Part shown: piece by piece, positions 1 through 64,000 of the stretch | How positions within the stretch are numbered: position 1 is the stretch's first letter | Layout of the letters: every line of letters begins with the position of its first letter | Origin: Chloroflexi bacterium HGW-Chloroflexi-2 | Lineage (GTDB): Bacteria > Chloroflexota > Anaerolineae > Anaerolineales > Anaerolineaceae | DNA length: 64,000 nt | NCBI GenBank assembly: GCA_002840735.1 | Contig: PHBY01000010.1 | Coordinates: 1-64,000, forward strand | Direction: 5' to 3' | Made by a program: the position numbers and the translations under genes | Notes under the pieces: model-generated | What the model was told of the DNA's origin: nothing | What the model saw: only the letters and a program-made list of their open reading frames with translations | Database searches by the model: none

Positions 1-620
1 GCCCAAACTTATTGCGACCCTGACTGCGGGTAAGAAAAAACGGGGCCTTTGTACACCGCTGTTAGTAATTATAACAAAAATAGAACAATAATTCTGTAGT
101 AAAGTAACCGAATATGCATGTTATTATTCACAAAATCATAGAACAAATGTCATATTTAGTTATAAATAGACTGGAACTAGATAACCAAATTTATTTTTGC
201 ATACCTAAAGTATCAAAATAGGAATAATCGCCAAAAAAAAGATGGTTAATTTTTTAGTTTTAGTATTTTTGGGTATCAACTTTTCCAATAAATGAAGGTT
301 TTTCTACTCTCAAGCATCTAATAATAAAGTGATCAATATGAGGATTTAAAACAGATTGATTCAATTGTTTAAAACCGCGGATATACCTGCCATCGAAGTC
401 CGATGCAAACAATACAGAGAAGTATGTTTTGCATTGCACTTCTATTAATGGATGACCAAGAGGATGCAGATTATGCTATGTGAGTTGTTTTCAACTCAGC
501 TTGTCTCTTTACGAATGACTTACTTTGAATTGAAAATTAACAACCTGGTTAATTACAATGGGATGTTGGATCAAAGGTAATATAAACTTATGAAAGGGAA
601 TAATTTTTTAAATACAATTT
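1..620. other. AT-rich intergenic region, no supported gene
   Basis: No convincing gene. A frame open from base 1 to a TAA at 31-33 could be the last ten codons of an upstream gene ending in a Cys-containing tail, but this is too short to support. Around 365-510 there are short, higher-GC open stretches in different frames that look like a decayed coding sequence. The last 35 bases are part of a leader that is repeated upstream of the second lipoprotein gene. Confidence 0.4.
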
Positions 621-650
621 ATGATTGTCAATGAGAAGGAGATTCTTATG
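587..650 (+). repeat. Leader of first lipoprotein gene, copy 1 of a duplicated leader
   Basis: About 64 bases ending at the ATG at 648. It matches the leader at 3569-3631: both have CTTATGAAAGGGAA, then a T-rich/A-rich stretch, then GTCAAT, AGGAG and the ATG. It contains a 14-codon mini-frame (590-634) starting MKGN. The shared leader shows that gene plus upstream region were duplicated together and supports 648 as the start. Confidence 0.6.
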
Positions 651-3158
651 AAATTTTTAAAATTTTTCATCAGGACGAGTACTAATAATTTTTCCATTAT
701 CATTTTAATAAGCTCTTTGCTGATAACCGCTTGTATTCCCCAACAAGCAGAAACTGGAAAATTTGATCAGACTACCATTTCCTTCGCCGTACCAAAGTAT
801 ATCAAGGATACATACATTCCTTTGGCTGATGCTTTCGAGATTGAGAATCCTGGCATCAGTATCCAAATTGTGACACCATCCGAATTTTATGAATTGTGGA
901 ACGAGGAGGATTTATTCAACCTGGCTTCTGCTGCGGATACCTCTTTCCATCTATCCAGCCAGGAGTTATTGCAGAACCAAACTTTCTTCCTTGATCTACT
1001 CCCACTGATGGAAAATGACCCTGAGTTTGAAATGGAAGATTTTTGGATGGGATCACTTTCCGCATGCAGGGACGAAACGGGTAAAATAGTCGGTTTACCA
1101 TTGGATCTGAATATGACCGGTATGATGGTGGATAAACCAGCGTTTGACAAGATAAACATTACTGCTCCAGCTCCGGGTTGGGGTTGGAATGAATTTGTAA
1201 ATGATTTGCAAGTGTTAGGTGCTAAGCAAGATTTGGTCTATCTCGATTCTCAGACCTTTTTTACATCCGTTTTGGCTGCGCAGATCGACCCATTTTTGTC
1301 TGATGAAGATGAGTTGTCGCAACGATTATTGGACTATGAAAATGCTGTGAAAGCAGGACAAATCCATGCCTATGATGAAAACCAGTCCATTGGAGAGCGA
1401 CAGACTCTGATTGATGACCAGAAACCAGCGTTGTGGGCCGCTTCATTAAACCAGGCTATCGAAGTGATCGCTGCCCAAGAGCAGACAGAACCGACTTGGA
1501 GTTTTGTACCTTATCCACTTGGCGAAGGAACAATTAGCACTTCGCCATTTGGTGTCCGTTGTGCCATGATTAGCCAGGGTAGCCAACATCCTCATGAAGC
1601 CACGTTATGGCTCAAATTCCTCTCAGAGCATTGGCTTGTTACTGCTGATCAGGTGGATCGTTATCAATACATTCCTGCTCGCATCTCTGTGGCAGATTCC
1701 TCCGGCTTTTGGAATGAATTGCCTGAGACAGTGGAAGATACTGTTCGGTTTGGTCTGGCACACGCCTGGTATAAATCCGAGGATTCTGAACGTCTCAGTT
1801 GGATCCAACAAATATTCGATAGCGTAATGACGGGTGAAACCAATCTTCAAACTGCATTGGCAGCTGGCATGAATTCTCTCAGTCCTTCAGAAACACGAAC
1901 ACCGGTTCCAGCGATTGCGATTGCCACACCGCAGAAAACTTCAACCAATTCGGACAACCAATCCATTAAATTTTACTCAGATGCCATAGACCAGCTAACT
2001 ATGCAGGCAATCCTGGAAGAATACCAAAAAACCCATCCGGAGATATCCATAGAACTGATTCACCAGAATAATTTTATGAATATTGATCTGGAGAACTACA
2101 CCAGGAATTATGATTGTTTTACCGGATTGAGTTCTTATGTAAACAATTCTTCCTTATACAAGGAAGATGAACTACTGGCAATAAATGCTTTCCTGGATTT
2201 AGAGCCGGAAATAAGCAGTGATTTTTATCCCGATCAATTGAAGCTATATACACGGGAAGGAGAGCTGCTGGCCTTACCAGCAACCCAAGCATTGTCTACA
2301 TTTACCTATAATGCTGACTTGTTGAACGAATTGGGAGTGGTTTTACCCTCGAACGATTGGTCGGTGGATGAATTTCTGAATTTGATTAACGCAGCCCCAG
2401 CACAATCCTCAGCTGAAATGGAAGTATATGGATACGCAATGATCTCCGATCGATTGCTTCTGGCAAGTAAAGAGATTGGTATCGAAAACGCAACATCTGA
2501 TTTTCAATTTACTTCGGAAAAATCAATTTCCACCGCAAACTGGTTGAAAAGTCTGGTCGATGACAATATTGTTGTCCGCAACCCGGCAGATGCCCCGAAT
2601 CGGGTGGCATTGTTAGTAGCAGCCGGTCAGGTAGCGATATGGGACACTTCATTTAATGGTTGGTTTTTCAATGGAGAAGTACCCGACTTTCTCACCGAGG
2701 AAGTTGCTATGCCATTTACCTCTAAGCCTTTAAGCGTCAATCCGGGTGGGCAGGCATACTATATATCAAGGCATGCCAGAGACCCGCAAGCCTGTTGGAA
2801 TTGGATCAGCTTCCTATCTTCCCAGCCGGCTGCATCGAAGTATTGGCCTGTTCGCCAAACCGTGGCTACTTCTGGAGAATGGCAATCATTGGTTGGTTCT
2901 GAAGCAGTAGAACTCTTCACAGCCATGCAAGAGCGTGAGTTGGCTTATGCGAATATGTCTCCTCAAGAACAGAACCTGCAGAAGATTTGGGTGGAAGCGA
3001 TGAAAGCTATCTATGAAGGCTTACCAGCTAGGACAGTGCTATCTGATGCGCAGAAACAGTATGATGATTATCTTACCTGCATGCAAATAAATTTACCCCC
3101 TGATGCCAGTTACGACCAGATTAGTGAAATAAGTGAAGGTTGTATTTTTAGTGAGTGA
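648..3158 (+). CDS. Double-domain extracellular solute-binding lipoprotein, array copy A
   Basis: About 836 residues. The start is set at ATG 648, not the upstream in-frame ATG at 621: GAAGGAG lies just before it and it aligns with copy B. The N-terminus is a lipoprotein signal ending in lipobox LITAC. Two family-1 (ABC sugar type) solute-binding domains follow, roughly residues 35-405 and 440-830, joined by a Pro/Thr-rich linker. Each repeats the family pattern: a beta start such as TISFAVP, IENPGISIQ or HPEISIEL, a Gly-Leu-Pro segment, and a WLxFLS or WNWISFLS helix. Conserved Cys occur in both halves. The cargo is unknown. No importer permease adjoins it. The tandem fusion and multicopy array are unusual for solute-binding proteins. 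Confidence 0.85.
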   Translation: MKFLKFFIRTSTNNFSIIILISSLLITACIPQQAETGKFDQTTISFAVPKYIKDTYIPLADAFEIENPGISIQIVTPSEFYELWNEEDLFNLASAADTSFHLSSQELLQNQTFFLDLLPLMENDPEFEMEDFWMGSLSACRDETGKIVGLPLDLNMTGMMVDKPAFDKINITAPAPGWGWNEFVNDLQVLGAKQDLVYLDSQTFFTSVLAAQIDPFLSDEDELSQRLLDYENAVKAGQIHAYDENQSIGERQTLIDDQKPALWAASLNQAIEVIAAQEQTEPTWSFVPYPLGEGTISTSPFGVRCAMISQGSQHPHEATLWLKFLSEHWLVTADQVDRYQYIPARISVADSSGFWNELPETVEDTVRFGLAHAWYKSEDSERLSWIQQIFDSVMTGETNLQTALAAGMNSLSPSETRTPVPAIAIATPQKTSTNSDNQSIKFYSDAIDQLTMQAILEEYQKTHPEISIELIHQNNFMNIDLENYTRNYDCFTGLSSYVNNSSLYKEDELLAINAFLDLEPEISSDFYPDQLKLYTREGELLALPATQALSTFTYNADLLNELGVVLPSNDWSVDEFLNLINAAPAQSSAEMEVYGYAMISDRLLLASKEIGIENATSDFQFTSEKSISTANWLKSLVDDNIVVRNPADAPNRVALLVAAGQVAIWDTSFNGWFFNGEVPDFLTEEVAMPFTSKPLSVNPGGQAYYISRHARDPQACWNWISFLSSQPAASKYWPVRQTVATSGEWQSLVGSEAVELFTAMQERELAYANMSPQEQNLQKIWVEAMKAIYEGLPARTVLSDAQKQYDDYLTCMQINLPPDASYDQISEISEGCIFSE

Positions 3159-3568
3159 TTTGAATCAAACAAAGAATTATTATAATAACGGTTCTCTTAT
3201 GATTAATAATGTAGGTCTTTCTACAATTAATCGTCTAAAAAATATAAATGAACGGGCTCGAGAAATCTGTTTGTTTACAAGTAACGACCACATACTGAAA
3301 AATAATTGCTTGCAAAGCCTTAAAAAATGGGTTAATATGAACGAACAAAGGGAGGTCTGCGAGGGAATACAAAAGTTCCAATTTTTGTTGTTCCTCTGAT
3401 TTCGCTATTTCGAGAAATCAATTGTGTTAAAAAAATATGGTTCAGAAAATGTAGTGCTTATGAAATAGAAAACAATAAAAACTCTCTCCAAATTTAAATC
3501 TTTCACCATAAGGAAAATTCCAAAATTAAAAATCTAAAAAATTCTCTTTGGGAAAAGTGTTATTAAAA
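3159..3568. other. AT-rich intergenic region between copies A and B
   Basis: About 410 bases without a supportable gene. A 66-88 codon frame (3133/3198-3399) is open, but it has no ribosome-binding site and low-complexity codon use, and no paralogue lies in the other intergenic gaps. A short inverted repeat (GATTTC/GAAATC) lies near 3399-3420. Confidence 0.4.
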
Positions 3569-3631
3569 CCTTATGAAAGGGAACAGTTATTTAAGTAATT
3601 AATGGCTGTCAATCTGTAGGAGGTTCTAATG
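3569..3631 (+). repeat. Leader of second lipoprotein gene, copy 2 of a duplicated leader
   Basis: This is the counterpart of 587-650. The shared parts are CTTATGAAAGGGAA, a TTTAA stretch, GTCAAT, and AGGAG just before the ATG. It also carries a mini-frame beginning MKGN (3573-3602, nine codons). Confidence 0.6.
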
Positions 3632-6232
3632 AAGTATTTCCGATTATTCACGACGAAAAAAATTACAAATATAATCCCTATCATTCTATTCATTTCATTG
3701 TTGATAACAGCATGTAACCCACAATCTGGGGCGATGGAAGATAGTCCACGGACGACAATCACTTTCGCCGCTGCTGGATTTTTTCAAAAACAGTATGAAA
3801 CCCTGATTGAAGAATTTGAATCGCAAACTCCCAGCATCCACGTCCAATTTGTACCGCTGGAAGAAGCGACTCCTGGTGAAACACTTGAACATACTTTGGC
3901 AGCCTCCCTGGCAGATGTGGTAATGATCAGTCCACCGCAGGGGCAGGATATCTACTATTATCTGGATATTGAACCCATTTTGGAAACAGATCAACTCTTT
4001 GATGCAAGCGCGTTCTGGCCAGGCTCGCTGGATGGCTGCCGGGCGGAAGGGCGTCTGATCGGAATTCCGCTCAGCATCCAGACTCTGCTGGTGATGTATG
4101 ACGAGGCTGCTTTTGACGAGATAGGGCTGGATCACCCGGCGCCGGGATGGAGTTGGGATGATTTTCAAGAGGCTGCCCAATTACTGACCAAACGCTCCAA
4201 CGGGGAAGTAACCCGCTATGGCTTTGTCGATTATAACCATCCAACCTCGTTGCTTGCCCCGCTGATCGATGCGGTAAACCGTCAAAATGGGAACGAATAT
4301 GATCCTGTAAAGCTGACAAATGCTCTCGATTGGTATGTTTCCCTGGCACAAAGCGGTAATATCCCCAGCGATTATAGAGCGGAAGAAGCCGGAGAAGTGA
4401 GGAATTACATCAGTACCGGCCAAGCCGCCATGTGGGTGGATGCCCTCTCCTCATTGGAAGAGCGCAGGAATGAGTTGGGGGAATCCATCGCGGTTGCACC
4501 TTTCCCGCAGGGAGGCATCAATGGCAACCAGAAAACCACCCAGGCCTGGGCTTCCTGCGGACTGGTCAGCGCAGGAACGGCTCACTCACTCGAAGCACTC
4601 ACCTGGCTGCAATTCCTGTCCACGCAAGGGGTTCCCGGGATTAATTCGCTGGCAATACCGGCCAACAGAGCCGCAGCCGAAGAAAGCGGATATTGGAACA
4701 GTCTGGATGTGAACACTGCTGCTGCAGCACGTTATGCGCTGGAACATGGCTGGTACGGTGCCGCTTCCAACCTACCTTTTGAACAGATTGGTCAAGCACT
4801 GAATGATGCAAAAACGGGAGAGATTATCCTGGCAGATGTGCTGGAATTGATCAGGATGGATCAAATTGCCGCGATACCGCCAACACCGCAAAGCACTCCT
4901 TTTGCTGTTGCCACACCAAAGCCGCCGATAATATCTGTACCTTTGTCGGGCGATACCATTGTTGTCGATTACTTTGTTGATTCCAGCGATCTTGCTGATA
5001 AGGAAACCATTGAAGCCCTGGCACAAGCCTTTATGCTTGAGCACCCCGATATCATAATCCGATTAGAGGATTTCAAATCATCCGGATTGCCATATATTAA
5101 TTTCGATTTAATGGCGGAAAATTATGGATGTTTTATTTATCAGTCAGGATTAGCGGATTATTATGTTTCACAATTGTATAACTTGCAACCGTTAATTGAT
5201 GCGGGTGATGAGGGACAAGATTTATTGAATGACCTACCGGAATCCGAAATATTGCGAAATCAATTAAATGGTGATTTGTATGCGTTACCGGTAGCTGATA
5301 GGCCTACAGTCCTGTACTATAACAAGGACATTTTTATTGAGAAAGGTGTGCCGTTCCCGGCTTTAGACTGGTCATGGTCCGATTTTTGGCAGGCGGCAAT
5401 AGCAGTGGCTTCCGAAGATGTTTATGGTTTTGTCCCCATTAATGGGCGTGAGTTTATCAACATTCTTTTGGCAGCAGAAGGAATTGAACTTTACGATTTC
5501 ACCACCGATTCACCTGTGATCAATTTTAATGATCCAAAATTTCATGCTATTGTTTCCAATTTGGAAGAAATGGGGAATGATGGTGTTATTCCAACGATAG
5601 ATGAGCATATCGATTGGAACAAGGGTAATACTCAATTTCGATTTAACGAAGTACAAAGTGGCAAAGCAGCTATGTGGTTGAATATGGCGGGAATAGAGTA
5701 TGGTGGATACTTTCCACCAGGAACAACAAACTTCGAGGTGGGTGTTGCCCCTGTGCCATCATTCGGATATCCGCTTATGCCGATGAATAAAGGCACAGCT
5801 TTTTATATTTCGCGCCAGGCTGAAAACCCCACTGCCTGTTGGGAATGGATAAATTTCTTATCCGATAAACCGGAAGCGTTAGCAGGCATACCATTGCGTC
5901 AATCCATCCTTGAATCGGAGCGATATGAACAAATTGTTGGTGTGGAGTTGGCAACGGTTTATCGCGCAGTGATGGAACACCCTCGTCAGGAAATATTGGC
6001 CGATTATTCGGAAAAGTATCCCAGCTACCCACTTTACTTGTGGTGGCCCGATACACTTGCTTCGGTTTTCGAAGGGGTGCCGGTAACACAGGCGTTAACC
6101 GAATTGCAGGGGAAATCGGAAGCATATTTGAATTGTGTGGAAAGTAATAGTGATCCTCTTAATGAGGATGTTTGGAAAGGTTGCGCAAAGCTGGTTGATC
6201 CTGATTTCCAATCATTACTATATTCAGAATAA
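3629..6232 (+). CDS. Double-domain extracellular solute-binding lipoprotein, array copy B
   Basis: 867 residues, started at the ATG behind TAGGAGG. The signal peptide ends in lipobox LITAC. Two solute-binding domains (about 40-415 and 445-850) are separated by a linker rich in Pro, Thr and Ala. Domain 1 keeps FWPGSLDGC and a second Cys in WASCGLVSAG. Domain 2 keeps NYGCF, TACWEWINFLS, YLNC, and a C-terminal GCAKLVDPD. It is the best preserved, most typical member of the array and shares a leader with copy A. By eye, the half encoding domain 1 is visibly more GC-rich than the half encoding domain 2. The ligand cannot be named. Confidence 0.87.
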   Translation: MKYFRLFTTKKITNIIPIILFISLLITACNPQSGAMEDSPRTTITFAAAGFFQKQYETLIEEFESQTPSIHVQFVPLEEATPGETLEHTLAASLADVVMISPPQGQDIYYYLDIEPILETDQLFDASAFWPGSLDGCRAEGRLIGIPLSIQTLLVMYDEAAFDEIGLDHPAPGWSWDDFQEAAQLLTKRSNGEVTRYGFVDYNHPTSLLAPLIDAVNRQNGNEYDPVKLTNALDWYVSLAQSGNIPSDYRAEEAGEVRNYISTGQAAMWVDALSSLEERRNELGESIAVAPFPQGGINGNQKTTQAWASCGLVSAGTAHSLEALTWLQFLSTQGVPGINSLAIPANRAAAEESGYWNSLDVNTAAAARYALEHGWYGAASNLPFEQIGQALNDAKTGEIILADVLELIRMDQIAAIPPTPQSTPFAVATPKPPIISVPLSGDTIVVDYFVDSSDLADKETIEALAQAFMLEHPDIIIRLEDFKSSGLPYINFDLMAENYGCFIYQSGLADYYVSQLYNLQPLIDAGDEGQDLLNDLPESEILRNQLNGDLYALPVADRPTVLYYNKDIFIEKGVPFPALDWSWSDFWQAAIAVASEDVYGFVPINGREFINILLAAEGIELYDFTTDSPVINFNDPKFHAIVSNLEEMGNDGVIPTIDEHIDWNKGNTQFRFNEVQSGKAAMWLNMAGIEYGGYFPPGTTNFEVGVAPVPSFGYPLMPMNKGTAFYISRQAENPTACWEWINFLSDKPEALAGIPLRQSILESERYEQIVGVELATVYRAVMEHPRQEILADYSEKYPSYPLYLWWPDTLASVFEGVPVTQALTELQGKSEAYLNCVESNSDPLNEDVWKGCAKLVDPDFQSLLYSE

Positions 6233-6461
6233 TCTAATTTAACCAATCACCGATTAATTCTAATTAGTACTTTCAAAGAAAACGTTAAGGATCTAACGCG
6301 TATGAGGTTGTTTATGAAAATTAAATTTGTTGATAACTCTTAATCGATATAATAATCAATATTTAATGAGGGATGATCAAAAATAACTACAATCGAATTG
6401 TTTCATATGGATTATCAATAAATTATTTTTGTAATGGGAAATGTTGCAGAAAGAAGTGCAA

Positions 6462-8909
6462 ATGAAACCAAAATCACTAAGAATTTTAAATTCAATAATT
6501 ATAATCATAACCGTTTTTATAGTCTCAGGATGTAATTCCAATGACACTATCCAAAACCTGGACGATAAAGCCCAAAAAACCACCATCACCTTCGCGGCCA
6601 TAGAGGCGCAGCATGCGGAATATGCAGCCCTGATCGCTGAATTCGAGGTCCAAAACCCGGATATTGATGTCAAGTTCGTGAACTTAGCGGTAGACCCCAG
6701 TAACATGAGTGGATTCGCCACCCAGGCGGATGCAATTGCTTTGCCGGTTGTGCCGGTCGGGTCAGATGCCTATACCTACCTGGACATCCAACCACTGGCA
6801 GAAACGGATACAAACTATGATCAAGGGCAGTATTTACCGGGGATCATGGAAGGTTGCCAGGTGGATGAAAGGCAAATCGGTTTGCCTTATACCGCCTCAC
6901 TACAGGTGATCTATTACAACCGCGATATTTTTGATGCTGCCGGGATAGCTTACCCACAACCGGATTGGACCTGGGAAAAATTCCGGTTGAACACGATCAA
7001 CCTGACCAGGCGCAATGGTCAGGAAGTTGAACAATACGGCTTTGTGAATTTGAGCAGTATGGTGCGTTTACTGGGAACAATGCTTAATCGTGATCTGATG
7101 ATTAGCGATGAAGAAGAAAAAGCAGGCGCGTTGGAAAAAACCCTCAATTCCTACCTAAACCTTGTTCAGCTTGGATATGTAAGGGTTCCACAGAATGGTG
7201 AGTATCCTGGAGATCTGGAGTCCCTCATCTATGATGGAAAAGCTGCCATGTGGCTGGATGGGTTGTTCCGTCTGGAAGATTACCGTAATGCCCTGGGTGA
7301 ACAGATCGGGTTTTTGCCGGTGCCGGAAGGAACCCGAGCCACAGCACGCTGTCTGGCGATCAGCGCAGGCAGCCAGCAACCACAGGCAGTATGGCGGTTG
7401 ATTAAGTATCTGTCGGAACAGAATGGGCCATTTGTGTTGCCCAACGAACTACCTGCTTATCAGGAAATGATTCAAAACAATGTAAACTGGCAGAGTTTTA
7501 GTGACGAAGAACAAACGGTTCTGAAAGCAGCCTTGGACAATGCCTGGTATGGTACCCACTGGTTGTTTGCAACCCTCAATCTGGAATTTGATAACGTGCT
7601 GACGGATCAAAACGATATGAACAGCATGCTCTTATCTGTTTTGCAATTAAATCCACCTGAGCTGGAAGGTCCAATTGAACCGCAGTTTGCGTTCGAGGTA
7701 CGCAGCACTCCTGATGATATCCCTCCCGGGGCAGTTTTTATTAAATTTCACGGCTCATATCTTAATCGTGAAGTGAGAGAAGTACTGGTAAATGAATTTA
7801 ATCAAAGCCAATCCGACTATTATATTTATACAAATGTATCACTAGAAGACGCTGATTGTTATATCGACTCTTCGCGATATACCAAAAACCACCCCGAAGC
7901 GTATTACCCGTTAACACCCCTGCTGGAAGGGGATGCGGAGAGTATGGCGTTGGCGGCTGATCTGCCGCCTGGTGTGTTAGAAACAACGCGGCTTAATGGA
8001 GAAATTTTGGGAATTCCGCTTTTTACATTAGCATATGCCACCTACTATAACCCGGTATTGTTGGAGCAAGCAGGACTGGAACCGCCACCGGATGATTGGA
8101 CATTTTCTGAGTTTTGGGAGTATACTCAGGCAGCTACGCAGGATGGGATTTATGGATTTGGATTAGGCTCACCGGCTCTCGTAGTAATCTACGATAGCAT
8201 GAACTCACCGTTGATAGACGAAGACGGGGAAGTACCGGTGTTTTTATTTAATACACCTGAGGTAAAACAAACTACTGAGTTTTTATTGAAAATGCAGTAT
8301 GAAGGGGTAATTCCTGAATTAGATATTGACATGGGAGATAAGTATTTGACATGGCGTAAAAATATCTTATCGGACAAAGCAGTATTTTGGATGAGTTCGA
8401 TGGATGATTACCTTAACGAAGAACTCAAATATGATCCAGGTATGCTTCCGATACCGGGATATATTCCAAATTACTCCCTCACCAGTTTCCCATCATTTTT
8501 TATTTCAAAAAACTCATCAGTTCCCGAAGGATGCTGGGAATGGTTTAAACATTTTTCCACGAATCCAGCCATATACAGTTGGATCCCCTTACGGAATTCT
8601 GTTCGAAATTCACCGGAATATGAAGCGCTGGTAGGGACTGACATGGCATCCCTGTACCGGAAAATTATCGATCAAATGAAGGTAACACCAATTGATGAGA
8701 AAGGCAGGGATACTTCTTACTTTACCACAGGACCTTATTTTTGGTTTCAAACCACCATTGGAGCTTTGAAATATGGCGAAGATTTGGATATACCTTTGCA
8801 AACTGTTCAATTTAAATCGGAAGCATACCTGACCTGTATGCTTAACATGGACGGGACCCCCGGCGAAAATTATCAGACGTGTATGAAGTTAGTAGATCCG
8901 GATTCATGA
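6462..8909 (+). CDS. Double-domain extracellular solute-binding lipoprotein, array copy C
   Basis: About 815 residues. ATG 6462 is preferred over the in-frame ATG at 6441 because it directly precedes the basic and hydrophobic signal peptide, which ends in lipobox IVSGC. The two solute-binding domains are roughly residues 30-390 and 430-805. Hallmarks match the neighbours: MEGC followed by IGLPY, a Cys in TARCLAISAG, DADCY, PEGCWEW, YLTC, and a terminal CMKLVDPDS. The stop overlaps the next start as ATGA (8906-8909), so this gene was once translationally coupled to an ABC exporter gene that survives only as a fragment. The ligand is unknown. Confidence 0.86.
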   Translation: MKPKSLRILNSIIIIITVFIVSGCNSNDTIQNLDDKAQKTTITFAAIEAQHAEYAALIAEFEVQNPDIDVKFVNLAVDPSNMSGFATQADAIALPVVPVGSDAYTYLDIQPLAETDTNYDQGQYLPGIMEGCQVDERQIGLPYTASLQVIYYNRDIFDAAGIAYPQPDWTWEKFRLNTINLTRRNGQEVEQYGFVNLSSMVRLLGTMLNRDLMISDEEEKAGALEKTLNSYLNLVQLGYVRVPQNGEYPGDLESLIYDGKAAMWLDGLFRLEDYRNALGEQIGFLPVPEGTRATARCLAISAGSQQPQAVWRLIKYLSEQNGPFVLPNELPAYQEMIQNNVNWQSFSDEEQTVLKAALDNAWYGTHWLFATLNLEFDNVLTDQNDMNSMLLSVLQLNPPELEGPIEPQFAFEVRSTPDDIPPGAVFIKFHGSYLNREVREVLVNEFNQSQSDYYIYTNVSLEDADCYIDSSRYTKNHPEAYYPLTPLLEGDAESMALAADLPPGVLETTRLNGEILGIPLFTLAYATYYNPVLLEQAGLEPPPDDWTFSEFWEYTQAATQDGIYGFGLGSPALVVIYDSMNSPLIDEDGEVPVFLFNTPEVKQTTEFLLKMQYEGVIPELDIDMGDKYLTWRKNILSDKAVFWMSSMDDYLNEELKYDPGMLPIPGYIPNYSLTSFPSFFISKNSSVPEGCWEWFKHFSTNPAIYSWIPLRNSVRNSPEYEALVGTDMASLYRKIIDQMKVTPIDEKGRDTSYFTTGPYFWFQTTIGALKYGEDLDIPLQTVQFKSEAYLTCMLNMDGTPGENYQTCMKLVDPDS

Positions 8910-9205
8910 AAAAATCAAAAAAAGTGGGTAATATACTACCTAAAATAAGGACTTTCAAGGAAATCAGTGTTCTTGCATTTCGTATCACTCCATTTTTGAC
9001 CGGTATTCTTTTTGTACTAAATATTATTCAAAGTTTAATCCCACTAGGGTCAGCCTGGAACACCAAAATAATCTTTGATTTTTTGGGGAAGTTATTTCAA
9101 TCAGATTTAAAATCAACGATTAATCCATTAGGATCATTTGATTCTTTAAGATCTGGTCCGGTTCATTTTATAAATTTTATTGGATTGGTAATATTTGATT
9201 TTTAA
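8906..9205 (+). pseudogene. Truncated N-terminus of an ABC exporter membrane domain
   Basis: 99 codons from an ATG that overlaps the stop of copy C (ATGA). The product begins basic, then has a transmembrane stretch around residues 20-45. Its TGILFVLNIIQSLIPLGS and WNTKIIFDFLG segments resemble the first membrane helix of fused permease-ATPase (type I, MDR-like) exporters, which usually run to about 600 residues. The rest of the permease and the whole ATPase domain are missing, and copy D starts 17 bases after the stop. I read this as the remnant of a deleted transporter gene. A small membrane protein is the alternative. The family match was made by eye. Confidence 0.55.
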
Positions 9206-9221
9206 ATTTAAAGGAAAAATA

Positions 9222-11738
9222 ATGTTGAAATCAATAGGCTTTATTAAATTCATTGTCTTGTTTATATTATTTTCAATTCTTTTAAGTACATGCCAAATGC
9301 CAATAAGACCAATGACTGATAACCTGAAAAAAGATTTAATTTTTGGTAATTTAAATTATGACCAATATGATTACCAAACAGTGATAAATTCAATAAATAA
9401 AGATAAAACTGATTCAAAAATTTCTATACTAGAATTAGAAATCAAAGATGATAATTCTATTAGAACCTTTGCCTCTCAAGCCGACATCATTTTACTAAAA
9501 GGTATAAACCCCGCAACTTTTCAAGGTTATTTAAACTTAGAGCCGCTTATCCAATCTGATCAAACATTTTCCAATAATGATTTTTTGCCAAACTCGCTTA
9601 ATGCTTGTGCAGATGAAAATGGTAATCAGTATGGAATTCCAATCTGGGTTTATTTAACAGGTATTTATTACAATCCACAATTGTTCACCAAACAGCAAAT
9701 CGATTATCCGGAATATGATTGGACAATCGATTCTTTTCGACTAATCGTTTCTCAACTAGAAGATAAATACCCTATGGTTGATGATGGAGCACTATTATCT
9801 CCTTATATTTATGCTCATTTAAATAAAAATGATGGGAAAGTAAACGTCATTCAATTTTTGGAAGAATTAAATTGGTACGAGGATTTGGTAAAAAGTGGAA
9901 ATATTATCCTCAACACTGAAGGTTCAGGTAATCCATTTGATAGATCAGGAAATTCATCACTCTGGGTGGCATTTAGTGATGAAGAACTATTTCCATCAAT
10001 AAAGGATAGGGTTTTTCTTCCTTTTCCTGTTGGAAAAGATAACCAAATCGCGGCAGGAATTTTTTCGGATTGTATTGCCATTAGTGCTAACACATCAAAC
10101 CCTCAATTAGCGTGGGATGTGTTGAAATTAATCTTAAACAAGTTGCCATCCAAAGAAGGTGCCTTTTTTGCAAAAGAAGATATTTCAACGCTGTCAGAAA
10201 ATATACAATATGCATTCAACCATGGTGGGGTCATGAGTAAATATTCTTCTGAATCATTTTTTCTAAGGCAAGGATATATCAATGCTTTAGTTAATAATAT
10301 GGATTTAAATTTAGCTATCAGAAATGTCATTACTACCTATAGTTCGAAAGAGAATCAAGTGGATGGGACGGAGGAAGAGCTATCCACAGTAAGCACACCT
10401 ATCCCAACGCAAAACCCTAATTCCATCACGATAAATTTTGGATTTAAATACTATTCCAAACTAAATTACCAAGATCATTTAAACTCATTAATTTCTGAAT
10501 TTCAAAATGAGAATCCTGGGATCATTGTTTTATGGAGTACGGAAATTTCTCCCAAAGACAATAATAATATTTTGGAAGCCAGTAATGAATATGATTGTTT
10601 TCATTATTCCAGTCCTTTGATTGATGATTTACCTGTTGAAAATTTATTAGAATTAGACCCACTTATTGCAAACGAGGGCGATAATTTTCTGTCTTCATAT
10701 CCAGATTATTTATTTTCTCCATTCTCTGATGGTGGCAATATATATGGACTACCAGCCAGCAATTCAGCAGAATTTATTAGTATCAATTTAGATTTAATGA
10801 GAGAAAAAGGAATTTCAATTCCTACTTCAGATTGGACATTTAAAGATTTGTTATTAAAAGCTTCTGAAGGGAATGATGACTTTGAAATGAATTCTTCCTA
10901 TGGATTTAGTGCGGGTTCCAGTACATTACTTAATTATTTGGATCTCGAATGGTATGAAAAAAGCTCTGCATTGCCAAGGGCTTATCTTAATTCTCCAGAA
11001 ATTATTTCAGCAATGGATTGGATCAATAATCTCTATTTGTCGAAGAGCTTTTTACCCCAATATTTTTCTCTTTCACCAGAGAAACCAATTAATTATATAA
11101 ATTATCAAGAAGCTATCCAAAATGGGCAGGTATTAATGTGGGTATCATCTTTTGGATTTGAAAGTGAAACTGATTACCCGTTTTCAGTAAGTTACCTTTT
11201 GTTTCCTCAAGATAATGAGGGAAAAAGAATAAATCAAACTATATACCCCTTCGGTTACTATATTTCCAAAAATACGGTTAATGCGGATGCTTGCTGGGAT
11301 TGGATAAAATTCCTGTCAAACCATAGTTATGGTTTATTACCTGGATTACCCGCAACCACCTCAAAGGAGAGTTTGGATGTTTGGAGAAATCAATACTCAC
11401 TCGATCGGTTTGAAATTATTCAATCGGCGATACACAGTTATAGTCCTCCTCAAAATCCCTTTTTTGTTGAATATCAACCAATCATCGTGCGGCCTTACAG
11501 TGATTGGCTGAGTGCGGCATTAATCAGAACTTTTCAGGGGGAAGACCCAAATTTGGTTCTTAACGAGTATCAATCGTATGCAGATCGTTACCATACTTGC
11601 ATATCCAATCGAAATGTGACTAGTTTGACAAAATCCCAATTATTTAATCAAGTGGTTGAACCGTGTGCACAGGAAATAGACTGTTGTACATCCTCGACTC
11701 GAGGAAGCCAACCTTTTGGCTGTTGTGAAAACAAATGA
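9222..11738 (+). CDS. Double-domain extracellular solute-binding lipoprotein, array copy D
   Basis: About 838 residues. The start is ATG 9222, behind AAAGGAA and just before the signal peptide; lipobox LLSTC. Two solute-binding domains of the same type as copies A-C are joined by a Ser/Thr/Pro linker near residues 390-410. Conserved Cys are present: LNACADENG, SDCIAIS, EYDCF, ADACWDWIKFLS, YHTC. It is the most AT-rich of the five by eye and the most divergent. The usual ending CxxxVDPD is replaced by CAQEID followed by a Cys-rich tail (CC...GCC), encoded by DNA containing two perfect short inverted repeats. The ligand is unknown. Confidence 0.83.
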   Translation: MLKSIGFIKFIVLFILFSILLSTCQMPIRPMTDNLKKDLIFGNLNYDQYDYQTVINSINKDKTDSKISILELEIKDDNSIRTFASQADIILLKGINPATFQGYLNLEPLIQSDQTFSNNDFLPNSLNACADENGNQYGIPIWVYLTGIYYNPQLFTKQQIDYPEYDWTIDSFRLIVSQLEDKYPMVDDGALLSPYIYAHLNKNDGKVNVIQFLEELNWYEDLVKSGNIILNTEGSGNPFDRSGNSSLWVAFSDEELFPSIKDRVFLPFPVGKDNQIAAGIFSDCIAISANTSNPQLAWDVLKLILNKLPSKEGAFFAKEDISTLSENIQYAFNHGGVMSKYSSESFFLRQGYINALVNNMDLNLAIRNVITTYSSKENQVDGTEEELSTVSTPIPTQNPNSITINFGFKYYSKLNYQDHLNSLISEFQNENPGIIVLWSTEISPKDNNNILEASNEYDCFHYSSPLIDDLPVENLLELDPLIANEGDNFLSSYPDYLFSPFSDGGNIYGLPASNSAEFISINLDLMREKGISIPTSDWTFKDLLLKASEGNDDFEMNSSYGFSAGSSTLLNYLDLEWYEKSSALPRAYLNSPEIISAMDWINNLYLSKSFLPQYFSLSPEKPINYINYQEAIQNGQVLMWVSSFGFESETDYPFSVSYLLFPQDNEGKRINQTIYPFGYYISKNTVNADACWDWIKFLSNHSYGLLPGLPATTSKESLDVWRNQYSLDRFEIIQSAIHSYSPPQNPFFVEYQPIIVRPYSDWLSAALIRTFQGEDPNLVLNEYQSYADRYHTCISNRNVTSLTKSQLFNQVVEPCAQEIDCCTSSTRGSQPFGCCENK
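11691..11721 (+). repeat. Two adjacent hairpins inside the end of copy D
   Basis: TCCTCGA/TCGAGGA around one base (11691-11705) and AGCCAA/TTGGCT around four bases (11706-11721). They fall inside the reading frame and encode the anomalous Cys-rich tail. Confidence 0.6.
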
Positions 11739-11846
11739 GGTTACAGAAATTTTATCGTTCTTACTTTAATCCAATTTTCCCATGGAATTATTATTACACT
11801 TCGATCATCAATTAGTAACATTATAAGAGTAAACAAAGGAGTTAAA

Positions 11847-14447
11847 ATGTTTACAATAAAAAATGTAAGTGTAAATGCGATAATTATATGCGTAATGATT
11901 TTTCCTTTGACAAGTTGTGACCACGCGACAACAGAATTAATATCAGACAACTCTCAGCAGAAAGTAACGATCACCTTTGCAGCAACAACCGGCGCCGTAT
12001 CGCAATATGAAAAATTAATTACCACATTTGAAAGCCAACACCCGGACATCCGGGTTGAATTGCTCGCTATGGATGGGGAGCTACCGGATTATGAGCGGTT
12101 AACCTCACAGGCTGACACGCTTGTGCTGGGTAGTGCGGTATCAGCGGAAAACAGCCATCTATTTCTGGACCTGACGCCATTAATGCCCAATGAGGACTTC
12201 AGTCCAGATGATTTCTGGCCGAATTCATTGCAGGGCTGCCAGAGCGGGGATAAGCAAGCAGGGTTGCCGGTATCTTTAAACCCGAGCCTGGTTTTTTACA
12301 ACAAGAATATTTTTGATCAGAAAAATGTGGCATACCCACAACCAAGCTGGGAGTGGGATGAATTTAAAAATACGGTTCAGTTGCTATCCGACACAAGCGG
12401 AACGGAACCTGTCTACGGCTTTGTGGATAACAGCGCCGGGTTTATCCTGCGCCCTGAAACCCATGCGTTATTAGGTACCAATAAAACCCCTGCCGAAGTG
12501 GGTGCTACGTTGGACTGGTACCTGGAACTGGCTCGTTCTGGAGAAATAGCCATTCCGGGGGTGAATATAGAAGAAAAAACCAATGATCTGGTGCGTGGTA
12601 ATCAAGCTGCCATGTGGGTAGGAACGTTATCAGGTTTTTCGTACGACCTGCAAGGGTTGGATTTTGAAGTGGGTTTTGTTCCATTCCCAACATCCTCCAG
12701 AAGTGAATTTGGGAGCAACCCGGTCAGTGTCAGTTGCGCGATGGTCAGTGCTGGTACCGGGTACCTGGAGGCAAGCTGGACATGGTTGAATTTTCTCAGT
12801 CACAATTCGGTGGGCATATCATCCGGTTTTCCGGCCAATCTTGCGGCGATTGAAGATTCCCCTGAATGGGTAAGCCAGACACCGGAAAGACAGACGGCAA
12901 TTCGGGGGGCACTGCAAGGCGGATGGTACGGTTGGGTAAAATACGACTTTACACCAATCGCACAAGCTTTCCAAAAATCAATTCAATCGGGGCAAAGGCT
13001 GGCAGATCTGCTACCAACAAACTTATCCCTGCTGGCTTTGGAACGTGATATCCCGGAAGTAGAACATACACCGCAGGCAGTCATGGCACCAGAACCGACT
13101 CCCCTTCCAAAAACAGAGAAAGCGGAAAACGCTTTGAGTGCTGTTTATTTTGCTGATCCTGGTTTACATGACAATAGAAATGTGCTAGCCCTGGCAGAGG
13201 AATTTAATCTGACCAATCCGGAATATTATATTGAAATTGTGACCGAGCGCGGGATGGATTTCGTAAATATTAACAGTAATGAGTATGATATTAAAAATTA
13301 TGATTGTTTTCTGGCACCAGCTGCCACTGTTTCTTATCACTTGGAAGAGATAAATCAGGAGGGAAGTTTTTTACAAAATATTTATTCGTTGGACCCGTTT
13401 TTGGATTTAGATGAAAACTCAGTCCTTAGTGATCTTGACCCTGATCTGGTCACCCTCTTACAGGTGGATGGATCTTTGTACGGTATTCCTCAAACCATTA
13501 ATCCTTTATTCGTTTATTACAATGCCAATTTATTGCAGTAATTAAGGTTGGAACCACCCAATTTGGATTGGACGGTGGAGGATTTTTGGGCGTTGACACA
13601 ACAAGCCGCTCTTAAGAAAGAAGGTGTCTATGGATATGTGCCTTACAGAGATTGGCCGAATTATTTTTTCAGCGATGCCAGTTATATGAAAATGGAAAAC
13701 CAAACTGTAAAAGCGGATTATGAAAACCCGCAACTGGTGGATTTACTTAATCAACTTTTACCATTGGTGAAAGACAAAACATTATTCCTGTATGATGCAG
13801 GCGGTACCCGCTCAGCCATGGGAAACTATATGCTGCGCGATGAATTGATCCGCTTTGAGTATGGTCTGCTTTGGCTGGATGGTATTGGTATGTCTTCCAC
13901 ACCACCCGCCCGTGACAGAAATGATTTTGAGATCGGAATTGCCGTATACCCAGCCAAGCAGGTAGTCGATCCAAGTGATATCAGTGCATTTTTTATTTCC
14001 CGTCACACTGAAAACCCACAGGTGTGCTGGGAATGGTTCAAGTTTTTATCACAGCAACCTAATAATGGGTTTAAAGGAATTCCACTAAAACCTTCTATTC
14101 TGGGCTCAGAAAATTGGGCTGCTTCAGTTGGAGAAGGACGGGCAACCGTCTACCGGGCAACATTATCAAAATTGCAATTTTCATCTGAAGTGAGTTTTTT
14201 TCCACACATGCCGTTTAGCCAGTGGTGGACCGATGCAATCGTAGCAATCCTACAGGATGGTCAGGATATGAGTGCCGTATTGAAAGAAACCCAATACAAA
14301 GCCCAAGCAACCCTGGATTGCATGCAATCTGCCGGATATTCTGCTGTTTTACCTTATGAAGAGACGTATGAGGCTGCAATCGCCTGTGCGCATGAAGTCG
14401 ACCCGGATTATTACTCGATGTCCGAGTTGTGGTCTGTCAATCGATGA
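11847..14447 (+). pseudogene. Double-domain solute-binding lipoprotein, array copy E, split by an in-frame stop
   Basis: The start ATG follows AAAGGAG. The signal peptide ends in lipobox PLTSC. A complete first solute-binding domain and Pro/Thr linker precede the start of domain 2. The frame then hits TAA at 13539-13541 and continues in the SAME frame to 14447. Across the stop, ...YYNANLLQ-stop-LRLEPP matches ...YYNPVLLEQAGLEPP in copy C, so the stop replaces a Gln codon (CAA to TAA, one base). No frameshift is needed. A TTG at 13548 could restart translation but lacks a well-spaced ribosome-binding site. The remainder keeps PQVCWEWFKFLS and a CAHEVDPD ending, so decay is recent, the stop is read through, or the base is an error. 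Confidence 0.8.
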
Positions 14448-14533
14448 GGTTGGAATTATTTACTGAGTGAAAGAAGCGGCAGACCTGGTGGTTATCAGCT
14501 ACAATAACAGAAAAGGCGGTTAAAAATTATCGA

Positions 14534-17389
14534 ATGGTTTCACATCTGATTAAATTCTCGCTCAAACGCTTGCGCACCCATCGCTGGCTGGCACTCAGCC
14601 AGGTACTGGGTTTGATGGCTGCGGTTGCCCTGGCGGTGGCGGTCCCCATGTACGCCGATGCGATTAATTACGATATCCTGAACAGTTCATTGACCGAATC
14701 CAGCAGCCAGACCCGCCGCCAGCCGTTCGATTTTGTGTTCCGGTATATCGGTAGTTGGTATGGTGCCATTACCCCGCAGCAGTATGAGCCTTTGGACCAG
14801 TATCTGAGCCAACAAGCCAGCCGGCAAGTCGGATTGCCGTTGCAACAATTAACCCGTTATGCCGCTACCGCCAACCTGCAGCTTTACCCGGCGGCACAGG
14901 TGCTCAACCCTCAGGCACGCCTGGACCTGGTGAAAGTTGCCTTTCTGGATAGCGTATTTGAGCAGGTGCAGGTGGTGGAGGGGAACCTGCCGCGCTCCCT
15001 GGAAGAAAGTGGAAATGTGCTTGAAGCACTGGTCTCCCTTGACCTGGCCAATGAGTTGGGATTGCAGGTGGGGCAAGACTACGCGCTCTTCAACCCGGCT
15101 ACCGCTTCGAATGCGGCTTTCCGGCAGGATGTGCGCATCAGCGGTTTATGGGTGGCGGCAGACCCGCAAAACAAGCTTTGGGCACTTTACCCGGCGGAAT
15201 CCTTCCGCAAAAAACTGATTATCAGTGAAGAAGGGTTTTGGTCATTGGTGGACGGGTTACCCTCCGGGTTGGATGAAGCCACCTGGCGTCTGACATTGGA
15301 TGGCAGCCAGGTTAACAGCAGTCAGGTGAGCCGGTTATTGACCCGCATTGATGTGCTAGAAAACCGGGTCAACGCCATGCTACCCAATACGGATTTGGAA
15401 ACCTCGCCTGCACCAGCCATGCGCCAGTACCAACAGTCCGTACGCAGCCTTTCCGGTTCCCTGTTTGCTTTCAGCATACCGGTGTTAGGTCTGGTGCTGT
15501 TTTTTCTGGCTTTGATCTCAAACCTGTTTGTGCGCTCCCAACGTAATGAGATTGCTGTGTTGCGCAGCCGCGGCGCATCCCGCCACTGGATTATAGCGGT
15601 ATACGCTATTGAATGGGCTTTATTAGGCCTTGTCAGCTTATTACCCGGGATCCTGCTGGGGAATTTCCTGGCTGGGTTAATGAGCAAAACCAGTTCTTTC
15701 CTGGAATTTTCACGCCCTATGGCGGCTTCCCTGCAGATCAGTAGTCGTGATGCCGGCATCGGACTGCTGGCATTGGTGGTGGGGATTGGGTTTTGTTTGT
15801 TGCCGGTCTGGAAATATGGCAGGGATACAATCATCTCCTATAAGCTGGAACATGCCCGCCAGAAACAAACACCTTTCTGGATGCGCTATTATCTGGATTT
15901 AGCTTGTTTGTTGCCATCGCTGTATGGTTTATATACCCTGCAGGTACGCGGGCGTCTGGCTATTCTGGGTAAAAACCTGGGTAGTAATGACCCTTATCAG
16001 AACCCGCTGCTGTTCCTGCTACCGGCGCTTATGATCCTGGGATTGAGCCTGTTGGTGTTGCGTATTTTACCCTTCTTGTTCAACCTGTTGGCTTCTCTCT
16101 CCGCACGACTACGTGGTGTTGCCCTGGTATATGTGCTACGCCATTTTGCCCGTTCCGGGAATGCATACCAGAGTGTGCTGTTGTTAATCCTGATCACTTT
16201 TGGTTTGGCTGCTTTTACATCGTCAATGGCTTTTTCGCTCGATCGCACGGTTGAGGATAGTATCCGTTATACCAATGGGGCGGCATTGAATCTGGTTGAA
16301 GGGGGAGAATTCATCAGCACCGAATCCAACGACCAGGCAGCGGAAAGCAATAGCAGTTCCTCTTCCGATTCTGAAGGATATTGGAATTTTTTACCGGTCA
16401 GTGATCACCTCTCCCTCCCGGGTGTCCTTTCGGCAACCCGGGTCGGGATGTATGCTGCCGGTTTTCAGAGTGGGAATCGATCGGCTAACGGGGACCTGAT
16501 GGGAATTGACCGCGCAAGTTTTGGGCAGACAGCCTTTTTCAGGTCTGATTTTGCCACCGAACCACTGAATGGTCTACTCAACCGTCTGGCTTCCACACCA
16601 GATGCCATATTGGTGGATCAGACCACCTGGGAACGCTTTAACCTCGAAGTGGGGAGCACCCTGGACGTACGGGTGACTATCAACCAAAGCGTATTCCCAA
16701 CATCCTTTACCGTGGCGGGTGTGTTTACGCGTTTCCCCACCTGGGCAGCGGAAAGTCAGAAGGCATTATTTGTTGCCAATTTGGATTATTTATTTGAAAC
16801 CTGGGGCATGTTACAGCCTTATGAGGTCTGGTTAAACACCGATCCTACTGCGAAAACCCAGGAGATTGTCCGTGGAATTAATAATCTGGGTGTCAGTGTG
16901 GTTCGGGTACGCGATACGCAAGCCGATATCAACCAGGCTTTAATCACACCAGCCCGTCAAGGGGTGCAGGGAATGCTTTCAATCGGTTTTTTGGCTTCCT
17001 CCGCTTTAACGGTAATTGGCTTCTGCTTATTTGCTGTCTTTTCTTACCGTGAACGCTTCATCCAATTGGGTGTATTACGGGCGATCGGATTAAGCATCGC
17101 CCAGATGCGTACCAGCCTGGGGTTGGAACTGGCAGGTCTGATTGTGTTAGGTGTCTCTTGTGGTAGTGGGATTGGGATGTTCATTGCCACCTTGTTTATC
17201 CCATACCTGCCGGTCAGTACCGGAACCGGGGTGGAGATACTGCCACAGATTACGCAAATTGCCTGGTCTAAAATGATCATGGTTTACTTATTGTTTACGT
17301 GTGTTTTGCTGCTGGGTTTGGCGATATTAGTTTTCTTCCTGCGTAAAATTAAGATTTTTCAAGCGATCAAATTGGGCGAGACCCTCTAA
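14534..17389 (+). CDS. Large FtsX/MacB-like ABC exporter permease
   Basis: 951 residues. It is a fused permease with two FtsX units. A first membrane helix lies at about 18-45, followed by a long extracytoplasmic domain and three helices near 305-440. A second helix and Ser-rich extracytoplasmic domain start at about 545, and three final helices fill about 815-945. FVRSQRNEIAVLRSRGAS and FIQLGVLRAIGLS are the typical cytoplasmic coupling segments after the second helix of each unit. Family members use ATP hydrolysis on the inside to move or release lipids, lipoproteins or peptides outside the membrane, and do not normally import. It heads a four-gene operon with a fusion protein and two ATPases, directly behind the solute-binding array. 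Confidence 0.85.
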   Translation: MVSHLIKFSLKRLRTHRWLALSQVLGLMAAVALAVAVPMYADAINYDILNSSLTESSSQTRRQPFDFVFRYIGSWYGAITPQQYEPLDQYLSQQASRQVGLPLQQLTRYAATANLQLYPAAQVLNPQARLDLVKVAFLDSVFEQVQVVEGNLPRSLEESGNVLEALVSLDLANELGLQVGQDYALFNPATASNAAFRQDVRISGLWVAADPQNKLWALYPAESFRKKLIISEEGFWSLVDGLPSGLDEATWRLTLDGSQVNSSQVSRLLTRIDVLENRVNAMLPNTDLETSPAPAMRQYQQSVRSLSGSLFAFSIPVLGLVLFFLALISNLFVRSQRNEIAVLRSRGASRHWIIAVYAIEWALLGLVSLLPGILLGNFLAGLMSKTSSFLEFSRPMAASLQISSRDAGIGLLALVVGIGFCLLPVWKYGRDTIISYKLEHARQKQTPFWMRYYLDLACLLPSLYGLYTLQVRGRLAILGKNLGSNDPYQNPLLFLLPALMILGLSLLVLRILPFLFNLLASLSARLRGVALVYVLRHFARSGNAYQSVLLLILITFGLAAFTSSMAFSLDRTVEDSIRYTNGAALNLVEGGEFISTESNDQAAESNSSSSSDSEGYWNFLPVSDHLSLPGVLSATRVGMYAAGFQSGNRSANGDLMGIDRASFGQTAFFRSDFATEPLNGLLNRLASTPDAILVDQTTWERFNLEVGSTLDVRVTINQSVFPTSFTVAGVFTRFPTWAAESQKALFVANLDYLFETWGMLQPYEVWLNTDPTAKTQEIVRGINNLGVSVVRVRDTQADINQALITPARQGVQGMLSIGFLASSALTVIGFCLFAVFSYRERFIQLGVLRAIGLSIAQMRTSLGLELAGLIVLGVSCGSGIGMFIATLFIPYLPVSTGTGVEILPQITQIAWSKMIMVYLLFTCVLLLGLAILVFFLRKIKIFQAIKLGETL

Positions 17390-17407
17390 CAGAGATAGGG
17401 AGGTTTT

Positions 17408-18808
17408 ATGAGAAAAATTTTTCAGCAAATTGGTATGGTATTTATTTTGGTATTAACCGCCGGTTGTGCCCCCAATCGTTCAGCGATCACGCCAACGTTG
17501 GTTCCCACACCGGTCACTGTTGAGAAACCGGTTTATACTGTTGAAAGGGGGTTGGTGGAACAAGTGGTACAACTAACCGGCCGCGTGTCACCTAAAGTTC
17601 AGCAGGACTTATATTTCCGCGCGGATGGCTTTGTGAAAGAAGTCTTGGTGCAAAATGGCGATTGGGTAACGAAAGACACGGTCTTGGCCAGGTTGGATGA
17701 ACCGGAACGTTACCAGGCTGATGTGGCTTCCGCCGAGTTGGCTTATGAGCAAGCCAAGATAAAATTGGAACAAACCAAAATGGATGCACCCATTCAGGCG
17801 GCCCAGGCCAAAATTACACTTTTGGAAGCCCAGATTGCGTTGGACAAGGCCAGGAATGATCGGGCAGCGATGCAATACCCGCGGGTGACCGACGGATTAA
17901 AGCTGGAACAATTGCGCGGAGATGTAGCTGCAGCCTTAAGCTCGCTCAATGATGCCCAACAGGCATTTGATGACGTGGCTGATAAGCCAGAGGGGGATCC
18001 CTACCGTCAAATGATCTTGCAAAGTCTCCTGGATGCACGTCAAGCTTATAACCGTGCTGTGATCAATTTAAACTGGGCTGAAGGAAAAGGTACCCAGGCT
18101 GATCTGGACCTGGCAGATGCCAAAGTAGCCCTGGCACAGGCAAATTATGAGAAAGCTTTGGCAGAAGCAGAATTCTGGAATGAGGATGGTGGGTTAACCG
18201 AAATTCGCCTGGCAGAATTAGTATTGCAGGATGCCGAAACACGTCTGGCTTTGGCTACCAAAACCTTGGGAAGTATCGAACTGGTAGCGCCTATCAACGG
18301 GCAGGTGCTCTCATTAAGTATCGTGCCGGGTAGTCAAGTGCGTGCATTTCAAGCTGTAATCACCCTGGCTGATCCGGCAGAGCTGGTATTGATGTCCATC
18401 CCCGCCGTGAAAGACCTGAACAAACTGGCAGTTGGAATGCAGGCAGTGGTGCGTCTGTCCTCTCAACAAGGACAGGAATATACGGCAACCATCAGTAACA
18501 TTCCTTTGGATTTAACCTCGGCCAGTGAATTATCCTCCGGAAATAACGCCGTACAGGTCACCTTGAACGAGCAGGCCGATGTGTTGCAATTGGGCGATGC
18601 AGCCACCATCCTGATTAAAGTGGATGCACGGCAGGATGTACTCTGGTTACCACCGGCTGCGATCCGTTCCTTCCAGGGGCAGGATTTCGTGTTTGTGGAA
18701 AGCGGAGGCGTTCAACGAAGGGTGAATGTAGTGCTGGGGTTGAAGGCAAACGACCGGGTTGAGATTGTATCCGGACTGGAAGAAGGACAGCAGGTGGTCG
18801 GTCAATAA
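17408..18808 (+). CDS. HlyD/MacA-type membrane-fusion lipoprotein of the exporter
   Basis: 466 residues, start ATG behind GGGAGG. The signal peptide ends in lipobox LTAGC. The protein has a lipoyl/barrel-sandwich half (near 60-95), a long coiled-coil rich in Ala, Gln, Leu and Lys (about 95-285), the second lipoyl half (APINGQVLSLSIVPGSQV), and beta-barrel and membrane-proximal domains, with WLPPAAIRSF near 415. This is the normal order for periplasmic adaptor proteins that partner MacB/FtsX-type exporters. The gene stop overlaps the ATPase start (TAATG). It probably links or gates the exporter at the outer face of the membrane. Confidence 0.85.
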   Translation: MRKIFQQIGMVFILVLTAGCAPNRSAITPTLVPTPVTVEKPVYTVERGLVEQVVQLTGRVSPKVQQDLYFRADGFVKEVLVQNGDWVTKDTVLARLDEPERYQADVASAELAYEQAKIKLEQTKMDAPIQAAQAKITLLEAQIALDKARNDRAAMQYPRVTDGLKLEQLRGDVAAALSSLNDAQQAFDDVADKPEGDPYRQMILQSLLDARQAYNRAVINLNWAEGKGTQADLDLADAKVALAQANYEKALAEAEFWNEDGGLTEIRLAELVLQDAETRLALATKTLGSIELVAPINGQVLSLSIVPGSQVRAFQAVITLADPAELVLMSIPAVKDLNKLAVGMQAVVRLSSQQGQEYTATISNIPLDLTSASELSSGNNAVQVTLNEQADVLQLGDAATILIKVDARQDVLWLPPAAIRSFQGQDFVFVESGGVQRRVNVVLGLKANDRVEIVSGLEEGQQVVGQ

Positions 18809-19842
18809 TGGAACCATTAATTACCTGTGAGAATTTGGTAAAAATATATTCTTCCTCGATATCCCGTTACCATAAGGGTGTTGAGGTGGTCGCATTACAG
18901 GGACTGGATCTGACCGTGGCACAAGGGGAGATGATAGGCATTGTGGGGGAATCAGGTTCGGGAAAATCGACCCTTTTAAATATTCTGGGTGGGTTGGACC
19001 GCCCTTCGGCAGGAAAGGTATTGGTAGCTGGTGCCAATTTGTTGGAGATGTCTGCCGAAGAATTGAACTTATACCGGCTCAAGAAAGTTGGTTTTGTCTG
19101 GCAGCAGACCACCCGTAACCTGGTCCCTTATTTGAGTGCTTTGGAAAACGTTCAAATTCCGATGCGTATTCACCATATTCCTGAAGAACAGTGTCGCCAA
19201 CGTGCCACACAATTATTGGAGATTACCGGTCTGGCTGATCGGTTGCAGCACTTACCCGGTCAGCTTTCCGGCGGTGAACAGCAGCGGGTGGCTATTGCCG
19301 TAGCCTTGGCCAACCAACCCGATCTGATTCTGGCGGATGAACCTACCGGTGAACTGGATACGATCAACTCAGCCAGGATATATGAGATCTTGAGAAACAT
19401 TAACCGGGATTTGGGGGCAACCCTGATCATCGTCTCGCACGACCCGGGTATCAGCCGATACGTGGACCGGGTGGTCCTGATCCGCGACGGAAAAACCAGT
19501 ACCGAGACGGTCCGGGTTACACTAGCAATCGACCACCATAATAAGAACCAGCAGGATCCGGAAGCGGATAAATACGAAGAATTGTTGATGCTGGACTCTG
19601 TTGGGCGGGTACAGATCCCAAAGCTCATGTTGGATGCGCTCAATATTGGTAGCCGTGTAAGGGCAGAGATAAACCAGGAAGGAATCACCCTTAAACCGGT
19701 GGATGGACACGTCCGTTCTGCGATAAACAGAGATACTACTTTCAAGGATGAGTCGATCTACATGGAAGAAGAGCCGGTGGAAGAAACCCGACAGACTCTA
19801 ATACAGAAATTCAAAAACCTGTGGCGCATGGAGGGGAAATGA
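18808..19842 (+). CDS. ABC exporter ATPase with C-terminal AbrB-like domain
   Basis: 344 residues. The first 235 form a MacB/LolD-type ATPase: Walker A GESGSGKST, signature LSGGEQQRVAIA, Walker [13 protein letters not shown] and switch His in IIVSHD. After a polar linker, residues about 258-298 contain LDSVGRVQIPKLMLDALNIG followed by RVRAEINQEGITLKPV. This is the swapped-hairpin AbrB/SpoVT pattern (DxxGRVxIPxxxxxxLxI). LolD/MacB-class ATPases normally end near 230 residues, so the roughly 110-residue extension is an added domain. Its start overlaps the previous stop, and its own stop overlaps the next start (ATGA). It may regulate, dimerise or bind DNA; none of these is shown. Confidence 0.85.
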   Translation: MEPLITCENLVKIYSSSISRYHKGVEVVALQGLDLTVAQGEMIGIVGESGSGKSTLLNILGGLDRPSAGKVLVAGANLLEMSAEELNLYRLKKVGFVWQQTTRNLVPYLSALENVQIPMRIHHIPEEQCRQRATQLLEITGLADRLQHLPGQLSGGEQQRVAIAVALANQPDLILADEPTGELDTINSARIYEILRNINRDLGATLIIVSHDPGISRYVDRVVLIRDGKTSTETVRVTLAIDHHNKNQQDPEADKYEELLMLDSVGRVQIPKLMLDALNIGSRVRAEINQEGITLKPVDGHVRSAINRDTTFKDESIYMEEEPVEETRQTLIQKFKNLWRMEGK

Positions 19843-20534
19843 AAACCGACTCAATATCTGAACTATTGAGGGTGGAAAACCTCTCGCGTTCCTTCACCAC
19901 CCAAGTAGGCGAGGTAAAAGCATTACAGCAGGTCAACCTGTCGATTGGTGTGGGTGAATTGTTAGCACTTAAGGGGAAATCCGGCTCAGGAAAAACCACT
20001 TTGCTGAACTTGTTGGGCGGGTTGGACCAACCCAGCAGCGGTGAGATCTATTTTCAAGGAGCCGCACTCAGTAGCTTATCAGAGGAGGATCTGGTACGGT
20101 TACGACGCACCCAAATCGGGTTCGTGTTCCAATCCTTTGCCTTAATGCCCACCTATTCCGCATTGGAGAATGTGGAACTGGTATTGAGGTTAGCCGGTGG
20201 TGATCCGCAACAAGACCGGCAACGTGCTATGCAATGTCTTCGGGCGGTAGGGTTGGGTAACCGGGCTCATTCACACCCGGATGAACTTTCAGGTGGGCAA
20301 CAACAGCGGGTGGCTATCGCACGCGCCATTGCCAACCATCCGGATTTGATTCTGGCAGATGAACCCACAGGAGAGTTGGACACTAACACCACCCGCCAGA
20401 TTTTTGGATTATTTCGTCGCCTGGTAAACCAGGAAGGCATCACCGTTTTACTGACATCCCATAATCCCCTGGTAGAGGAAGTCGCCGATCGGACAATAGA
20501 GCTTGAAGATGGGCGAATTATCGATATGAAATAA
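19839..20534 (+). CDS. Second ABC exporter ATPase (MacB/LolD type)
   Basis: 231 residues, starting at the ATG that overlaps the previous stop as ATGA; the further upstream ATG at 19821 lies inside the preceding gene. Walker A is GKSGSGKTT, the signature [12 protein letters not shown], Walker [13 protein letters not shown], and the switch His sits in LLTSHNP. It is compact, with no C-terminal extension. Having two different ATPases with one fused two-unit permease suggests an asymmetric ATPase pair for this exporter. This is the last gene of the operon. Confidence 0.85.
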
Positions 20535-20853
20535 ACTTGTCGTTCCAATTATTCCTATCAGGCAACTAAACCAAATTCTTGAGTGTTGTGAAAACCATTG
20601 TGAGTTGAATTCTGTGCAAAACGGTTATCTAAGCTTCTCTAAATCACTAGAAAATGTGATTGATTATTGACCTGTTATTTTTTCAATCCTGTTGGAGTAA
20701 AAGCACATTAATCCATAAGTCTTTTAAAGAAAGGAAACAACATTTGATAATCTGGTGCGTCGTAATTTGGGAAAAGACATTAATACGGAGTGAAACTAGG
20801 AAACTGAGAATCGAGAATGTAGAAGTGCGTTTCACTTAGGGTTATTTTACAAG

Positions 20854-20882
20854 GTGTAACCTAAAGGTCATAAACAATGTAC
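20854..20882. repeat. Imperfect 29-bp direct repeat, copy 1
   Basis: 29 bases beginning GTGTAACC and ending AATGTAC. They match 20942-20970 at 24 of 29 positions; four of the five differences are transitions. The copies are 88 bases apart. Confidence 0.6.
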
Positions 20883-20941
20883 TTCTGAATAATTGTTGAT
20901 CAGATTTCTTTTCTATTCCAATCGTAAATACCGATCCTCAA

Positions 20942-20970
20942 GTGCAACCAAAAGGCCATAAACGATGCAC
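20942..20970. repeat. Imperfect 29-bp direct repeat, copy 2
   Basis: 29 bases beginning GTGCAACC and ending GATGCAC, with complementary GTGC/GCAC ends. Second copy of 20854-20882. Confidence 0.6.
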
Positions 20971-20976
20971 CAACAA

Positions 20977-21008
20977 AAAAGTGACTGACTCTTTTCAGCC
21001 AGCCACTT
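20977..21008 (-). terminator. Intrinsic terminator of the CBS-ACT gene
   Basis: On the - strand, AAGTGGCTGGCT, six-base loop, AGTCAGTCACTT (two G-U pairs) followed by a T run. It lies about 50 bases past the stop of the CBS-ACT gene. Confidence 0.75.
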
Positions 21009-21060
21009 CCAGAATATTGACCAAGTTTTTTTCTAACCCCTAAAACCCAACACCAAAAAC

Positions 21061-21711
21061 CTAATCGACCTTGATTTCCCGAATATCCTTAATCTCATTC
21101 ACTAAAGGCAGCAGTGCTTTCCGTAAAGTTTCCTCATCAATCTGATCCACCTTCATGGTCACTTCACCACCCACAATGTCCTGTCCGGCGTAGGTAGTTA
21201 TGGCGATGATATTCCCACCCACTTCGTCAATTGCCTGGGTGAGTTTATGAAGCAGACCGGGTTCATTTTTGACCATCACCACCACGCGCCAACCCGGTTG
21301 CCGGCCACCGAGCATGTTCAGGAAAATACGGAAAATATCGGTTTGCGTGATGATCCCGACCACATCCTTCCCCCTCACCACCAGGATACCACCGATGCGA
21401 TGATCAGCCATCAAACGGGCTGCTTCCTCTATTGGAGTATCTTCCGTGACGGTCACAACTTCTTTGGTCATCACGCGTTCCACGGTGATTTTGCTTAGCA
21501 AATAATTTATTTCCCAGACGGATAATGAAGTCGCATCCGAAGGGGATGCGTTCAATAAATCATCTTCAGAGACAATCCCCACCAGCTTGCCTTTTTTCAT
21601 CACCGGATAGCGGCTGACCTTGTCTTTGCGCATCTGAATTAACGCATCCTGAACTGGCATATCAGGTGCTACAAATATAACCGGACTCGTCATTCTTTCA
21701 CCAACCAGCAT
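21061..21711 (-). CDS. CBS-pair protein with ACT domain
   Basis: 216 residues. It carries two CBS motifs (about 7-60 with VSRYPVMKKGKLVGIVSEDDL, and 77-130 with GGILVVRGKDVVGIITQTD) and a C-terminal ACT-like domain (about 140-212, starting WRVVVMVKNEPGLLHKL). CBS pairs bind adenosyl nucleotides, and ACT domains bind amino acids or other small ligands. Proteins with this layout (AcuB-like) are taken to be sensors or regulators; the target is not evident here. It stands alone between a terminator and the SDR gene. RBS-like AGGAG precedes the ATG. Confidence 0.8.
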   Translation of the reverse strand: MLVGERMTSPVIFVAPDMPVQDALIQMRKDKVSRYPVMKKGKLVGIVSEDDLLNASPSDATSLSVWEINYLLSKITVERVMTKEVVTVTEDTPIEEAARLMADHRIGGILVVRGKDVVGIITQTDIFRIFLNMLGGRQPGWRVVVMVKNEPGLLHKLTQAIDEVGGNIIAITTYAGQDIVGGEVTMKVDQIDEETLRKALLPLVNEIKDIREIKVD

Positions 21712-21863
21712 AATATCTCTCCTTACTCAATAATTTCTTTTATTGTACACGATTGAGAACTAAAAAATCACATCAGAATGTACAAAGAAAAATCTGTCAT
21801 TCGTTCATTCGTTTTCTCATTCGTTGACGGCCATTCCAGGGCTTTCTCGCAGCAAGAATTATC

Positions 21864-22637
21864 TCAATAAAACACCAACCCACCATCGATATTAATCGCC
21901 TGCCCATTGATGAACCCGGCTTCCTCCGAAGCCAAAAACGCCACCAGCGCCGCCACATCAGACGGTTTCCCGAACCTCTGCACCGGGATGGTCTTGAGGA
22001 TGCTGGCACTCCACTCTGCAAGGGTTACTCCATTGATATCGGCCAGATGCTGGTAGGTATTCTTTAACATCTCTGACTCAATCGGGCCCGGGCAGATGGC
22101 ATTGGCAGTAATTCCCTTCGGACCCAGCTCTACCGCCAGGGCACGCGTCAATCCCAACACGGCTGCCTTGGTGGAACAATAGGCGATTTCCTCTGAATAG
22201 GCCATCTTGCCTGCCATCGAAGAGAGGTTGACGAAACGTCCCCATTGATTCTTTTCCATGATCGGGATGACTGCCTGCGCGCACAGGAACATGGCTTTGT
22301 AATTTATGTCACTGACCCGATCCCATAATTCCTCGCTGACATCCACCGTGGCGGTGTTGTCAAAGATCCCGGCGTTATTGACCCAGATATCGATCCTTCC
22401 CCAGCGCTTGAAGATTTCCTGCACCACCGCATGAATTTGCTGCTTATCGCGAACATCTAGCAAGAAGCCCTGTGCTTCCACACCGAATTGGGTGCAATGC
22501 TCGACGGTTTTGGTGGTATCGCGAATATCCATCACAGCCAAATGCGCGCCTTCTTCTGCCAGTCGGGCACAGATTTCCTGCCCAATCCCCTGGGCAGCAC
22601 CGGTTACACAGGCTACTCTGCCTTTTAGTCCTCTCAT
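21864..22637 (-). CDS. Short-chain dehydrogenase/reductase (classical SDR)
   Basis: 257 residues from the ATG at 22637, behind AGGAAA and overlapping the amidohydrolase stop as ATGA; the longer frame to 22718 lies inside that gene. The cofactor motif is TGAAQGIG. NNAG is present, along with catalytic Ser (NLSSMAGK), Tyr-x-x-x-Lys (YCSTK) and the C-terminal INIDGG. It is a 3-oxoacyl-ACP reductase-like or polyol/secondary-alcohol dehydrogenase; an acidic Asp after the second strand (VMDIRD) favours NAD over NADP. Coupling to the amidohydrolase suggests the two act in one pathway, with unknown substrate. Confidence 0.85.
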   Translation of the reverse strand: MRGLKGRVACVTGAAQGIGQEICARLAEEGAHLAVMDIRDTTKTVEHCTQFGVEAQGFLLDVRDKQQIHAVVQEIFKRWGRIDIWVNNAGIFDNTATVDVSEELWDRVSDINYKAMFLCAQAVIPIMEKNQWGRFVNLSSMAGKMAYSEEIAYCSTKAAVLGLTRALAVELGPKGITANAICPGPIESEMLKNTYQHLADINGVTLAEWSASILKTIPVQRFGKPSDVAALVAFLASEEAGFINGQAINIDGGLVFY

Positions 22638-24031
22638 GCTCGATTTCCTTTCCAGGTGCGTTTGACCTTTGAATCCGACCCACAGCGTTCCGCCAGCGCC
22701 AGGCTCATTTCCTGGCATTGGCGAAGAATTTCAGCCTCGTCCAGATGTTGAATGATGCCATCCTGCATCAAAATCACCCCATTGGCGATGGTCATCTCCA
22801 CATTTTCCTGCCCGCAGGAATACACCAGGGTGGCTACCGGATCATGGATCGGGACCACCTTGGCGGAATTGGGGGCAATCACAAACAAATCTGCCTGCTT
22901 GCCGACCTCCAGAGAGCCGATCTGGTCTTCCAACCCCAGTATCTGCGCGCCACCCAGGGTTGCCCAATCTAGCACTTGCTGGGCGTTGATCACGGAAGGA
23001 TCTTTAGCCGCGCCTTTTTGTAATAAAGCCGCCATTTTCAGGGTCTCTATCATATCCTGGGAATTATTGCTGCCAGCCCCGTCCACTCCCAGTCCAATTC
23101 TCAACCCGGCATCGCGCATTTTCATCATCGGTGGAATGCCGTTGCCCAGATACATATTGCTGACCGGGTTGTAGGATACCTTAACATTGTTTTTTACGAA
23201 GAGCGCGATGTCCTCATCATCCAGCGTTACACAATGGATGGCCAACAATTCCGGCCGCAGAAAGCCAATCTTCTCCAGATAAGGCACCGAATTCATCCCG
23301 AAGCGATCCTTACTGCAATGGTTATCGACCCAGTTTTCACCGATATGCATGACCATCGGAGTACCCGTGCGCTTGGAAAATGCCAGTGACTTATCCAGCC
23401 CTTCTCCAGAGACCGTCCAGGGTGCTCCAACCGCCATCCAGACAGCCAGGCGATCCGTGGGTGGGTATTTGGTGATCAATTGATCGTATTGGTCAATGAA
23501 CCAATCCGTCGGTCGCATCAGATACTCCGGGATGCCATACTGTAACCCGTAATCCGATATGATGCTGGTGTAAATGCTGCGCAAGCCGCTATCTACCAGG
23601 GCATGGATGTTCTCATCATGGTGGGCAAACGTCTGCGCCATGTAATTCATGTCAATCAGCGAAGTGACGCCACAGTGAATCAATTCCAGACAGCCTGTCA
23701 GACAGACTGTGTACATTTCATCAGACGAAATATTGGCAGCCGTCGGTGCGGTGACTACATAGACCCAATCCTGCACCGACATATCCTCCCCCAGACCTTT
23801 GGTGGCTACCTGGAAGAGATGGTCATGGGTGTTGATCAGTCCAGGAAACACGATTTTTCCCCTCAGATCGACCGTTTTTGAAGCTGAATATTGCGGATCA
23901 ATTTCCATGGATGGACCGATGGCGATGATGCGGTTTCCTTTAATCACGATAGAACTATTCGGCAGAATGGAACGGTTTTCGTCCTGTGTGACAATTAAGG
24001 CGTTTGAAAGAAGTATATCTGCTGTATTCAT
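22634..24031 (-). CDS. Amidohydrolase-family deaminase/hydrolase (TRZ/ATZ, MTA/SAH deaminase type)
   Basis: 465 residues. This is a metal-dependent TIM-barrel amidohydrolase. Metal ligands are visible as NTHDH (about 66-70), the His in VMHIGEN (about 230), AIHC (about 265) and the Asp in LGVDGAGSNNSQDM. The N- and C-terminal beta sandwich ends in GKQADLFVI. Relatives deaminate guanine, 8-oxoguanine, adenosine derivatives or triazines. The HIGEN segment departs from the usual HxxE found in SAH deaminases, so the substrate cannot be assigned. It is translationally coupled to the SDR downstream. A purine-type substrate would fit the transport and hydroxylase genes further along, but that is inference. 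Confidence 0.8.
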   Translation of the reverse strand: MNTADILLSNALIVTQDENRSILPNSSIVIKGNRIIAIGPSMEIDPQYSASKTVDLRGKIVFPGLINTHDHLFQVATKGLGEDMSVQDWVYVVTAPTAANISSDEMYTVCLTGCLELIHCGVTSLIDMNYMAQTFAHHDENIHALVDSGLRSIYTSIISDYGLQYGIPEYLMRPTDWFIDQYDQLITKYPPTDRLAVWMAVGAPWTVSGEGLDKSLAFSKRTGTPMVMHIGENWVDNHCSKDRFGMNSVPYLEKIGFLRPELLAIHCVTLDDEDIALFVKNNVKVSYNPVSNMYLGNGIPPMMKMRDAGLRIGLGVDGAGSNNSQDMIETLKMAALLQKGAAKDPSVINAQQVLDWATLGGAQILGLEDQIGSLEVGKQADLFVIAPNSAKVVPIHDPVATLVYSCGQENVEMTIANGVILMQDGIIQHLDEAEILRQCQEMSLALAERCGSDSKVKRTWKGNRA

Positions 24032-24202
24032 AGATTCTTTTCCTTGTTTGGTTTTTTGAAGGATTAGTCGGGAATGATAAATTCTGATTAATTTTTTCGG
24101 TCAAATGTTAGAATATTTTTCGAATTCTTCAAATTTTCTTTACTGAATCTTTACAATTTTACAGTAAGATTGAATTAATTAAGAAATTTGGAGGTTGTTC
24201 GA

Positions 24203-24772
24203 ATGAAAAAAGTTTTAGTAGTTTTAGGAATTTTAGTTGCAGTACTGGCAATTGGTGGTTCAATTTGGGTGGTGAACGCCCAGACAGACAGTCCACAGGA
24301 TAGCGACGCTTATACTTGCCCCGGTTACGCTGATGGCGATTATCAAGGTAATTATGGTATGTGGGGTAGAGGTATGATGGGCAGATATTACGCTGAAGAA
24401 GGTCAGGTCGGTTGTATATTGGGTGATGAAGAAAATCCGATGCATGATGCCATGCTGGAGTATGCCGCTGGTGTATTGAACCTTTCGGCTGTTGAAATCA
24501 ACACCCGCATCCTCGATGGTGAATCTTTATACCAGATCGCAGAAGCTGAAGGATTATCAGATGATGAAATAGCCACATTAATGCAGGATTTCCACACCAG
24601 TTTCTTCGAATCCGAAGATTTCGATAATGAATTCTTCCAGGGCATGTACGATCGCATGCAACAAAGATGGGATGACGAAGGTTACGAAGGTTTCCCCGGT
24701 GGAGGTTGCCATGGTTATGGTCGATCCGCAGGACGGGGTGGAATGATGGGCTGGTTTGAATCGGAATCATAA
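24203..24772 (+). CDS. Secreted or anchored Gly/Met-rich protein, paralogue of the gene at 27.5-28.0 kb
   Basis: 189 residues from the ATG behind GGAGG; the in-frame upstream ATG at 24188 has no site. The N-terminal signal is followed by NAQ, a possible signal peptidase site. A Gly/Tyr/Met-rich part (GMWGRGMMGRYY) and a conserved helical repeat follow, the latter with MHDAMLEYAAGVLNLSAVEI and then ESLYQIAEAEGLSDDEI. The Cys/His/Gly/Met tail contains CHGYGR and MMGW. The helical part is clearly related to the protein encoded at 27483-27962. It is not a family whose function I can name. The Met, His and Cys content and the adjacent Met-rich sensor kinase suggest metal handling. A terminator follows directly. 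Confidence 0.75.
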   Translation: MKKVLVVLGILVAVLAIGGSIWVVNAQTDSPQDSDAYTCPGYADGDYQGNYGMWGRGMMGRYYAEEGQVGCILGDEENPMHDAMLEYAAGVLNLSAVEINTRILDGESLYQIAEAEGLSDDEIATLMQDFHTSFFESEDFDNEFFQGMYDRMQQRWDDEGYEGFPGGGCHGYGRSAGRGGMMGWFESES

Positions 24773-24792
24773 TCCCCAGGTTTTACTGGTTC

Positions 24793-24821
24793 GGCTGGCT
24801 ATAAACGCCAGCCTTTTTTTT
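24793..24821 (+). terminator. Intrinsic terminator
   Basis: GGCTGGC, seven-base loop, GCCAGCC, then eight T. It closes the secreted-protein transcript before the two-component system. Confidence 0.9.
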
Positions 24822-24905
24822 AAAATGTTTCTGTGTTTGAGTTTTCACTATCATTTTGCGAAGATCGGTTTAAGCATATAATCTTAATATAAAAAAAGTG
24901 GACAT

Positions 24906-25571
24906 ATGCAATCAAAAATATTAGTTGTCGATGATGAACCCGGGATTAGAAGCCTGATCATGGCTTATCTGCAAAAAGAAGGTTATGACCTGCGTGAAGC
25001 AGCAGATGGTCCAACAGCGATCAAGTTAACCCAAACTTTCAAACCGGACCTGATCATTCTGGATATCATGCTGCCAGGCATGGATGGACTGGAAGTATTA
25101 AGTTTAATCAGGCAACATTCAGATCCTTACATCATATTTCTGACAGCAAAAACGGAGGAAACCGATAAAATTGTCGGATTAACTTTGGGTGGTGATGATT
25201 ATGTCACCAAACCATTTAGCCCGCGTGAACTCACTGCCCGCGTAAAATCCGCTCTGAGACGGGAACAAAGGAAACCTGAAAAACAATCGATTATCACCAG
25301 CGAGCATATCCGTTTGGATATGAACAGCCGCCAAATTTGGGTAGAAGGAAATTTACTTGATTTTACCCAGGTGGAATTCGATATTTTACACACATTTATG
25401 CTGCATCATCACCAGGTTCTCAGCCGTGAACAGTTATTGGAACACGTCTGGGGTTATGAATTTTATGGAGAAACTCGTACGGTCGATGTACATGTCGGTC
25501 ATATCCGTAAAAAATTAGGCGATCGGTTTATATCCACCATTCGCGGGGTCGGGTACCGCTTCGACGATTAG
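24906..25571 (+). CDS. OmpR-family response regulator
   Basis: 221 residues. The receiver domain (1-118) has acidic pair DDE near 10-12, phospho-acceptor Asp in LIILDIMLPG (about 52), Thr in FLTAK and Lys in YVTKPF. The winged-helix DNA-binding domain (about 128-221) shows TQVEFDIL, VDVHVGHIRKKLG and RGVGYRF. The sensor kinase gene follows six bases after its stop, so they form one operon. Expected to control nearby envelope or metal-related genes; targets are not demonstrated. Confidence 0.93.
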   Translation: MQSKILVVDDEPGIRSLIMAYLQKEGYDLREAADGPTAIKLTQTFKPDLIILDIMLPGMDGLEVLSLIRQHSDPYIIFLTAKTEETDKIVGLTLGGDDYVTKPFSPRELTARVKSALRREQRKPEKQSIITSEHIRLDMNSRQIWVEGNLLDFTQVEFDILHTFMLHHHQVLSREQLLEHVWGYEFYGETRTVDVHVGHIRKKLGDRFISTIRGVGYRFDD

Positions 25572-25577
25572 GAAAGT

Positions 25578-26735
25578 ATGAAAAAAATCTCTTTTTTCTG
25601 GAAATTATTTTTAGCCATCTTCTTTGGGATTTTGTTGAGTTTGTTAACCCTGATGATTGGATTCCGAATCACGATTCCTTTTGCATTCAGTCGCCATATG
25701 ACTGATATGAACATGATGATGCGTGACCCCGGTAGTATGAATATGGGCATGCGCATGATAGATAACGAATTGTACGATGTATTTTTACTGACATCGACCG
25801 AAGCCATATGGATTGCCCTCCCGGTCGTGCTGCTGATATCATTATTGATCAGCTGGGGGATCAGCCGTATCATTGAGTCCCCGTTGCAGAAAATGTTCGT
25901 TGCTGCGCAGGATATTGCTTCCGGTCAATATCATCGTCGCATTCCACTTGCGATGGATGCAAATAAATCAAAGGTAGATCCGATTCAAAAATTGGCAATA
26001 GGATTCAATCAAATGGCTGCCAGCCTGGAGGAAACGGAAAAAATGCGTCAACAATTGATCGGTGATATCTCCCATGAATTGCGCACTCCGCTAACTACCA
26101 TCAAGGGTTCTATGGAAGGCTTGATCGATGGGGTTGTCCAGGGGAACGAACAAACCTATCAGCAGCTTTATCAGGAAGCAGATCGCCTGCAAAGACTGGT
26201 GGATGATTTACAGGAATTAAGCCGTATCGAAGGTGGCGCTTATCACTTAAACCAGCAATGGATCTCCATTGCGGAATTATTTTTAAACATTTCTAAAAAA
26301 TATGAACCTCGTTTTCAAGAAAAGCAAGTCCAGTTTTCTATTTCAATTCCAGAATCAAATATCATGATTTGGGTTGATCCGGATCGATTGGAACAGGTTC
26401 TGGTAAATTTATTGATGAATGCGCTGCAATTTACCAATCCTGGTGATTCTGTATCACTCTCTGCACAACAACATAGAAATGAGCTGAAAATTCAGGTTCA
26501 GGATAATGGTTCGGGGATTACCTCAGAACATTTGCCTCATATTTTCACCCGCTTTTATCGGGTGGATAAATCTCGCTCCAGGAAAAGTGGTGGTTCGGGG
26601 ATTGGACTGACCATTTCAAAGCATCTGGTTGAAGCCCATGGCGGAACAATAACCGTGTCCAGCGCCGGTCCGGGTCTGGGATCCACTTTTGAGATCAAGC
26701 TGCCGCTGGAAGATAAGAAAGTAAAACAAGCGTAG
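25578..26735 (+). CDS. Sensor histidine kinase with Met-rich extracellular loop
   Basis: 385 residues. The first membrane helix is about 8-30, with a short outside loop at about 31-70, a second helix at about 73-95, then HAMP. The H-box is ISHELRTPLTTIKG, followed by N-box LLMNALQF, G1 DNGSGI and G2 GSGIGLTISKH. The outside loop has nine Met in residues 41-60 (41, 44, 46, 47, 48, 54, 56, 58, 60) next to His40. Such Met clusters are known Cu(I)/Ag(I) ligands in copper-resistance proteins. The loop is too short for a folded PAS or Cache domain, so direct metal sensing is plausible. Partner of the upstream regulator. Confidence 0.9.
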   Translation: MKKISFFWKLFLAIFFGILLSLLTLMIGFRITIPFAFSRHMTDMNMMMRDPGSMNMGMRMIDNELYDVFLLTSTEAIWIALPVVLLISLLISWGISRIIESPLQKMFVAAQDIASGQYHRRIPLAMDANKSKVDPIQKLAIGFNQMAASLEETEKMRQQLIGDISHELRTPLTTIKGSMEGLIDGVVQGNEQTYQQLYQEADRLQRLVDDLQELSRIEGGAYHLNQQWISIAELFLNISKKYEPRFQEKQVQFSISIPESNIMIWVDPDRLEQVLVNLLMNALQFTNPGDSVSLSAQQHRNELKIQVQDNGSGITSEHLPHIFTRFYRVDKSRSRKSGGSGIGLTISKHLVEAHGGTITVSSAGPGLGSTFEIKLPLEDKKVKQA

Positions 26736-26807
26736 AATCTACCCATTGCATCTGCTTATAAGTAGTTGAATGCTAACTAAGATTTTGACGCTGAAAAAGG
26801 AAAGAAA

Positions 26808-27446
26808 ATGAGAAAGATCGAGAAAGTGACCGCTTTTGTGACCGGAGAAACCAACCATGGTTTGGAATTATTACTCTTCAAACACCCATAAGCCGGTATC
26901 CAAATCCCGGCTGGGACGGTTGAACAAGATGAATCTCCCGAAAAGGCCGTAATTCGCGAAGTGCAGGAAGAAACCGGTCTGACTGAATTAGAAATCCAAT
27001 CCTTGATTGATTCAGAGATTGAAACTGCTCCAAACGGCAACAAGATAATTATTGCGCCTGCTACTGTATATTCACGCCCCGATATCACCAGTTGTGATTG
27101 GATACAGATCAAGTTTACAATCTATGTCAGTATTAACAGAAAAGAATCTGGTTTTACCCAAATCACTTATCTTGAATATGATCAGGTACCGGACCCCAAC
27201 TACATCAGTATGCAGATCACCGGCTGGGTACCGGATGAATTTCTGGTGCCCTAAATTCGCAGGCACTTCTACCATTTGAAATTTTCCGGTCAGTCGCCTG
27301 AAAGATGGGAGATTTATTCCGATTACCATACATTTGAGCCATTCTGGGCACCATTAGATGACTTACCAAAGCTCATTACCCCACAAAATCAATGGTTAAA
27401 TTACTTGGATAAAGTATTACATTTTAAACAAAAACGAGCGGAGTAA
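26808..27446 (+). pseudogene. Nudix hydrolase pseudogene with two in-frame TAA stops
   Basis: From ATG 26808 (behind AGGAAAG) one reading frame runs 212 codons to TAA 27444, interrupted by TAA at 26889-26891 and 27252-27254. No frameshift is needed. The Nudix box is intact: Gly, then the Glu and REVQEETGL (Gx5Ex7REUxEExGU), near 26919-26985. The text before the first stop (LLLFKHP) and after it (AGIQIPAGTVE) is normal for the family, as is the end PFWAPLDDLP. The first stop probably replaces Tyr and the second Lys (AAA to TAA), each a one-base change. An intact protein would hydrolyse a nucleoside-diphosphate-linked compound. Its end overlaps a terminator hairpin. Confidence 0.75.
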
Positions 27447-27465
27447 ATCCGCTCATTATTTTTCG
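27431..27465. terminator. Bidirectional intrinsic terminator
   Basis: GAGCGGA (27436-27442), loop GTAAA, TCCGCTC (27448-27454). It is followed by ATTATTTTT on the + strand and by a T run (GTTTTTGTTT) on the - strand. It ends the Nudix remnant and the convergent secreted-protein gene. Confidence 0.85.
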
Positions 27466-27482
27466 TTATATGAATATTCTGA

Positions 27483-27962
27483 TTACCAGTTGCGACCGCG
27501 TCCCATACCCATTTGATTTACAAATTCTCGTACGGGTTGTCCGTCTACCAGACAGCTACCGTCACCTAAGTATTGTCCACCGGGAGCAAATTCAGCGTTT
27601 TCTCCAGCTGCCATGTATCCACGACCCATCCAACCAGCGTTGCGGGCGCCATTCAAACCAACTGGCATCAAAGCTCTGATTTCTTCCAGAGTCAAACCTT
27701 CAGCTTGTGCAATCTGAGCAATTGTGAAACCTTCACCAATTTTTGCTTCAATTTCTTCTGCGGTCAAGCCGAGGGCTTCTACAAACGCAGCGATGATTTC
27801 GTCATGATAGAGACCTGAACCATCTTCGGTCTGTAATTGTTGCTGTGTTGCTACACCATAACCATTACCAGGGGTACCTGATTGAGCATAAACGCTCCCT
27901 ACAACACTAAAACTTGCTACTAACACTGCTGCCACTAAAATGGCAATTAAGCTCTTTTTCAT
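27483..27962 (-). CDS. Small secreted protein, paralogue of the gene at 24.2 kb
   Basis: 159 residues. The signal peptide ends near VYAQS. A helical segment, EIIAAFVEALGLTAEEIEAK followed by FTIAQIAQAEGLTLEEI, matches the protein at 24203-24772 segment by segment. The second half is Gly/Met/Arg-rich (GWMGRGY, MGMGRGRNW) with one Cys. AGGAG lies upstream of the ATG. Function unknown. The two paralogues bracket the Met-rich two-component system and the Nudix remnant, which suggests they are part of its output. Confidence 0.72.
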   Translation of the reverse strand: MKKSLIAILVAAVLVASFSVVGSVYAQSGTPGNGYGVATQQQLQTEDGSGLYHDEIIAAFVEALGLTAEEIEAKIGEGFTIAQIAQAEGLTLEEIRALMPVGLNGARNAGWMGRGYMAAGENAEFAPGGQYLGDGSCLVDGQPVREFVNQMGMGRGRNW

Positions 27963-28097
27963 TTAAAACTCCTTTGTTTTATTGTTTTGCTTATGTTTAC
28001 AATAATACTAGGTGCATGTTTAGAAAGTATTAAGGAGTAGTGTGGATTGTGTTAGTCTTTTTTGATTGAATTACCTGAGTCGAATGCTCAATTGGTA

Positions 28098-29462
28098 TTA
28101 ATCAGCAGCAGGTAGCATGTTTGAAATCGATGATTTCTCTTCTACAGGTTCTGGATCTTTAACAACATCCGGGATACTGGTTTCGATATGCCGAATTTTT
28201 GGGTTTAGATATGCCAACCAGGTGATCAGGATGGTGCCCAGTCCAGCTATGACAAAGATCAAACCAATCCCACGACCCGGACCAATACCAATAATTTGTG
28301 CGATAAATGTATTTGCCAGTGCGCCACCCTCCGACAACATCGGCGTAAATACCAGATCAGCCAGAGGACCTGCTGTCAGGAAGGCAATTGGCATCATCGA
28401 GCGCGAGATCATGCTGCGCATGGCAAATACCCGACCCTGCAAATCCAGCGGTACCTTGACCTGAAAAATCGCCTGGCTGGTACCGTTTGCCAGCGGAATG
28501 ACAAATAACATCACAAAATAACCGGCTGATATCATGAAAGCATTCGGTCGTAATCCTGCTAAAGCCAATCCCAAACTGGATATGGTAATAAAAATCATAA
28601 TGGATAAAATTTTCTTCTTGGGTCCGCCCCAAACAGAGAGCAGAACACTTCCGATCAGCATACCCACCCCTCCGGCGGTCTGCACATACCCCAAAATGGC
28701 TGGCGAAAAGGTTGCCAAAACCATCGGGCTGGTCAATACCGCTGCAAAATTGATCATGAAATTGACCTGTGCAAAGTAAAATACCAGTCCGAATAGACCA
28801 CCATTCAATCGCAGATAGCGCCAACCAGCCATGGCCTCATGCCATTGACTGACCTTTTCCTGGGGCTCAATCCTCTCAGGTTGTGGGATACGGGAGATCA
28901 ATAAGGTTCCTAAAGCGGCAAAATAGGTGATGAAATCGATCAGGAAGATTCCCTCTAAGCCAATGATCCCAAACAACAATCCAGCCATCAAGGGTGGCAC
29001 TAAATTTCCCAGAGCGCCACTCATTTGCGATAATCCATTGGCGCGGGTCAAATCTTTTTTGGGGACGATCATCACCACCGAAGCTGAAAACGCTGGTTCC
29101 TGAAACGCGCTGAAAACTGAACCAACCAGGGCAATGACATAAATATTCCAAATTTCCAACTGCCCCGACAGGAAGAGGAAATAGCCAGCCAGGGTGATGA
29201 GTGCGTTGCCAGTATCTGCTAACAGCATCACCTTCTTGCGGTTGAAACGATCCGCTACCGAGCCTGCCACCGGGCCTAAGAGAACTGCCGGCAAACTCCC
29301 AAACAGAACGGTAATAGCAAATGGAGTAGCTTTCCCGGTTAGTTGAAAAATCCAGACCCCTAGCGCAAAGCTAGTCAATCCGGAACCTAAAATTGAAATT
29401 AGTTGACCAACCCAAATGGTGAAAAATGTGCGCATATTCTGGGGTTCTTTTATCTCTGACAT
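28098..29462 (-). CDS. MFS efflux transporter (DHA3/EntS-like)
   Basis: 454 residues from ATG 29462, which sits behind AAAGGAAG; the in-frame start at 29480 is less likely. About twelve hydrophobic segments are visible. SVADRFNRKKVMLLAD, between helices 2 and 3, is the MFS cytoplasmic loop motif. Relatives in the drug:H+ antiporter-3 group export macrolides, tetracycline or siderophores. A polar C-terminal tail of about 40 residues follows the last helix. It shares a transcript with an ArsR-type regulator 78 bases upstream, so expression is probably ligand-induced. Confidence 0.85.
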   Translation of the reverse strand: MSEIKEPQNMRTFFTIWVGQLISILGSGLTSFALGVWIFQLTGKATPFAITVLFGSLPAVLLGPVAGSVADRFNRKKVMLLADTGNALITLAGYFLFLSGQLEIWNIYVIALVGSVFSAFQEPAFSASVVMIVPKKDLTRANGLSQMSGALGNLVPPLMAGLLFGIIGLEGIFLIDFITYFAALGTLLISRIPQPERIEPQEKVSQWHEAMAGWRYLRLNGGLFGLVFYFAQVNFMINFAAVLTSPMVLATFSPAILGYVQTAGGVGMLIGSVLLSVWGGPKKKILSIMIFITISSLGLALAGLRPNAFMISAGYFVMLFVIPLANGTSQAIFQVKVPLDLQGRVFAMRSMISRSMMPIAFLTAGPLADLVFTPMLSEGGALANTFIAQIIGIGPGRGIGLIFVIAGLGTILITWLAYLNPKIRHIETSIPDVVKDPEPVEEKSSISNMLPAAD

Positions 29463-29540
29463 GGTCTTCCTTTCAATCAATGGGAATACAAAATTGACAT
29501 TGAGGACTTCAATGTTCGATCTCTATTCAGATGGAAGGTT

Positions 29541-30164
29541 TTACTCTTGCTTTTCGTTACTCAAATCACGGAAATAAAAACTTGGGTACATGGCTAACGT
29601 CATAGCAAATGTTTGCTGATCAGGATCTTTCGTGTCTGCGTCAATGAATTCTTCCAGCAATTCTTCCAGTCGTTTGTGGAATTCATCCGCTTTTTCATCG
29701 CTCAGGTTACTGAGATAACGTGAAAGGGTTACCGCTCTCAATTTGCCAGCCACACCTTGTTCCAATTGCAGCGAACGGGCTTGTAAACTGCGCAACAAAT
29801 CTTCACGGGTGGTATCAATGGTGGAGGTCACCATGGTATATAAGTTCTCTTTTCCTTCAGATGTGGAAAAATTAAGCAATGTAGGGTCGATATCAATGAA
29901 ACTGGAGGTAGTCTGGTAATATTTTTCAATCAGATTAGCAACCTGCCGTGTTTCAGCCACATTTATTAACCCTACTTTTTCCAGCATGTTAAAGTGATAA
30001 TACAATTTGCTGGGAGCCAATCCCAGTTTTTCTGCCACTTCTTTAACATTCTGAGGTTTCTTCTCAAGCACTTCCATAATCTGGTTACGCACCGGGTCCG
30101 CCACTACTTTTAGTGTATCTAAATCTTTTATGATAAAAACGCCTTCTCGCTTATTGTGTCCCAT
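29541..30164 (-). CDS. ArsR-like winged-helix transcriptional regulator
   Basis: 207 residues from ATG 30164, behind AAAAGG; the longer frame to 30239 runs into the promoter and is rejected. The N-terminal winged helix is at about 12-85, with recognition region VAEKLGLAPSKLYYHFNMLE. The C-terminal helical domain probably binds effector or dimerises. It precedes the MFS exporter in the same direction and is likely its local repressor. Confidence 0.82.
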   Translation of the reverse strand: MGHNKREGVFIIKDLDTLKVVADPVRNQIMEVLEKKPQNVKEVAEKLGLAPSKLYYHFNMLEKVGLINVAETRQVANLIEKYYQTTSSFIDIDPTLLNFSTSEGKENLYTMVTSTIDTTREDLLRSLQARSLQLEQGVAGKLRAVTLSRYLSNLSDEKADEFHKRLEELLEEFIDADTKDPDQQTFAMTLAMYPSFYFRDLSNEKQE

Positions 30165-30210
30165 CGCAACCTTTTCTTTTATCGCTAAAATTAATTTTAC
30201 TGATAAAAAT

Positions 30211-30239
30211 AGTTTACAACGTTTAAAAGAGTTTGTCAA
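30211..30239 (-). promoter_or_regulatory. Promoter of the regulator-MFS operon
   Basis: On the - strand TTGACA, 17-base spacer, TAAACT. It lies about 47 bases upstream of the regulator start. Confidence 0.75.
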
Positions 30240-30297
30240 TACCCTGTTTAATTTAATCCATTCATATCGTGCTTAATGATCATTGATTATTTGACTA

Positions 30298-33200
30298 TTA
30301 AAAATCCTCCACATTGACAACCTCAATCCCGTTTCCACAATTCAGAAAGCAAAATTGGGTAACCGGCATTTCTTTAAGCTGCTGAAAAACGGAATGTTGG
30401 TATCGTAATAATTGTGCTCTATACCCTTTCCGACGATCTTCCTGAAGATCAGAAAGGGAATTCAGGTGATCGGTCTTGAAATCAACAATTTTCCATCCAC
30501 CTTCAGTCAGGTAGAGAATATCCAGACGACCTCGGTCATTCTGCGGTTCATCCCGTAATTCATACGGGACCTCATGATAACGTCTTGTCGCCCGGCTGAT
30601 TTCCTCATATATCGGATGCTCCTGGAGTCTTTGCATATACAGTTTTGCTCTCTGGATAGCACGCTTCCGCTGCTCTACATCCAGAATCCCGAGTTTCAGC
30701 GCGGACCTTTCAAGAAATTGCATTAAAGCCTCTGTATTGCGAAATTCCCAGTGCTGAATCGCCTGGTGCAGTAATTTGCCAACCCACAATGGGAACTTAT
30801 CGGATGTCTCAAATAAATCCAGGTTAATCTGCTCCTCTTCCTCTTCTGTATATCCAGCTACATCTATTTGCAGGTCTGACAAAAAATTCCTCATGGATAT
30901 GAACTGCTCTTCCACCGCTTCTATCGCTGCAGCAGGGAAAGCAACCATCTCTTTCCGCAGCTGAATGCCTAACAGTTCCTCTCCTGGAAATGGAAGAGGT
31001 TCTATTGGAGGATTTTCTACCAGGAGATTAGGGTCGAGTTCCAATAGGTTCAGGATCTCTTTCAGCCACCCATTCACGGTGTACTTCTCTTTCGTTTGCG
31101 AGAAGTGTCCACTCACAATCAGTTTATCTTTGGCTCGCGTAAGGGCAACATACAACAATCGTCTCGTCTCTGCTTCCTCTTTTTCTCCCTCCTGAATTTT
31201 GAGATAACGGGACAACAAAGAGCTATAATCCTCCCGATCTGAATGGATGGCCAGCCAATCACCCATCACCAACCAGCGATCTTTGTTTGTAGTAGCTTTT
31301 CGCCCTGCATCTGCCAGGATCACCCAGGGGAACTCCAATCCTTTTGATTTGTGAATGGTCATCAACTGTAAGGCATCTTCCGCCGCTCCGGCTGCTTCCC
31401 CCTCCCGCACCCCGCTGGTTCGGATTTTTTGCACATATTCAAGATAAGCATGAATGCTGGTCTGGTGGCTGTCATATGCATCCATTAATAGTTTTTCAAT
31501 ATTTCGCCAACCTCTATCCACTGTCCCTGCCAGAATAACCCGGTAATGAGTTCTTTCAATCAACCGTTGCAATAGAGCTGCAACAGGTATGGATCCGGCT
31601 AATCTTTCAAACTCAGTAAACAGGGCGATCGCAAATTCAGCTGCTTGTTGATCAACACTGGACAAAAACGAAAAATCTTTCTCCAATGCCTGACGCAAAG
31701 AAATTGGTTCCTGAATCGATGAGGACCAGCGTAGCTGTGTGATGCCTTGGTCGCTCATTCCTACGGCTGGTGAACGTAAGAACCCAATCATAGCCAGGTC
31801 ATCCCAGGGATCTGCCAGCGTGCGTAAGAGGTTTAATATATCGCGGATTTCTGGTCGATCATAGAATCCACTGCCTGCAATGGTTACATAGGGTATTCCG
31901 GCTGCTTCGAATGCCTGCTCATACACCGGAAATGCTCCTGATGCCCGAAACAACAGCGCAACATCTTTCCAATCCTGGATTTCTCCTGCCTGTTTATAAA
32001 CAACAAGTCGTTCTGCTAAGAGATTAGCGGCCAACATTCTGCCTTCTTCCGAATCACTTCCTGCTCCAATGAGCACTTCCAGGTAGGGTCTGCGAAGACC
32101 TGAGGGAACTTCATCACGCATGGCGACCATTTTGGTGAATGGTACATGGAATGGTTTGGTAGGATCTTCCTGGGTGCCCATGATTGCTCCCAGAATAGCA
32201 TCTGTAGTTTTCATCAAAGCGGGTTGGGTGCGGTGTGATTCAGATAGCTCACTCACCAGACCACCTTCTAGCTCTGTCTTTACACGCACATCCCGGAAAA
32301 CTGTCACATCTGCTCCACGGAATCGGTAAATGGATTGTCTGGAATCACCGACCACAAATAATCTGCCCGGTTTCCCGGCTGTTAATGTTTCTATTAATTG
32401 CCGTTGTCGCTGGTTGGTGTCCTGAAATTCATCCACCAGCAGAGCCTGTACTTTTTCCTGCCATTTTTGAGCAATTTCCGGCCGATTTATGAGAAACAAT
32501 GCCCTCTCTTCCAGATCATCAAAATCCAGGGCTCGTCGGTTGGATAAATACTGGTTATAAAGGTCAAGCGTGAGTCTAAATGCATCTTTCAACAATGGTA
32601 TGGCCTGCGCAATTTTCGTTTCTAGCTCTGCATTGAACTCTTTTCCTACCCAACCCAGTAATTCATCAAACAAACTTCTCCAGCGAGTCAGATGCATTTT
32701 ACTTTCACTGGTTGTTTTACCAACCAGTCTACTCAGAATTTGAATTCTAATATTGATCAATGTCTGCAGGCAATTCAGGTAATCGCCACCTTCCCAATAC
32801 TTATCAACCTGGTCCCAGGCGGAAAGAAAGGCTTGCACCTGCGCAATACCATTTGGATTCGTATCGATTTCCAAAGCTTGCGGGGAAAAGGACTTCAATT
32901 CATGCGCACAGGATTTCATTTCATCCTGGTTCATGAAAGATTCCAATACAACTTTTACAAACCGATCAAATGAAAATTCACTCACCAACCAGGTTTGTAA
33001 TTCCAGACGTTTTTTCATCATCTGAGCAAGAATGTTTTCCAGAGATTTCACCCGTAATAATTCGAAAAGTGGCATGAATTGCTTTTCTAATGTGATGTTT
33101 ACCAGTGCAGTTTCCACTGCTTCAGCCAGCAAAATGGTTGCTTCACCTTCATCCAATACATCAAACAATGGGTCGATCTCAGCCTGTGCCGGATGGTTGC

Positions 33201-33561
33201 GTAAAATTTCAGCACACAGACTGTGGATCGTACCGATCCGTGCTGCATCAATCTGCTGTTCCAATCCGATCCAGAAAAGTCGCTCTTCGCGCGGATCGGC
33301 ATGAACAACCTGAGTACGAATTGCCGAACGCACCCTGGCGCGCATTTCGTTGGCGGCTTTTTCAGTAAATGTGATCGCCACTACCTTCTCTGGCTGTAAG
33401 CCATCTGCCAGAAGACTGACATAACGTGCTACCAGCGTTCTGGTTTTTCCAGAGCCAGCCCCGGCAGTTACCACCACATTTCGTATACGCTCCGCAGCAG
33501 CATCTTTTTGTGGATCCGATAATTTCTGAGTTGACAATGCCTTCTCGGTTCTTTCATTCAT
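30298..33561 (-). CDS. addA: AddA-type helicase-nuclease
   Basis: 1087 residues. UvrD-like helicase motifs appear in order: Q-motif LSDPQKDAA, Walker A TAGAGSGKT (about 32-40), Walker B LLVDEFQDTNQRQ, motif III VVGDSRQSIYRFRGAD, motif V TIHKSKGLEFPWVI and motif VI LLYVALTRAKD. The C-terminal RecB-family nuclease is marked by GRLDILY and VDFKTD (about 1030-1050). AddAB processes double-strand breaks for recombination. The gene begins three bases after the addB stop, an arrangement common for this pair. Length is somewhat below the roughly 1200 residues of Bacillus AddA. Confidence 0.9.
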   Translation of the reverse strand: MNERTEKALSTQKLSDPQKDAAAERIRNVVVTAGAGSGKTRTLVARYVSLLADGLQPEKVVAITFTEKAANEMRARVRSAIRTQVVHADPREERLFWIGLEQQIDAARIGTIHSLCAEILRNHPAQAEIDPLFDVLDEGEATILLAEAVETALVNITLEKQFMPLFELLRVKSLENILAQMMKKRLELQTWLVSEFSFDRFVKVVLESFMNQDEMKSCAHELKSFSPQALEIDTNPNGIAQVQAFLSAWDQVDKYWEGGDYLNCLQTLINIRIQILSRLVGKTTSESKMHLTRWRSLFDELLGWVGKEFNAELETKIAQAIPLLKDAFRLTLDLYNQYLSNRRALDFDDLEERALFLINRPEIAQKWQEKVQALLVDEFQDTNQRQRQLIETLTAGKPGRLFVVGDSRQSIYRFRGADVTVFRDVRVKTELEGGLVSELSESHRTQPALMKTTDAILGAIMGTQEDPTKPFHVPFTKMVAMRDEVPSGLRRPYLEVLIGAGSDSEEGRMLAANLLAERLVVYKQAGEIQDWKDVALLFRASGAFPVYEQAFEAAGIPYVTIAGSGFYDRPEIRDILNLLRTLADPWDDLAMIGFLRSPAVGMSDQGITQLRWSSSIQEPISLRQALEKDFSFLSSVDQQAAEFAIALFTEFERLAGSIPVAALLQRLIERTHYRVILAGTVDRGWRNIEKLLMDAYDSHQTSIHAYLEYVQKIRTSGVREGEAAGAAEDALQLMTIHKSKGLEFPWVILADAGRKATTNKDRWLVMGDWLAIHSDREDYSSLLSRYLKIQEGEKEEAETRRLLYVALTRAKDKLIVSGHFSQTKEKYTVNGWLKEILNLLELDPNLLVENPPIEPLPFPGEELLGIQLRKEMVAFPAAAIEAVEEQFISMRNFLSDLQIDVAGYTEEEEEQINLDLFETSDKFPLWVGKLLHQAIQHWEFRNTEALMQFLERSALKLGILDVEQRKRAIQRAKLYMQRLQEHPIYEEISRATRRYHEVPYELRDEPQNDRGRLDILYLTEGGWKIVDFKTDHLNSLSDLQEDRRKGYRAQLLRYQHSVFQQLKEMPVTQFCFLNCGNGIEVVNVEDF

Positions 33562-33564
33562 CAG

Positions 33565-36500
33565 TCATCCTTGCCTCCCTGGATGATATCGCCAACACCA
33601 CAACCTTGCGCCACAATATTTAGGACACCCTCCATCAGGCACCTGTGGACTAAAATCTGCGCTGGAGAGACCATCCATGATCATTTGAAGGTGCAGTTTC
33701 GCCACCTGAATCGCTCCTGATGGACCCTCAAAATCGGCGGATTGAAACTTGCTCAATTTTAGCGAACCCGCCTCTTCTCCATTCAGGGTCCAGTAAAAGC
33801 CTTCCTTGACCTCTCCCATTTTCAGGGCTTGCATGGCTGCCATGGCATATAATGGCAGTTGTAATCTGGTTCCTTGTATTAGATCATCCTTACCCAAATG
33901 ACTCACGCCAGTTTTGTAATCGATGATCCGCAAGTTCCCTTGCAGATCCTGATCGATGCGATCAATCACACCATGCAATCGCACCATGCGACCATCTTCC
34001 AATTCAATATTCAGAGCTGGTTTCCCATCCAGCCCAAATTTCTCTTCAAAAGCAATTGGAACCCACTCTTCTGACGCCAGTCCAATAATAGCCGATTGGA
34101 GGATGGCTAGCCATTCTTCCTGTTGGGTTTGCCAATATACGGTCGGTTCAAATTGATACGTTTCCGGGGCAGCATCAAAAACTTGGCGGGCAATAACCGG
34201 TAACAAATCCAATAGTTGATCAACATTTGTCGGATCCTCTGCCGTACGATAGACATCTTCAAGAATCTGGTGCAGAATGCTACCAATTTGGAAAGATTCC
34301 AGACCTAACACCGGAATGTGTTGTTCCACAACGCCCAGCCCATATTGCGTCCAGAAGCGCATCGGGCAACTTTTGTAGGTTTCCAGGCGTGATGCACTCC
34401 AATCGGTTTCTTTTTGTTCAAATTTTGCTAAACCGGGGGGTAATTTCTCCAATTCCCCTTCGTAAACACCCTCAATTCTTTTCGATTGACGCGAACTCAG
34501 CACCGCTTTCTGGTGATTCAGTTTATTGATTGTTTGGGAAAGGTGTTCATCCTCAAACTTAATCGGTATCTTAAACAGGTGGGACCAGAAAAACAGTTCT
34601 TCAAGTGAGGCTGCATCTTCCAATGTTCGTTTTGTGGTTGACCGAACAACTTCAATATCTTTCTCCTCAAGACAGGCTATCAGAGCATTCCAATAGGGAG
34701 AAGGTTCCAATGCCTCCCCTTTATCCGACATGTAAGGCCGTGTCACCATCAGTGTGCTATTGGCACGTGTAATTGCCTGATAAAACACCCCGATCTGGTT
34801 GTGCTCCACATGCGATTCCAACCCGGCTTGTTGTCGAAATATCTCTGGTAAAAATGGATCTTCTCGTTGAGATTTAGGAAACACGCCTTCTGCTAACCCC
34901 AATATGACCACGTGTTCAAACCTTGAACCGCGTGCATCCAGCAGCCGCAACACCTGCACTTTGTTCCTGTCCGTGGTTTGTTGGAAAGTGCTCATTTGAA
35001 AACCCATTTCCAATTCAGCCACAAATTGGTCAAAATCGAGATACCAGAATCCCAATTCCTGATCAGCGATACACATTTCACGTAAGTTTTGCTTAAATTT
35101 CTCAAACCAGAGAATCTCGGTGGTGGCTGGCATTTGTGATAGCCAACCCAAATCTTCGAGCAACTGCCATAACCATTCCACCCAGAAAGTAATGCGCTTT
35201 TCTTTTTCTGGTGGTTTAAGGATGGCAGCCAAACTGCGCAAACTTTCCATTAGTCTTTGACAGGCATCAGCATTGGGCAGGTTAAAAATTTCGTCATCCT
35301 CCTTATCCAATTCTGCCTGTTTTTTCGATTCTTCGCCTTTGGTGGCTAAACGTTGCAATACTTTCATCCAGTTATCGAATCCTGCCACCACCGGGCCATA
35401 ACGGCTGACACGCTCCAAAATGGCAGTATCAGCTGGCTTAAATCCAAAATTGGATAAATCCACAAACGGGCTTCTGATCACATCCAGGAAAAGCCTGCGT
35501 GGAAAGTCTTCAGTTGAAACATGTAACAGGTTCAGTATCAATTCGAGTTGAGCAACCTGTATCAAAGGTTTCCCCCAGTTGAAATGGATTGGGATGTGAT
35601 ATTCATTTGCCACGGTTTGCAACAGAGCAGAATATTGGTCTTCAGCCGGGATCAATATGGCACAATCACCAGCAAATGCTGACTTGTTTAATAAAAACCG
35701 GATACGTCGTAACCCTTCTCGCACTTCCTGTAATGGAGAATAAGCCGAGAGCAAACGCATATCAGATTGTTTTTCAATTATTTGTGGCTTATCAACCAGA
35801 AAATTATTTGCCAGTCCCAGGATGAAAGATGGTAAAAAGGGTTGATCACCTGCGTAAATCAGTTCAAGATCTGGAAAAGCAGATTGGAATTGCTCCAGGC
35901 TTTCCTGTGCTCGTTGATAAATGGTTCTGCCTGCCCCATCATTTCCGGGAAGCGTGATTAAAACCTTCACTCCTCGTTCAGCTAACTGACAGAGCAAGTT
36001 CAGCTGTGGTGGCGTAAACCGTTCAAACCCATCAACCGCCACAAAATCCAGACCCTTTATTACAGAAGAAGTAGATCTTACCGCATCCAATGCCATGCTG
36101 ATTATTTGATGAGGATCCATCCACTGACGTTGTTTCACTCTTTTTTGATAGGCCTGATAGATTTTCAGGATCACATCAACTTCAGGATCCAAATTGTCAG
36201 ATGGAAAAGACTCATAACCCGCTTCCGCTAATTCAGATACTTTCCGGTGCACCAATTGAATAAACCCAGGCTTATCTTTGATTGCTTCAAACGCCCCTAA
36301 ATCACCGGTTTGACTGAAGTTCTGAATGATCTTTTGCAGTATGCGATGCAGTAGTAACTCCGGCGCTTCTGTGTAAGTCTGATCTGATTTCAGTAAAATT
36401 TCATTCCCAAATTCATAAAATAACCCTGTCGATAAGCCTATCATATTTCCACTGGTTAATAATTTTTCCCGAAATGAATTGATTTGCCGCCGATCCGGGA

Positions 36501-36612
36501 GGATGACCCAAATTTTTTTTAAATCGGTGGACGATAATTCAGAACAAACACGTTTGAGGACTTCTGTGGTCTTACCGCAGGCTGCGCCAGCCATCAGAAT
36601 CTGTAAAGACAT
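33565..36612 (-). CDS. addB: AddB-type subunit of the helicase-nuclease
   Basis: 1015 residues. Walker A is GAACGKT (about 8-14). The middle is an inactivated-helicase-like region, with LLDARGSRFEHVVILGLAEG. The C-terminal nuclease has DRIDQD and IIDYKTG. Four Cys for an iron-sulfur clasp are present: one in YKSCPMRF (about 745) and three near the end (996, 1000, 1006, in CPKYCGARLWC), as in AddB. The protein acts with AddA immediately downstream in end resection and Chi-type recognition. Confidence 0.88.
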   Translation of the reverse strand: MSLQILMAGAACGKTTEVLKRVCSELSSTDLKKIWVILPDRRQINSFREKLLTSGNMIGLSTGLFYEFGNEILLKSDQTYTEAPELLLHRILQKIIQNFSQTGDLGAFEAIKDKPGFIQLVHRKVSELAEAGYESFPSDNLDPEVDVILKIYQAYQKRVKQRQWMDPHQIISMALDAVRSTSSVIKGLDFVAVDGFERFTPPQLNLLCQLAERGVKVLITLPGNDGAGRTIYQRAQESLEQFQSAFPDLELIYAGDQPFLPSFILGLANNFLVDKPQIIEKQSDMRLLSAYSPLQEVREGLRRIRFLLNKSAFAGDCAILIPAEDQYSALLQTVANEYHIPIHFNWGKPLIQVAQLELILNLLHVSTEDFPRRLFLDVIRSPFVDLSNFGFKPADTAILERVSRYGPVVAGFDNWMKVLQRLATKGEESKKQAELDKEDDEIFNLPNADACQRLMESLRSLAAILKPPEKEKRITFWVEWLWQLLEDLGWLSQMPATTEILWFEKFKQNLREMCIADQELGFWYLDFDQFVAELEMGFQMSTFQQTTDRNKVQVLRLLDARGSRFEHVVILGLAEGVFPKSQREDPFLPEIFRQQAGLESHVEHNQIGVFYQAITRANSTLMVTRPYMSDKGEALEPSPYWNALIACLEEKDIEVVRSTTKRTLEDAASLEELFFWSHLFKIPIKFEDEHLSQTINKLNHQKAVLSSRQSKRIEGVYEGELEKLPPGLAKFEQKETDWSASRLETYKSCPMRFWTQYGLGVVEQHIPVLGLESFQIGSILHQILEDVYRTAEDPTNVDQLLDLLPVIARQVFDAAPETYQFEPTVYWQTQQEEWLAILQSAIIGLASEEWVPIAFEEKFGLDGKPALNIELEDGRMVRLHGVIDRIDQDLQGNLRIIDYKTGVSHLGKDDLIQGTRLQLPLYAMAAMQALKMGEVKEGFYWTLNGEEAGSLKLSKFQSADFEGPSGAIQVAKLHLQMIMDGLSSADFSPQVPDGGCPKYCGARLWCWRYHPGRQG

Positions 36613-36679
36613 TTTTCCTCCTCACGAATAGGGTTCATATGATTGTAGCCTGACTGGTAGGATAATCAAAATCGCTGGA

Positions 36680-37372
36680 TCATTCTCTACTGCTTATCTT
36701 TTCTAGCCAACCCAAAATCATCTCGCGGATCTCACGACGAAATCGCCAGATAAAACCAGCTATTAACGCAAAAACAACGCCAAACACAATCCATTGCCAC
36801 AACGCAAAGGAATCAACTTGGGAACTGATCAGGTTGGCAATAAATACCCCTGGTAATCGACCAATCAGCGCCAGTAATACCAATTCCAGCAATGGAATGG
36901 GTGTCAATCCTGCCAGAAAGCAGACGGCATCATCCGGTAAAAAAGGTAAAAGAAAAATCAAAAAAATCACCAGAGAACCACGTTGGGTCTCAAGACGATC
37001 AATCCGTTCTATGGAGGAAGGATCCACAAAGCGTTCCATCAGCGGTCTTCCAAAGCGACGCGTTAGCCCCATCACCAATGTGGAGCCCATCATCAAGCCG
37101 GTCATACTGTAAAGCGTACCCAACCAGGGCCCAAACAACAAACCATTGACAGCATCGATGGCGGTTCCTGGGATAGGTGCAGTCAGAACCTGTAGAACAT
37201 GCAGTGTTATGGTCACAAGCGGTGCCCAACGCCCCCAGCCTTGCAGCAAAACAGATAGTCTTTCCGGGTCACGGAATAAAGCACGGATAGGACTCATCCA
37301 GATGATAATCAGCAGCCCAACCAGAACGATACCAATCAGTAACCAGATCCAGCGGGATTTCATCACATCCAT
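36680..37372 (-). CDS. TVP38/TMEM64 (DedA-like) membrane protein
   Basis: 230 residues with about five hydrophobic segments. The family core is present: APIPGTAIDAVNGLLFGPWLG, then FGRPLMERFVDPSSIERIDR, LIFLLPFLPDDAVCFLAGLT and the GRLPGVFIANL motif. TVP38/DedA relatives are implicated in lipid scrambling or transport; the function here is unassigned. It sits upstream of addB in the same direction with a 67-base gap. Confidence 0.85.
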   Translation of the reverse strand: MDVMKSRWIWLLIGIVLVGLLIIIWMSPIRALFRDPERLSVLLQGWGRWAPLVTITLHVLQVLTAPIPGTAIDAVNGLLFGPWLGTLYSMTGLMMGSTLVMGLTRRFGRPLMERFVDPSSIERIDRLETQRGSLVIFLIFLLPFLPDDAVCFLAGLTPIPLLELVLLALIGRLPGVFIANLISSQVDSFALWQWIVFGVVFALIAGFIWRFRREIREMILGWLEKISSRE

Positions 37373-37437
37373 TCTAGCATGTCACCATTAAAAACCAAGC
37401 GATAGATCACAGGTCTTTGACATAACCTGATTTGATG

Positions 37438-38157
37438 TTAACCAGGCAAAAACTCCTCGATATTTTTATTTCCGAGGGCAACATCCACCGCAGCCAATGC
37501 GTGTACCACGGTTGTATCAAAAACCGGCAGGATATTATCTTCCTGTTTGATTAATAAACCAATTTCTGTACATCCCAGCACAATTCCTTCTGTGCCATTT
37601 TGTTGCAATGTTTGGATAATGCGTTGAAATTCATCCCGCGAAGAAGTCTGGATCTTGCCCAATACTAATTCCTGATAAATAATCCGGTGCACAATCTCTC
37701 GATCCGGCAAATCCGGAATGACCACATCAAGATCATGTGCTTTTAATCGTCCACCATAAAAATCACCTTCCATGGTGAAGCGAGTTCCTAACAAACCCAC
37801 TTTTTCAATACCTTTTGATTTAACAGCTTGGGCGGTGGCATCCACAATATGCAGCAATGGAATATTGATCGCAGCCTGCACCTCATCTGCCATTTTATGC
37901 ATGGTATTGGTACAGATCACCACAAAATCAGCCCCACCACGTTCCAAGCGCTGAGCTGCAGCGATCATCACATCGGTTGCTCTTTCCCAATCCCCCTGAT
38001 GCTGGTAGCGCTCTATTTCTTCAAAATCCACAGAATACATCAGACATTGGGCTGAATGCAATCCGCCTAACTGTCGTTTGACTTCTTCATTGACCAGACG
38101 ATAGTACTCAATTGAGGACTCCCAGCTCATCCCGCCAATCATGCCAATCGTTTTCAT
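37438..38157 (-). CDS. Aspartate/glutamate racemase family protein
   Basis: 239 residues. It starts MKTIGMIGGMSWESS, typical of the YgeA/aspartate-racemase group. The two catalytic Cys are in VICTNTMH (about 82) and VLGCTEIGLL (about 194). PLP-independent racemases of this fold interconvert amino-acid enantiomers; the true substrate is not determined by sequence alone. Its ATG overlaps the upstream GNAT stop as ATGA, so the two are coupled. Confidence 0.87.
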   Translation of the reverse strand: MKTIGMIGGMSWESSIEYYRLVNEEVKRQLGGLHSAQCLMYSVDFEEIERYQHQGDWERATDVMIAAAQRLERGGADFVVICTNTMHKMADEVQAAINIPLLHIVDATAQAVKSKGIEKVGLLGTRFTMEGDFYGGRLKAHDLDVVIPDLPDREIVHRIIYQELVLGKIQTSSRDEFQRIIQTLQQNGTEGIVLGCTEIGLLIKQEDNILPVFDTTVVHALAAVDVALGNKNIEEFLPG

Positions 38158-38741
38158 GCTGCCTTCAACTTTCTGTAATCTTCCTGAGTAAGAGCAAAAA
38201 AATCCATATCAGTTAACTCACCAGTATCATGTCTGCGTTCAAAATTCCGAAAAGTGCCTTCATACAAAAAACCTGCCCGTTTCGCCACAGATTGAGAGCG
38301 CAGATTGGCAATATCACAGCAGATGAAAATGCGGTTGGCTTTCATCTCCATAAAACCAAATTCAGTAATTCGATTGACCGCCTCAATGATATAGCCCTGA
38401 CCTTCATAACCCGTACGAACCCAGTAGCCAATTTCGAACGAAGGCACATCCCAATTTTTCACATGCAGCCCACTGCAACCGATCAATTTATGCTCACTTT
38501 TCAAAAAAAGCATCAGCATCATATCTTCACGCTTGACGAAGCGAGCATATTGCTGCCGCACAAATTCTTCCCGATCTTCCATGCTGCTCTCGGATTGCGC
38601 CCAGGGAAACCAGGGATTTAATCGTGGGTAAGATTCCAAATAGGCTTCCTGAAGAATAGCACCATCGCCGGGTTTTGGAACACGAATCATCAAGCGCTCA
38701 CTTTCAAACTCCTCCGGAATATCTAATAGAATCGGTTTCAT
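38154..38741 (-). CDS. GNAT N-acetyltransferase (RimJ/RimL-like)
   Basis: 195 residues from ATG 38741, which follows GGAGG; the in-frame ATG at 38753 lies within that site. The GNAT fold is recognisable from ESERLMIRVP, IGYWVRTGYEGQGYIIEAVN (acetyl-CoA loop), and ANLRSQSVAKRAGFLYEGTFRN. RimJ/RimL-like members acetylate protein N-termini or small amines. Translational coupling with the racemase suggests an amino-acid-related substrate, by inference. Confidence 0.85.
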   Translation of the reverse strand: MKPILLDIPEEFESERLMIRVPKPGDGAILQEAYLESYPRLNPWFPWAQSESSMEDREEFVRQQYARFVKREDMMLMLFLKSEHKLIGCSGLHVKNWDVPSFEIGYWVRTGYEGQGYIIEAVNRITEFGFMEMKANRIFICCDIANLRSQSVAKRAGFLYEGTFRNFERRHDTGELTDMDFFALTQEDYRKLKAA

Positions 38742-38881
38742 TTGAACCTCCAACTGATTTATTGCTTAAAACTATCAAGTTTAATTCTACAAGCAGAATT
38801 GAGTTTTTAGAAGTTTTATTGAAAAAGGCGATATTCTCAAGGCATGATGGTAATCTTTCAGGATTAATTAATTGGGATAAT

Positions 38882-39196
38882 CTACCCGCCTGTCATTACA
38901 GAAAGCAGGGTCAACCGATCTCCATCACGAGGATGTTTATCCATAATAAAAATTGGCTCCGTCATTTCATCATTAATGATGAACAAATTAGAACTGAGAA
39001 AATTCTTTTTATCCGGTGCAATTAATATATTCACCAGGTTGGGATAAAGTTCAGCCAATCTTGAAACAACATGATGATAAGTATCTTCCGATGCCATTTC
39101 TATCAGTATTTCTTTTTGTCCAGCGATATCTTTGGCTATCCCTGTAAACTCGACCGTAAGATGAACAACATCCTCTTTTGTCATATGAAAAATCAT
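38882..39196 (-). CDS. MoaD/ThiS-like ubiquitin-fold sulfur carrier
   Basis: 104 residues ending in Gly-Gly, as in MoaD/ThiS carriers that are thiocarboxylated for molybdopterin or thiazole synthesis. LTVEFTGIAKDIAG and GDRLTLLSVMTGG are typical. ATG 39184 is an alternative start; neither has a clear ribosome-binding site. The linker between the two halves is longer than in classic MoaD (about 80 residues). No MoaE, MoeB or ThiG is in the window. Because a molybdenum hydroxylase is encoded 5 kb away, a cofactor role is possible but unproven. Confidence 0.65.
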   Translation of the reverse strand: MIFHMTKEDVVHLTVEFTGIAKDIAGQKEILIEMASEDTYHHVVSRLAELYPNLVNILIAPDKKNFLSSNLFIINDEMTEPIFIMDKHPRDGDRLTLLSVMTGG

Positions 39197-39237
39197 AATG
39201 TAATTGTTTCAATTTTTCAATTGAATTTACAATCTGA

Positions 39238-39597
39238 TCACTTAAACGCAAAGATAAAAATAATAAATCCGATCGAAGGACCAGCCCACCAATAATCACT
39301 TAAAGCCTGTGGGAGATTGAGATCAGGATAATTTTTAGCTACAATTCCGACCAGCATCAGTACGATCGCAATAATTACCAGGAACCAGCTCTTAACCTCC
39401 ACAGCTGGCCGTCCCTTTTTTGCCTCAATCGCGGCCATGCGATCTTTCTGTCTTTTTCCTTTTGCCATCTGCATTACTTCCGCCATTTCTGTTCTTGCCA
39501 GGCGTCGTTTTTTACCACGCAACATAGCTATACGTAAATAGAATAACAAAGCAGTGAACGCTGTGATCGCATACCCGAAATCAAACTTAAAATTCAT
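39238..39597 (-). CDS. Small membrane protein of unknown function
   Basis: 119 residues. One hydrophobic segment lies near residues 8-26, followed by a strongly basic cytoplasmic-type stretch (RGKKRRLAR, then KGKRQKDR) and two further helices near 70-87 and 102-118. I do not recognise a family. It is 12 bases downstream of the gene at 39610-40101, so the two are likely co-transcribed. Confidence 0.6.
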   Translation of the reverse strand: MNFKFDFGYAITAFTALLFYLRIAMLRGKKRRLARTEMAEVMQMAKGKRQKDRMAAIEAKKGRPAVEVKSWFLVIIAIVLMLVGIVAKNYPDLNLPQALSDYWWAGPSIGFIIFIFAFK

Positions 39598-39609
39598 TTT
39601 ACTTTTCTC

Positions 39610-40101
39610 CTAATCCTTTTTCCAAACATATGAAATTATCTTCTGATGGAATTCATCCAATTTGGGTTGTGGACCATCGTGGTAACGAACATAACGTGCA
39701 CTTCTGGTTATTTCTCCGAAACTGGTTCCAGTAGCGCTGATATTGGTTGGCACATATTCCAGTACCAACACTCTGGTATTTGGCAATCTAACCGGCCAAC
39801 GTTTTTGAGGTTCCTCCAAAAAGCCCATATAATAACACTCGAAAAAATTTCTGGGCTGGGGCAAAGTGAGTAAGACCAACCGCGATTTTTTCTCCGGGAT
39901 TTCTTTTATTTCGAAAAATACACCTTCAAATGGATCTGATTCTTCCTGCCCTAAACGCACTCCCATATGGTCCCACCAGAATTCCAGGAATTTCAAACCA
40001 TCCTTTTCAAGGTAGGTGAAAAAATTCTTGGTCTGGCTGTGAAATATGGTAGGTAATGATTCGAAAGTGTAATTAAAATGTTGGCTTCGTTTATTATCCA
40101 T
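39610..40101 (-). CDS. Unknown soluble protein
   Basis: 163 residues with no signal peptide or membrane segment. It is rich in aromatic residues, with segments such as FLEFWWDHMGVRL, FFECYYMGFLEE and TRVLVLEYVPT. No catalytic motif is recognised. Codon use resembles its neighbours, and good spacing to flanking genes on the same strand supports a real gene. It is cotranscribed with a small membrane protein. Confidence 0.6.
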   Translation of the reverse strand: MDNKRSQHFNYTFESLPTIFHSQTKNFFTYLEKDGLKFLEFWWDHMGVRLGQEESDPFEGVFFEIKEIPEKKSRLVLLTLPQPRNFFECYYMGFLEEPQKRWPVRLPNTRVLVLEYVPTNISATGTSFGEITRSARYVRYHDGPQPKLDEFHQKIISYVWKKD

Positions 40102-40120
40102 TAATCAGACTCCATTAGGA

Positions 40121-40975
40121 TTAGGGATTATAGGCTTTCCTGAAAAATTGTTCAAATGAATTAGGTTCTCTTCCTAACAACCAGGTTAACTGATTGGAAT
40201 TTCCAATAAAATCAAATTCTTCGTAATATTGAAACATCTTCAATAGCGTATCGATAGCATAATCGGATAAATCTGCTTTACGGGCGTCCTTTTCCCAATC
40301 AGCTCTATCCAAAGTGCTTGCCAGGATCAATTTTCCAGATACACCTGCTACCACAGTGGCAACATCCAACGCAGATAACGCCTCATGAGAACACAATTCA
40401 TAAATTGCATTTTCGTGGCCTTCTTCGGTCAGCACTTTGACCACAACCTCCGCCAGATCATTCAGATCGATCATACTGGAACGGGATGAAGTGGAATATG
40501 GGATACGATATTCACCGGTTTTGAGCATTTTATCCAGATACACCAATACGTTCTGCATGTATGCTGCCGGCTGTAAAATGGTGAAAGGCATCGATATTCT
40601 GAATAACTGATCTTCCACGCGCATTTTCTTCCAATGATGTGGCATAGCTTCCACCTGAGGGTGTAATACGGAGTGATAAACAAAATGTTTTAAATGGTTT
40701 TTCTGTGCAGCCTGGATCATCAATTGACCAATTTCCTCTTCCTGTGGATGCATATTCGGGCAGATATGATAAATGGCTGTGGTACCAAAAAATACCTCAT
40801 CCATTTTTTCGCCATCCAATAAATCCGCAACGATTACTTCTTTTGCACCTAATTTTTTCAATGGATCAATCTGTTTTTTATGTCGTACGATGGCGCGCAC
40901 GTCCATACCATGAGCAGTTAATGCTCTGGTTATGGCATTTCCAGTTTTTCCAGATGCACCTGTTACTAAAATCAA
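40121..40975 (-). CDS. NmrA-like NAD(P)-binding reductase or sensor
   Basis: 284 residues. N-terminal Rossmann motif VTGASGKTGNAI, followed by the NmrA/atypical-SDR pattern with VRAIVRH and VYHSVLHP. The classical SDR Tyr-x-x-x-Lys is not evident. Relatives include quinone oxidoreductase-like QorB and redox sensors. The substrate is unknown. AAGGAG lies just before the ATG. Confidence 0.83.
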   Translation of the reverse strand: MILVTGASGKTGNAITRALTAHGMDVRAIVRHKKQIDPLKKLGAKEVIVADLLDGEKMDEVFFGTTAIYHICPNMHPQEEEIGQLMIQAAQKNHLKHFVYHSVLHPQVEAMPHHWKKMRVEDQLFRISMPFTILQPAAYMQNVLVYLDKMLKTGEYRIPYSTSSRSSMIDLNDLAEVVVKVLTEEGHENAIYELCSHEALSALDVATVVAGVSGKLILASTLDRADWEKDARKADLSDYAIDTLLKMFQYYEEFDFIGNSNQLTWLLGREPNSFEQFFRKAYNP

Positions 40976-41099
40976 AACAAGCTCCTTTCTCTTTTCTAAT
41001 TTTTCTTAAAAAACCAGAATTCTTTTAAATAACTAAGATTAAAGAGGATCATGGATCATTATAAATGATTGTTTATCGATCCAGTAATTTCGTTTCATA

Positions 41100-41135
41100 A
41101 TACTCCCGACGCCTGAGCATCGACGTCGGGAGTAT
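41100..41135 (-). terminator. Perfect 12-bp stem-loop downstream of the permease gene
   Basis: ATACTCCCGACG, 12-base loop, CGTCGGGAGTAT, about 70 bases past the permease stop. No strong T run follows, so it is a probable terminator or mRNA end-stabilising structure for the long - strand operon. Confidence 0.6.
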
Positions 41136-41206
41136 CGTGGGGTGACAGGTTTGCACACCTGCTCAACTATACAAGTAACCTATCACTAGTAAAGTCTACT
41201 CAACTA

Positions 41207-42598
41207 TTAGACAACTTGCTCACGCACAACAGGCGGTTTCCAGAAGACCAGAATCAGGTTCATCAGGATACCAAAGACTGCACCGGTGGCAATCGCCGGC
41301 CAACCACTGGGGAATAATCCTTGGAATAATGGGATGGGTAAGAATCCACCGGGGAATCCGATATTTCCACCAATACCAACAATCAGGATTGTTGCACCAA
41401 TAGCCAACTGAGCGGGGTCAAACAGATTTACCTTTTCAGCCATCATAAGCGCAATACCTTGCATACCAATGACACCGAACAGGTAAATGGAAAGTCCACC
41501 ACTTACTGCTGTTGGGATAGTTGAAACCAGATCTGCTAATGGACCGATAAAACCTAGCAGCATGGAAATGATACCGGCTGTGATCAAAACTGGTCCCGAG
41601 TAGTTACGGGTGATAACCATCAAAGAGTTGTTCTCACCATAGTTGGTGCCTGCGGTTGAACCGAAGATACCATTGACCAGGTCATTCAAACCATCCAGCA
41701 TCAGGTTGAGACCAATGTATTGGCTGAGTCCGTATTTCTCTTTGCCCATTTCAGTCGCAGTATGATCAACATACAGCGAAATCTGATACAGGTGAGCGGT
41801 TGATTCTGGGATGGTCGCAATCGCCATAATACCCACACCAAAGATAACTGTAGCGGTCATGTCACTGGCAAAGTTCGGGAAGGTAATCTGTGGGGCTCGC
41901 AAAATTGCTGAGGTGAAGGCACCTGAAAGATTTACAAGACCCAGGGGGATTGCAGCAATGTAACCAATGACCGCACCCAAAAGAATGGGGAGCATGGAAA
42001 TGAAGCCTTTGCCTTGCAGATATACAGAACACAGGAAAGCTGCCAATAATGTGATGATAGCAGCAGCCCACCATTTGAGATCACCGGTCATGATACCACC
42101 AGCAACACCACTGGCCATCTGCAAAGCAGATGCACCAAGACCAATACCGATGGTCGCAGCTACTGGACCCGTAACGATGGGGGGTAATACTTTATCCAAA
42201 GCTTCTTTACCACCTGAATAGCGGATGATCAAACCAACAATGATGTTGATCACACCAGTGGCGATGAAACCAGTCTGGACGATGGAAAGCAGAGCCGGGT
42301 CAGCAGGGACACCAAATTCTGCTTTGGTGATGGCTGTTACGGCAGCAATATAGCTGAAGCTGGAACCATAGTACAAGGGGATGAATTTTCCCATTGCTAA
42401 TTTGGAACCAATCAGAGCTACTACTGTTCCGAAACCGGTAACTGTTAACACGGTGCTGACGGGAAAACCCATCAATAACGCGCACAAAACGGTTGCGGGG
42501 AACATGGTAATCACGTGTTGGAAGCCCAGCAGAATCATTTGCCCAATAGGTGGGCGATCATTTGGAAGATAAGCCATTACTTTTGTTTGAGTTGCCAT
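41207..42598 (-). CDS. NCS2-family nucleobase permease (uracil/xanthine type)
   Basis: 463 residues from ATG 42598, which has GGGAGGAAG upstream; the longer frame to 42706 has no support. About 14 hydrophobic segments. GFQHVITMF in the first helix, the key Glu in IPESTAHLYQIS and NYGENNSLMVITRNYSG are NCS2 signatures; the last resembles uracil permeases (UraA/RutG) more than xanthine permeases. It would import a nucleobase or related heterocycle by proton symport. It is last in the operon with the molybdenum hydroxylase, so it probably imports that enzyme's substrate. Confidence 0.88.
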   Translation of the reverse strand: MATQTKVMAYLPNDRPPIGQMILLGFQHVITMFPATVLCALLMGFPVSTVLTVTGFGTVVALIGSKLAMGKFIPLYYGSSFSYIAAVTAITKAEFGVPADPALLSIVQTGFIATGVINIIVGLIIRYSGGKEALDKVLPPIVTGPVAATIGIGLGASALQMASGVAGGIMTGDLKWWAAAIITLLAAFLCSVYLQGKGFISMLPILLGAVIGYIAAIPLGLVNLSGAFTSAILRAPQITFPNFASDMTATVIFGVGIMAIATIPESTAHLYQISLYVDHTATEMGKEKYGLSQYIGLNLMLDGLNDLVNGIFGSTAGTNYGENNSLMVITRNYSGPVLITAGIISMLLGFIGPLADLVSTIPTAVSGGLSIYLFGVIGMQGIALMMAEKVNLFDPAQLAIGATILIVGIGGNIGFPGGFLPIPLFQGLFPSGWPAIATGAVFGILMNLILVFWKPPVVREQVV

Positions 42599-42847
42599 AC
42601 GAGTCTTCCTCCCTCTAAAGGAATTTAGGATAAATAAATAAGTATGATTTGTTGATTCGATTGGAACCTGACCCAAATTGCTGATGATTGAATCTATCCT
42701 CCACACAAATTCTTGCGCGTCATCGCTTATAAGGGTGTTCCGAAGGAAACAGTAGGGGAATTATGGGGTCTACTCTCTGACGTTAATTACCTCCTTTCAA
42801 TCCTCTTCAAACCTCATTCAATAATGATTACTGATTGAAGATTTGTT

Positions 42848-43483
42848 CTATGCGCCACAGCTATTAAGGATAACAGCAAGCAGAATAATGACTGCTATAA
42901 CAGGTACGATGTAAAGAATTAATTTTGTTTCTGCAGACCAATTTTCCATTTTTACCATATCCTTTGCAACTTCTTTAGCGAATTGTGCTTCTGTGGGTGC
43001 TTTGAATTCTACTGACTCTGCTCCGGTCTCTTTTGTAGCCAGGCGGGCAGCCAAAGCCTTATCAAGGGTTTCAAAACCAGTGCGAATCATGCTCTTGGCA
43101 ACGCTATCGATCATCCGTTGTCCTACACTGGCCAATGCACCACCAATATTTACTTCACCTTCATATTCCATCAAGGTGGTGCCATCTTCTTGTTCTTTGA
43201 ACTTAATGTTACCAACACCGTTTAAGAATCCTGGTGCACCTTTTCCGCCACCTTTCAAGGTCAGGCTATCAGGTTTGACAACATTATCCAATTGTAATTC
43301 ACCAGAAAAAGCACCAGAGACAGGACCAACACGAACGTTCATATCAAATTTGAATTCGTCTTCGTTGACCATTTCCATCTTCTGTGCACCGGGCAAGGCA
43401 CTCGCTAGAACATTGGGATCATAAAACATTTCCCAAACATCTTCACGGGGACCATTAAAAACGTGAGTACCTTCAATTTTCAT
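42848..43483 (-). CDS. CoxG-like SRPBCC protein with C-terminal membrane anchor
   Basis: 211 residues from ATG 43483 behind GGAGG. The SRPBCC domain (about 1-145) starts MKIEGTHVFNGPREDVWEMF with LPGAQKM, as in CoxG of CO dehydrogenase clusters. A polar linker and one C-terminal helix (about 187-208) follow. CoxG proteins attach the hydroxylase to the membrane and are linked to passing its electrons to quinone. Here it follows the large subunit gene directly. It suggests respiratory rather than NAD-linked electron disposal. Confidence 0.85.
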   Translation of the reverse strand: MKIEGTHVFNGPREDVWEMFYDPNVLASALPGAQKMEMVNEDEFKFDMNVRVGPVSGAFSGELQLDNVVKPDSLTLKGGGKGAPGFLNGVGNIKFKEQEDGTTLMEYEGEVNIGGALASVGQRMIDSVAKSMIRTGFETLDKALAARLATKETGAESVEFKAPTEAQFAKEVAKDMVKMENWSAETKLILYIVPVIAVIILLAVILNSCGA

Positions 43484-43530
43484 TACAACTTCCTCCAATA
43501 ATAATTAAACGTAGATTTTCCAGGGTTATA

Positions 43531-43556
43531 GCGAAAGGCGCTTATGCGCCTTTCGC
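43531..43556 (-). repeat. Perfect 11-bp hairpin enclosing the Mo-subunit stop codon
   Basis: GCGAAAGGCGC, four-base loop, GCGCCTTTCGC. The stop codon (TAA) of the Mo-subunit gene lies in and next to the loop, and the stem encodes the last three residues. It lies between the Mo-subunit and CoxG genes and could set mRNA stability or translation of CoxG. Confidence 0.7.
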
Positions 43557-45890
43557 CTTCTGAACATAGTGATAGAGTTTGCTGGGATTGATGGATGATT
43601 CAGTGATGAACATATCTTTCAAACCCAACGCATCTTCAAATGCCTGCATCATACAGGCAGGGGGAGCAATGGCTCCAGCTTCGCCAACACCTTTAATACC
43701 CAAAGGATTAAGTGGTGATTTGGTTTGAGAATGGATTATTTCAAATTTATCGGGCATATCGGTTGCTTGTGGGAATAGATAATCCATGAATGATGCTGTC
43801 ACCAATTGACCATAATCATCATAGACTAAATTCTCATAAAAAGCTTCGCCAATACCCATCTGAAGACCACCATGGATCTGTCCATCAACTACCATTGGAT
43901 TAACTGGTTGACCGCAATCATCCGTGATAACGATTCGTTCGATATTAATTTTACCCGTTTCAGGGTCAACTTCCACAATCATTCCCAAAGATCCAAAACC
44001 AGTTGCCCCATGCGGAGGACCATAGTAAGAAGCAGCTTCGAGACCAGGTTCCATGCCCGGTTCCACGGTTCCACGGGTAGGGTTGCTGCGCATTGCCAGA
44101 TCACCCAAGGAGATGAATTTTTCGGGGATATCTGCAACACGAACGACGCTATCTTCCATTTCAAGTTCATCCACTGGTGTTTCCAGAAGTTTGCTTGCCA
44201 GGTTCAATGCTTTTTCTCTCACTTTCAAGGATGCATTGTGAATGGCTGTACCCACCAGGGTAATACCACGACTGGCAAACGCGCCTACACCCCAACTCCA
44301 TTGTCCAGAGTCACCAGTGACAACATCAACATCCGTTACCTTTACTCCCAGATTATCTGCCGCAATTTGCGCAAAAGTGGTGTAGTGCCCCTGACCCTGG
44401 TTGCTATAAGCTGTGACAACACTGACTTTGCCAGTGACTCCCACCATCACTTTACAACCTTCATAGGGACCTACAGCGGTACCTTCAGTAAACATGGCAA
44501 TACCAATACCCTTATATTTACCTTCAGCACGCGCCTTGGGTTGAATTTCCTTTTTAAATTTTTCATATTCAATTTTTTCAAGGGTTTGTTCTAAAGCATA
44601 GGGATAATTTCCACTATCTAATACACCTTCCACAAAATCCTGACCTATAATGCCTGAGCGCAATGGGAAATCCTCGGGTTGCAGCAGGTTTATGCGGCGG
44701 ATCTCTGCTTTGTCCATACCTAATTCTTCTGCAGCTGCATCCAACAAACGCTCCATCACAAATACACCTTGTGGACGTCCAGCACCGCGTACCGGGGTTA
44801 CCACCATCTGGTTGGTAAACACCATCTTTATTTCTGTTAAGAAATTCGGTACACGATAATTGGAAACAGTGTGAGCTTGAGTGTTCAATGGAACCGTCAT
44901 ACCATACGGATTATAGGCACCGGTGTTGTGATAGAACACATCTTTGACACCTAAAATCGTGCCATCTTTTTTCAGGGCAATTTCAGCATAATGTAATTGA
45001 TCTCGTTCTGATGTGGTGCCCAGGAAATTTTCGCGGCGATCTTCGACCCATTTGATCGGTCGTTTTAATTTCATCGCAATCCAGGGGATGACAACATCAT
45101 CAATTTGGGATGACATGATCTTAGGACCAAAACCACCACCTATGGCAGGATTGATCAAACGCACCTGGTTCTCCAACAGACCCAGATATTTGGCGATACT
45201 GTTACGCATGGGGATAGGACCCTGGGTAGTTGCCCAAACAGTCAGCAAATTCAAGTTTGCATCCCAGTTAACAACAATTCCACGGTTCTCCAGAGCTGCA
45301 CCGGCAACACGGTTCACCAGTAAGCGTTTCTTCACCACGACATCAGCTTCTGCAACTGCTTTTTCCCAGCTACCCACTTCCTGCACCACATCGGCTGCCA
45401 GGTTGGATTCAAGGTCTTCATGAATTAAGGGGGCATCAGGTGCAACTGTTTTTTCCAGGTCACCAACGTATGGCAGAATTTCAACGTCAAGATCAATTAA
45501 ATCAAGTGCATCCTCAGCAATATAGCGATCTTCCGCTACCACCACTGCAACCGGTTCCCCAGAAAAACGAATCTTGTTTTTTGCAATACATTCCAAAGGA
45601 CGTGCGTTGAAAATTGCCCCTTTGATCACGGAGGGAGGTGGTACTTGAAGAGGACCAGGTCTCCAATAATCGCCTAGATCGTCTGCAGTATATACAGCCA
45701 CCACACCCGGTAATGCTTTTGCTTTTTCAACATCAATTTTATTGATTTTTGCATGTGCAAAATCGCTGCGTTTTATGGCAACATGCAACATGCCGGGTAA
45801 ATTAATATCATCAATAAAGGTAGAATTTCCGGTTAATAATCTCCGATCTTCATTCCTTTTTATAGATTTTCCAACATATTTTTCAGCCAC
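43542..45890 (-). CDS. Molybdenum hydroxylase large (molybdopterin) subunit
   Basis: 782 residues, near the usual length. It opens with VGKSIKRNEDRRLLTGNSTF. Mo-cofactor regions include GGGFGPKI, the VRGAGRPQGVFVMERL loop, GQGHYTTFAQIAAD and the catalytic-base Glu in GVGEAGAIAPPA (about 740). The CO-dehydrogenase-specific AYRCSFR motif is absent; the GAGR form is that of other xanthine/aldehyde oxidase-family enzymes. It should hydroxylate an N-heterocycle or aldehyde, with the NCS2 permease pointing to a nucleobase-like substrate. It is encoded with its FAD and 2Fe-2S partners upstream and CoxG downstream. Confidence 0.9.
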   Translation of the reverse strand: MAEKYVGKSIKRNEDRRLLTGNSTFIDDINLPGMLHVAIKRSDFAHAKINKIDVEKAKALPGVVAVYTADDLGDYWRPGPLQVPPPSVIKGAIFNARPLECIAKNKIRFSGEPVAVVVAEDRYIAEDALDLIDLDVEILPYVGDLEKTVAPDAPLIHEDLESNLAADVVQEVGSWEKAVAEADVVVKKRLLVNRVAGAALENRGIVVNWDANLNLLTVWATTQGPIPMRNSIAKYLGLLENQVRLINPAIGGGFGPKIMSSQIDDVVIPWIAMKLKRPIKWVEDRRENFLGTTSERDQLHYAEIALKKDGTILGVKDVFYHNTGAYNPYGMTVPLNTQAHTVSNYRVPNFLTEIKMVFTNQMVVTPVRGAGRPQGVFVMERLLDAAAEELGMDKAEIRRINLLQPEDFPLRSGIIGQDFVEGVLDSGNYPYALEQTLEKIEYEKFKKEIQPKARAEGKYKGIGIAMFTEGTAVGPYEGCKVMVGVTGKVSVVTAYSNQGQGHYTTFAQIAADNLGVKVTDVDVVTGDSGQWSWGVGAFASRGITLVGTAIHNASLKVREKALNLASKLLETPVDELEMEDSVVRVADIPEKFISLGDLAMRSNPTRGTVEPGMEPGLEAASYYGPPHGATGFGSLGMIVEVDPETGKINIERIVITDDCGQPVNPMVVDGQIHGGLQMGIGEAFYENLVYDDYGQLVTASFMDYLFPQATDMPDKFEIIHSQTKSPLNPLGIKGVGEAGAIAPPACMMQAFEDALGLKDMFITESSINPSKLYHYVQKAKGA

Positions 45891-45909
45891 GTTTCACCTC
45901 TCTTCTCTC

Positions 45910-46392
45910 TTAGTGCGCAGCCATCTTCTTTGCCGCTAATTGGACAGCTTCAACGATATTTTCATACCCTGTGCAACGGCAGAAGTTTCCATCGATTGCT
46001 TCTCGTGCTTCTTTGGCAGTCGGATTTGGATTGCCTTCCAAAAATTCCACTGTTGTCATTAAAAAGCCAGGAGTACAAAAACCACATTGCAACGCATGTA
46101 CTTCAGAGAATGCTTCCTGAATGGGATGCATCTCTTCCATTGTACCGAGTGATTCAACTGTCTTGATATCTGAGCCGTCCACCATCACAGTAAACAATGT
46201 ACAGGATCGTGCAGTTTGTCCATCTATCAATACGGTACAGGCACCACACAGACCGTGTTCACAGCCCACATGGGTTCCTTTTAATCCAAGATCATGGCGG
46301 ATAAAATCACTTAATAACAATCTCGGTTCAACTTCTCTTTCATATAACGTTCCATTAACTGTGATTGCAACTTTTACTTTTTGAGTCATCAT
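45910..46392 (-). CDS. Molybdenum hydroxylase small (2x[2Fe-2S]) subunit
   Basis: 160 residues. Plant-ferredoxin-type cluster CEHGLCGACTVLIDGQTARSC (Cys at about 43, 48, 51 and 63) is followed by the C-terminal CGFCTPGF...CRCTGYENIV cluster. Two ATGs are adjacent (46392 and 46389); the second has better spacing to GGAGG. It carries electrons from the Mo site to FAD. It lies six bases after the FAD subunit gene. Confidence 0.93.
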   Translation of the reverse strand: MMTQKVKVAITVNGTLYEREVEPRLLLSDFIRHDLGLKGTHVGCEHGLCGACTVLIDGQTARSCTLFTVMVDGSDIKTVESLGTMEEMHPIQEAFSEVHALQCGFCTPGFLMTTVEFLEGNPNPTAKEAREAIDGNFCRCTGYENIVEAVQLAAKKMAAH

Positions 46393-46398
46393 TACCTC

Positions 46399-47274
46399 CT
46401 ACTTCTTTGCCTGTTGGACAGCATCAATGAGAGCACGGCGAACCAAAACATGAACGAGATTGCGGCGATATTCTTCTGTTCCATGAATATCGGTACCTGG
46501 ATCACATTCATTTTTCGCCACATAAGCTGCTACTTCTTCAATAGCTTCCGCTGTGGGTACCTGCCCGGCCAACACCTGATTGGGTTTACTGGCGAGAAGA
46601 GCTGACTCACCAACGCTGAATAATGCAACGCGTGCTTCTTTTACTCTGTCTGACCCATCTAATGTTACTGTACTGATCACTGCTGCCTGTGCATAGCCAC
46701 CTTTTTGACGGGATACTTGCTGATAACTGGCGCCAGTGCGCGGTGCCATGGGGGGTAACACTACCTCAGCCAACATCTCTTCTGGTTCCAAAACAGTCAT
46801 GAAAGGTCCAATAAAGAAATCAGTCGCTTTCACCCAGCGTTCACCAGATTTGGATAATACTTTCAAATTAGCATCCAACAATAAGATTGCTGCCGGTAAT
46901 TGAGCTGCTGGATCTGCGTGCGCAATTGCACCACCAAATGTGCCACGATTGCGAATTTGTTTATGTGCGATATGTTTGATTGTATTGACCAATATCGGGA
47001 ATCGTTCGTTAACCAAAATATCATCTTCCACAACACTGTCGCGAGTCATGGTACCAATAGCCAGACCGCCATCAGCGGTAGGCTTAATATAAGATAATTC
47101 CTTGACCTTATTCAGATCTACCAACGCTGTAGGCCGAGCCATGCGAAAATTCATCGCAGGAATCAGGCTTTGCCCACCAGCCAGCACCTTGCCAGAATAT
47201 CCAAGTTCTGTTAATTTATCCAGAGCTTCTTCAACGCTGGTAGGAGCATAATAATCAAATGGAGCTGGCTTCAT
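46399..47274 (-). CDS. Molybdenum hydroxylase FAD-binding medium subunit
   Basis: 291 residues, typical for CoxM-like subunits. It begins KPAPFDYYAPTSVEEALDKL. FAD-contact motifs are AGGQSLIPAMNFRMARP (about 32-48) and GTFGGAIAHADPAAQLPA. It carries the FAD domain and CO-dehydrogenase C-terminal domain. First of the three hydroxylase subunits in transcription order (FAD, Fe-S, Mo). GGAGG precedes its ATG. Confidence 0.93.
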   Translation of the reverse strand: MKPAPFDYYAPTSVEEALDKLTELGYSGKVLAGGQSLIPAMNFRMARPTALVDLNKVKELSYIKPTADGGLAIGTMTRDSVVEDDILVNERFPILVNTIKHIAHKQIRNRGTFGGAIAHADPAAQLPAAILLLDANLKVLSKSGERWVKATDFFIGPFMTVLEPEEMLAEVVLPPMAPRTGASYQQVSRQKGGYAQAAVISTVTLDGSDRVKEARVALFSVGESALLASKPNQVLAGQVPTAEAIEEVAAYVAKNECDPGTDIHGTEEYRRNLVHVLVRRALIDAVQQAKK

Positions 47275-47727
47275 ATAGATTTTGCCTCCTGTAAAAATAA
47301 GTGAAAAATATCACACGAAAAGTCTGAAAAAAAAGGAAATGATTTCTGGATTGTAACTGTCTTACAACCCATCATCAGATTTTGTAAGATCGAACAGAAA
47401 TGAGGGTTACTTTGCAAATCTAATCTCTTCTGATTAATAGATTGAATAACCCTGAATTGAGATAATGCCTCCAATATGGGATTATCAGTCAGGTTTTCAT
47501 CAATATTAATGTTTAAGTTTATTGGAAGAGTTACTTTTTTCTGCATTCGATCATCAACGATTTTAGGGACAGAGTTGTTCTCAATTAAACAGAATTGACT
47601 GAGTTCGATTCGATTTGTGCATAAATCTAATCCATTTTATTTTTTGAGAACCTGCCACCACGATAATATTATGACTGCTACCCCTCAAAAAATCAAGTAC
47701 CTGAGGGGTAGCAAATCTTGAAAATCT
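47275..47727 (-). other. Intercistronic gap, no supported gene
   Basis: About 450 bases between the cyclase and the FAD subunit. A 91-codon - strand frame (47271-47546) has no ribosome-binding site and no recognisable features, so it is not called. The gap holds the hairpin at 47677-47712. Its size leaves room for an internal promoter, but none stands out. Confidence 0.4.
47677..47712 (-). terminator. Perfect 11-bp stem-loop after the cyclase gene
   Basis: GCTACCCCTCA, 14-base loop, TGAGGGGTAGC, 16 bases past the cyclase stop. There is no T run after it on the - strand. It may be a partial terminator or a stabilising hairpin that separates the first three genes from the hydroxylase genes. 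Confidence 0.6.
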
Positions 47728-49398
47728 TTATCCTTCTTTGAAGGCTACAAAACGACCCCACATGGACTCGATTTCCATACCTTTTTGCACGAAGCAACCG
47801 ATATAGTATCGCCCACTGGGTAAATCAGCCAAATCCAGACCAAGATTTTCTGCATGGACTATCTTTTTCGGGAAAAGGTTAAGATGCATATCCTGGTAGT
47901 ATTGGTCTAGTGGATACATTTCATCCCAATCTTTACCAAAATCTCTCTTCAACTTTTCATTGGCTTCTGCAAAAGTCTTGGGATGCCAGATACGTTGAAT
48001 GGTATTCATGGGGTGGTCAGCTGCCACACAATCGACACCAATCCATTTAATCTTCTTTTCGGCTGCCCATTCAGCAAAGTCTGGTGACGGACCTGGGTGT
48101 TTGATCATGTAACGAAATTCATCCGAATCAGGACTCTTCCAACCAAACTTATACCAACCTGTTTTGATAACCAGAATATCTCCTTCATGAACATCAACGA
48201 CTGATTCGATCATTGCAGGAGTATAAACACTGGAATTGCTCACAAGATGCGAAATATCTGCAACCACACCTGGACCAACCCACTCTTCTAAAGGAGTTTG
48301 TCCAATTGAGCGTCCATTGGGATAGAAGTGTTTTTCTCCATCCATATGGGTAGCCAGGTGAATCGATGCATTACAAATAGACCCATTTCTTGCCATGCCA
48401 TAATGCGCTCCACCAACACGTTTGAAATACTTCACAGACAAGGGTTCATAGTTCGCCCACTGAGGTGACTGAACACTGAATGGAACAGTCATGTCAACCA
48501 TGCCAGCTTTTTCCATCTCAGCGAAAAACTCATCTTCCGGCATCCATTCAGGAGCCTGATATGCAGCTACACGTGCCCAGGCGGTTTCTACTTCCATATA
48601 AGGAATTGGTTGGCAGGTGATCCAGGCTCTCTGGTTCTTCAACTCATTGACCTGACCAACAATCGATTCCACAAAGAGAACGTGATTTTTGGGCATGATC
48701 ACATGGGTCATTTCATAATACCAATCCTGTGGATACATCTCATCCCAGGTTTTGCCATATTTTTCTTTTAATTTGGCTTCTGCTTTCTTGAATTCATTCT
48801 CATGCAGGCGACGAATGGGGGTATTCATGGGGTGCTCGATGGTACCACAATCAACACCAACCCATTTTAATTTCTTGTCCATAACCCATTGGAAAAATTC
48901 CGGGGATGGACCTGGGTGCCGTACAAGGAAACCGAATTCTTTGGATTCTACGCCACCTTGCGCTTTTGGATTGACTACATCGGGTCTATCCCAGGAATAA
49001 CGGTTATATCCAGTATTAATGATCAAAACATCGCCTTCTTTAACGTCAACGACTTTTTCAATCATTTCCGGCGTGTAAATGCTGTAGTCTTCAACCATTT
49101 CGGAGATATCAGCCACCACCCCCACGCCACTTAATGCTTTCAAAGGAATATCAGCAATCGCACGGCCACCCGAATGGTAGGCTGTTTCACCCACCAGGTG
49201 AGTACCGACTGTGTTACTCCAGTTGAGGATCTGACCATTTGCCCCAGCCCCACCACCAAATGCACCGGTAACACGCTTAAAGAAATGTACCTCTAAAGCT
49301 TTGTCTCCGGGAAATGGGGGTGTGAAAATGCTGCAGTCCTGAGTCAGATCATACAATTTGGCTTCCGCCATCATCTTAATAAATTTTTCACGATCCAT
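47728..49398 (-). CDS. Double-domain cyclase/hydrolase (kynurenine formamidase-like), one site degenerate
   Basis: 556 residues from ATG 49398; the ATG at 49410 is part of the GGAGGG site that serves it. Two tandem cyclase-family domains (about 1-255 and 285-550) share VVADIS, YTPEMIE/YTPAMIE, GDVLIINTG/GDILVIKTG and WVGVDCGTIEHPMN/WIGVDCVAADHPMN. Family enzymes open rings or cleave amides using a metal bound by an HxxxHxDxxxH-type motif. Domain 2 keeps it (HLATHMDGEKH). In domain 1 the matching stretch (TVGTHLVGE) has lost the first His and the Asp, so it is probably not catalytic. In the operon it could open the ring made by the hydroxylase. The substrate is unknown. Confidence 0.85.
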   Translation of the reverse strand: MDREKFIKMMAEAKLYDLTQDCSIFTPPFPGDKALEVHFFKRVTGAFGGGAGANGQILNWSNTVGTHLVGETAYHSGGRAIADIPLKALSGVGVVADISEMVEDYSIYTPEMIEKVVDVKEGDVLIINTGYNRYSWDRPDVVNPKAQGGVESKEFGFLVRHPGPSPEFFQWVMDKKLKWVGVDCGTIEHPMNTPIRRLHENEFKKAEAKLKEKYGKTWDEMYPQDWYYEMTHVIMPKNHVLFVESIVGQVNELKNQRAWITCQPIPYMEVETAWARVAAYQAPEWMPEDEFFAEMEKAGMVDMTVPFSVQSPQWANYEPLSVKYFKRVGGAHYGMARNGSICNASIHLATHMDGEKHFYPNGRSIGQTPLEEWVGPGVVADISHLVSNSSVYTPAMIESVVDVHEGDILVIKTGWYKFGWKSPDSDEFRYMIKHPGPSPDFAEWAAEKKIKWIGVDCVAADHPMNTIQRIWHPKTFAEANEKLKRDFGKDWDEMYPLDQYYQDMHLNLFPKKIVHAENLGLDLADLPSGRYYIGCFVQKGMEIESMWGRFVAFKEG

Positions 49399-49451
49399 TG
49401 TTCCCTCCATATAAGTTAAGAATAAAATTTGTGTAACCTTAAAGGTTCAAA

Positions 49452-49485
49452 TGGTTATTCCGCAAAACTTTCTGCGAGATAACCA
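49452..49485 (-). repeat. Intercistronic hairpin between DUF1116 and cyclase genes
   Basis: TGGTTAT...CGCA, eight-base loop, TGCG...ATAACCA, with a small internal loop. It lies directly after the DUF1116 stop (49496), another stem-loop at a gene boundary of this operon. Confidence 0.5.
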
Positions 49486-49495
49486 ATCAACTTCG

Positions 49496-50743
49496 TTATA
49501 TGTCGTATTTTTCAGCAAATGCAACCAGCGCATCTTCGAAGCATTTCATCGGAGCACTGACAACACCGGCACCAACCTGACCAACACCCGGATCTTTGTG
49601 TGCCACACCGGTGTTGACGCGAGGTGGCATGTTGGTTTCAACAACTTTGCGAATATCTATACCGGTTGGAGTCCCACGGAAATCCAGGAATGGGATATTG
49701 AAATGTTTATGTTCAGCTAATGTAATTTCATACATATCTAATGTAGTGTTGATTGCATCGCGAGGAGTTCCTCCGATAAAAGTTACCAATGCCGGGGCTG
49801 TTGCCATGGCAAAACCACCAAGACCAGCAGTTTCAATAATCACACTATCACCAATATCCGGGCAGGCATCATCATCGCCAAACCCGGGGAAATACAATGC
49901 TTTCACTTTGGGTGATGGTGCGGTGAACCATTGATCACCCAAGCCACTGACACGTATACCCCAATCGGTACCATTACGACCCATAACTGTCACAATGGTT
50001 GATCCTTCAATACCGTGTCCAGCTTCAGCCATCAACTTACAACCTGCCATTACTGGATTAAGCACTGCTAATGCGTTTTCTCCAAGGAATTTAATTACCT
50101 CAGATGTAATTTTTGGATCATCAGTAGTTTTAATAATGTAGGGAGATAACAAGTTGGTGTAGAGCAATGAAGCTGCATCAAGGCGGTTATGACCATCATC
50201 ACCCATGTGCAAAGCCTTGGCTAATAATGTGCGAATGTCCAAACCACCCATTTCTTTCAACGCACGGTCTACTGCAGGTCCAAGCACTTCATTGAGCCAT
50301 ATCATGCGATCAATAACTTCTTCACTGTACGCACCCATGCGCAAGACTTTACCTCGACCTTCATTTAAACCAGAGAAAGCTCTTTGTCCATTGCTCTTAT
50401 TTTCCACAATGTAAACCAACATCGAAGGCGAGATGATACCTGCCATTGGGCCACTGGATGAATGGTTGTTACAGGGCGCAAATTTAATTTCGCCACTTGC
50501 TAACAGAGTTTCAGCTTCTTCAACACTCTTGGCTCTTCCTTCTAAAAACATTGCGCCAATCATTCCACCACGTACCGGGCCAGACATGCGATCCCATGTA
50601 CAAGGAGGACCTGCATGCAAAAATAAATTATCATCCATACCTGGAATTACATCTTTTGCCCTTGCAACCCCAATTAATGTTGGTCTTGCTTCAAATATGG
50701 CATCAATTGCTTTTTGATTTGCCTGATCGATATTAATAGTCAT
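49496..50743 (-). CDS. DUF1116 protein (YlbE/AllG-like)
   Basis: 415 residues from ATG 50743 behind AGGAG; the in-frame TTG six bases earlier is too close to that site. Length and segments such as GPPCTWDRMSGPVRGGMIGA, NNHSSSGPMAGI, MGDDGHNRLDAASLL and NGTDWGIRVSG fit the DUF1116/YlbE family. In E. coli, YlbE (AllG), FdrA (AllF) and YlbF (AllH) together form the oxamate carbamoyltransferase of anaerobic allantoin use. Here it follows fdrA with a gap of about 45 bases, but no YlbF (DUF2877) is nearby. Function is inferred from partner conservation. Confidence 0.85.
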   Translation of the reverse strand: MTINIDQANQKAIDAIFEARPTLIGVARAKDVIPGMDDNLFLHAGPPCTWDRMSGPVRGGMIGAMFLEGRAKSVEEAETLLASGEIKFAPCNNHSSSGPMAGIISPSMLVYIVENKSNGQRAFSGLNEGRGKVLRMGAYSEEVIDRMIWLNEVLGPAVDRALKEMGGLDIRTLLAKALHMGDDGHNRLDAASLLYTNLLSPYIIKTTDDPKITSEVIKFLGENALAVLNPVMAGCKLMAEAGHGIEGSTIVTVMGRNGTDWGIRVSGLGDQWFTAPSPKVKALYFPGFGDDDACPDIGDSVIIETAGLGGFAMATAPALVTFIGGTPRDAINTTLDMYEITLAEHKHFNIPFLDFRGTPTGIDIRKVVETNMPPRVNTGVAHKDPGVGQVGAGVVSAPMKCFEDALVAFAEKYDI

Positions 50744-50789
50744 TTTCAACTCCTTTTCTCAGTATCAAATTTCTTCTAGAAAGCTATTC

Positions 50790-52517
50790 TTAGCTAAATT
50801 TCTTCATTCTTTCAAGAATGGATGCTAATTTTTCATTACCACCTGCAGGTGGTTTCCATTCCACATGGACGACCGGCACTTCTTGTTTGACCAGATCTTC
50901 AGCAAATGATTCAAGTCCGACATTGATGGCCATAAGTTCTTTATCCAGAGTCGATAAATCTACCGGTGTAAAGATATATTCATCCTCTGCTTTTTCATTC
51001 AAAGCTCGCAGGATACTGCCAGCGTAGCGAATGACTTCTTCATTGCTGGAAGAAACCCAGGCACCGGCTGCACGCATTTGCTCAATCTGATTATCCAGAT
51101 TTTGAGGATCTTCATCAGTACCGGTAGCAACCACCACAACTTCCAGATAACGACCCGCTTTTTCTGCTTCAGCTTTTGCTTTAGCAACGGCTGGTCCTAA
51201 TTCGCTGGCTGGGTCGGGATGTGAGCCGTATCCGATCACCACATCCAGCATGATGACTGCCACTTCAGGATCTTTGCTTTCTTCCAACAAACGCCGAATA
51301 CGCATTTCATTGTCCATCATGGGGTGTAAGCGGCCAACAGTAAATTCATCTTCACCCAGGTCAACAATACTGTGCTCTTCACTGGTTAATGAATCTTTGA
51401 GTTTATTTTCTTTGTTTATGGGGGCATTTGCCCAGACACGTCCAACATAATCTTCCAGTAGGAATTGAGCTTCATAGGCTAATGTGCCACCTGAGAAAAG
51501 ACCACGGAAATATTTCTGACCAGCTGCAAATTTTTCAACCGGTAAAACTGGGGCACTGGAAAGATCAGGCATTTTATTTGCCAATTCCACAGCTAAAGCA
51601 GCGGCATCATCCATACCGGTTGCGAACCATAAGTTGCCATCACGGCGCATAGAAGGTTTGCGGGCAATAAAATTGATTACGACTGGTTTATTGATCTTTC
51701 GCGCCTGACGGATTACCTTTTCGGCAATCTTTGCAGCCGGAGGTTTTGATACCAGTGTGATCACCTTTGTGCCTGGATCACGCGCCAGCACGTCCATAGC
51801 CATCAAGAAAGTAGCTGCACCAATAGGATCCTTCAAGTCGCGACCACCTGTTCCTATACCATGGGTAATACCGCTACCCAGTTGGTGAATGCGAGTGGTA
51901 ACCTGCTGTAATCCTGTGCCAGCAGCAGCTACCACCCCAATCGGTCCTTTACGAATTTTGTTCGCAAATCCCAGTCCATTTCCACTGATCATGGCGGTAC
52001 CACAATCAGGACCCATGACCAAAAGACCTTTTTCAGCGGCTTTGGCTTTTAAGGAAACTTCATCTTCCACGGAGACATTATCACTGAACAGAAAAACATG
52101 TTTTCCCAGATCCAGTGCCTGACGGGCAACGTTGGCTGCAAAGCGACCAGCGACGGAAATGAGAACCCAGCTGGCATCCGGTAACATTTCTGCTGCACTC
52201 GCCAGAGTTTTGGGACGATATTCCTGATCCACATTTGATTTTTTACGGGCTAATAATTCATCCACCTGACCAATTGCGCCTAAAGCAGTGTCCGCATCAG
52301 CAGCTCGAACCACGATAACAAGATCGTCTGACTTGGATGCCATTACTTCCGGTGTGACCAGATCAATATGAGCAAGAATTTCTTTATTTTCTTCGGTACC
52401 CATCACCACACCGGCATCATCAACACCATCCAGTAGAGCGAGGGAACGTTGCAGTTGCATTAGAACTGCGGAATCGAAATACGATCCGGATCTAATTTCT
52501 GCTCTTATAACAGCCAT
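50790..52517 (-). CDS. fdrA: FdrA family protein (AllF-like, succinyl-CoA-synthetase fold)
   Basis: 575 residues, close to E. coli FdrA. GGAGG lies seven bases before the ATG. It has an N-terminal beta-alpha domain, a CoA-ligase-like Rossmann region (VLISVAGRFAANVARQAL, GPDCGTAMISGNGLGFAN) and a second flavodoxin-like half (MLDVVIGYGSHPDPAS, VVVATGTDEDPQN). FdrA is the AllF part of oxamate carbamoyltransferase in E. coli, which yields carbamoyl phosphate. First gene of the - strand operon, with a promoter and GntR-type operator about 260 bases upstream. The role here may be transfer of a carbamoyl or other acyl group from a ring-opened product. Confidence 0.88.
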   Translation of the reverse strand: MAVIRAEIRSGSYFDSAVLMQLQRSLALLDGVDDAGVVMGTEENKEILAHIDLVTPEVMASKSDDLVIVVRAADADTALGAIGQVDELLARKKSNVDQEYRPKTLASAAEMLPDASWVLISVAGRFAANVARQALDLGKHVFLFSDNVSVEDEVSLKAKAAEKGLLVMGPDCGTAMISGNGLGFANKIRKGPIGVVAAAGTGLQQVTTRIHQLGSGITHGIGTGGRDLKDPIGAATFLMAMDVLARDPGTKVITLVSKPPAAKIAEKVIRQARKINKPVVINFIARKPSMRRDGNLWFATGMDDAAALAVELANKMPDLSSAPVLPVEKFAAGQKYFRGLFSGGTLAYEAQFLLEDYVGRVWANAPINKENKLKDSLTSEEHSIVDLGEDEFTVGRLHPMMDNEMRIRRLLEESKDPEVAVIMLDVVIGYGSHPDPASELGPAVAKAKAEAEKAGRYLEVVVVATGTDEDPQNLDNQIEQMRAAGAWVSSSNEEVIRYAGSILRALNEKAEDEYIFTPVDLSTLDKELMAINVGLESFAEDLVKQEVPVVHVEWKPPAGGNEKLASILERMKKFS

Positions 52518-52777
52518 ATTTCCACCTCCTATTTATTCACAGACAAAACCAGGCGAGTAGCTCTTTGCCATTCGCCATTTTGTTTCAATTCTGCTCGACA
52601 ATAAAATTTTCAGATCCATTAAAAAGTTGCCGTCATACAACTTACTCTGATAGGGTATTTTCACAGCAATTGCAGGAAGAACCGATAAGGGTCGGAAAAC
52701 ACCCAGGGACAATAAAAATCAATCAAATGATTGGTTTCAGGAAAACAGTCATTAATTGTCAATAGTCAGACAATTGT
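52518..52777 (-). promoter_or_regulatory. Long leader of the fdrA operon
   Basis: About 260 bases between the predicted transcription start and fdrA. A hairpin AAGTTG/CAACTT (52624-52643) followed by T residues could act as a weak attenuator. No known riboswitch class recognised. Confidence 0.3.
52763..52773 (-). promoter_or_regulatory. FadR/GntR-type operator at the fdrA promoter
   Basis: On the - strand TTGTCTGACTA, matching the TnGTCnGACnA pattern bound by FadR-subfamily GntR regulators. It lies just past the predicted transcription start, a repressing position. A larger perfect 7-bp inverted repeat (AATTGTC/GACAATT) overlaps it. Confidence 0.5.
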
Positions 52778-52783
52778 TCTTTC

Positions 52784-52812
52784 AGTATAGCAAATCCAGG
52801 GTTTAGAGTCAA
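52784..52812 (-). promoter_or_regulatory. Promoter of the fdrA operon
   Basis: On the - strand TTGACT, 17-base spacer, TATACT. TTGACTCTA and TTTGCTATACT are shared with the promoter at 53914-53942. Confidence 0.8.
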
Positions 52813-52813
52813 T

Positions 52814-52831
52814 TTGAGAAAAATTTCTCAA
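52814..52831. promoter_or_regulatory. Palindrome upstream of the fdrA promoter
   Basis: TTGAGAAA, two bases, TTTCTCAA, immediately upstream of the -35 box. A perfect 8-bp inverted repeat in an activator-like position. The binding protein is unknown. Confidence 0.45.
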
Positions 52832-52976
52832 TAGAACGAGTTTTTCTTTTTCTGTTTTTGCATCCAACTTTTTTCAACTTGTAAAAGTTCTACCGCTATT
52901 CTTCAGCTAACCGAGTTATCCTACGTTCCTTGATTTATTTAATTTAGCTATTCACCAATAAAAAAACTTACTACAA

Positions 52977-53003
52977 AAGGAAGGATCGAATTGACCCTTC
53001 CTT
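52977..53003 (-). terminator. Intrinsic terminator of the GNAT gene
   Basis: On the - strand AAGGAAGGGTC, five-base loop, GATCCTTCCTT, then TTTG, 15 bases past the stop at 53018. It separates the GNAT transcript from the fdrA operon. Confidence 0.8.
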
Positions 53004-53017
53004 AATAAAGAAATAAT

Positions 53018-53740
53018 TTAGAGATTGAGCTCCGGCATGCGCAATACTTCATTGGCTTTGCGAACTTCATCGGTTGGATTAAAGTCCATATCGTTACCAA
53101 TGTAATTGGGCAACCAATTCTTGAGGCTGGCATTCCATGAATCCTGATTGACCAAATAAATTCGTGCGCCGCCTAATTCATGCTGATACTGTGGCCAGGG
53201 TAAGGTTGGTTGCGCCATTGCCAGTCCAGCCATTCGCCATCCGTTATAGCTTTCAAACGTTGACCACCATTGTTGTGCTTTGCAGACTTCCAGCGCATAA
53301 TAGGTCTTGGCATAATACATTGCCCAACCCACTTTTCCGCGACGAGAGAATGCCATGGTATGTAAGCTGATGGCTGTATCTTTATCCCAGAAACGACCAT
53401 TTGCAAAACCAACAAATTCACCATCGATTAAACCAAGCAAAGTGAAGGCATCTTTAATTCTTTTTCGTTTCACAGCTAAAATTTCACCATAAACCCGAAC
53501 GCCCACGATGTCATAAAAGTCTTTTTCTTCTTCCATCACAAGTTTCATGAAGTCAAGTAATTGGGGGATATCATCATCGGTCATCGCGCGGATGAACATG
53601 GTGCGGCCATCTTCTAACTTGAATGAAGAATCCTGCCAGGGTGGTAAATTCATTGGAGGTGCTTGCAGCAAACCTTCAATTTCGGCGACATCGATTGACA
53701 TCTTTTCAACTGATACTGGTACTGGGGGTGTTAATTTCAT
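53018..53740 (-). CDS. GNAT-like acetyltransferase, probably co-regulated with the fdrA operon
   Basis: 240 residues; AAGGAG lies nine bases before the ATG. A GNAT-like start (about 45-75: GRTMFIRAMTDDDIPQLLDF) is followed by LGLIDGEFVGFANGRF. The later part is unusual: rich in Trp and Tyr (WAMYYAKTYYALEV, WWSTFESYNGWRMAG), and the canonical acetyl-CoA loop is not obvious. It may be an acyltransferase with a divergent acceptor site or a relative that lost activity. It has its own promoter and terminator. That promoter and its GntR-type site match those of fdrA, so it likely serves the same pathway. Confidence 0.7.
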   Translation of the reverse strand: MKLTPPVPVSVEKMSIDVAEIEGLLQAPPMNLPPWQDSSFKLEDGRTMFIRAMTDDDIPQLLDFMKLVMEEEKDFYDIVGVRVYGEILAVKRKRIKDAFTLLGLIDGEFVGFANGRFWDKDTAISLHTMAFSRRGKVGWAMYYAKTYYALEVCKAQQWWSTFESYNGWRMAGLAMAQPTLPWPQYQHELGGARIYLVNQDSWNASLKNWLPNYIGNDMDFNPTDEVRKANEVLRMPELNL

Positions 53741-53907
53741 TTACAAACTCCTTAGACAATAATATTGGGGGACCCATTTTTTAACCTGAGTTTTTACTCC
53801 CGGTTAGCTGACAATAAAATACCCGACGTGATTTTGTATAACGACGGGGTGTGCCAATAATCCTAAGATGTTTCACATCTCTTACAACGAATAATAATGT
53901 AAAGCAC
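53741..53907 (-). promoter_or_regulatory. Structured leader of the GNAT gene
   Basis: About 165 bases of predicted transcript with several hairpin-forming stretches: AGATGT/ACATCT near 53865-53880, CCCG-CGT/ACG-CGGG near 53820-53850, and AACC-GAGT/ACTC-GGTT near 53780-53806. None matches a riboswitch class I know. Confidence 0.35.
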
Positions 53908-53913
53908 TCTATT

Positions 53914-53942
53914 AGTATAGCAAACCTAAAAAGTAGAGTCAA
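53914..53942 (-). promoter_or_regulatory. Promoter of the GNAT gene, twin of the fdrA promoter
   Basis: On the - strand TTGACT, 17-base spacer, TATACT. The TTGACTCTA start and TTTGC just before the -10 are identical to the fdrA promoter. Confidence 0.8.
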
Positions 53943-53948
53943 TAATAT

Positions 53949-53959
53949 TTGTCCGACAA
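53949..53959. promoter_or_regulatory. FadR/GntR-type operator upstream of the GNAT promoter
   Basis: TTGTCCGACAA, an 11-base palindrome fitting TnGTCnGACnA, six bases upstream of the -35 box. Confidence 0.5.
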
Positions 53960-54032
53960 TTACATGATTTTTGGACTTATTTACTCATCAATTCGTAATA
54001 ATATATTTTGTCCTTTCAATAATTAGCGGTCA

Positions 54033-54071
54033 GGGTGTTTTTGGCGTGCGGACGCACGCACAAAAACACCC
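54033..54071 (-). terminator. Long stem-loop downstream of the DsbA-like gene
   Basis: GGGTGTTTTTG-GCGTGC pairs with GCACGC-CAAAAACACCC with one bulged base, giving about 17 pairs and a tiny loop. It lies 36 bases past the - strand stop at 54107. No T run follows on that strand. Probable terminator or extragenic palindrome. Confidence 0.6.
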
Positions 54072-54106
54072 GTTTGCCTCGATTTATTGAGACGATACAA
54101 TATTTT

Positions 54107-54763
54107 TTATTGTTCTGCCAATAGTCCTTCAATCATTTCAGACAAATAACTGGTTGGTGGCGGTCCAATGATCACCTCTCCATTAACCAGGAACGCCGGG
54201 GTATAGCTCAAACCATAATCCCCAGCTAGATTCATACTATGAACAACTTTATTCATGTAAAAACCCTGATCAACACAGGTATTAAATTTTTCAGCATCCA
54301 GATCCAACATCTTGGCATACGATTTCAGTCCCTCATCCGAGAAACCAATAGGGTTTTCAAATAACAGATCGTGATATTCCCAAAATTTACCCTGGTCAAA
54401 AGCGCATTGAGCAGCGTTGGCAGCTGTCCGTGAAGCGCTGCTGATGTGAGCATTATCCCGCCAGATAAATTTCACTTTACCTTCATAAAGCGCGAGTATC
54501 TCCTCCAGCACCCCGGCATTATGCCAGAGCTTGCACCCACCACAGGCATAATCACCATACTCGATGATGGTAATGGGGGCATTTTCGGTTCCTAAGAACG
54601 GATCGAGCGCAAGACGTTCTTCAGGCACAGAGGGATATTGCTTTTTTGGATATAGAATTGCTACGATCACCAGGACAAAAATGATGGAAGCAACGAATAT
54701 GATTGCTTTATTATCATTCCAGATATTTTGCAATCTTAGTTTGAGAGGTAAATTTACTTTCAT
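54107..54763 (-). CDS. DsbA/BdbD-like thiol-disulfide oxidoreductase, membrane-anchored
   Basis: 218 residues. One N-terminal membrane helix (about 18-38), then a thioredoxin-fold DsbA domain with active site CGGC in YGDYACGGCKLWH (about 74-77), the helical insert with two further Cys (CAFDQGK, NTCVDQG), and cis-Pro loop YTPAFLVNG. It acts outside the cytoplasmic membrane, forming or rearranging disulfides. The paired Cys in the solute-binding lipoproteins of this window are the sort of substrate it could act on, though no direct link is shown. No DsbB/VKOR partner is adjacent. Confidence 0.87.
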   Translation of the reverse strand: MKVNLPLKLRLQNIWNDNKAIIFVASIIFVLVIVAILYPKKQYPSVPEERLALDPFLGTENAPITIIEYGDYACGGCKLWHNAGVLEEILALYEGKVKFIWRDNAHISSASRTAANAAQCAFDQGKFWEYHDLLFENPIGFSDEGLKSYAKMLDLDAEKFNTCVDQGFYMNKVVHSMNLAGDYGLSYTPAFLVNGEVIIGPPPTSYLSEMIEGLLAEQ

Positions 54764-55087
54764 ACTCCCTTTTTTACCTTAAGACAACTGAAAGGAAAAG
54801 AAATTGTTTAAGGTTAATAAAAAAAATGCAGGGACAACAAAATTATGATCTTCATCCTTACAACTCTGACAATCTACTTAATTATGTCCGCAACACCCAG
54901 CGAAAGTGGTATAACTTATGCTACCCCTGAAAAAGCAAGGCAAATAATAACAATTATTCTCAGCCTTTATTGGTATCGTAAACAATGCTGAGATTTTTGA
55001 AGTCCTTCTTTTTCCCATCGTTAATCCAAAAAATAACGATCGTGACAATAAAAGTTATTATTTACTGGTTAGTTAAAGGAGTATGAT
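54764..55087 (+). promoter_or_regulatory. Leader region of the TerC-family gene
   Basis: About 320 bases containing a 34-codon open frame (54826-54930, no good ribosome-binding site) and the terminator-like hairpin listed separately. Mn-responsive yybP-ykoY elements often precede such genes, but I cannot find their conserved core here. Confidence 0.3.
54958..54998 (+). terminator. Terminator-like hairpin in the TerC leader
   Basis: TCTCAGC, 22-base loop, GCTGAGA, then five T. It lies about 90 bases before the TerC start and so is a candidate attenuator, or the end of a short upstream transcript. Confidence 0.5.
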
Positions 55088-55957
55088 ATGGATTGGTCGT
55101 TTATAGCAATTGTTTTACAACTGATTTTTTTGGAGGGGATTTTATCATTGGATAATGCAGCCGTTTTAGGCGCAATGGTCTCCAGATTACCGGAACATGA
55201 ACGCGTCCAATGGCCGAAAAGACTGGCAAAAATTGGTCACCTTCTGGATAAACCGTTGGGTTTTCAACGAACGGCAGCACTGCGTGTTGGTTTGATCGGC
55301 GCTTATGGTGGCCGCATCATCATGCTATTTCTGGCAAGCTACATTATTCAAAACCCCTGGTTAAAAATCTTAGGGGCGGCCTATTTGATTCGACTGGCAC
55401 TGGATGATTTAGGCGCTCCCGGACATGAAGGCAGTGAAGAAGATGCCATGCGCCCGCTTAAGAAACAGGGGTTTTGGCTAACTGTGCTCAACGTGGAACT
55501 CATGGACCTGGCATTCAGTCTGGACAATGTTGTGGCAGCTGTTTCGCTTTCAGACCAGATCTGGGTAGTCATTCTGGGTGTTGCCATTGGTATCCTGATT
55601 ATGCGCTTTGCTGCCGGTATTTTCAGTTCAGTAGTTCTACGTTTTCCGGTATTGAAAACAGCTGCATATATCCTGATTTTGAATATTGGTGTCGAAATTT
55701 TATTAGAAGAATTTGCTGGTATTCACTTCAATGATTGGATGCGTTTTGGAATTTCAATTGGAACAATCGTATTAGCGATTGCGTATTCGAGATTTAAATT
55801 TTTACAGATATTTCGCCCCTTCTTCATCTGGCTCAGTCAGGGTTTTGCATTGCTGAATGGGTTGGTCTCCTGGATATTCGCCCCCCTCAAAGGTGCATTG
55901 AACCTTATTATTCATTTGTTCAAAAAACCTGTACCAGTAAAAATTAAAACTTCTTGA
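55088..55957 (+). CDS. TerC/YkoY-family membrane protein (probable metal exporter)
   Basis: 289 residues; AAAGGAG precedes the ATG. About seven to eight membrane helices. The TerC family signature pair is EGILSLDNA (about 16-24) and ELMDLAFSLDNVVAA (about 138-152), whose acidic residues and Asn bind metal. A soluble loop lies around 110-125. Family members export Mn(II) and help metallate secreted proteins. It stands alone, convergent with a GNAT gene, sharing a two-way terminator. Confidence 0.87.
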   Translation: MDWSFIAIVLQLIFLEGILSLDNAAVLGAMVSRLPEHERVQWPKRLAKIGHLLDKPLGFQRTAALRVGLIGAYGGRIIMLFLASYIIQNPWLKILGAAYLIRLALDDLGAPGHEGSEEDAMRPLKKQGFWLTVLNVELMDLAFSLDNVVAAVSLSDQIWVVILGVAIGILIMRFAAGIFSSVVLRFPVLKTAAYILILNIGVEILLEEFAGIHFNDWMRFGISIGTIVLAIAYSRFKFLQIFRPFFIWLSQGFALLNGLVSWIFAPLKGALNLIIHLFKKPVPVKIKTS

Positions 55958-55965
55958 AAACTTAT

Positions 55966-55995
55966 TGGCTTTGCAGGGATTAATTTGCAAAGCCA
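55966..55995. terminator. Bidirectional terminator between TerC and GNAT genes
   Basis: TGGCTTTGCA, ten-base loop, TGCAAAGCCA, followed by TTTATTT on the + strand. It lies between two convergent stops. Confidence 0.7.
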
Positions 55996-56000
55996 TTTAT

Positions 56001-56438
56001 TTATAATTCTTTTTCCATCCAAAGCACCTGAGTAGTCCCAAAATAATTCGTGGGTAATCCTGCAGTTCTAAATCCCATTCTTTCAAAATAAGCAGTGGTG
56101 TTGAGCCGCGACATACAGCCAATCACATGGTACCCTTTTTCTCTGGCAGCTTGTTCAACGGTATCCATTAACAATCTACCAATTCCTTTTTTCTGATATC
56201 CAGGGTCAATTGCTAAATGAGAGACCCAGCCCACCCCTTCCGTTTTCTCAAACATTTTGATCACACCAACAACTTTTCCTTTTTCATCATCAACTGCCAT
56301 GAAATGCTGGCTGATCGGTTCATAATCATCTTTTTCGGTATCCTTTGGCTGTCCCCAGGGAGCTCGTAAGACACGGTATCGTAGATCGTAATATGCTTTA
56401 AAGTCATCTCTTGTTTGTGGAATCTTTATAATTATCAT
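56001..56438 (-). CDS. GNAT N-acetyltransferase
   Basis: 145 residues, complete single-domain GNAT. It opens with YDLRYRVLRAPWGQP, has central VSHLAIDPGYQKKGIGRLLM (the acetyl-CoA pyrophosphate loop QKKGIG), then AREKGYHVIGCMSR and YFERMGF. The RYRVLRAPWGQP start is common in the ElaA-like group. The acceptor is unknown. Convergent with the TerC gene. Confidence 0.87.
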   Translation of the reverse strand: MIIIKIPQTRDDFKAYYDLRYRVLRAPWGQPKDTEKDDYEPISQHFMAVDDEKGKVVGVIKMFEKTEGVGWVSHLAIDPGYQKKGIGRLLMDTVEQAAREKGYHVIGCMSRLNTTAYFERMGFRTAGLPTNYFGTTQVLWMEKEL

Positions 56439-56726
56439 CTTTGATTCTCCTCAGGTTTTCTGAAAAAACACAAATAAATGGATTTTTATTGTTATACACT
56501 AAATTCTGTGTAATTGTGTAAAATTTGCATTATCTTCTCAATGGAGATGATTCTATTACTTTTATCACTTTTTCGGGGAATTTTGTGACATGGAAAGAAC
56601 TCTTTTATGCTATTATAATATAACAGCGTTTCACTAAATTTTATCCATTATTTTATTGGCACAATTAATGTTAATCAAATTCATGCAAATATTTCCATCA
56701 TTAACAGATGATATCTATCGGCAATA
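56439..56726 (+). promoter_or_regulatory. Promoter and leader region of the BMP transporter operon
   Basis: TTGTGA (56583-56588), 17-base spacer, TATGCT (56606-56611) is a modest promoter candidate, with TATAAT at 56614 as an alternative -10. This gives a leader of about 165 bases that ends in the terminator-like hairpin. No purine riboswitch core recognised. Confidence 0.35.
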
Positions 56727-56757
56727 AGGGGGAACTTTACGTGTTCCCTCTTTTTTA
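56727..56757 (+). terminator. Attenuator-like intrinsic terminator before the BMP gene
   Basis: AGGGGGAAC, seven-base loop, GTTCCCTCT (one G-U), then a T run, 27 bases before the BMP start. A terminator here would stop transcription before the operon unless overridden. Confidence 0.65.
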
Positions 56758-56784
56758 TTCATACCCTATTAAAGGAGTTTAGAA

Positions 56785-57795
56785 ATGGGAAGAAGTAAAA
56801 TCGTTTTAGTTACTGTATTGGTTTTGTTGTCATTACTGGCAACGCAATGTGCTCCAGCAGCACCGGTTGAAGAAGCACCGGAAGCGAAAGTCTGGAAGTT
56901 AGCCGCCATTTTTCCTGGCGTCATCACAGACGCTGATTACAATACCCTCGCTTATGAAGGTATCGTTGGTTTACAGAAAGAAACCGGCATTGAAACTGCT
57001 TATTCCGAAAGTGTCGCTGTGCCGGATGTAGACCGTGTTATGCGTGAATACATCGATGCTGGTTTCAATATCATCTGGACGCATGGTGGTCAATTCGTTA
57101 CCCAGACCGCTGACCTGGCTGTCCAATTCCCGGAAGTTGTCTTCATTGCAGAAGGTGATGCACCATTGGAAAGCTCACCTGCCAATTTATGGTTCATTGA
57201 CCGCAATTTCCATGTTGGTTACTACGCCATTGGTGCAGTTGCAGCCCGTGCTTCCAAAACCGGCAAAATTGGTTATTTAGGTGGATTAACCCTGCCCTTC
57301 TCATACGCTGAAGCGCACGCTGTTCAACAGGCTGTTGCTGATTCAGGGCTGGACGTGGAAGTAAAGATGGTATGGGCTGGTGATTTCAATGATCCCACCA
57401 AAGCCCGTCAGGTTGCTGACGCTCTGATTGCTGAAGGCGTTGATGTGATTATGGGTTCCCTCAATCTGGGAATGTTCGGTTTATTTGAAGCTGTAAAAGC
57501 ATCTTCCAACCAAGTGCTCGTAACCGCCAAATACACCGACAAATCATCCTACGCTCCAGAGAACTACATTACTGCTTTTATTTATGATTTCACCATTCCG
57601 TTGAAATCAATTTATGATAGCGTGCAGGCTGGACAATTAGGTGGATATTACCCACTTGGTTTCGATACCGGTGCATTAATCCAAACCCCTCTGCAGAATG
57701 TTGATCCTGATGTTGCGACTGAAGTTGAAGCCATCATCGCTGATGTAGTCAGTGGAAAAATCCAGGTTGTCAAAGACACCAGCGAAATCAAATAA
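56785..57795 (+). CDS. BMP-family nucleoside-binding lipoprotein
   Basis: 336 residues; AAAGGAG precedes the ATG. Lipobox LATQC. The Med/BMP family core appears as KLAAIFPGVITDADYNTLAYEG, then WTHGGQF, FIDRNFHVGYYAIGAVAA, KIGYLGG and DVIMGSLNLG. Proteins of this family bind purine nucleosides or related ligands for an ABC importer. The following genes supply the ATPase and two permeases, so this is a full importer set. Confidence 0.9.
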   Translation: MGRSKIVLVTVLVLLSLLATQCAPAAPVEEAPEAKVWKLAAIFPGVITDADYNTLAYEGIVGLQKETGIETAYSESVAVPDVDRVMREYIDAGFNIIWTHGGQFVTQTADLAVQFPEVVFIAEGDAPLESSPANLWFIDRNFHVGYYAIGAVAARASKTGKIGYLGGLTLPFSYAEAHAVQQAVADSGLDVEVKMVWAGDFNDPTKARQVADALIAEGVDVIMGSLNLGMFGLFEAVKASSNQVLVTAKYTDKSSYAPENYITAFIYDFTIPLKSIYDSVQAGQLGGYYPLGFDTGALIQTPLQNVDPDVATEVEAIIADVVSGKIQVVKDTSEIK

Positions 57796-57819
57796 TCTAT
57801 AGCAAATATTGTTACCAAC

Positions 57820-57850
57820 ACCGTGCGTTGCCATCATGACAACGCACGGT
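57820..57850 (+). repeat. Perfect 11-bp hairpin between binding-protein and ATPase genes
   Basis: ACCGTGCGTTG, nine-base loop, CAACGCACGGT, 25 bases past the BMP stop, no T run. This placement is typical of structures that raise the amount of binding protein relative to the membrane components. Confidence 0.7.
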
Positions 57851-57928
57851 CATTAGCAGCATGAGCCTGGAAGCGCTCAAACCTTTATTAATAGCAATTC
57901 TTACCGGGCTTAAAGGTATTTCAAAGTT

Positions 57929-59506
57929 ATGGAAAAAAAAACAATCCTTGAACTTAAGAATGTACGCAAAGTTTTTGGACAAATCGTAGCCCTTGACAGT
58001 GTTTCATTTGCATTGAAAAGAGGTGAAATCCACGGTTTGTTAGGGGGTAATGGCGCTGGCAAGACTACCTTGATGAATATATTATACGGCCTTTATCGCA
58101 AAGATGAAGGTGAAATTTTATTACGTGATCAGGCAGTCAGCATTCAAGGTCCACGCGATGCCATTAATCAGGGCATTGGCATGGTTCACCAGCACTTTTT
58201 ACAAATAAGCAATTTTACGGTATTGGAAAATATCATTCTCGGTACCGATGTAAAAAACAAGTACACCATGAAAATGGATCAAGAAGCTGAGAAAGTAAAA
58301 GAACTTTGCCAGCGTTTTGGTTTGAATGTAAATTTGAATGACATGATCAGCACTTTGACTGTTGGTGCTCGTCAGAAAGTTGAAATTCTAAAAGCGCTTT
58401 ATCGGGGTGTAGATATCCTTATATTGGATGAACCAACCACCAATTTAACCCCACAGGAAGTAGATGCTCTCTTCGTATCTTTACGGGTGATGGTCAATGA
58501 CGGTCTTAGTATTGTGTTTATCACCCACAAATTACGCGAAGTCTTGAGTGTATGTGACCGCATCACAGTATTACGGGAAGGCAAAAATATCACCACTCTG
58601 GATCGCAAAGATGCCTCAGAGGAAGTGTTTGTGCGTGCCATGGTGGGTGAAAAAATGGACATTGAAAACTCCATTTATTTTGCAACTGAAGTGCGACAGA
58701 CTTTCGATCGAACCAGTGTTGAAGCGCCTAAGCTGAAATTAGAAAATGTGAATTTGATTTCTCAGGATGGTATTCCACGCTTGAAGGATGTCAATCTGGA
58801 GGTCTTTGGTGGTGAAATCGTTGGGATTGCCGGTGTTGCCGGCAATGGTCAACGTGAGTTGGCAGAAGTTGTTACTGGCGTGGTTCCTGTTAGCAATGGC
58901 AAAAAAATCTATCTGGGTGATGATGTCACCAGCAAAACCAACGAGGATTTGCTCAGTTCCGGTTTTTCCTACATTCCCGAAGATCGCCTCAGCGATGGTT
59001 TCCTGCCAAAAGCGACTGTCGCCCAGAATTTAATTCTTGGACAGCACCGCATAAAACCTTACAGTGATGGCAGGTTCATCAACTGGAAAACCGTTTATGC
59101 TGAAACAACCAAAAACATCAAAGAATACAATATTAAAACCAATGGCCCAGGAGATATTGGTGGAAACTTATCCGGTGGAAACATCCAACGTGTTCTGATT
59201 GCCCGTGCATTTTCCATGGACTCACAGGTAATGGTTGCTCACAACCCCACGCGTGGTCTCGATATCCCCTCCATGGATTTTGTTTACCAGAAGATGTTAG
59301 CCCGTCGGGAAGCGCAATTGGCAACTTTGCTAATTTCGGAAGATTTAGATGAATTGATGCGTATCAGCGACCGAATTGCGGTCATATTCCGTGGACAAAT
59401 TTTGGGTGTGCTTGCACGCGATGAATTTGACAAATATGCTATTGGACGTTTGATGAGTGGTATCACATCCGAAAATCAACCTACAGAGGAGAAAAACTTG
59501 CCATGA
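57929..59506 (+). CDS. BMP-type nucleoside ABC transporter ATPase (two ATPase domains)
   Basis: 525 residues with duplicated ATPase domains. Domain 1: Walker A GGNGAGKTT, signature LTVGARQKVEIL, Walker B ILILDEPTT. Domain 2: the degenerate Walker A GVAGNGQREL, signature LSGGNIQRVLIARA and a changed Walker B region (VMVAHNPTRGLD). This asymmetry is normal for YufO/NupO-like ATPases of the ribose/nucleoside class. The stop overlaps the permease start as ATGA. Confidence 0.92.
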   Translation: MEKKTILELKNVRKVFGQIVALDSVSFALKRGEIHGLLGGNGAGKTTLMNILYGLYRKDEGEILLRDQAVSIQGPRDAINQGIGMVHQHFLQISNFTVLENIILGTDVKNKYTMKMDQEAEKVKELCQRFGLNVNLNDMISTLTVGARQKVEILKALYRGVDILILDEPTTNLTPQEVDALFVSLRVMVNDGLSIVFITHKLREVLSVCDRITVLREGKNITTLDRKDASEEVFVRAMVGEKMDIENSIYFATEVRQTFDRTSVEAPKLKLENVNLISQDGIPRLKDVNLEVFGGEIVGIAGVAGNGQRELAEVVTGVVPVSNGKKIYLGDDVTSKTNEDLLSSGFSYIPEDRLSDGFLPKATVAQNLILGQHRIKPYSDGRFINWKTVYAETTKNIKEYNIKTNGPGDIGGNLSGGNIQRVLIARAFSMDSQVMVAHNPTRGLDIPSMDFVYQKMLARREAQLATLLISEDLDELMRISDRIAVIFRGQILGVLARDEFDKYAIGRLMSGITSENQPTEEKNLP

Positions 59507-60510
59507 CAATTGCGAAAAAGATCTTACCTTACTTGCTTGCCGTGGTGGCTTCTTTTGTCGCGGCTGGTATCTTTATTTCTTTGATGGGCTTTGATGTTTT
59601 CAAAGCTTATCAAACCATCTTGTTCACTTCCTTTAGAACGCCGAATGGTTTCATCCAGACATTGCTCAAATTCATTCCTCTGACTTTGTTAGCCCTGGCA
59701 TTCACCATTCCTCTCAATGCTGGTAAATTTAATATCGGTGGCGAAGGTCAGATGATGGCCGGTGGTATTGGTGCAGCTGCAATGGGCATCATGTTTGCTG
59801 ATTTACCCGCGATTATTTTATTACCACTTGTTATTTTGGGCGGTGTGGTCGCTGGTGCATTATGGGGTCTGGTCCCGGCTTGGTTACTGTATAAATTCAA
59901 TATCAATGAAATCCTCACCACTGTATTGTTCAACTTCATTGCCTTATTCCTGATCGACTATGTGTGTACAGGACCATGGCGTGATCCGGCAGCAGGTCAT
60001 CCAACCACTGTTTTGATTGGTCGTGGCGGTTGGTTGCCTATGTTGGTGAATAATCCCCCATTACATTCTGGTATCATCCTGGCTGTTTTAGTCGCGATCG
60101 GTGTATACATCTACACATCCCGTACCACCGGTGGCTTTGAATTGATTGCCACTGGAGCTAATCCCCGTGCAGCCGGAGTGTTTGGCATCAATACCCGCAG
60201 AATGTTCGTGCTCTCGCTGATCCTGGGTGGCGCAGTGGCTGGTCTGGCTGGTGCATTCGAAGTGGCCGGTAACCAACATCGCCTGATAGAAGGCATGCAA
60301 TCCAATTTCCTGCAGCTTGGTATGATCATCGGTCTAATTTCCAGAGGAAATAATGGAGCAGTTCCTTTTGTTGCTTTCATGATTGCTGTTCTGGAGGTAG
60401 GCGCCAGCGCGATGCAACGTACCATGATGATACCGGTTGAAATGGTATTCATAGTGGAAGCATTAATATTACTTTTCGTCCTCTTATCGGACGTTGTCAG
60501 GAGAAAATAA
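59503..60510 (+). CDS. BMP-type nucleoside ABC transporter permease 1
   Basis: 335 residues, eight to ten hydrophobic segments. NIGGEGQMMAGGIGAAAMG and LIATGANPRAAGVFGINT are typical of the YufP/NupP permease. It overlaps the ATPase gene by four bases and is followed three bases later by its partner permease. Confidence 0.92.
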   Translation: MTIAKKILPYLLAVVASFVAAGIFISLMGFDVFKAYQTILFTSFRTPNGFIQTLLKFIPLTLLALAFTIPLNAGKFNIGGEGQMMAGGIGAAAMGIMFADLPAIILLPLVILGGVVAGALWGLVPAWLLYKFNINEILTTVLFNFIALFLIDYVCTGPWRDPAAGHPTTVLIGRGGWLPMLVNNPPLHSGIILAVLVAIGVYIYTSRTTGGFELIATGANPRAAGVFGINTRRMFVLSLILGGAVAGLAGAFEVAGNQHRLIEGMQSNFLQLGMIIGLISRGNNGAVPFVAFMIAVLEVGASAMQRTMMIPVEMVFIVEALILLFVLLSDVVRRK

Positions 60511-60513
60511 ACG

Positions 60514-61446
60514 ATGGATACAATGATTATCGAATTCTTAAGATTAGTGCTCCTGTCGATGGTTCCCTTTGTTCTGGCTGGTCAAGGAACAATGTTAGGA
60601 GGTCGCACAGGTGTGTTCAATGTTGCTCAGGAAGGTATGATGCTGGTTGGCGCGTCCGTTGGATTTCTGGTTAGTTTCTTCTCTGGTAGCATTTTCCTGG
60701 GTATCATTGTCGCGATGTTATCAGGCGCACTTTTTGGTTTTGCCTTAGCATACTTCACCACCTCCCTGAAAATGAACCAATTCGTAATTGGTTTATCACT
60801 CTTTTTCATCGGGTTGGGTGTCTCAACCTTATTACCGAAGCTGATTCTCGGAATCACATTAACCCCCCCCCTGATACCAACATTAAAGAGTATTCCGATC
60901 CCTCTTTTAAGTCAGATACCATTTATTGGCCCCATTCTCTTCAAACAGAATATCCTTGTTTATGTTTCGGTATTGGTGTCAATCGGATTATGGTACTTTC
61001 TGTTCAGAACACAAAAAGGACTGGAATTACGATCTGTGGGTGAATATCCCATGACAGCAGATTCGCTGGGTATCAACACAACCAAAATGCGCTATTGGAG
61101 CACCATCATCGGCGGTATGCTGATTGGTATGGCCGGTGCTTACCTGCCCATGGTTTATGCCGGTACATTTACTGAAGGTATGACCATGGGACGCGGATGG
61201 TTAGCAATCGCACTGACGTTCTTTGGCGGTTGGAGCCCATTACCCATACTGTACGGTTCATTATTTTTCTCCGCCATTGAAGTTTTGGCATTCCGAGTGC
61301 AGGTTATCGGTAGCTTCTTACCTTACCAGATCCTGCAAATGTTCCCCTACATTGCCACGATCCTGGTCATGATTTTTACCTTCAAACGCTCCCGTGTACC
61401 CGCTTTCCTGGGTAATAATTACGATCGCGAAAAGCGATCGTTGTAG
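60514..61446 (+). CDS. BMP-type nucleoside ABC transporter permease 2
   Basis: 310 residues with eight or so membrane segments. GQGTMLGGRTGVFNVAQEG and LRSVGEYPMTADSLGINT match the YufQ/NupQ type. It completes a heterodimeric permease for uptake of nucleosides. A strong terminator follows 25 bases after the stop. Confidence 0.92.
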   Translation: MDTMIIEFLRLVLLSMVPFVLAGQGTMLGGRTGVFNVAQEGMMLVGASVGFLVSFFSGSIFLGIIVAMLSGALFGFALAYFTTSLKMNQFVIGLSLFFIGLGVSTLLPKLILGITLTPPLIPTLKSIPIPLLSQIPFIGPILFKQNILVYVSVLVSIGLWYFLFRTQKGLELRSVGEYPMTADSLGINTTKMRYWSTIIGGMLIGMAGAYLPMVYAGTFTEGMTMGRGWLAIALTFFGGWSPLPILYGSLFFSAIEVLAFRVQVIGSFLPYQILQMFPYIATILVMIFTFKRSRVPAFLGNNYDREKRSL

Positions 61447-61466
61447 CGAATTAAAACGATACATCA

Positions 61467-61498
61467 AAAATGGTTGGCAGTTTGCCAGCCATTTTTTT
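61467..61498 (+). terminator. Intrinsic terminator of the BMP transporter operon
   Basis: TGGTTGGCA, loop GTT, TGCCAGCCA, then seven T. Confidence 0.9.
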
Positions 61499-61548
61499 GT
61501 TTTTACATGTTGATCTTTCAATTCATAATCTAAATCATTGAAAACCAG

Positions 61549-61557
61549 TGCTATAAT
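61549..61557 (+). promoter_or_regulatory. Extended -10 promoter of gatCA
   Basis: TGCTATAAT, an extended -10 box 31 bases before gatC. No good -35 at the usual distance. Confidence 0.6.
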
Positions 61558-61588
61558 TACCCTCTCATTTCTCACTCGGAGTTTCCCC

Positions 61589-61885
61589 ATGCAGTTAACC
61601 ATCCAGGAAGTTGAACACATCGCAGAACTGGCAAAATTAGATTTATCGGATGAAGAAAAAGAACAATATCGTGAGCAGCTTTCTTCCATCCTTGCATATG
61701 CTGCCATGTTACAAAACGTGGATACCGGCGATATTCCGCCTACCGCTTCCGTGCTTCCTGAGCGTTCTGTATTGCGTGAAGATGTTGTGCAGGAACCTCT
61801 CAGTCCCGAAACGGTCCTGCAAAATGCTCCCCACCAAAAAGAACAACAATTCAAAGTGCCCATCGTGATGGAGAATGGGCAATGA
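61589..61885 (+). CDS. gatC: Asp-tRNA(Asn)/Glu-tRNA(Gln) amidotransferase subunit C
   Basis: 98 residues from ATG 61589, which follows CGGAG; the in-frame ATG at 61538 precedes the promoter -10 and is rejected. It has the typical start LTIQEVEHIAELAKLDLSDEE and end QNAPHQKEQQFKVPIVMENG. It stabilises GatA and GatB in making Gln-tRNA or Asn-tRNA by transamidation. The stop overlaps gatA as ATGA. gatB is not in the window. Confidence 0.93.
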   Translation: MQLTIQEVEHIAELAKLDLSDEEKEQYREQLSSILAYAAMLQNVDTGDIPPTASVLPERSVLREDVVQEPLSPETVLQNAPHQKEQQFKVPIVMENGQ

Positions 61886-63348
61886 GCAACCTCAGCGATC
61901 TCTCAGTTCGCCAGGCACTGAAATTATTACAAAATGGCGATATTTCCAGTGTGGAGGTGACACAATCATATCTGGATCGTATCCAGACAGTTGAACCTCA
62001 GATCAAAGCATTTATCACCCTCACGCCAGAACTGGCAATTGCACAGGCGAAATCTGCCGATCAACTCCGAAAAAATAACCCTCTGGAGGATTTACCGGCA
62101 TTGTTGGGTCTTCCCATCGCGGTGAAGGATGTCCTCGCCCTGCAGAATGTGCGCTGTACCTGTGGCTCGCGCATCCTTGAAAATTTCATCCCACCGTATA
62201 CAGCCACGACCGTGCAACGTTTGCTGGATGCTGGCGTCGTCATTCTTGGCAAGACCAATACCGATGAATTTGCCATGGGCTCATCCACAGAGAATTCAGC
62301 CTACCAGACCACCCATAATCCCTGGAATCAAGCCCACGTTCCCGGCGGTTCTTCCGGTGGTTCAGCGGCGGCTGTCAGCGCTGGCATGGCACCCATCGCC
62401 CTGGGAAGTGATACCGGTGGTTCCGTTCGCCAACCGGCATCATTCTGCGGCATCACCGGATTGAAGCCCACCTATGGTCGGGTTTCGCGCTTTGGATTGA
62501 TTGCCTACGGATCCTCGTTGGACAGTGTCGGTATCTTTTCACGCTCAGCCAAAGACCTGGCGGTCATTTTTGAACAAATCGCCGGTCGTGATCCCAAAGA
62601 CGCCACCAGCATGGATATCCCCGTTCCTGGCATCCACCTGAATTCAAATACGGATCTCACGGGTGTTCGTATTGGTGTGCCAAAAGAATACTTCATCACT
62701 GGCATTCAGACAGATGTGGAAAAAAACGTACGCACTGCCATCCAGCATTTTGAGAGCCTGGGTGCGCAGATCGTAGAAATCAGTCTCCCACATACCGAAT
62801 ATGCTTTACCCGTCTATTATCTGATCGCGACAGCGGAAGCTTCAGCCAATTTGGCGCGTTTTGATGGCGTGCGCTATGGGTATTCAGCCGAGGAAACATC
62901 CTTGTGGGAACGCTTCAAGCACTCCCGCGGGCGTGGTTTCGGATCCGAGGTAAAACGCCGGATCATGCTGGGAACATATGCCCTTTCTGCCGGATACTAT
63001 GACGCCTATTATGGCCAGGCGCAGAAAGTGCGCACCCTTATCAAACGCGATTTCGAGCAGGCGTTTGAGCACGTCGATGCCATTGCCACCCCAGTCGCCC
63101 CCACCACAGCCTTCAAAATTGGGGAACATACCAACGATCCTCTGGCCATGTACCTGGAAGATATCTTCACATTACCGACCAATCTGGCAGGTGTGCCCGG
63201 TCTGGCGTTTCCGGTTGGCTTTGATCATCAGGGTTTGCCGGTGGGTATGCAGCTCATGGGTCCTCATTTTAAGGAAGAAACCCTGCTTAAGTTAGTGCAC
63301 GCCTATCAACTGAGCACACAGTGGCATAAGTCAATGCCTGATTTATAA
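61882..63348 (+). CDS. gatA: Asp-tRNA(Asn)/Glu-tRNA(Gln) amidotransferase subunit A
   Basis: 488 residues, full length. The amidase-signature catalytic triad is visible: Lys in LPIAVKDV (about 78), cis-Ser in GGSSGGSAAAV (about 154) and nucleophile Ser in GSDTGGSVRQPA (about 178). It releases ammonia from glutamine for the GatB site. Coupled to gatC. Confidence 0.95.
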   Translation: MSNLSDLSVRQALKLLQNGDISSVEVTQSYLDRIQTVEPQIKAFITLTPELAIAQAKSADQLRKNNPLEDLPALLGLPIAVKDVLALQNVRCTCGSRILENFIPPYTATTVQRLLDAGVVILGKTNTDEFAMGSSTENSAYQTTHNPWNQAHVPGGSSGGSAAAVSAGMAPIALGSDTGGSVRQPASFCGITGLKPTYGRVSRFGLIAYGSSLDSVGIFSRSAKDLAVIFEQIAGRDPKDATSMDIPVPGIHLNSNTDLTGVRIGVPKEYFITGIQTDVEKNVRTAIQHFESLGAQIVEISLPHTEYALPVYYLIATAEASANLARFDGVRYGYSAEETSLWERFKHSRGRGFGSEVKRRIMLGTYALSAGYYDAYYGQAQKVRTLIKRDFEQAFEHVDAIATPVAPTTAFKIGEHTNDPLAMYLEDIFTLPTNLAGVPGLAFPVGFDHQGLPVGMQLMGPHFKEETLLKLVHAYQLSTQWHKSMPDL

Positions 63349-63430
63349 ACAACTGTAATTTTGGGAAAGAACAGTCTTCTCTGTGATGCCTGCTCACAAT
63401 AAATTTGATCATATATTTCTAATTCCATCA

Positions 63431-63443
63431 TTCCTGTCAGGAA
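63431..63443. repeat. 13-bp perfect palindrome upstream of the last gene
   Basis: TTCCTG-T-CAGGAA, about 27 bases before a TATAAT (63470-63475) and 86 before the start at 63529. Possible operator. Confidence 0.35.
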
Positions 63444-63528
63444 AGTAAGTCAATATTTATTGGCGCGGCTATAATTACATTAATGCTCGCCCGACCATAT
63501 CTCGAACGGTTTTCATTCTGAGGGATTA

Positions 63529-64000
63529 ATGAATTTAATGAAAAAACTCATAGCCAAAGAAACCATTTGGAAATCTGTTGCTGTTTTTGGCCTTGCCTTA
63601 ATCATGATCAAATTGATCATTGGACAAAGCCCGGGCCTTGATACAGTTTATATTATTTTCTTTGGAATCATGGCCAGTGTCTGTATGTGGATAGGTGTTT
63701 TCTATCATAAACCTTATCCAGCCAGGGGATGGTATCTGCTCGGTCTGGGCCAATTTTTCGATTCGATTGGTAATATATTCTTTTGTAATTACTTCTATCT
63801 GGGTGGCTCAGAAACAAACCTGATTTACGAAGCGGTGTTTTATGCCTTGGGAGGTGGGTTTTTCTTTGTTGGCATGCTTTACTTGATCAAGAATTATCGC
63901 AAAGAGATTTCCACCAGTACATTAATTAACGGATTAATCATCACATTCTCAGCCAGTATTTTCATCTGGGTTCTGGTACTCAAAGACGATCTGGTATCTC
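63529..64000 (+). CDS. Membrane protein, 5' part only (runs off the window)
   Basis: The first 157 codons of a gene cut by the window end; GAGGG lies just before the ATG, and TATAAT at 63470 is a likely -10. A short basic start is followed by at least five hydrophobic helices (about 14-32, 41-60, 70-90, 100-120 and 132-150) with short loops. Such an N-terminal multi-helix module without signal peptide is common in membrane sensors with a cytoplasmic output domain downstream, but the output part is not in the window, so no family is assigned. Confidence 0.75.
   Translation, partial: MNLMKKLIAKETIWKSVAVFGLALIMIKLIIGQSPGLDTVYIIFFGIMASVCMWIGVFYHKPYPARGWYLLGLGQFFDSIGNIFFCNYFYLGGSETNLIYEAVFYALGGGFFFVGMLYLIKNYRKEISTSTLINGLIITFSASIFIWVLVLKDDLVS

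Follow-up and report, generated by a model that had tools for sequence, protein, structure and literature searches.

The five tandem genes at the start of contig PHBY01000010.1 of Chloroflexi bacterium HGW-Chloroflexi-2, of which we analyzed the first 64,000 nucleotides (the window), on balance appear to encode a module that captures and senses ligands for a Type VII (FtsX/MacB) transporter, and their family probably does not serve a nutrient importer. This reading builds on computed evidence, namely, the fold of the proteins, their anchoring motif, an ancient fusion, their co-localization with transporter genes, and their fusions to signaling proteins. Between positions 621 and 14447, five adjacent ORFs on the plus strand code for lipoproteins with two family-1 solute-binding protein (SBP) domains, hereafter dSBPs (Table 1).

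All five carry a lipobox-like motif (ITAC, ITAC, VSGC, LSTC, and LTSC), and a Pro/Thr-rich linker was recognized by eye in each translation. For genes 1, 3, and 4, the internal start codons given in Table 1 are likely better candidates than the ORF starts; that of gene 1 is the one used in the preliminary description. Genes 1 to 3 scored above the Pfam cut-off for both SBP_bac_1 and SBP_bac_8, with two matched stretches each, and gene 4 for SBP_bac_1 only, also with two stretches; its C terminus is Cys-rich, and its GC content is 33%. The in-frame TAA of gene 5 cuts it into 564 and 299 codons. Codons 1 to 564 match SBP_bac_1 and SBP_bac_8, while the last 301 codons gave no Pfam match to either family at an E value of 0.01. 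By BLAST among the array genes, N halves were most similar to N halves and C halves to C halves, gene 5 included, with an X at its stop. The preliminary description had announced five two-domain lipoprotein genes, and ORFs, lipoboxes, linkers, and SBP domains agree with it, except that gene 5 is not intact. Compared with the relative G006, dN/dS values were 0.29, 0.37, 0.17, and 0.36 for genes 1 to 4, respectively (0.19 for gene 3 against another relative, G001), and the gene 4 product is 98% identical in amino acids to the G006 copy. Chance ORFs were rejected as a reading of the array on the basis of the Pfam scores, the dN/dS values, and the tree described below.

Table 1. Features of the dSBP locus and the adjoining transporter operon (positions within the window)
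Feature	Position	Strand	Characteristics and basis
Decayed ECF sigma-factor gene remnant and its upstream region	274..576	+	Frameshifted, with stops; DNA identity, tblastn
dSBP gene 1	621..3158	+	Lipoprotein; two SBP stretches (Pfam); likely start ATG 648
dSBP gene 2	3629..6232	+	Lipoprotein, 867 aa; Pfam, AlphaFold2 model, structure matches
dSBP gene 3	6441..8909	+	Lipoprotein; likely start ATG 6462, giving 815 aa; Pfam
ABC exporter stub, 108 codons	8879..9205	+	Identity to the start of L027:13904-15001
dSBP gene 4	9195..11738	+	Lipoprotein; likely start ATG 9222, giving 838 aa; Pfam, BLAST
dSBP gene 5	11847..14447	+	Broken by TAA at 13539-13541
FtsX-type (Type VII) ABC permease	14534..17389	+	951 aa; two PF02687 stretches, E 1.2e-17
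Membrane-fusion (adaptor) protein (MFP), HlyD/MacA-like	17408..18808	+	HlyD_3, HlyD_D23, and RND_mfp above cut-off
ABC ATPase 1, LolD/MacB type	18808..19842	+	PF00005
ABC ATPase 2, LolD/MacB type	19821..20534	+	PF00005

The two-lobed SBP fold was assigned to genes 1 to 4 by profile and, for gene 2, also to each half by modeling. Structure prediction had been suggested in the preliminary description, and the gene 2 product, modeled with AlphaFold2 (mean pLDDT of 71, pTM of 0.47), aligned with solved sugar SBPs over residues of about 41 to 416 (Z of 28.5) and again over about 443 to 834 (Z of 25 to 26), giving both halves an SBP fold. A second structure comparison returned mostly rows for the N half and fewer for the C half, with some covering both. 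The closest solved relatives are sugar SBPs of importers, and genome annotation likely files dSBPs under sugar uptake because the importer SBP profiles and these relatives are so named. The fold of both halves, the lipobox, and the SBP_bac_1/8 profiles are shared with the CUT1-type family-1 SBP lipoproteins (MalE, UgpB, and YesO), from which dSBPs differ in their two fused domains, a C-terminal Cys pair, an exporter or signaling context, and the lack of a detectable MalF/MalG partner.

In a tree of the halves, made with a quick method on a subset of the rows, N halves and C halves formed two parallel and nearly clean groups, for which reason the fusion looks ancient and single. The groups are imperfect, with two changes needed for N and three for C, one single-domain row inside each, and the anti-sigma SBP of the relative G002 inside C. 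Both groups lie apart from the importer SBPs of the source genome and from two doubles adjacent to importers (L092 and L093), which fall among the importer SBPs as recent independent duplications and were therefore excluded from the set of 50 dSBP gene units used below. A repeated origin of doubles holds for these two and was rejected for the dSBP family on account of the parallel groups. The C-terminal Cys pair was found in 58 of 69 doubles, in 1 of 19 singles, and in none of nine importer-SBP rows (three of the nine repeat others).

The lack of an importer, as claimed earlier, was confirmed for the entire contig carrying the window (169.5 kb), on which we found no sugar-type permease and none of the 60 PF00528 matches of the genome. 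The window starts at the first base of the contig, with 620 bases preceding gene 1, and therefore nothing further upstream is readable in the source genome; upstream of the arrays of two relatives, the ORF lists contained no such permease over the 1.7 kb (L012) and 11.4 kb (L027) covered. Six single-domain SBPs elsewhere in the source genome were recovered with the array profile, and all six have a nearby permease pair. With a home-made model built from three seeds, MalF/MalG-type permeases were detected in none of the 50 dSBP units, from 39 genomes. The same three-seed model detected none at the 17 nearest single-domain relatives (20 loci taken in list order without ORFs of more than about 600 residues, minus L152, L158, and L159, which had no SBP ORF), and the absence of an importer is therefore not confined to doubles. 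Among 48 multi-TM ORFs, eight matched BPD_transp_2, and the gene maps suggest that these are probably nucleoside-type importers, near L085, L088, L089, and L094; PF00528 was not among the best 25 of the 56 Pfam families matched by these ORFs, which leaves room for one weak match. The dSBPs could be orphan receptors supplying a CUT1 sugar importer encoded elsewhere, as their fold, their nearest solved relatives, and the position of all PF00528 matches on other contigs would allow, but we consider this improbable in view of the permease count in the 50 units, the separate position of the halves in the tree, the Cys pair missing from importer SBPs, and the fusions to signaling proteins described below.

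The four genes downstream of the array, from 14534 to 20534, fit a Type VII transporter, with an FtsX permease bearing large outer domains and ATPases of the LolD/MacB/FtsE class. In the hydropathy profile of the permease, hydrophobic segments enclose two large loops (about 273 and 251 residues), and its dN/dS against G001 is 0.085. The MFP carries a lipobox-like LTAGC, detected by eye. The best NCBIfam models were LolD, YbbA, MacB, DarD, and FtsE for ATPase 1 and LolD, DevA, MacB, and FtsE for ATPase 2, all scoring below their cut-offs. Type VII transporters with periplasmic partners include MacAB-TolC, YbbAP-TesA, LolCDE-LolA, and FtsEX-EnvC (PMC12646458). The window operon resembles them in the two large outer loops of its FtsX permease, the LolD/MacB-class ATPases, the MFP, and the separate extracytoplasmic protein encoded alongside; it differs in its proposed partner, a tandem SBP anchored in the membrane, and no SBP is among the partners named in the discussion of that paper. 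More than 4 kb downstream of the transporter, beyond minus-strand genes, response-regulator-like and kinase-like ORFs were noticed by eye at 24906-26735.

The preliminary description had also proposed a neighborhood survey, and here the homologues proved to be not routinely beside MalF/MalG but often beside FtsX. Neither of the two outcomes that it had named as refuting its idea, routine MalF/MalG-like neighbors and an SBP fold in one half only, was thus obtained. An FtsX permease gene was found within 3 kb in 29 of the 50 dSBP units, a count that includes two manual additions based on Pfam, L064 and L077 (the latter a MacB_PCD fragment at the edge of its contig), and comes from units that are not independent, several belonging to one genus or family. 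The proportion was 20 of 26 for units with at least 5 kb of flank on both sides. FtsX and MFP occurred together in 24 of the 50, and FtsX was on the same strand as the dSBP in 27 of the 29 linked units. Scaling from the 8 ORFs with an FtsX domain in the 4.1 Mb of the source genome, we estimate that about 2% would be expected by chance, and the genomic linkage is well above this value. In six units (L067, L073, L074, L075, L078, and L080), the dSBP gene is flanked on either side by an ATPase gene of the operon no more than 300 bp away. The association also appears in family f118, outside the class of the window. On the other hand, 21 of the 50 units had no FtsX within 10 kb, six of them with at least 5 kb of flank on both sides. 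The 50 units were taken from among the matches listed (left out were, e.g., G421, G299, G125, G453, G368:C183, and G225:C419) and omit the two importer-clade doubles and L052, which has a broken ORF; including L092 and L093, the counts become 29 of 52 for FtsX and 2 of 52 for adjacent permeases. Generally two candidates per genome were scored in the relatives, and array sizes there are therefore lower bounds.

The idea that linkage to FtsX is restricted to doubles was rejected, since FtsX lies within 10 kb of 4 of the 17 nearest single-domain SBPs, and an MFP and two ATPases accompany a fifth. Starting from the pump, 19 of 28 FtsX operons of the window's subtype had no adjacent SBP by our own adjacency rule (at least five are on contigs shorter than 10 kb, rank G168 was skipped, an SBP fragment made L178 count as positive, and L170, with a weak SBP match of 28 bits about 5 kb away, was counted as negative), which makes the SBP an optional partner of the pump. 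Searches of viral contigs, plasmids, and genome contigs reach close relatives only: there was no relative among 40 viral pattern matches; 72 plasmid records matched gene 2, none spanning 80% of it in one place, and the 10 listed are annotated as sugar SBPs or unannotated; and the genome contigs gave L012 (one close relative), L013 (one further dSBP), and L014 (a weak match in Cellulomonas). LolCDE is known to carry lipoproteins as cargo (PMC12646458); in NCBIfam, LolD gave the top score for both ATPases, and LolCE a weak one for the permease. On these grounds, the dSBPs might be the cargo of a Lol-like FtsX complex that extracts them and displays them on the surface. We find this doubtful, given the MFP adaptor, the Lol scores all below curated cut-offs, the majority of such pumps without a nearby SBP, and the fusions described next, which could not be exported in that way.

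Some relatives have the same receptor fused to signaling proteins. In L012/L029, a zf-HC2-like head (below the Pfam cut-off) is followed by a transmembrane segment and a dSBP, and the gene overlaps an ECF gene; in L098, zf-HC2 is joined to a dSBP with an E value of 3.7e-7, above the cut-off; and in L031, a zf-HC2-like head (below the cut-off) precedes a single C-type SBP, again overlapping an ECF gene. L086 combines a BlaR1 M56 protease with a dSBP beside Penicillinase_R (Pfam), and L090 has the same BlaR1 and dSBP layout by sequence. The window array has no BlaR1 fusion by Pfam. These fusions back the sensing part of the earlier idea that paired domains present, capture, or sense ligands, perhaps for the exporter; the 19 pumps without an SBP speak against a constant partnership. 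The fusions also agree with a purely sensory role, in which dSBPs would be receptors or decoys of an envelope-stress circuit and the FtsX pump a co-regulated output that they never touch, as do the ECF genes adjoining the arrays in G001 and G006 and the 21 units lacking a nearby FtsX. We regard this role as unlikely, although less so than the importer and cargo alternatives, because ATPase genes of the transporter operon flank the dSBP gene on both sides in six units and 4 of the 69 doubles (L029, L086, L090, and L098) are recognized signaling fusions.

The beginning of the array bears marks of the signaling form. Positions 566-876 are 64% identical to L029 4905-5216, the region of about 578-789 is 67% identical to the leader region of gene 2, and from 783 onward the gene is 92% identical to L029 from 2140, within the anti-sigma-dSBP gene. 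Gene 1 thus looks like a natural chimera, with a leader of the gene 2 lipoprotein type up to about 782 and an anti-sigma-type sensor from 783; on these identities, the anti-sigma and lipoprotein forms of the dSBP appear to have exchanged sequence at this locus. The ECF remnant upstream of gene 1 shares 62% DNA identity over 306 bp with the ECF start region of G006 (E of 2e-22) and 61% over 217 bp with G002 (E of 1e-11). By tblastn against the full window, the G002 ECF protein gave 47% identity over 34 aa (33.9 bits, E of 1e-4) and that of G006 an E value of 0.002; among 300 mononucleotide-shuffled versions of bases 1-620, the top score was 23.1 bits. An intact ECF gene with a zinc-finger anti-sigma gene is present in G006 and G002 and absent from the window locus, which has only the remnant and the gene 1 lipobox.

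Part of the locus is decaying, as seen in the ECF remnant, the exporter stub, and the gene 5 stop. The first 82 residues of the stub are 93% identical to the start of L027:13904-15001, a protein matching ABC_membrane with an E value of 1.5e-4, below the Pfam cut-off, and its full-length counterpart sits after the orthologous dSBP gene in G001. Gene 5 orthologues are open in G001 and G006 (L028:6939-9545 and L030:6724-9336). One TAA is also listed for the G001 copy, but a conserved stop was rejected: as the G001 ORF is open, that TAA lies outside it. Against G006, gene 5 had an overall dN/dS of 0.51, with 0.59 for the part preceding the stop and 0.18 for the part following it. Together with the decayed parts, the overall value would suit an array that is a relic with little function left; we judge this very improbable, since dN/dS was 0.17 to 0.37 for genes 1 to 4 against G006 and 0.085 for the FtsX permease against G001.

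Returning to the reading that we favor, in which the array captures and senses ligands for the transporter, dSBPs would be membrane-anchored tandem SBP lipoproteins of Chloroflexota derived from one ancient fusion, acting here and at many other loci as the extracytoplasmic ligand-capturing partner of a long FtsX permease, an MFP, and LolD/MacB-type ATPases. We infer the ligand, the contact with FtsX, the direction of transport, and the regulation as follows. The dSBP would bind an extracellular or membrane-associated ligand, such as a glycan or glycolipid, or a peptide or antibiotic carrying a moiety of this sort, and may pass it to the outer domains of FtsX and the MFP for removal or relay, while the versions fused to an anti-sigma factor or BlaR1 protease would report it to transcription. 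In the BceAB/BceRS and YknXYZ detoxification systems, a transporter of the FtsX/MacB class is tied to sensing or removing extracellular antimicrobials, and YknX is a MacA-like adaptor (PMC5985334). The window locus is alike in having a transporter of this class linked to proposed sensing or removal and unlike in that the proposed sensor is a tandem SBP, fused in relatives to an anti-sigma-type protein or BlaR1, with no kinase assigned to the operon. The relatives share with BlaR1/BlaI the M56 protease next to a Penicillinase_R gene and with ECF sigma/anti-sigma systems the zf-HC2-type protein overlapping an ECF gene; unlike in both, a double or single family-1 SBP forms the extracellular sensor. 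Among the papers listed from open-licence PMC text, none had a title or abstract dealing with SBP partners of FtsX transporters in Chloroflexota or with family-1 SBPs fused to anti-sigma factors or BlaR1. A DUF2884 lipoprotein has been suggested as a solute-binding partner of another ABC pair (PMC11237479), and a family-5 SBP domain has been reported in a LytR-CpsA-Psr protein (PMC2632651).

More tentatively, Chloroflexota may have turned an import receptor into a portable two-domain sensor, used in Type VII transporters, ECF anti-sigma factors, and BlaR1 and swapped by recombination, as in gene 1. The paralogue arrays might then be a fast-changing repertoire against peptides, glycans, or antibiotics, for which the Cys-rich peptide export cluster of G001 is a possible source. 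If the linkage reflects function, SBPs would be a novel class of partner protein for FtsX/MacB transporters, and SBP domains a novel sensor type in anti-sigma and BlaR1 systems. Through the fusions, the ligand can be approached directly, as the trigger of the BlaR1 or anti-sigma form may reveal what the transporter form binds.

The preliminary description had five neighbouring genes for lipoproteins with two family-1 solute-binding protein (SBP) domains each. Five such ORFs of ca. 815 to 867 residues were found on contig C37 (169.5 kb of a 4.1-Mb genome, the window being its bases 1-64000), but the fifth is interrupted by an in-frame TAA that its orthologues in two relatives, G001 and G006, do not have. 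Its last 301 codons align to the C-terminal halves of the other array genes and, taken alone, matched no Pfam family at an E value of 0.01. Genes for an FtsX permease, an MFP adaptor, and two ATPases come next 3', all in the same orientation and either slightly overlapping or a short distance apart. The permease has loops of ca. 273 and 251 residues, each between hydrophobic segments, and LolD was the top model for both ATPases, followed by YbbA, MacB, DevA, DarD, and FtsE, all below curated cutoffs. The nearest named relative was Anaerolineaceae bacterium KA20 (metagenome-assembled genome, L012; 93% identity for gene 2), from a family within the phylum Chloroflexota.

Coordinates of array, pump, and associated features, in the window unless a locus or contig is named
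Feature	Position	Strand
Gene 1	621-3158	+
Gene 2	3629-6232	+
Gene 3	6441-8909	+
Gene 4	9195-11738	+
Gene 5	11847-14447	+
In-frame TAA of gene 5	13539-13541	+
FtsX permease	14534-17389	+
MFP adaptor	17408-18808	+
ATPases	18808-19842; 19821-20534	+
Similar to G006 ECF start region	274-576	
Similar to leader of gene 2-type lipoprotein	566-782	
Similar to G006 anti-sigma double-SBP gene	783 onward	
Similar to start of G001 ABC exporter	8879-9205	
Small secreted-looking proteins, first Gly/Met-rich (by eye)	24188-24772; 27483-27962	
Response-regulator-like and kinase-like pair between them (by eye)	24906-26735	
Pair of long FtsX-domain ORFs, of 1099 and of 1051 codons, near each other	G000 (window's genome):C9:41402-47029	
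G001 gene row	L027:8411-13934 on to L028:780	
Four-gene double-SBP loci	L070:395-13447; L072:2758-13410	
PA14 and SH3 repeat proteins	L073:973-2925; L076:4536-6425	
ORF of 1043 codons	L068:10431-13562	

The absence of an importer also held, as none of the 60 PF00528 (importer permease) matches in the genome fell on C37. A search of the genome with the array profile picked up six single-domain SBPs, on contigs C16, C21, C34, C26, C18, and C4, each of which had two PF00528 matches nearby on its contig; the genome may hold further SBPs missed by this profile.

Profile searches matched 5 of 101 genomes of near relatives (own genome counted), 141 of 396 in the class at E 1e-30, many through single-domain SBPs, and 25 of 400 in the phylum at E 1e-50, single-domain SBPs again among them. 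Nearly all full-length doubles (dSBPs) among the matches listed were surveyed, with up to ca. 9 to 10 kb per side, giving 50 units from 39 genomes with 68 dSBP genes (L092 and L093 were left out). Homologues were not routinely encoded with MalF/MalG-like permeases: BPD-type permeases were detected in none of the 50 units, while FtsX lay <3 kb from the dSBP in 29 and shared its strand in 27 of these. FtsX and MFP occurred together in 24 of the 50 units, and 32 had at least one of FtsX, MFP, and an ATPase no more than 1.5 kb away; of the 26 units flanked by at least 5 kb on either side, 20 had FtsX. Chance proximity was estimated at ca. 2% from the eight ORFs with FtsX domains in the window's genome; since the units are partly related, no probability is given. 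In six units (L067, L073, L074, L075, L078, and L080), the dSBP gene was flanked on each side by an ATPase gene <300 bp away. Outside the window's class, eight loci of family f118 (L132, L134-L138, L143, and L144) shared the order dSBP-MFP-FtsX, often with an ATPase next; L140, L141, and L145 of this family showed no pump. PA14 and SH3 repeat proteins adjoined FtsX-dSBP operons in two genomes.

As a control, 20 of the nearest single-SBP matches were taken, 17 of which had an SBP ORF. FtsX lay within 10 kb in 4 of the 17, another had an MFP and two ATPases nearby, and a BPD permease was detected near none; the pump association therefore predates the double form or extends beyond it. In a second control, which set out from the permease, matches at E 1e-60 came from 42 of 150 genomes (own included), and 28 operons were examined from the best ca. 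29 outside the own genome (8 from earlier loci plus 20 more). An SBP adjoined nine (four doubles, four singles, and one fragment) and was absent from 19, some on short contigs, and therefore is an optional partner.

A binding-protein fold was not confined to one half. In an AlphaFold2 model of gene 2 built from ten sequences, residues ca. 41-416 and 443-834 matched sugar SBPs with Z scores of 28.5 and 25 to 26, in agreement with sequence profiles; by predicted fold, both halves are binding proteins. Their relative placement is untrustworthy because of the mean pLDDT of 71 and pTM of 0.47. In a quick tree of 142 rows, 56 N halves made up one group and 56 C halves another, both nearly clean and branching internally in a similar order; by this tree, the doubles appear to descend from one ancient fusion. 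L092 and L093, doubles adjoining importer permeases (Pfam), are separate recent duplications, because their own halves are nearest each other and placed among importer SBPs. Of 69 doubles, 58 carry a Cys pair at the C terminus, against 1 of 19 singles and none of 9 importer-SBP rows, although three of these 9 duplicate other rows. In the L068 ORF, two SBP stretches are preceded by a radical SAM match that is weak and below cutoff; this ORF is either a fusion or a frame artefact.

Several dSBPs are fused to signalling domains. In G006, an ECF sigma gene overlaps the first array gene, whose product combines a zinc-finger-like N terminus (zf-HC2, E 0.006; NCBIfam anti-sigma, E 2e-4, both below cutoffs; HxxxCxxC by eye) with a hydrophobic segment and a dSBP. 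L098 joins zf-HC2 (above cutoff) and a dSBP in one protein, on a contig that holds no gene upstream. In G002, an ECF gene overlaps one for a zf-HC2-like protein (E 6e-4, below cutoff) with a single C-type SBP. L086 encodes a BlaR1 M56 protease joined to a dSBP, next to a Penicillinase_R gene, a layout found by sequence in L090 from the same genus. The strongest rival reading, sensing without contact with the pump, has these fusions in its favour and the ATPase-flanked dSBP genes of six units against it, and we consider it unlikely.

The window locus itself carries traces of such a fusion. Upstream of gene 1, a segment is 62% identical to the G006 ECF start region over 306 bp (E 2e-22), with stops present; a stretch resembling a lipoprotein leader follows, and the remainder of gene 1 is 92% identical to the G006 anti-sigma dSBP gene. 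The simplest reading is that recombination removed the sigma/anti-sigma head and gave the gene 1 sensor a lipoprotein leader. At the junction of genes 3 and 4 lies a reading frame (8879-9205) whose initial 82 residues share 93% identity with the beginning of a G001 ABC exporter. In the vicinity of that exporter are genes for MauE and redoxin, a pair of S26-peptidase-like genes, one of which was run against Pfam, and a Cys-rich ORF (145 codons, no Pfam match). The G001 row, which runs MauE, redoxin, S26-peptidase-like, Cys-rich ORF, dSBP, and ABC exporter, resembles an export cluster for a disulfide-rich peptide. L070 and L072 have redoxin genes and four dSBP genes each, the last of L072 running off the contig; in L070, a radical SAM/SPASM gene separates two of the dSBP genes.

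Genes 1 to 4 look selected because their dN/dS against G006 was 0.17 to 0.37; broken gene 5 gave 0.51. Against G001, FtsX gave 0.085, and genes 3 and 5 gave 0.19 and 0.30. By these values, evolution seems faster in the receptors than in the pump, although the relatives compared differ except for genes 3 and 5 (both against G001).

A periplasmic partner is typical of Type VII transporters (PMC12646458), and relatives of these transporters sense or remove antimicrobials (PMC5985334). The folds and the transporter class are both known; on their combination, literature searches of open-licence PMC text listed no title or abstract about SBP partners of FtsX transporters in Chloroflexota, or about family-1 SBPs fused to anti-sigma factors or BlaR1. 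We lean slightly towards a dual role, in which the dSBP would capture a putative ligand for the Type VII transporter and would also act in sensing around it.
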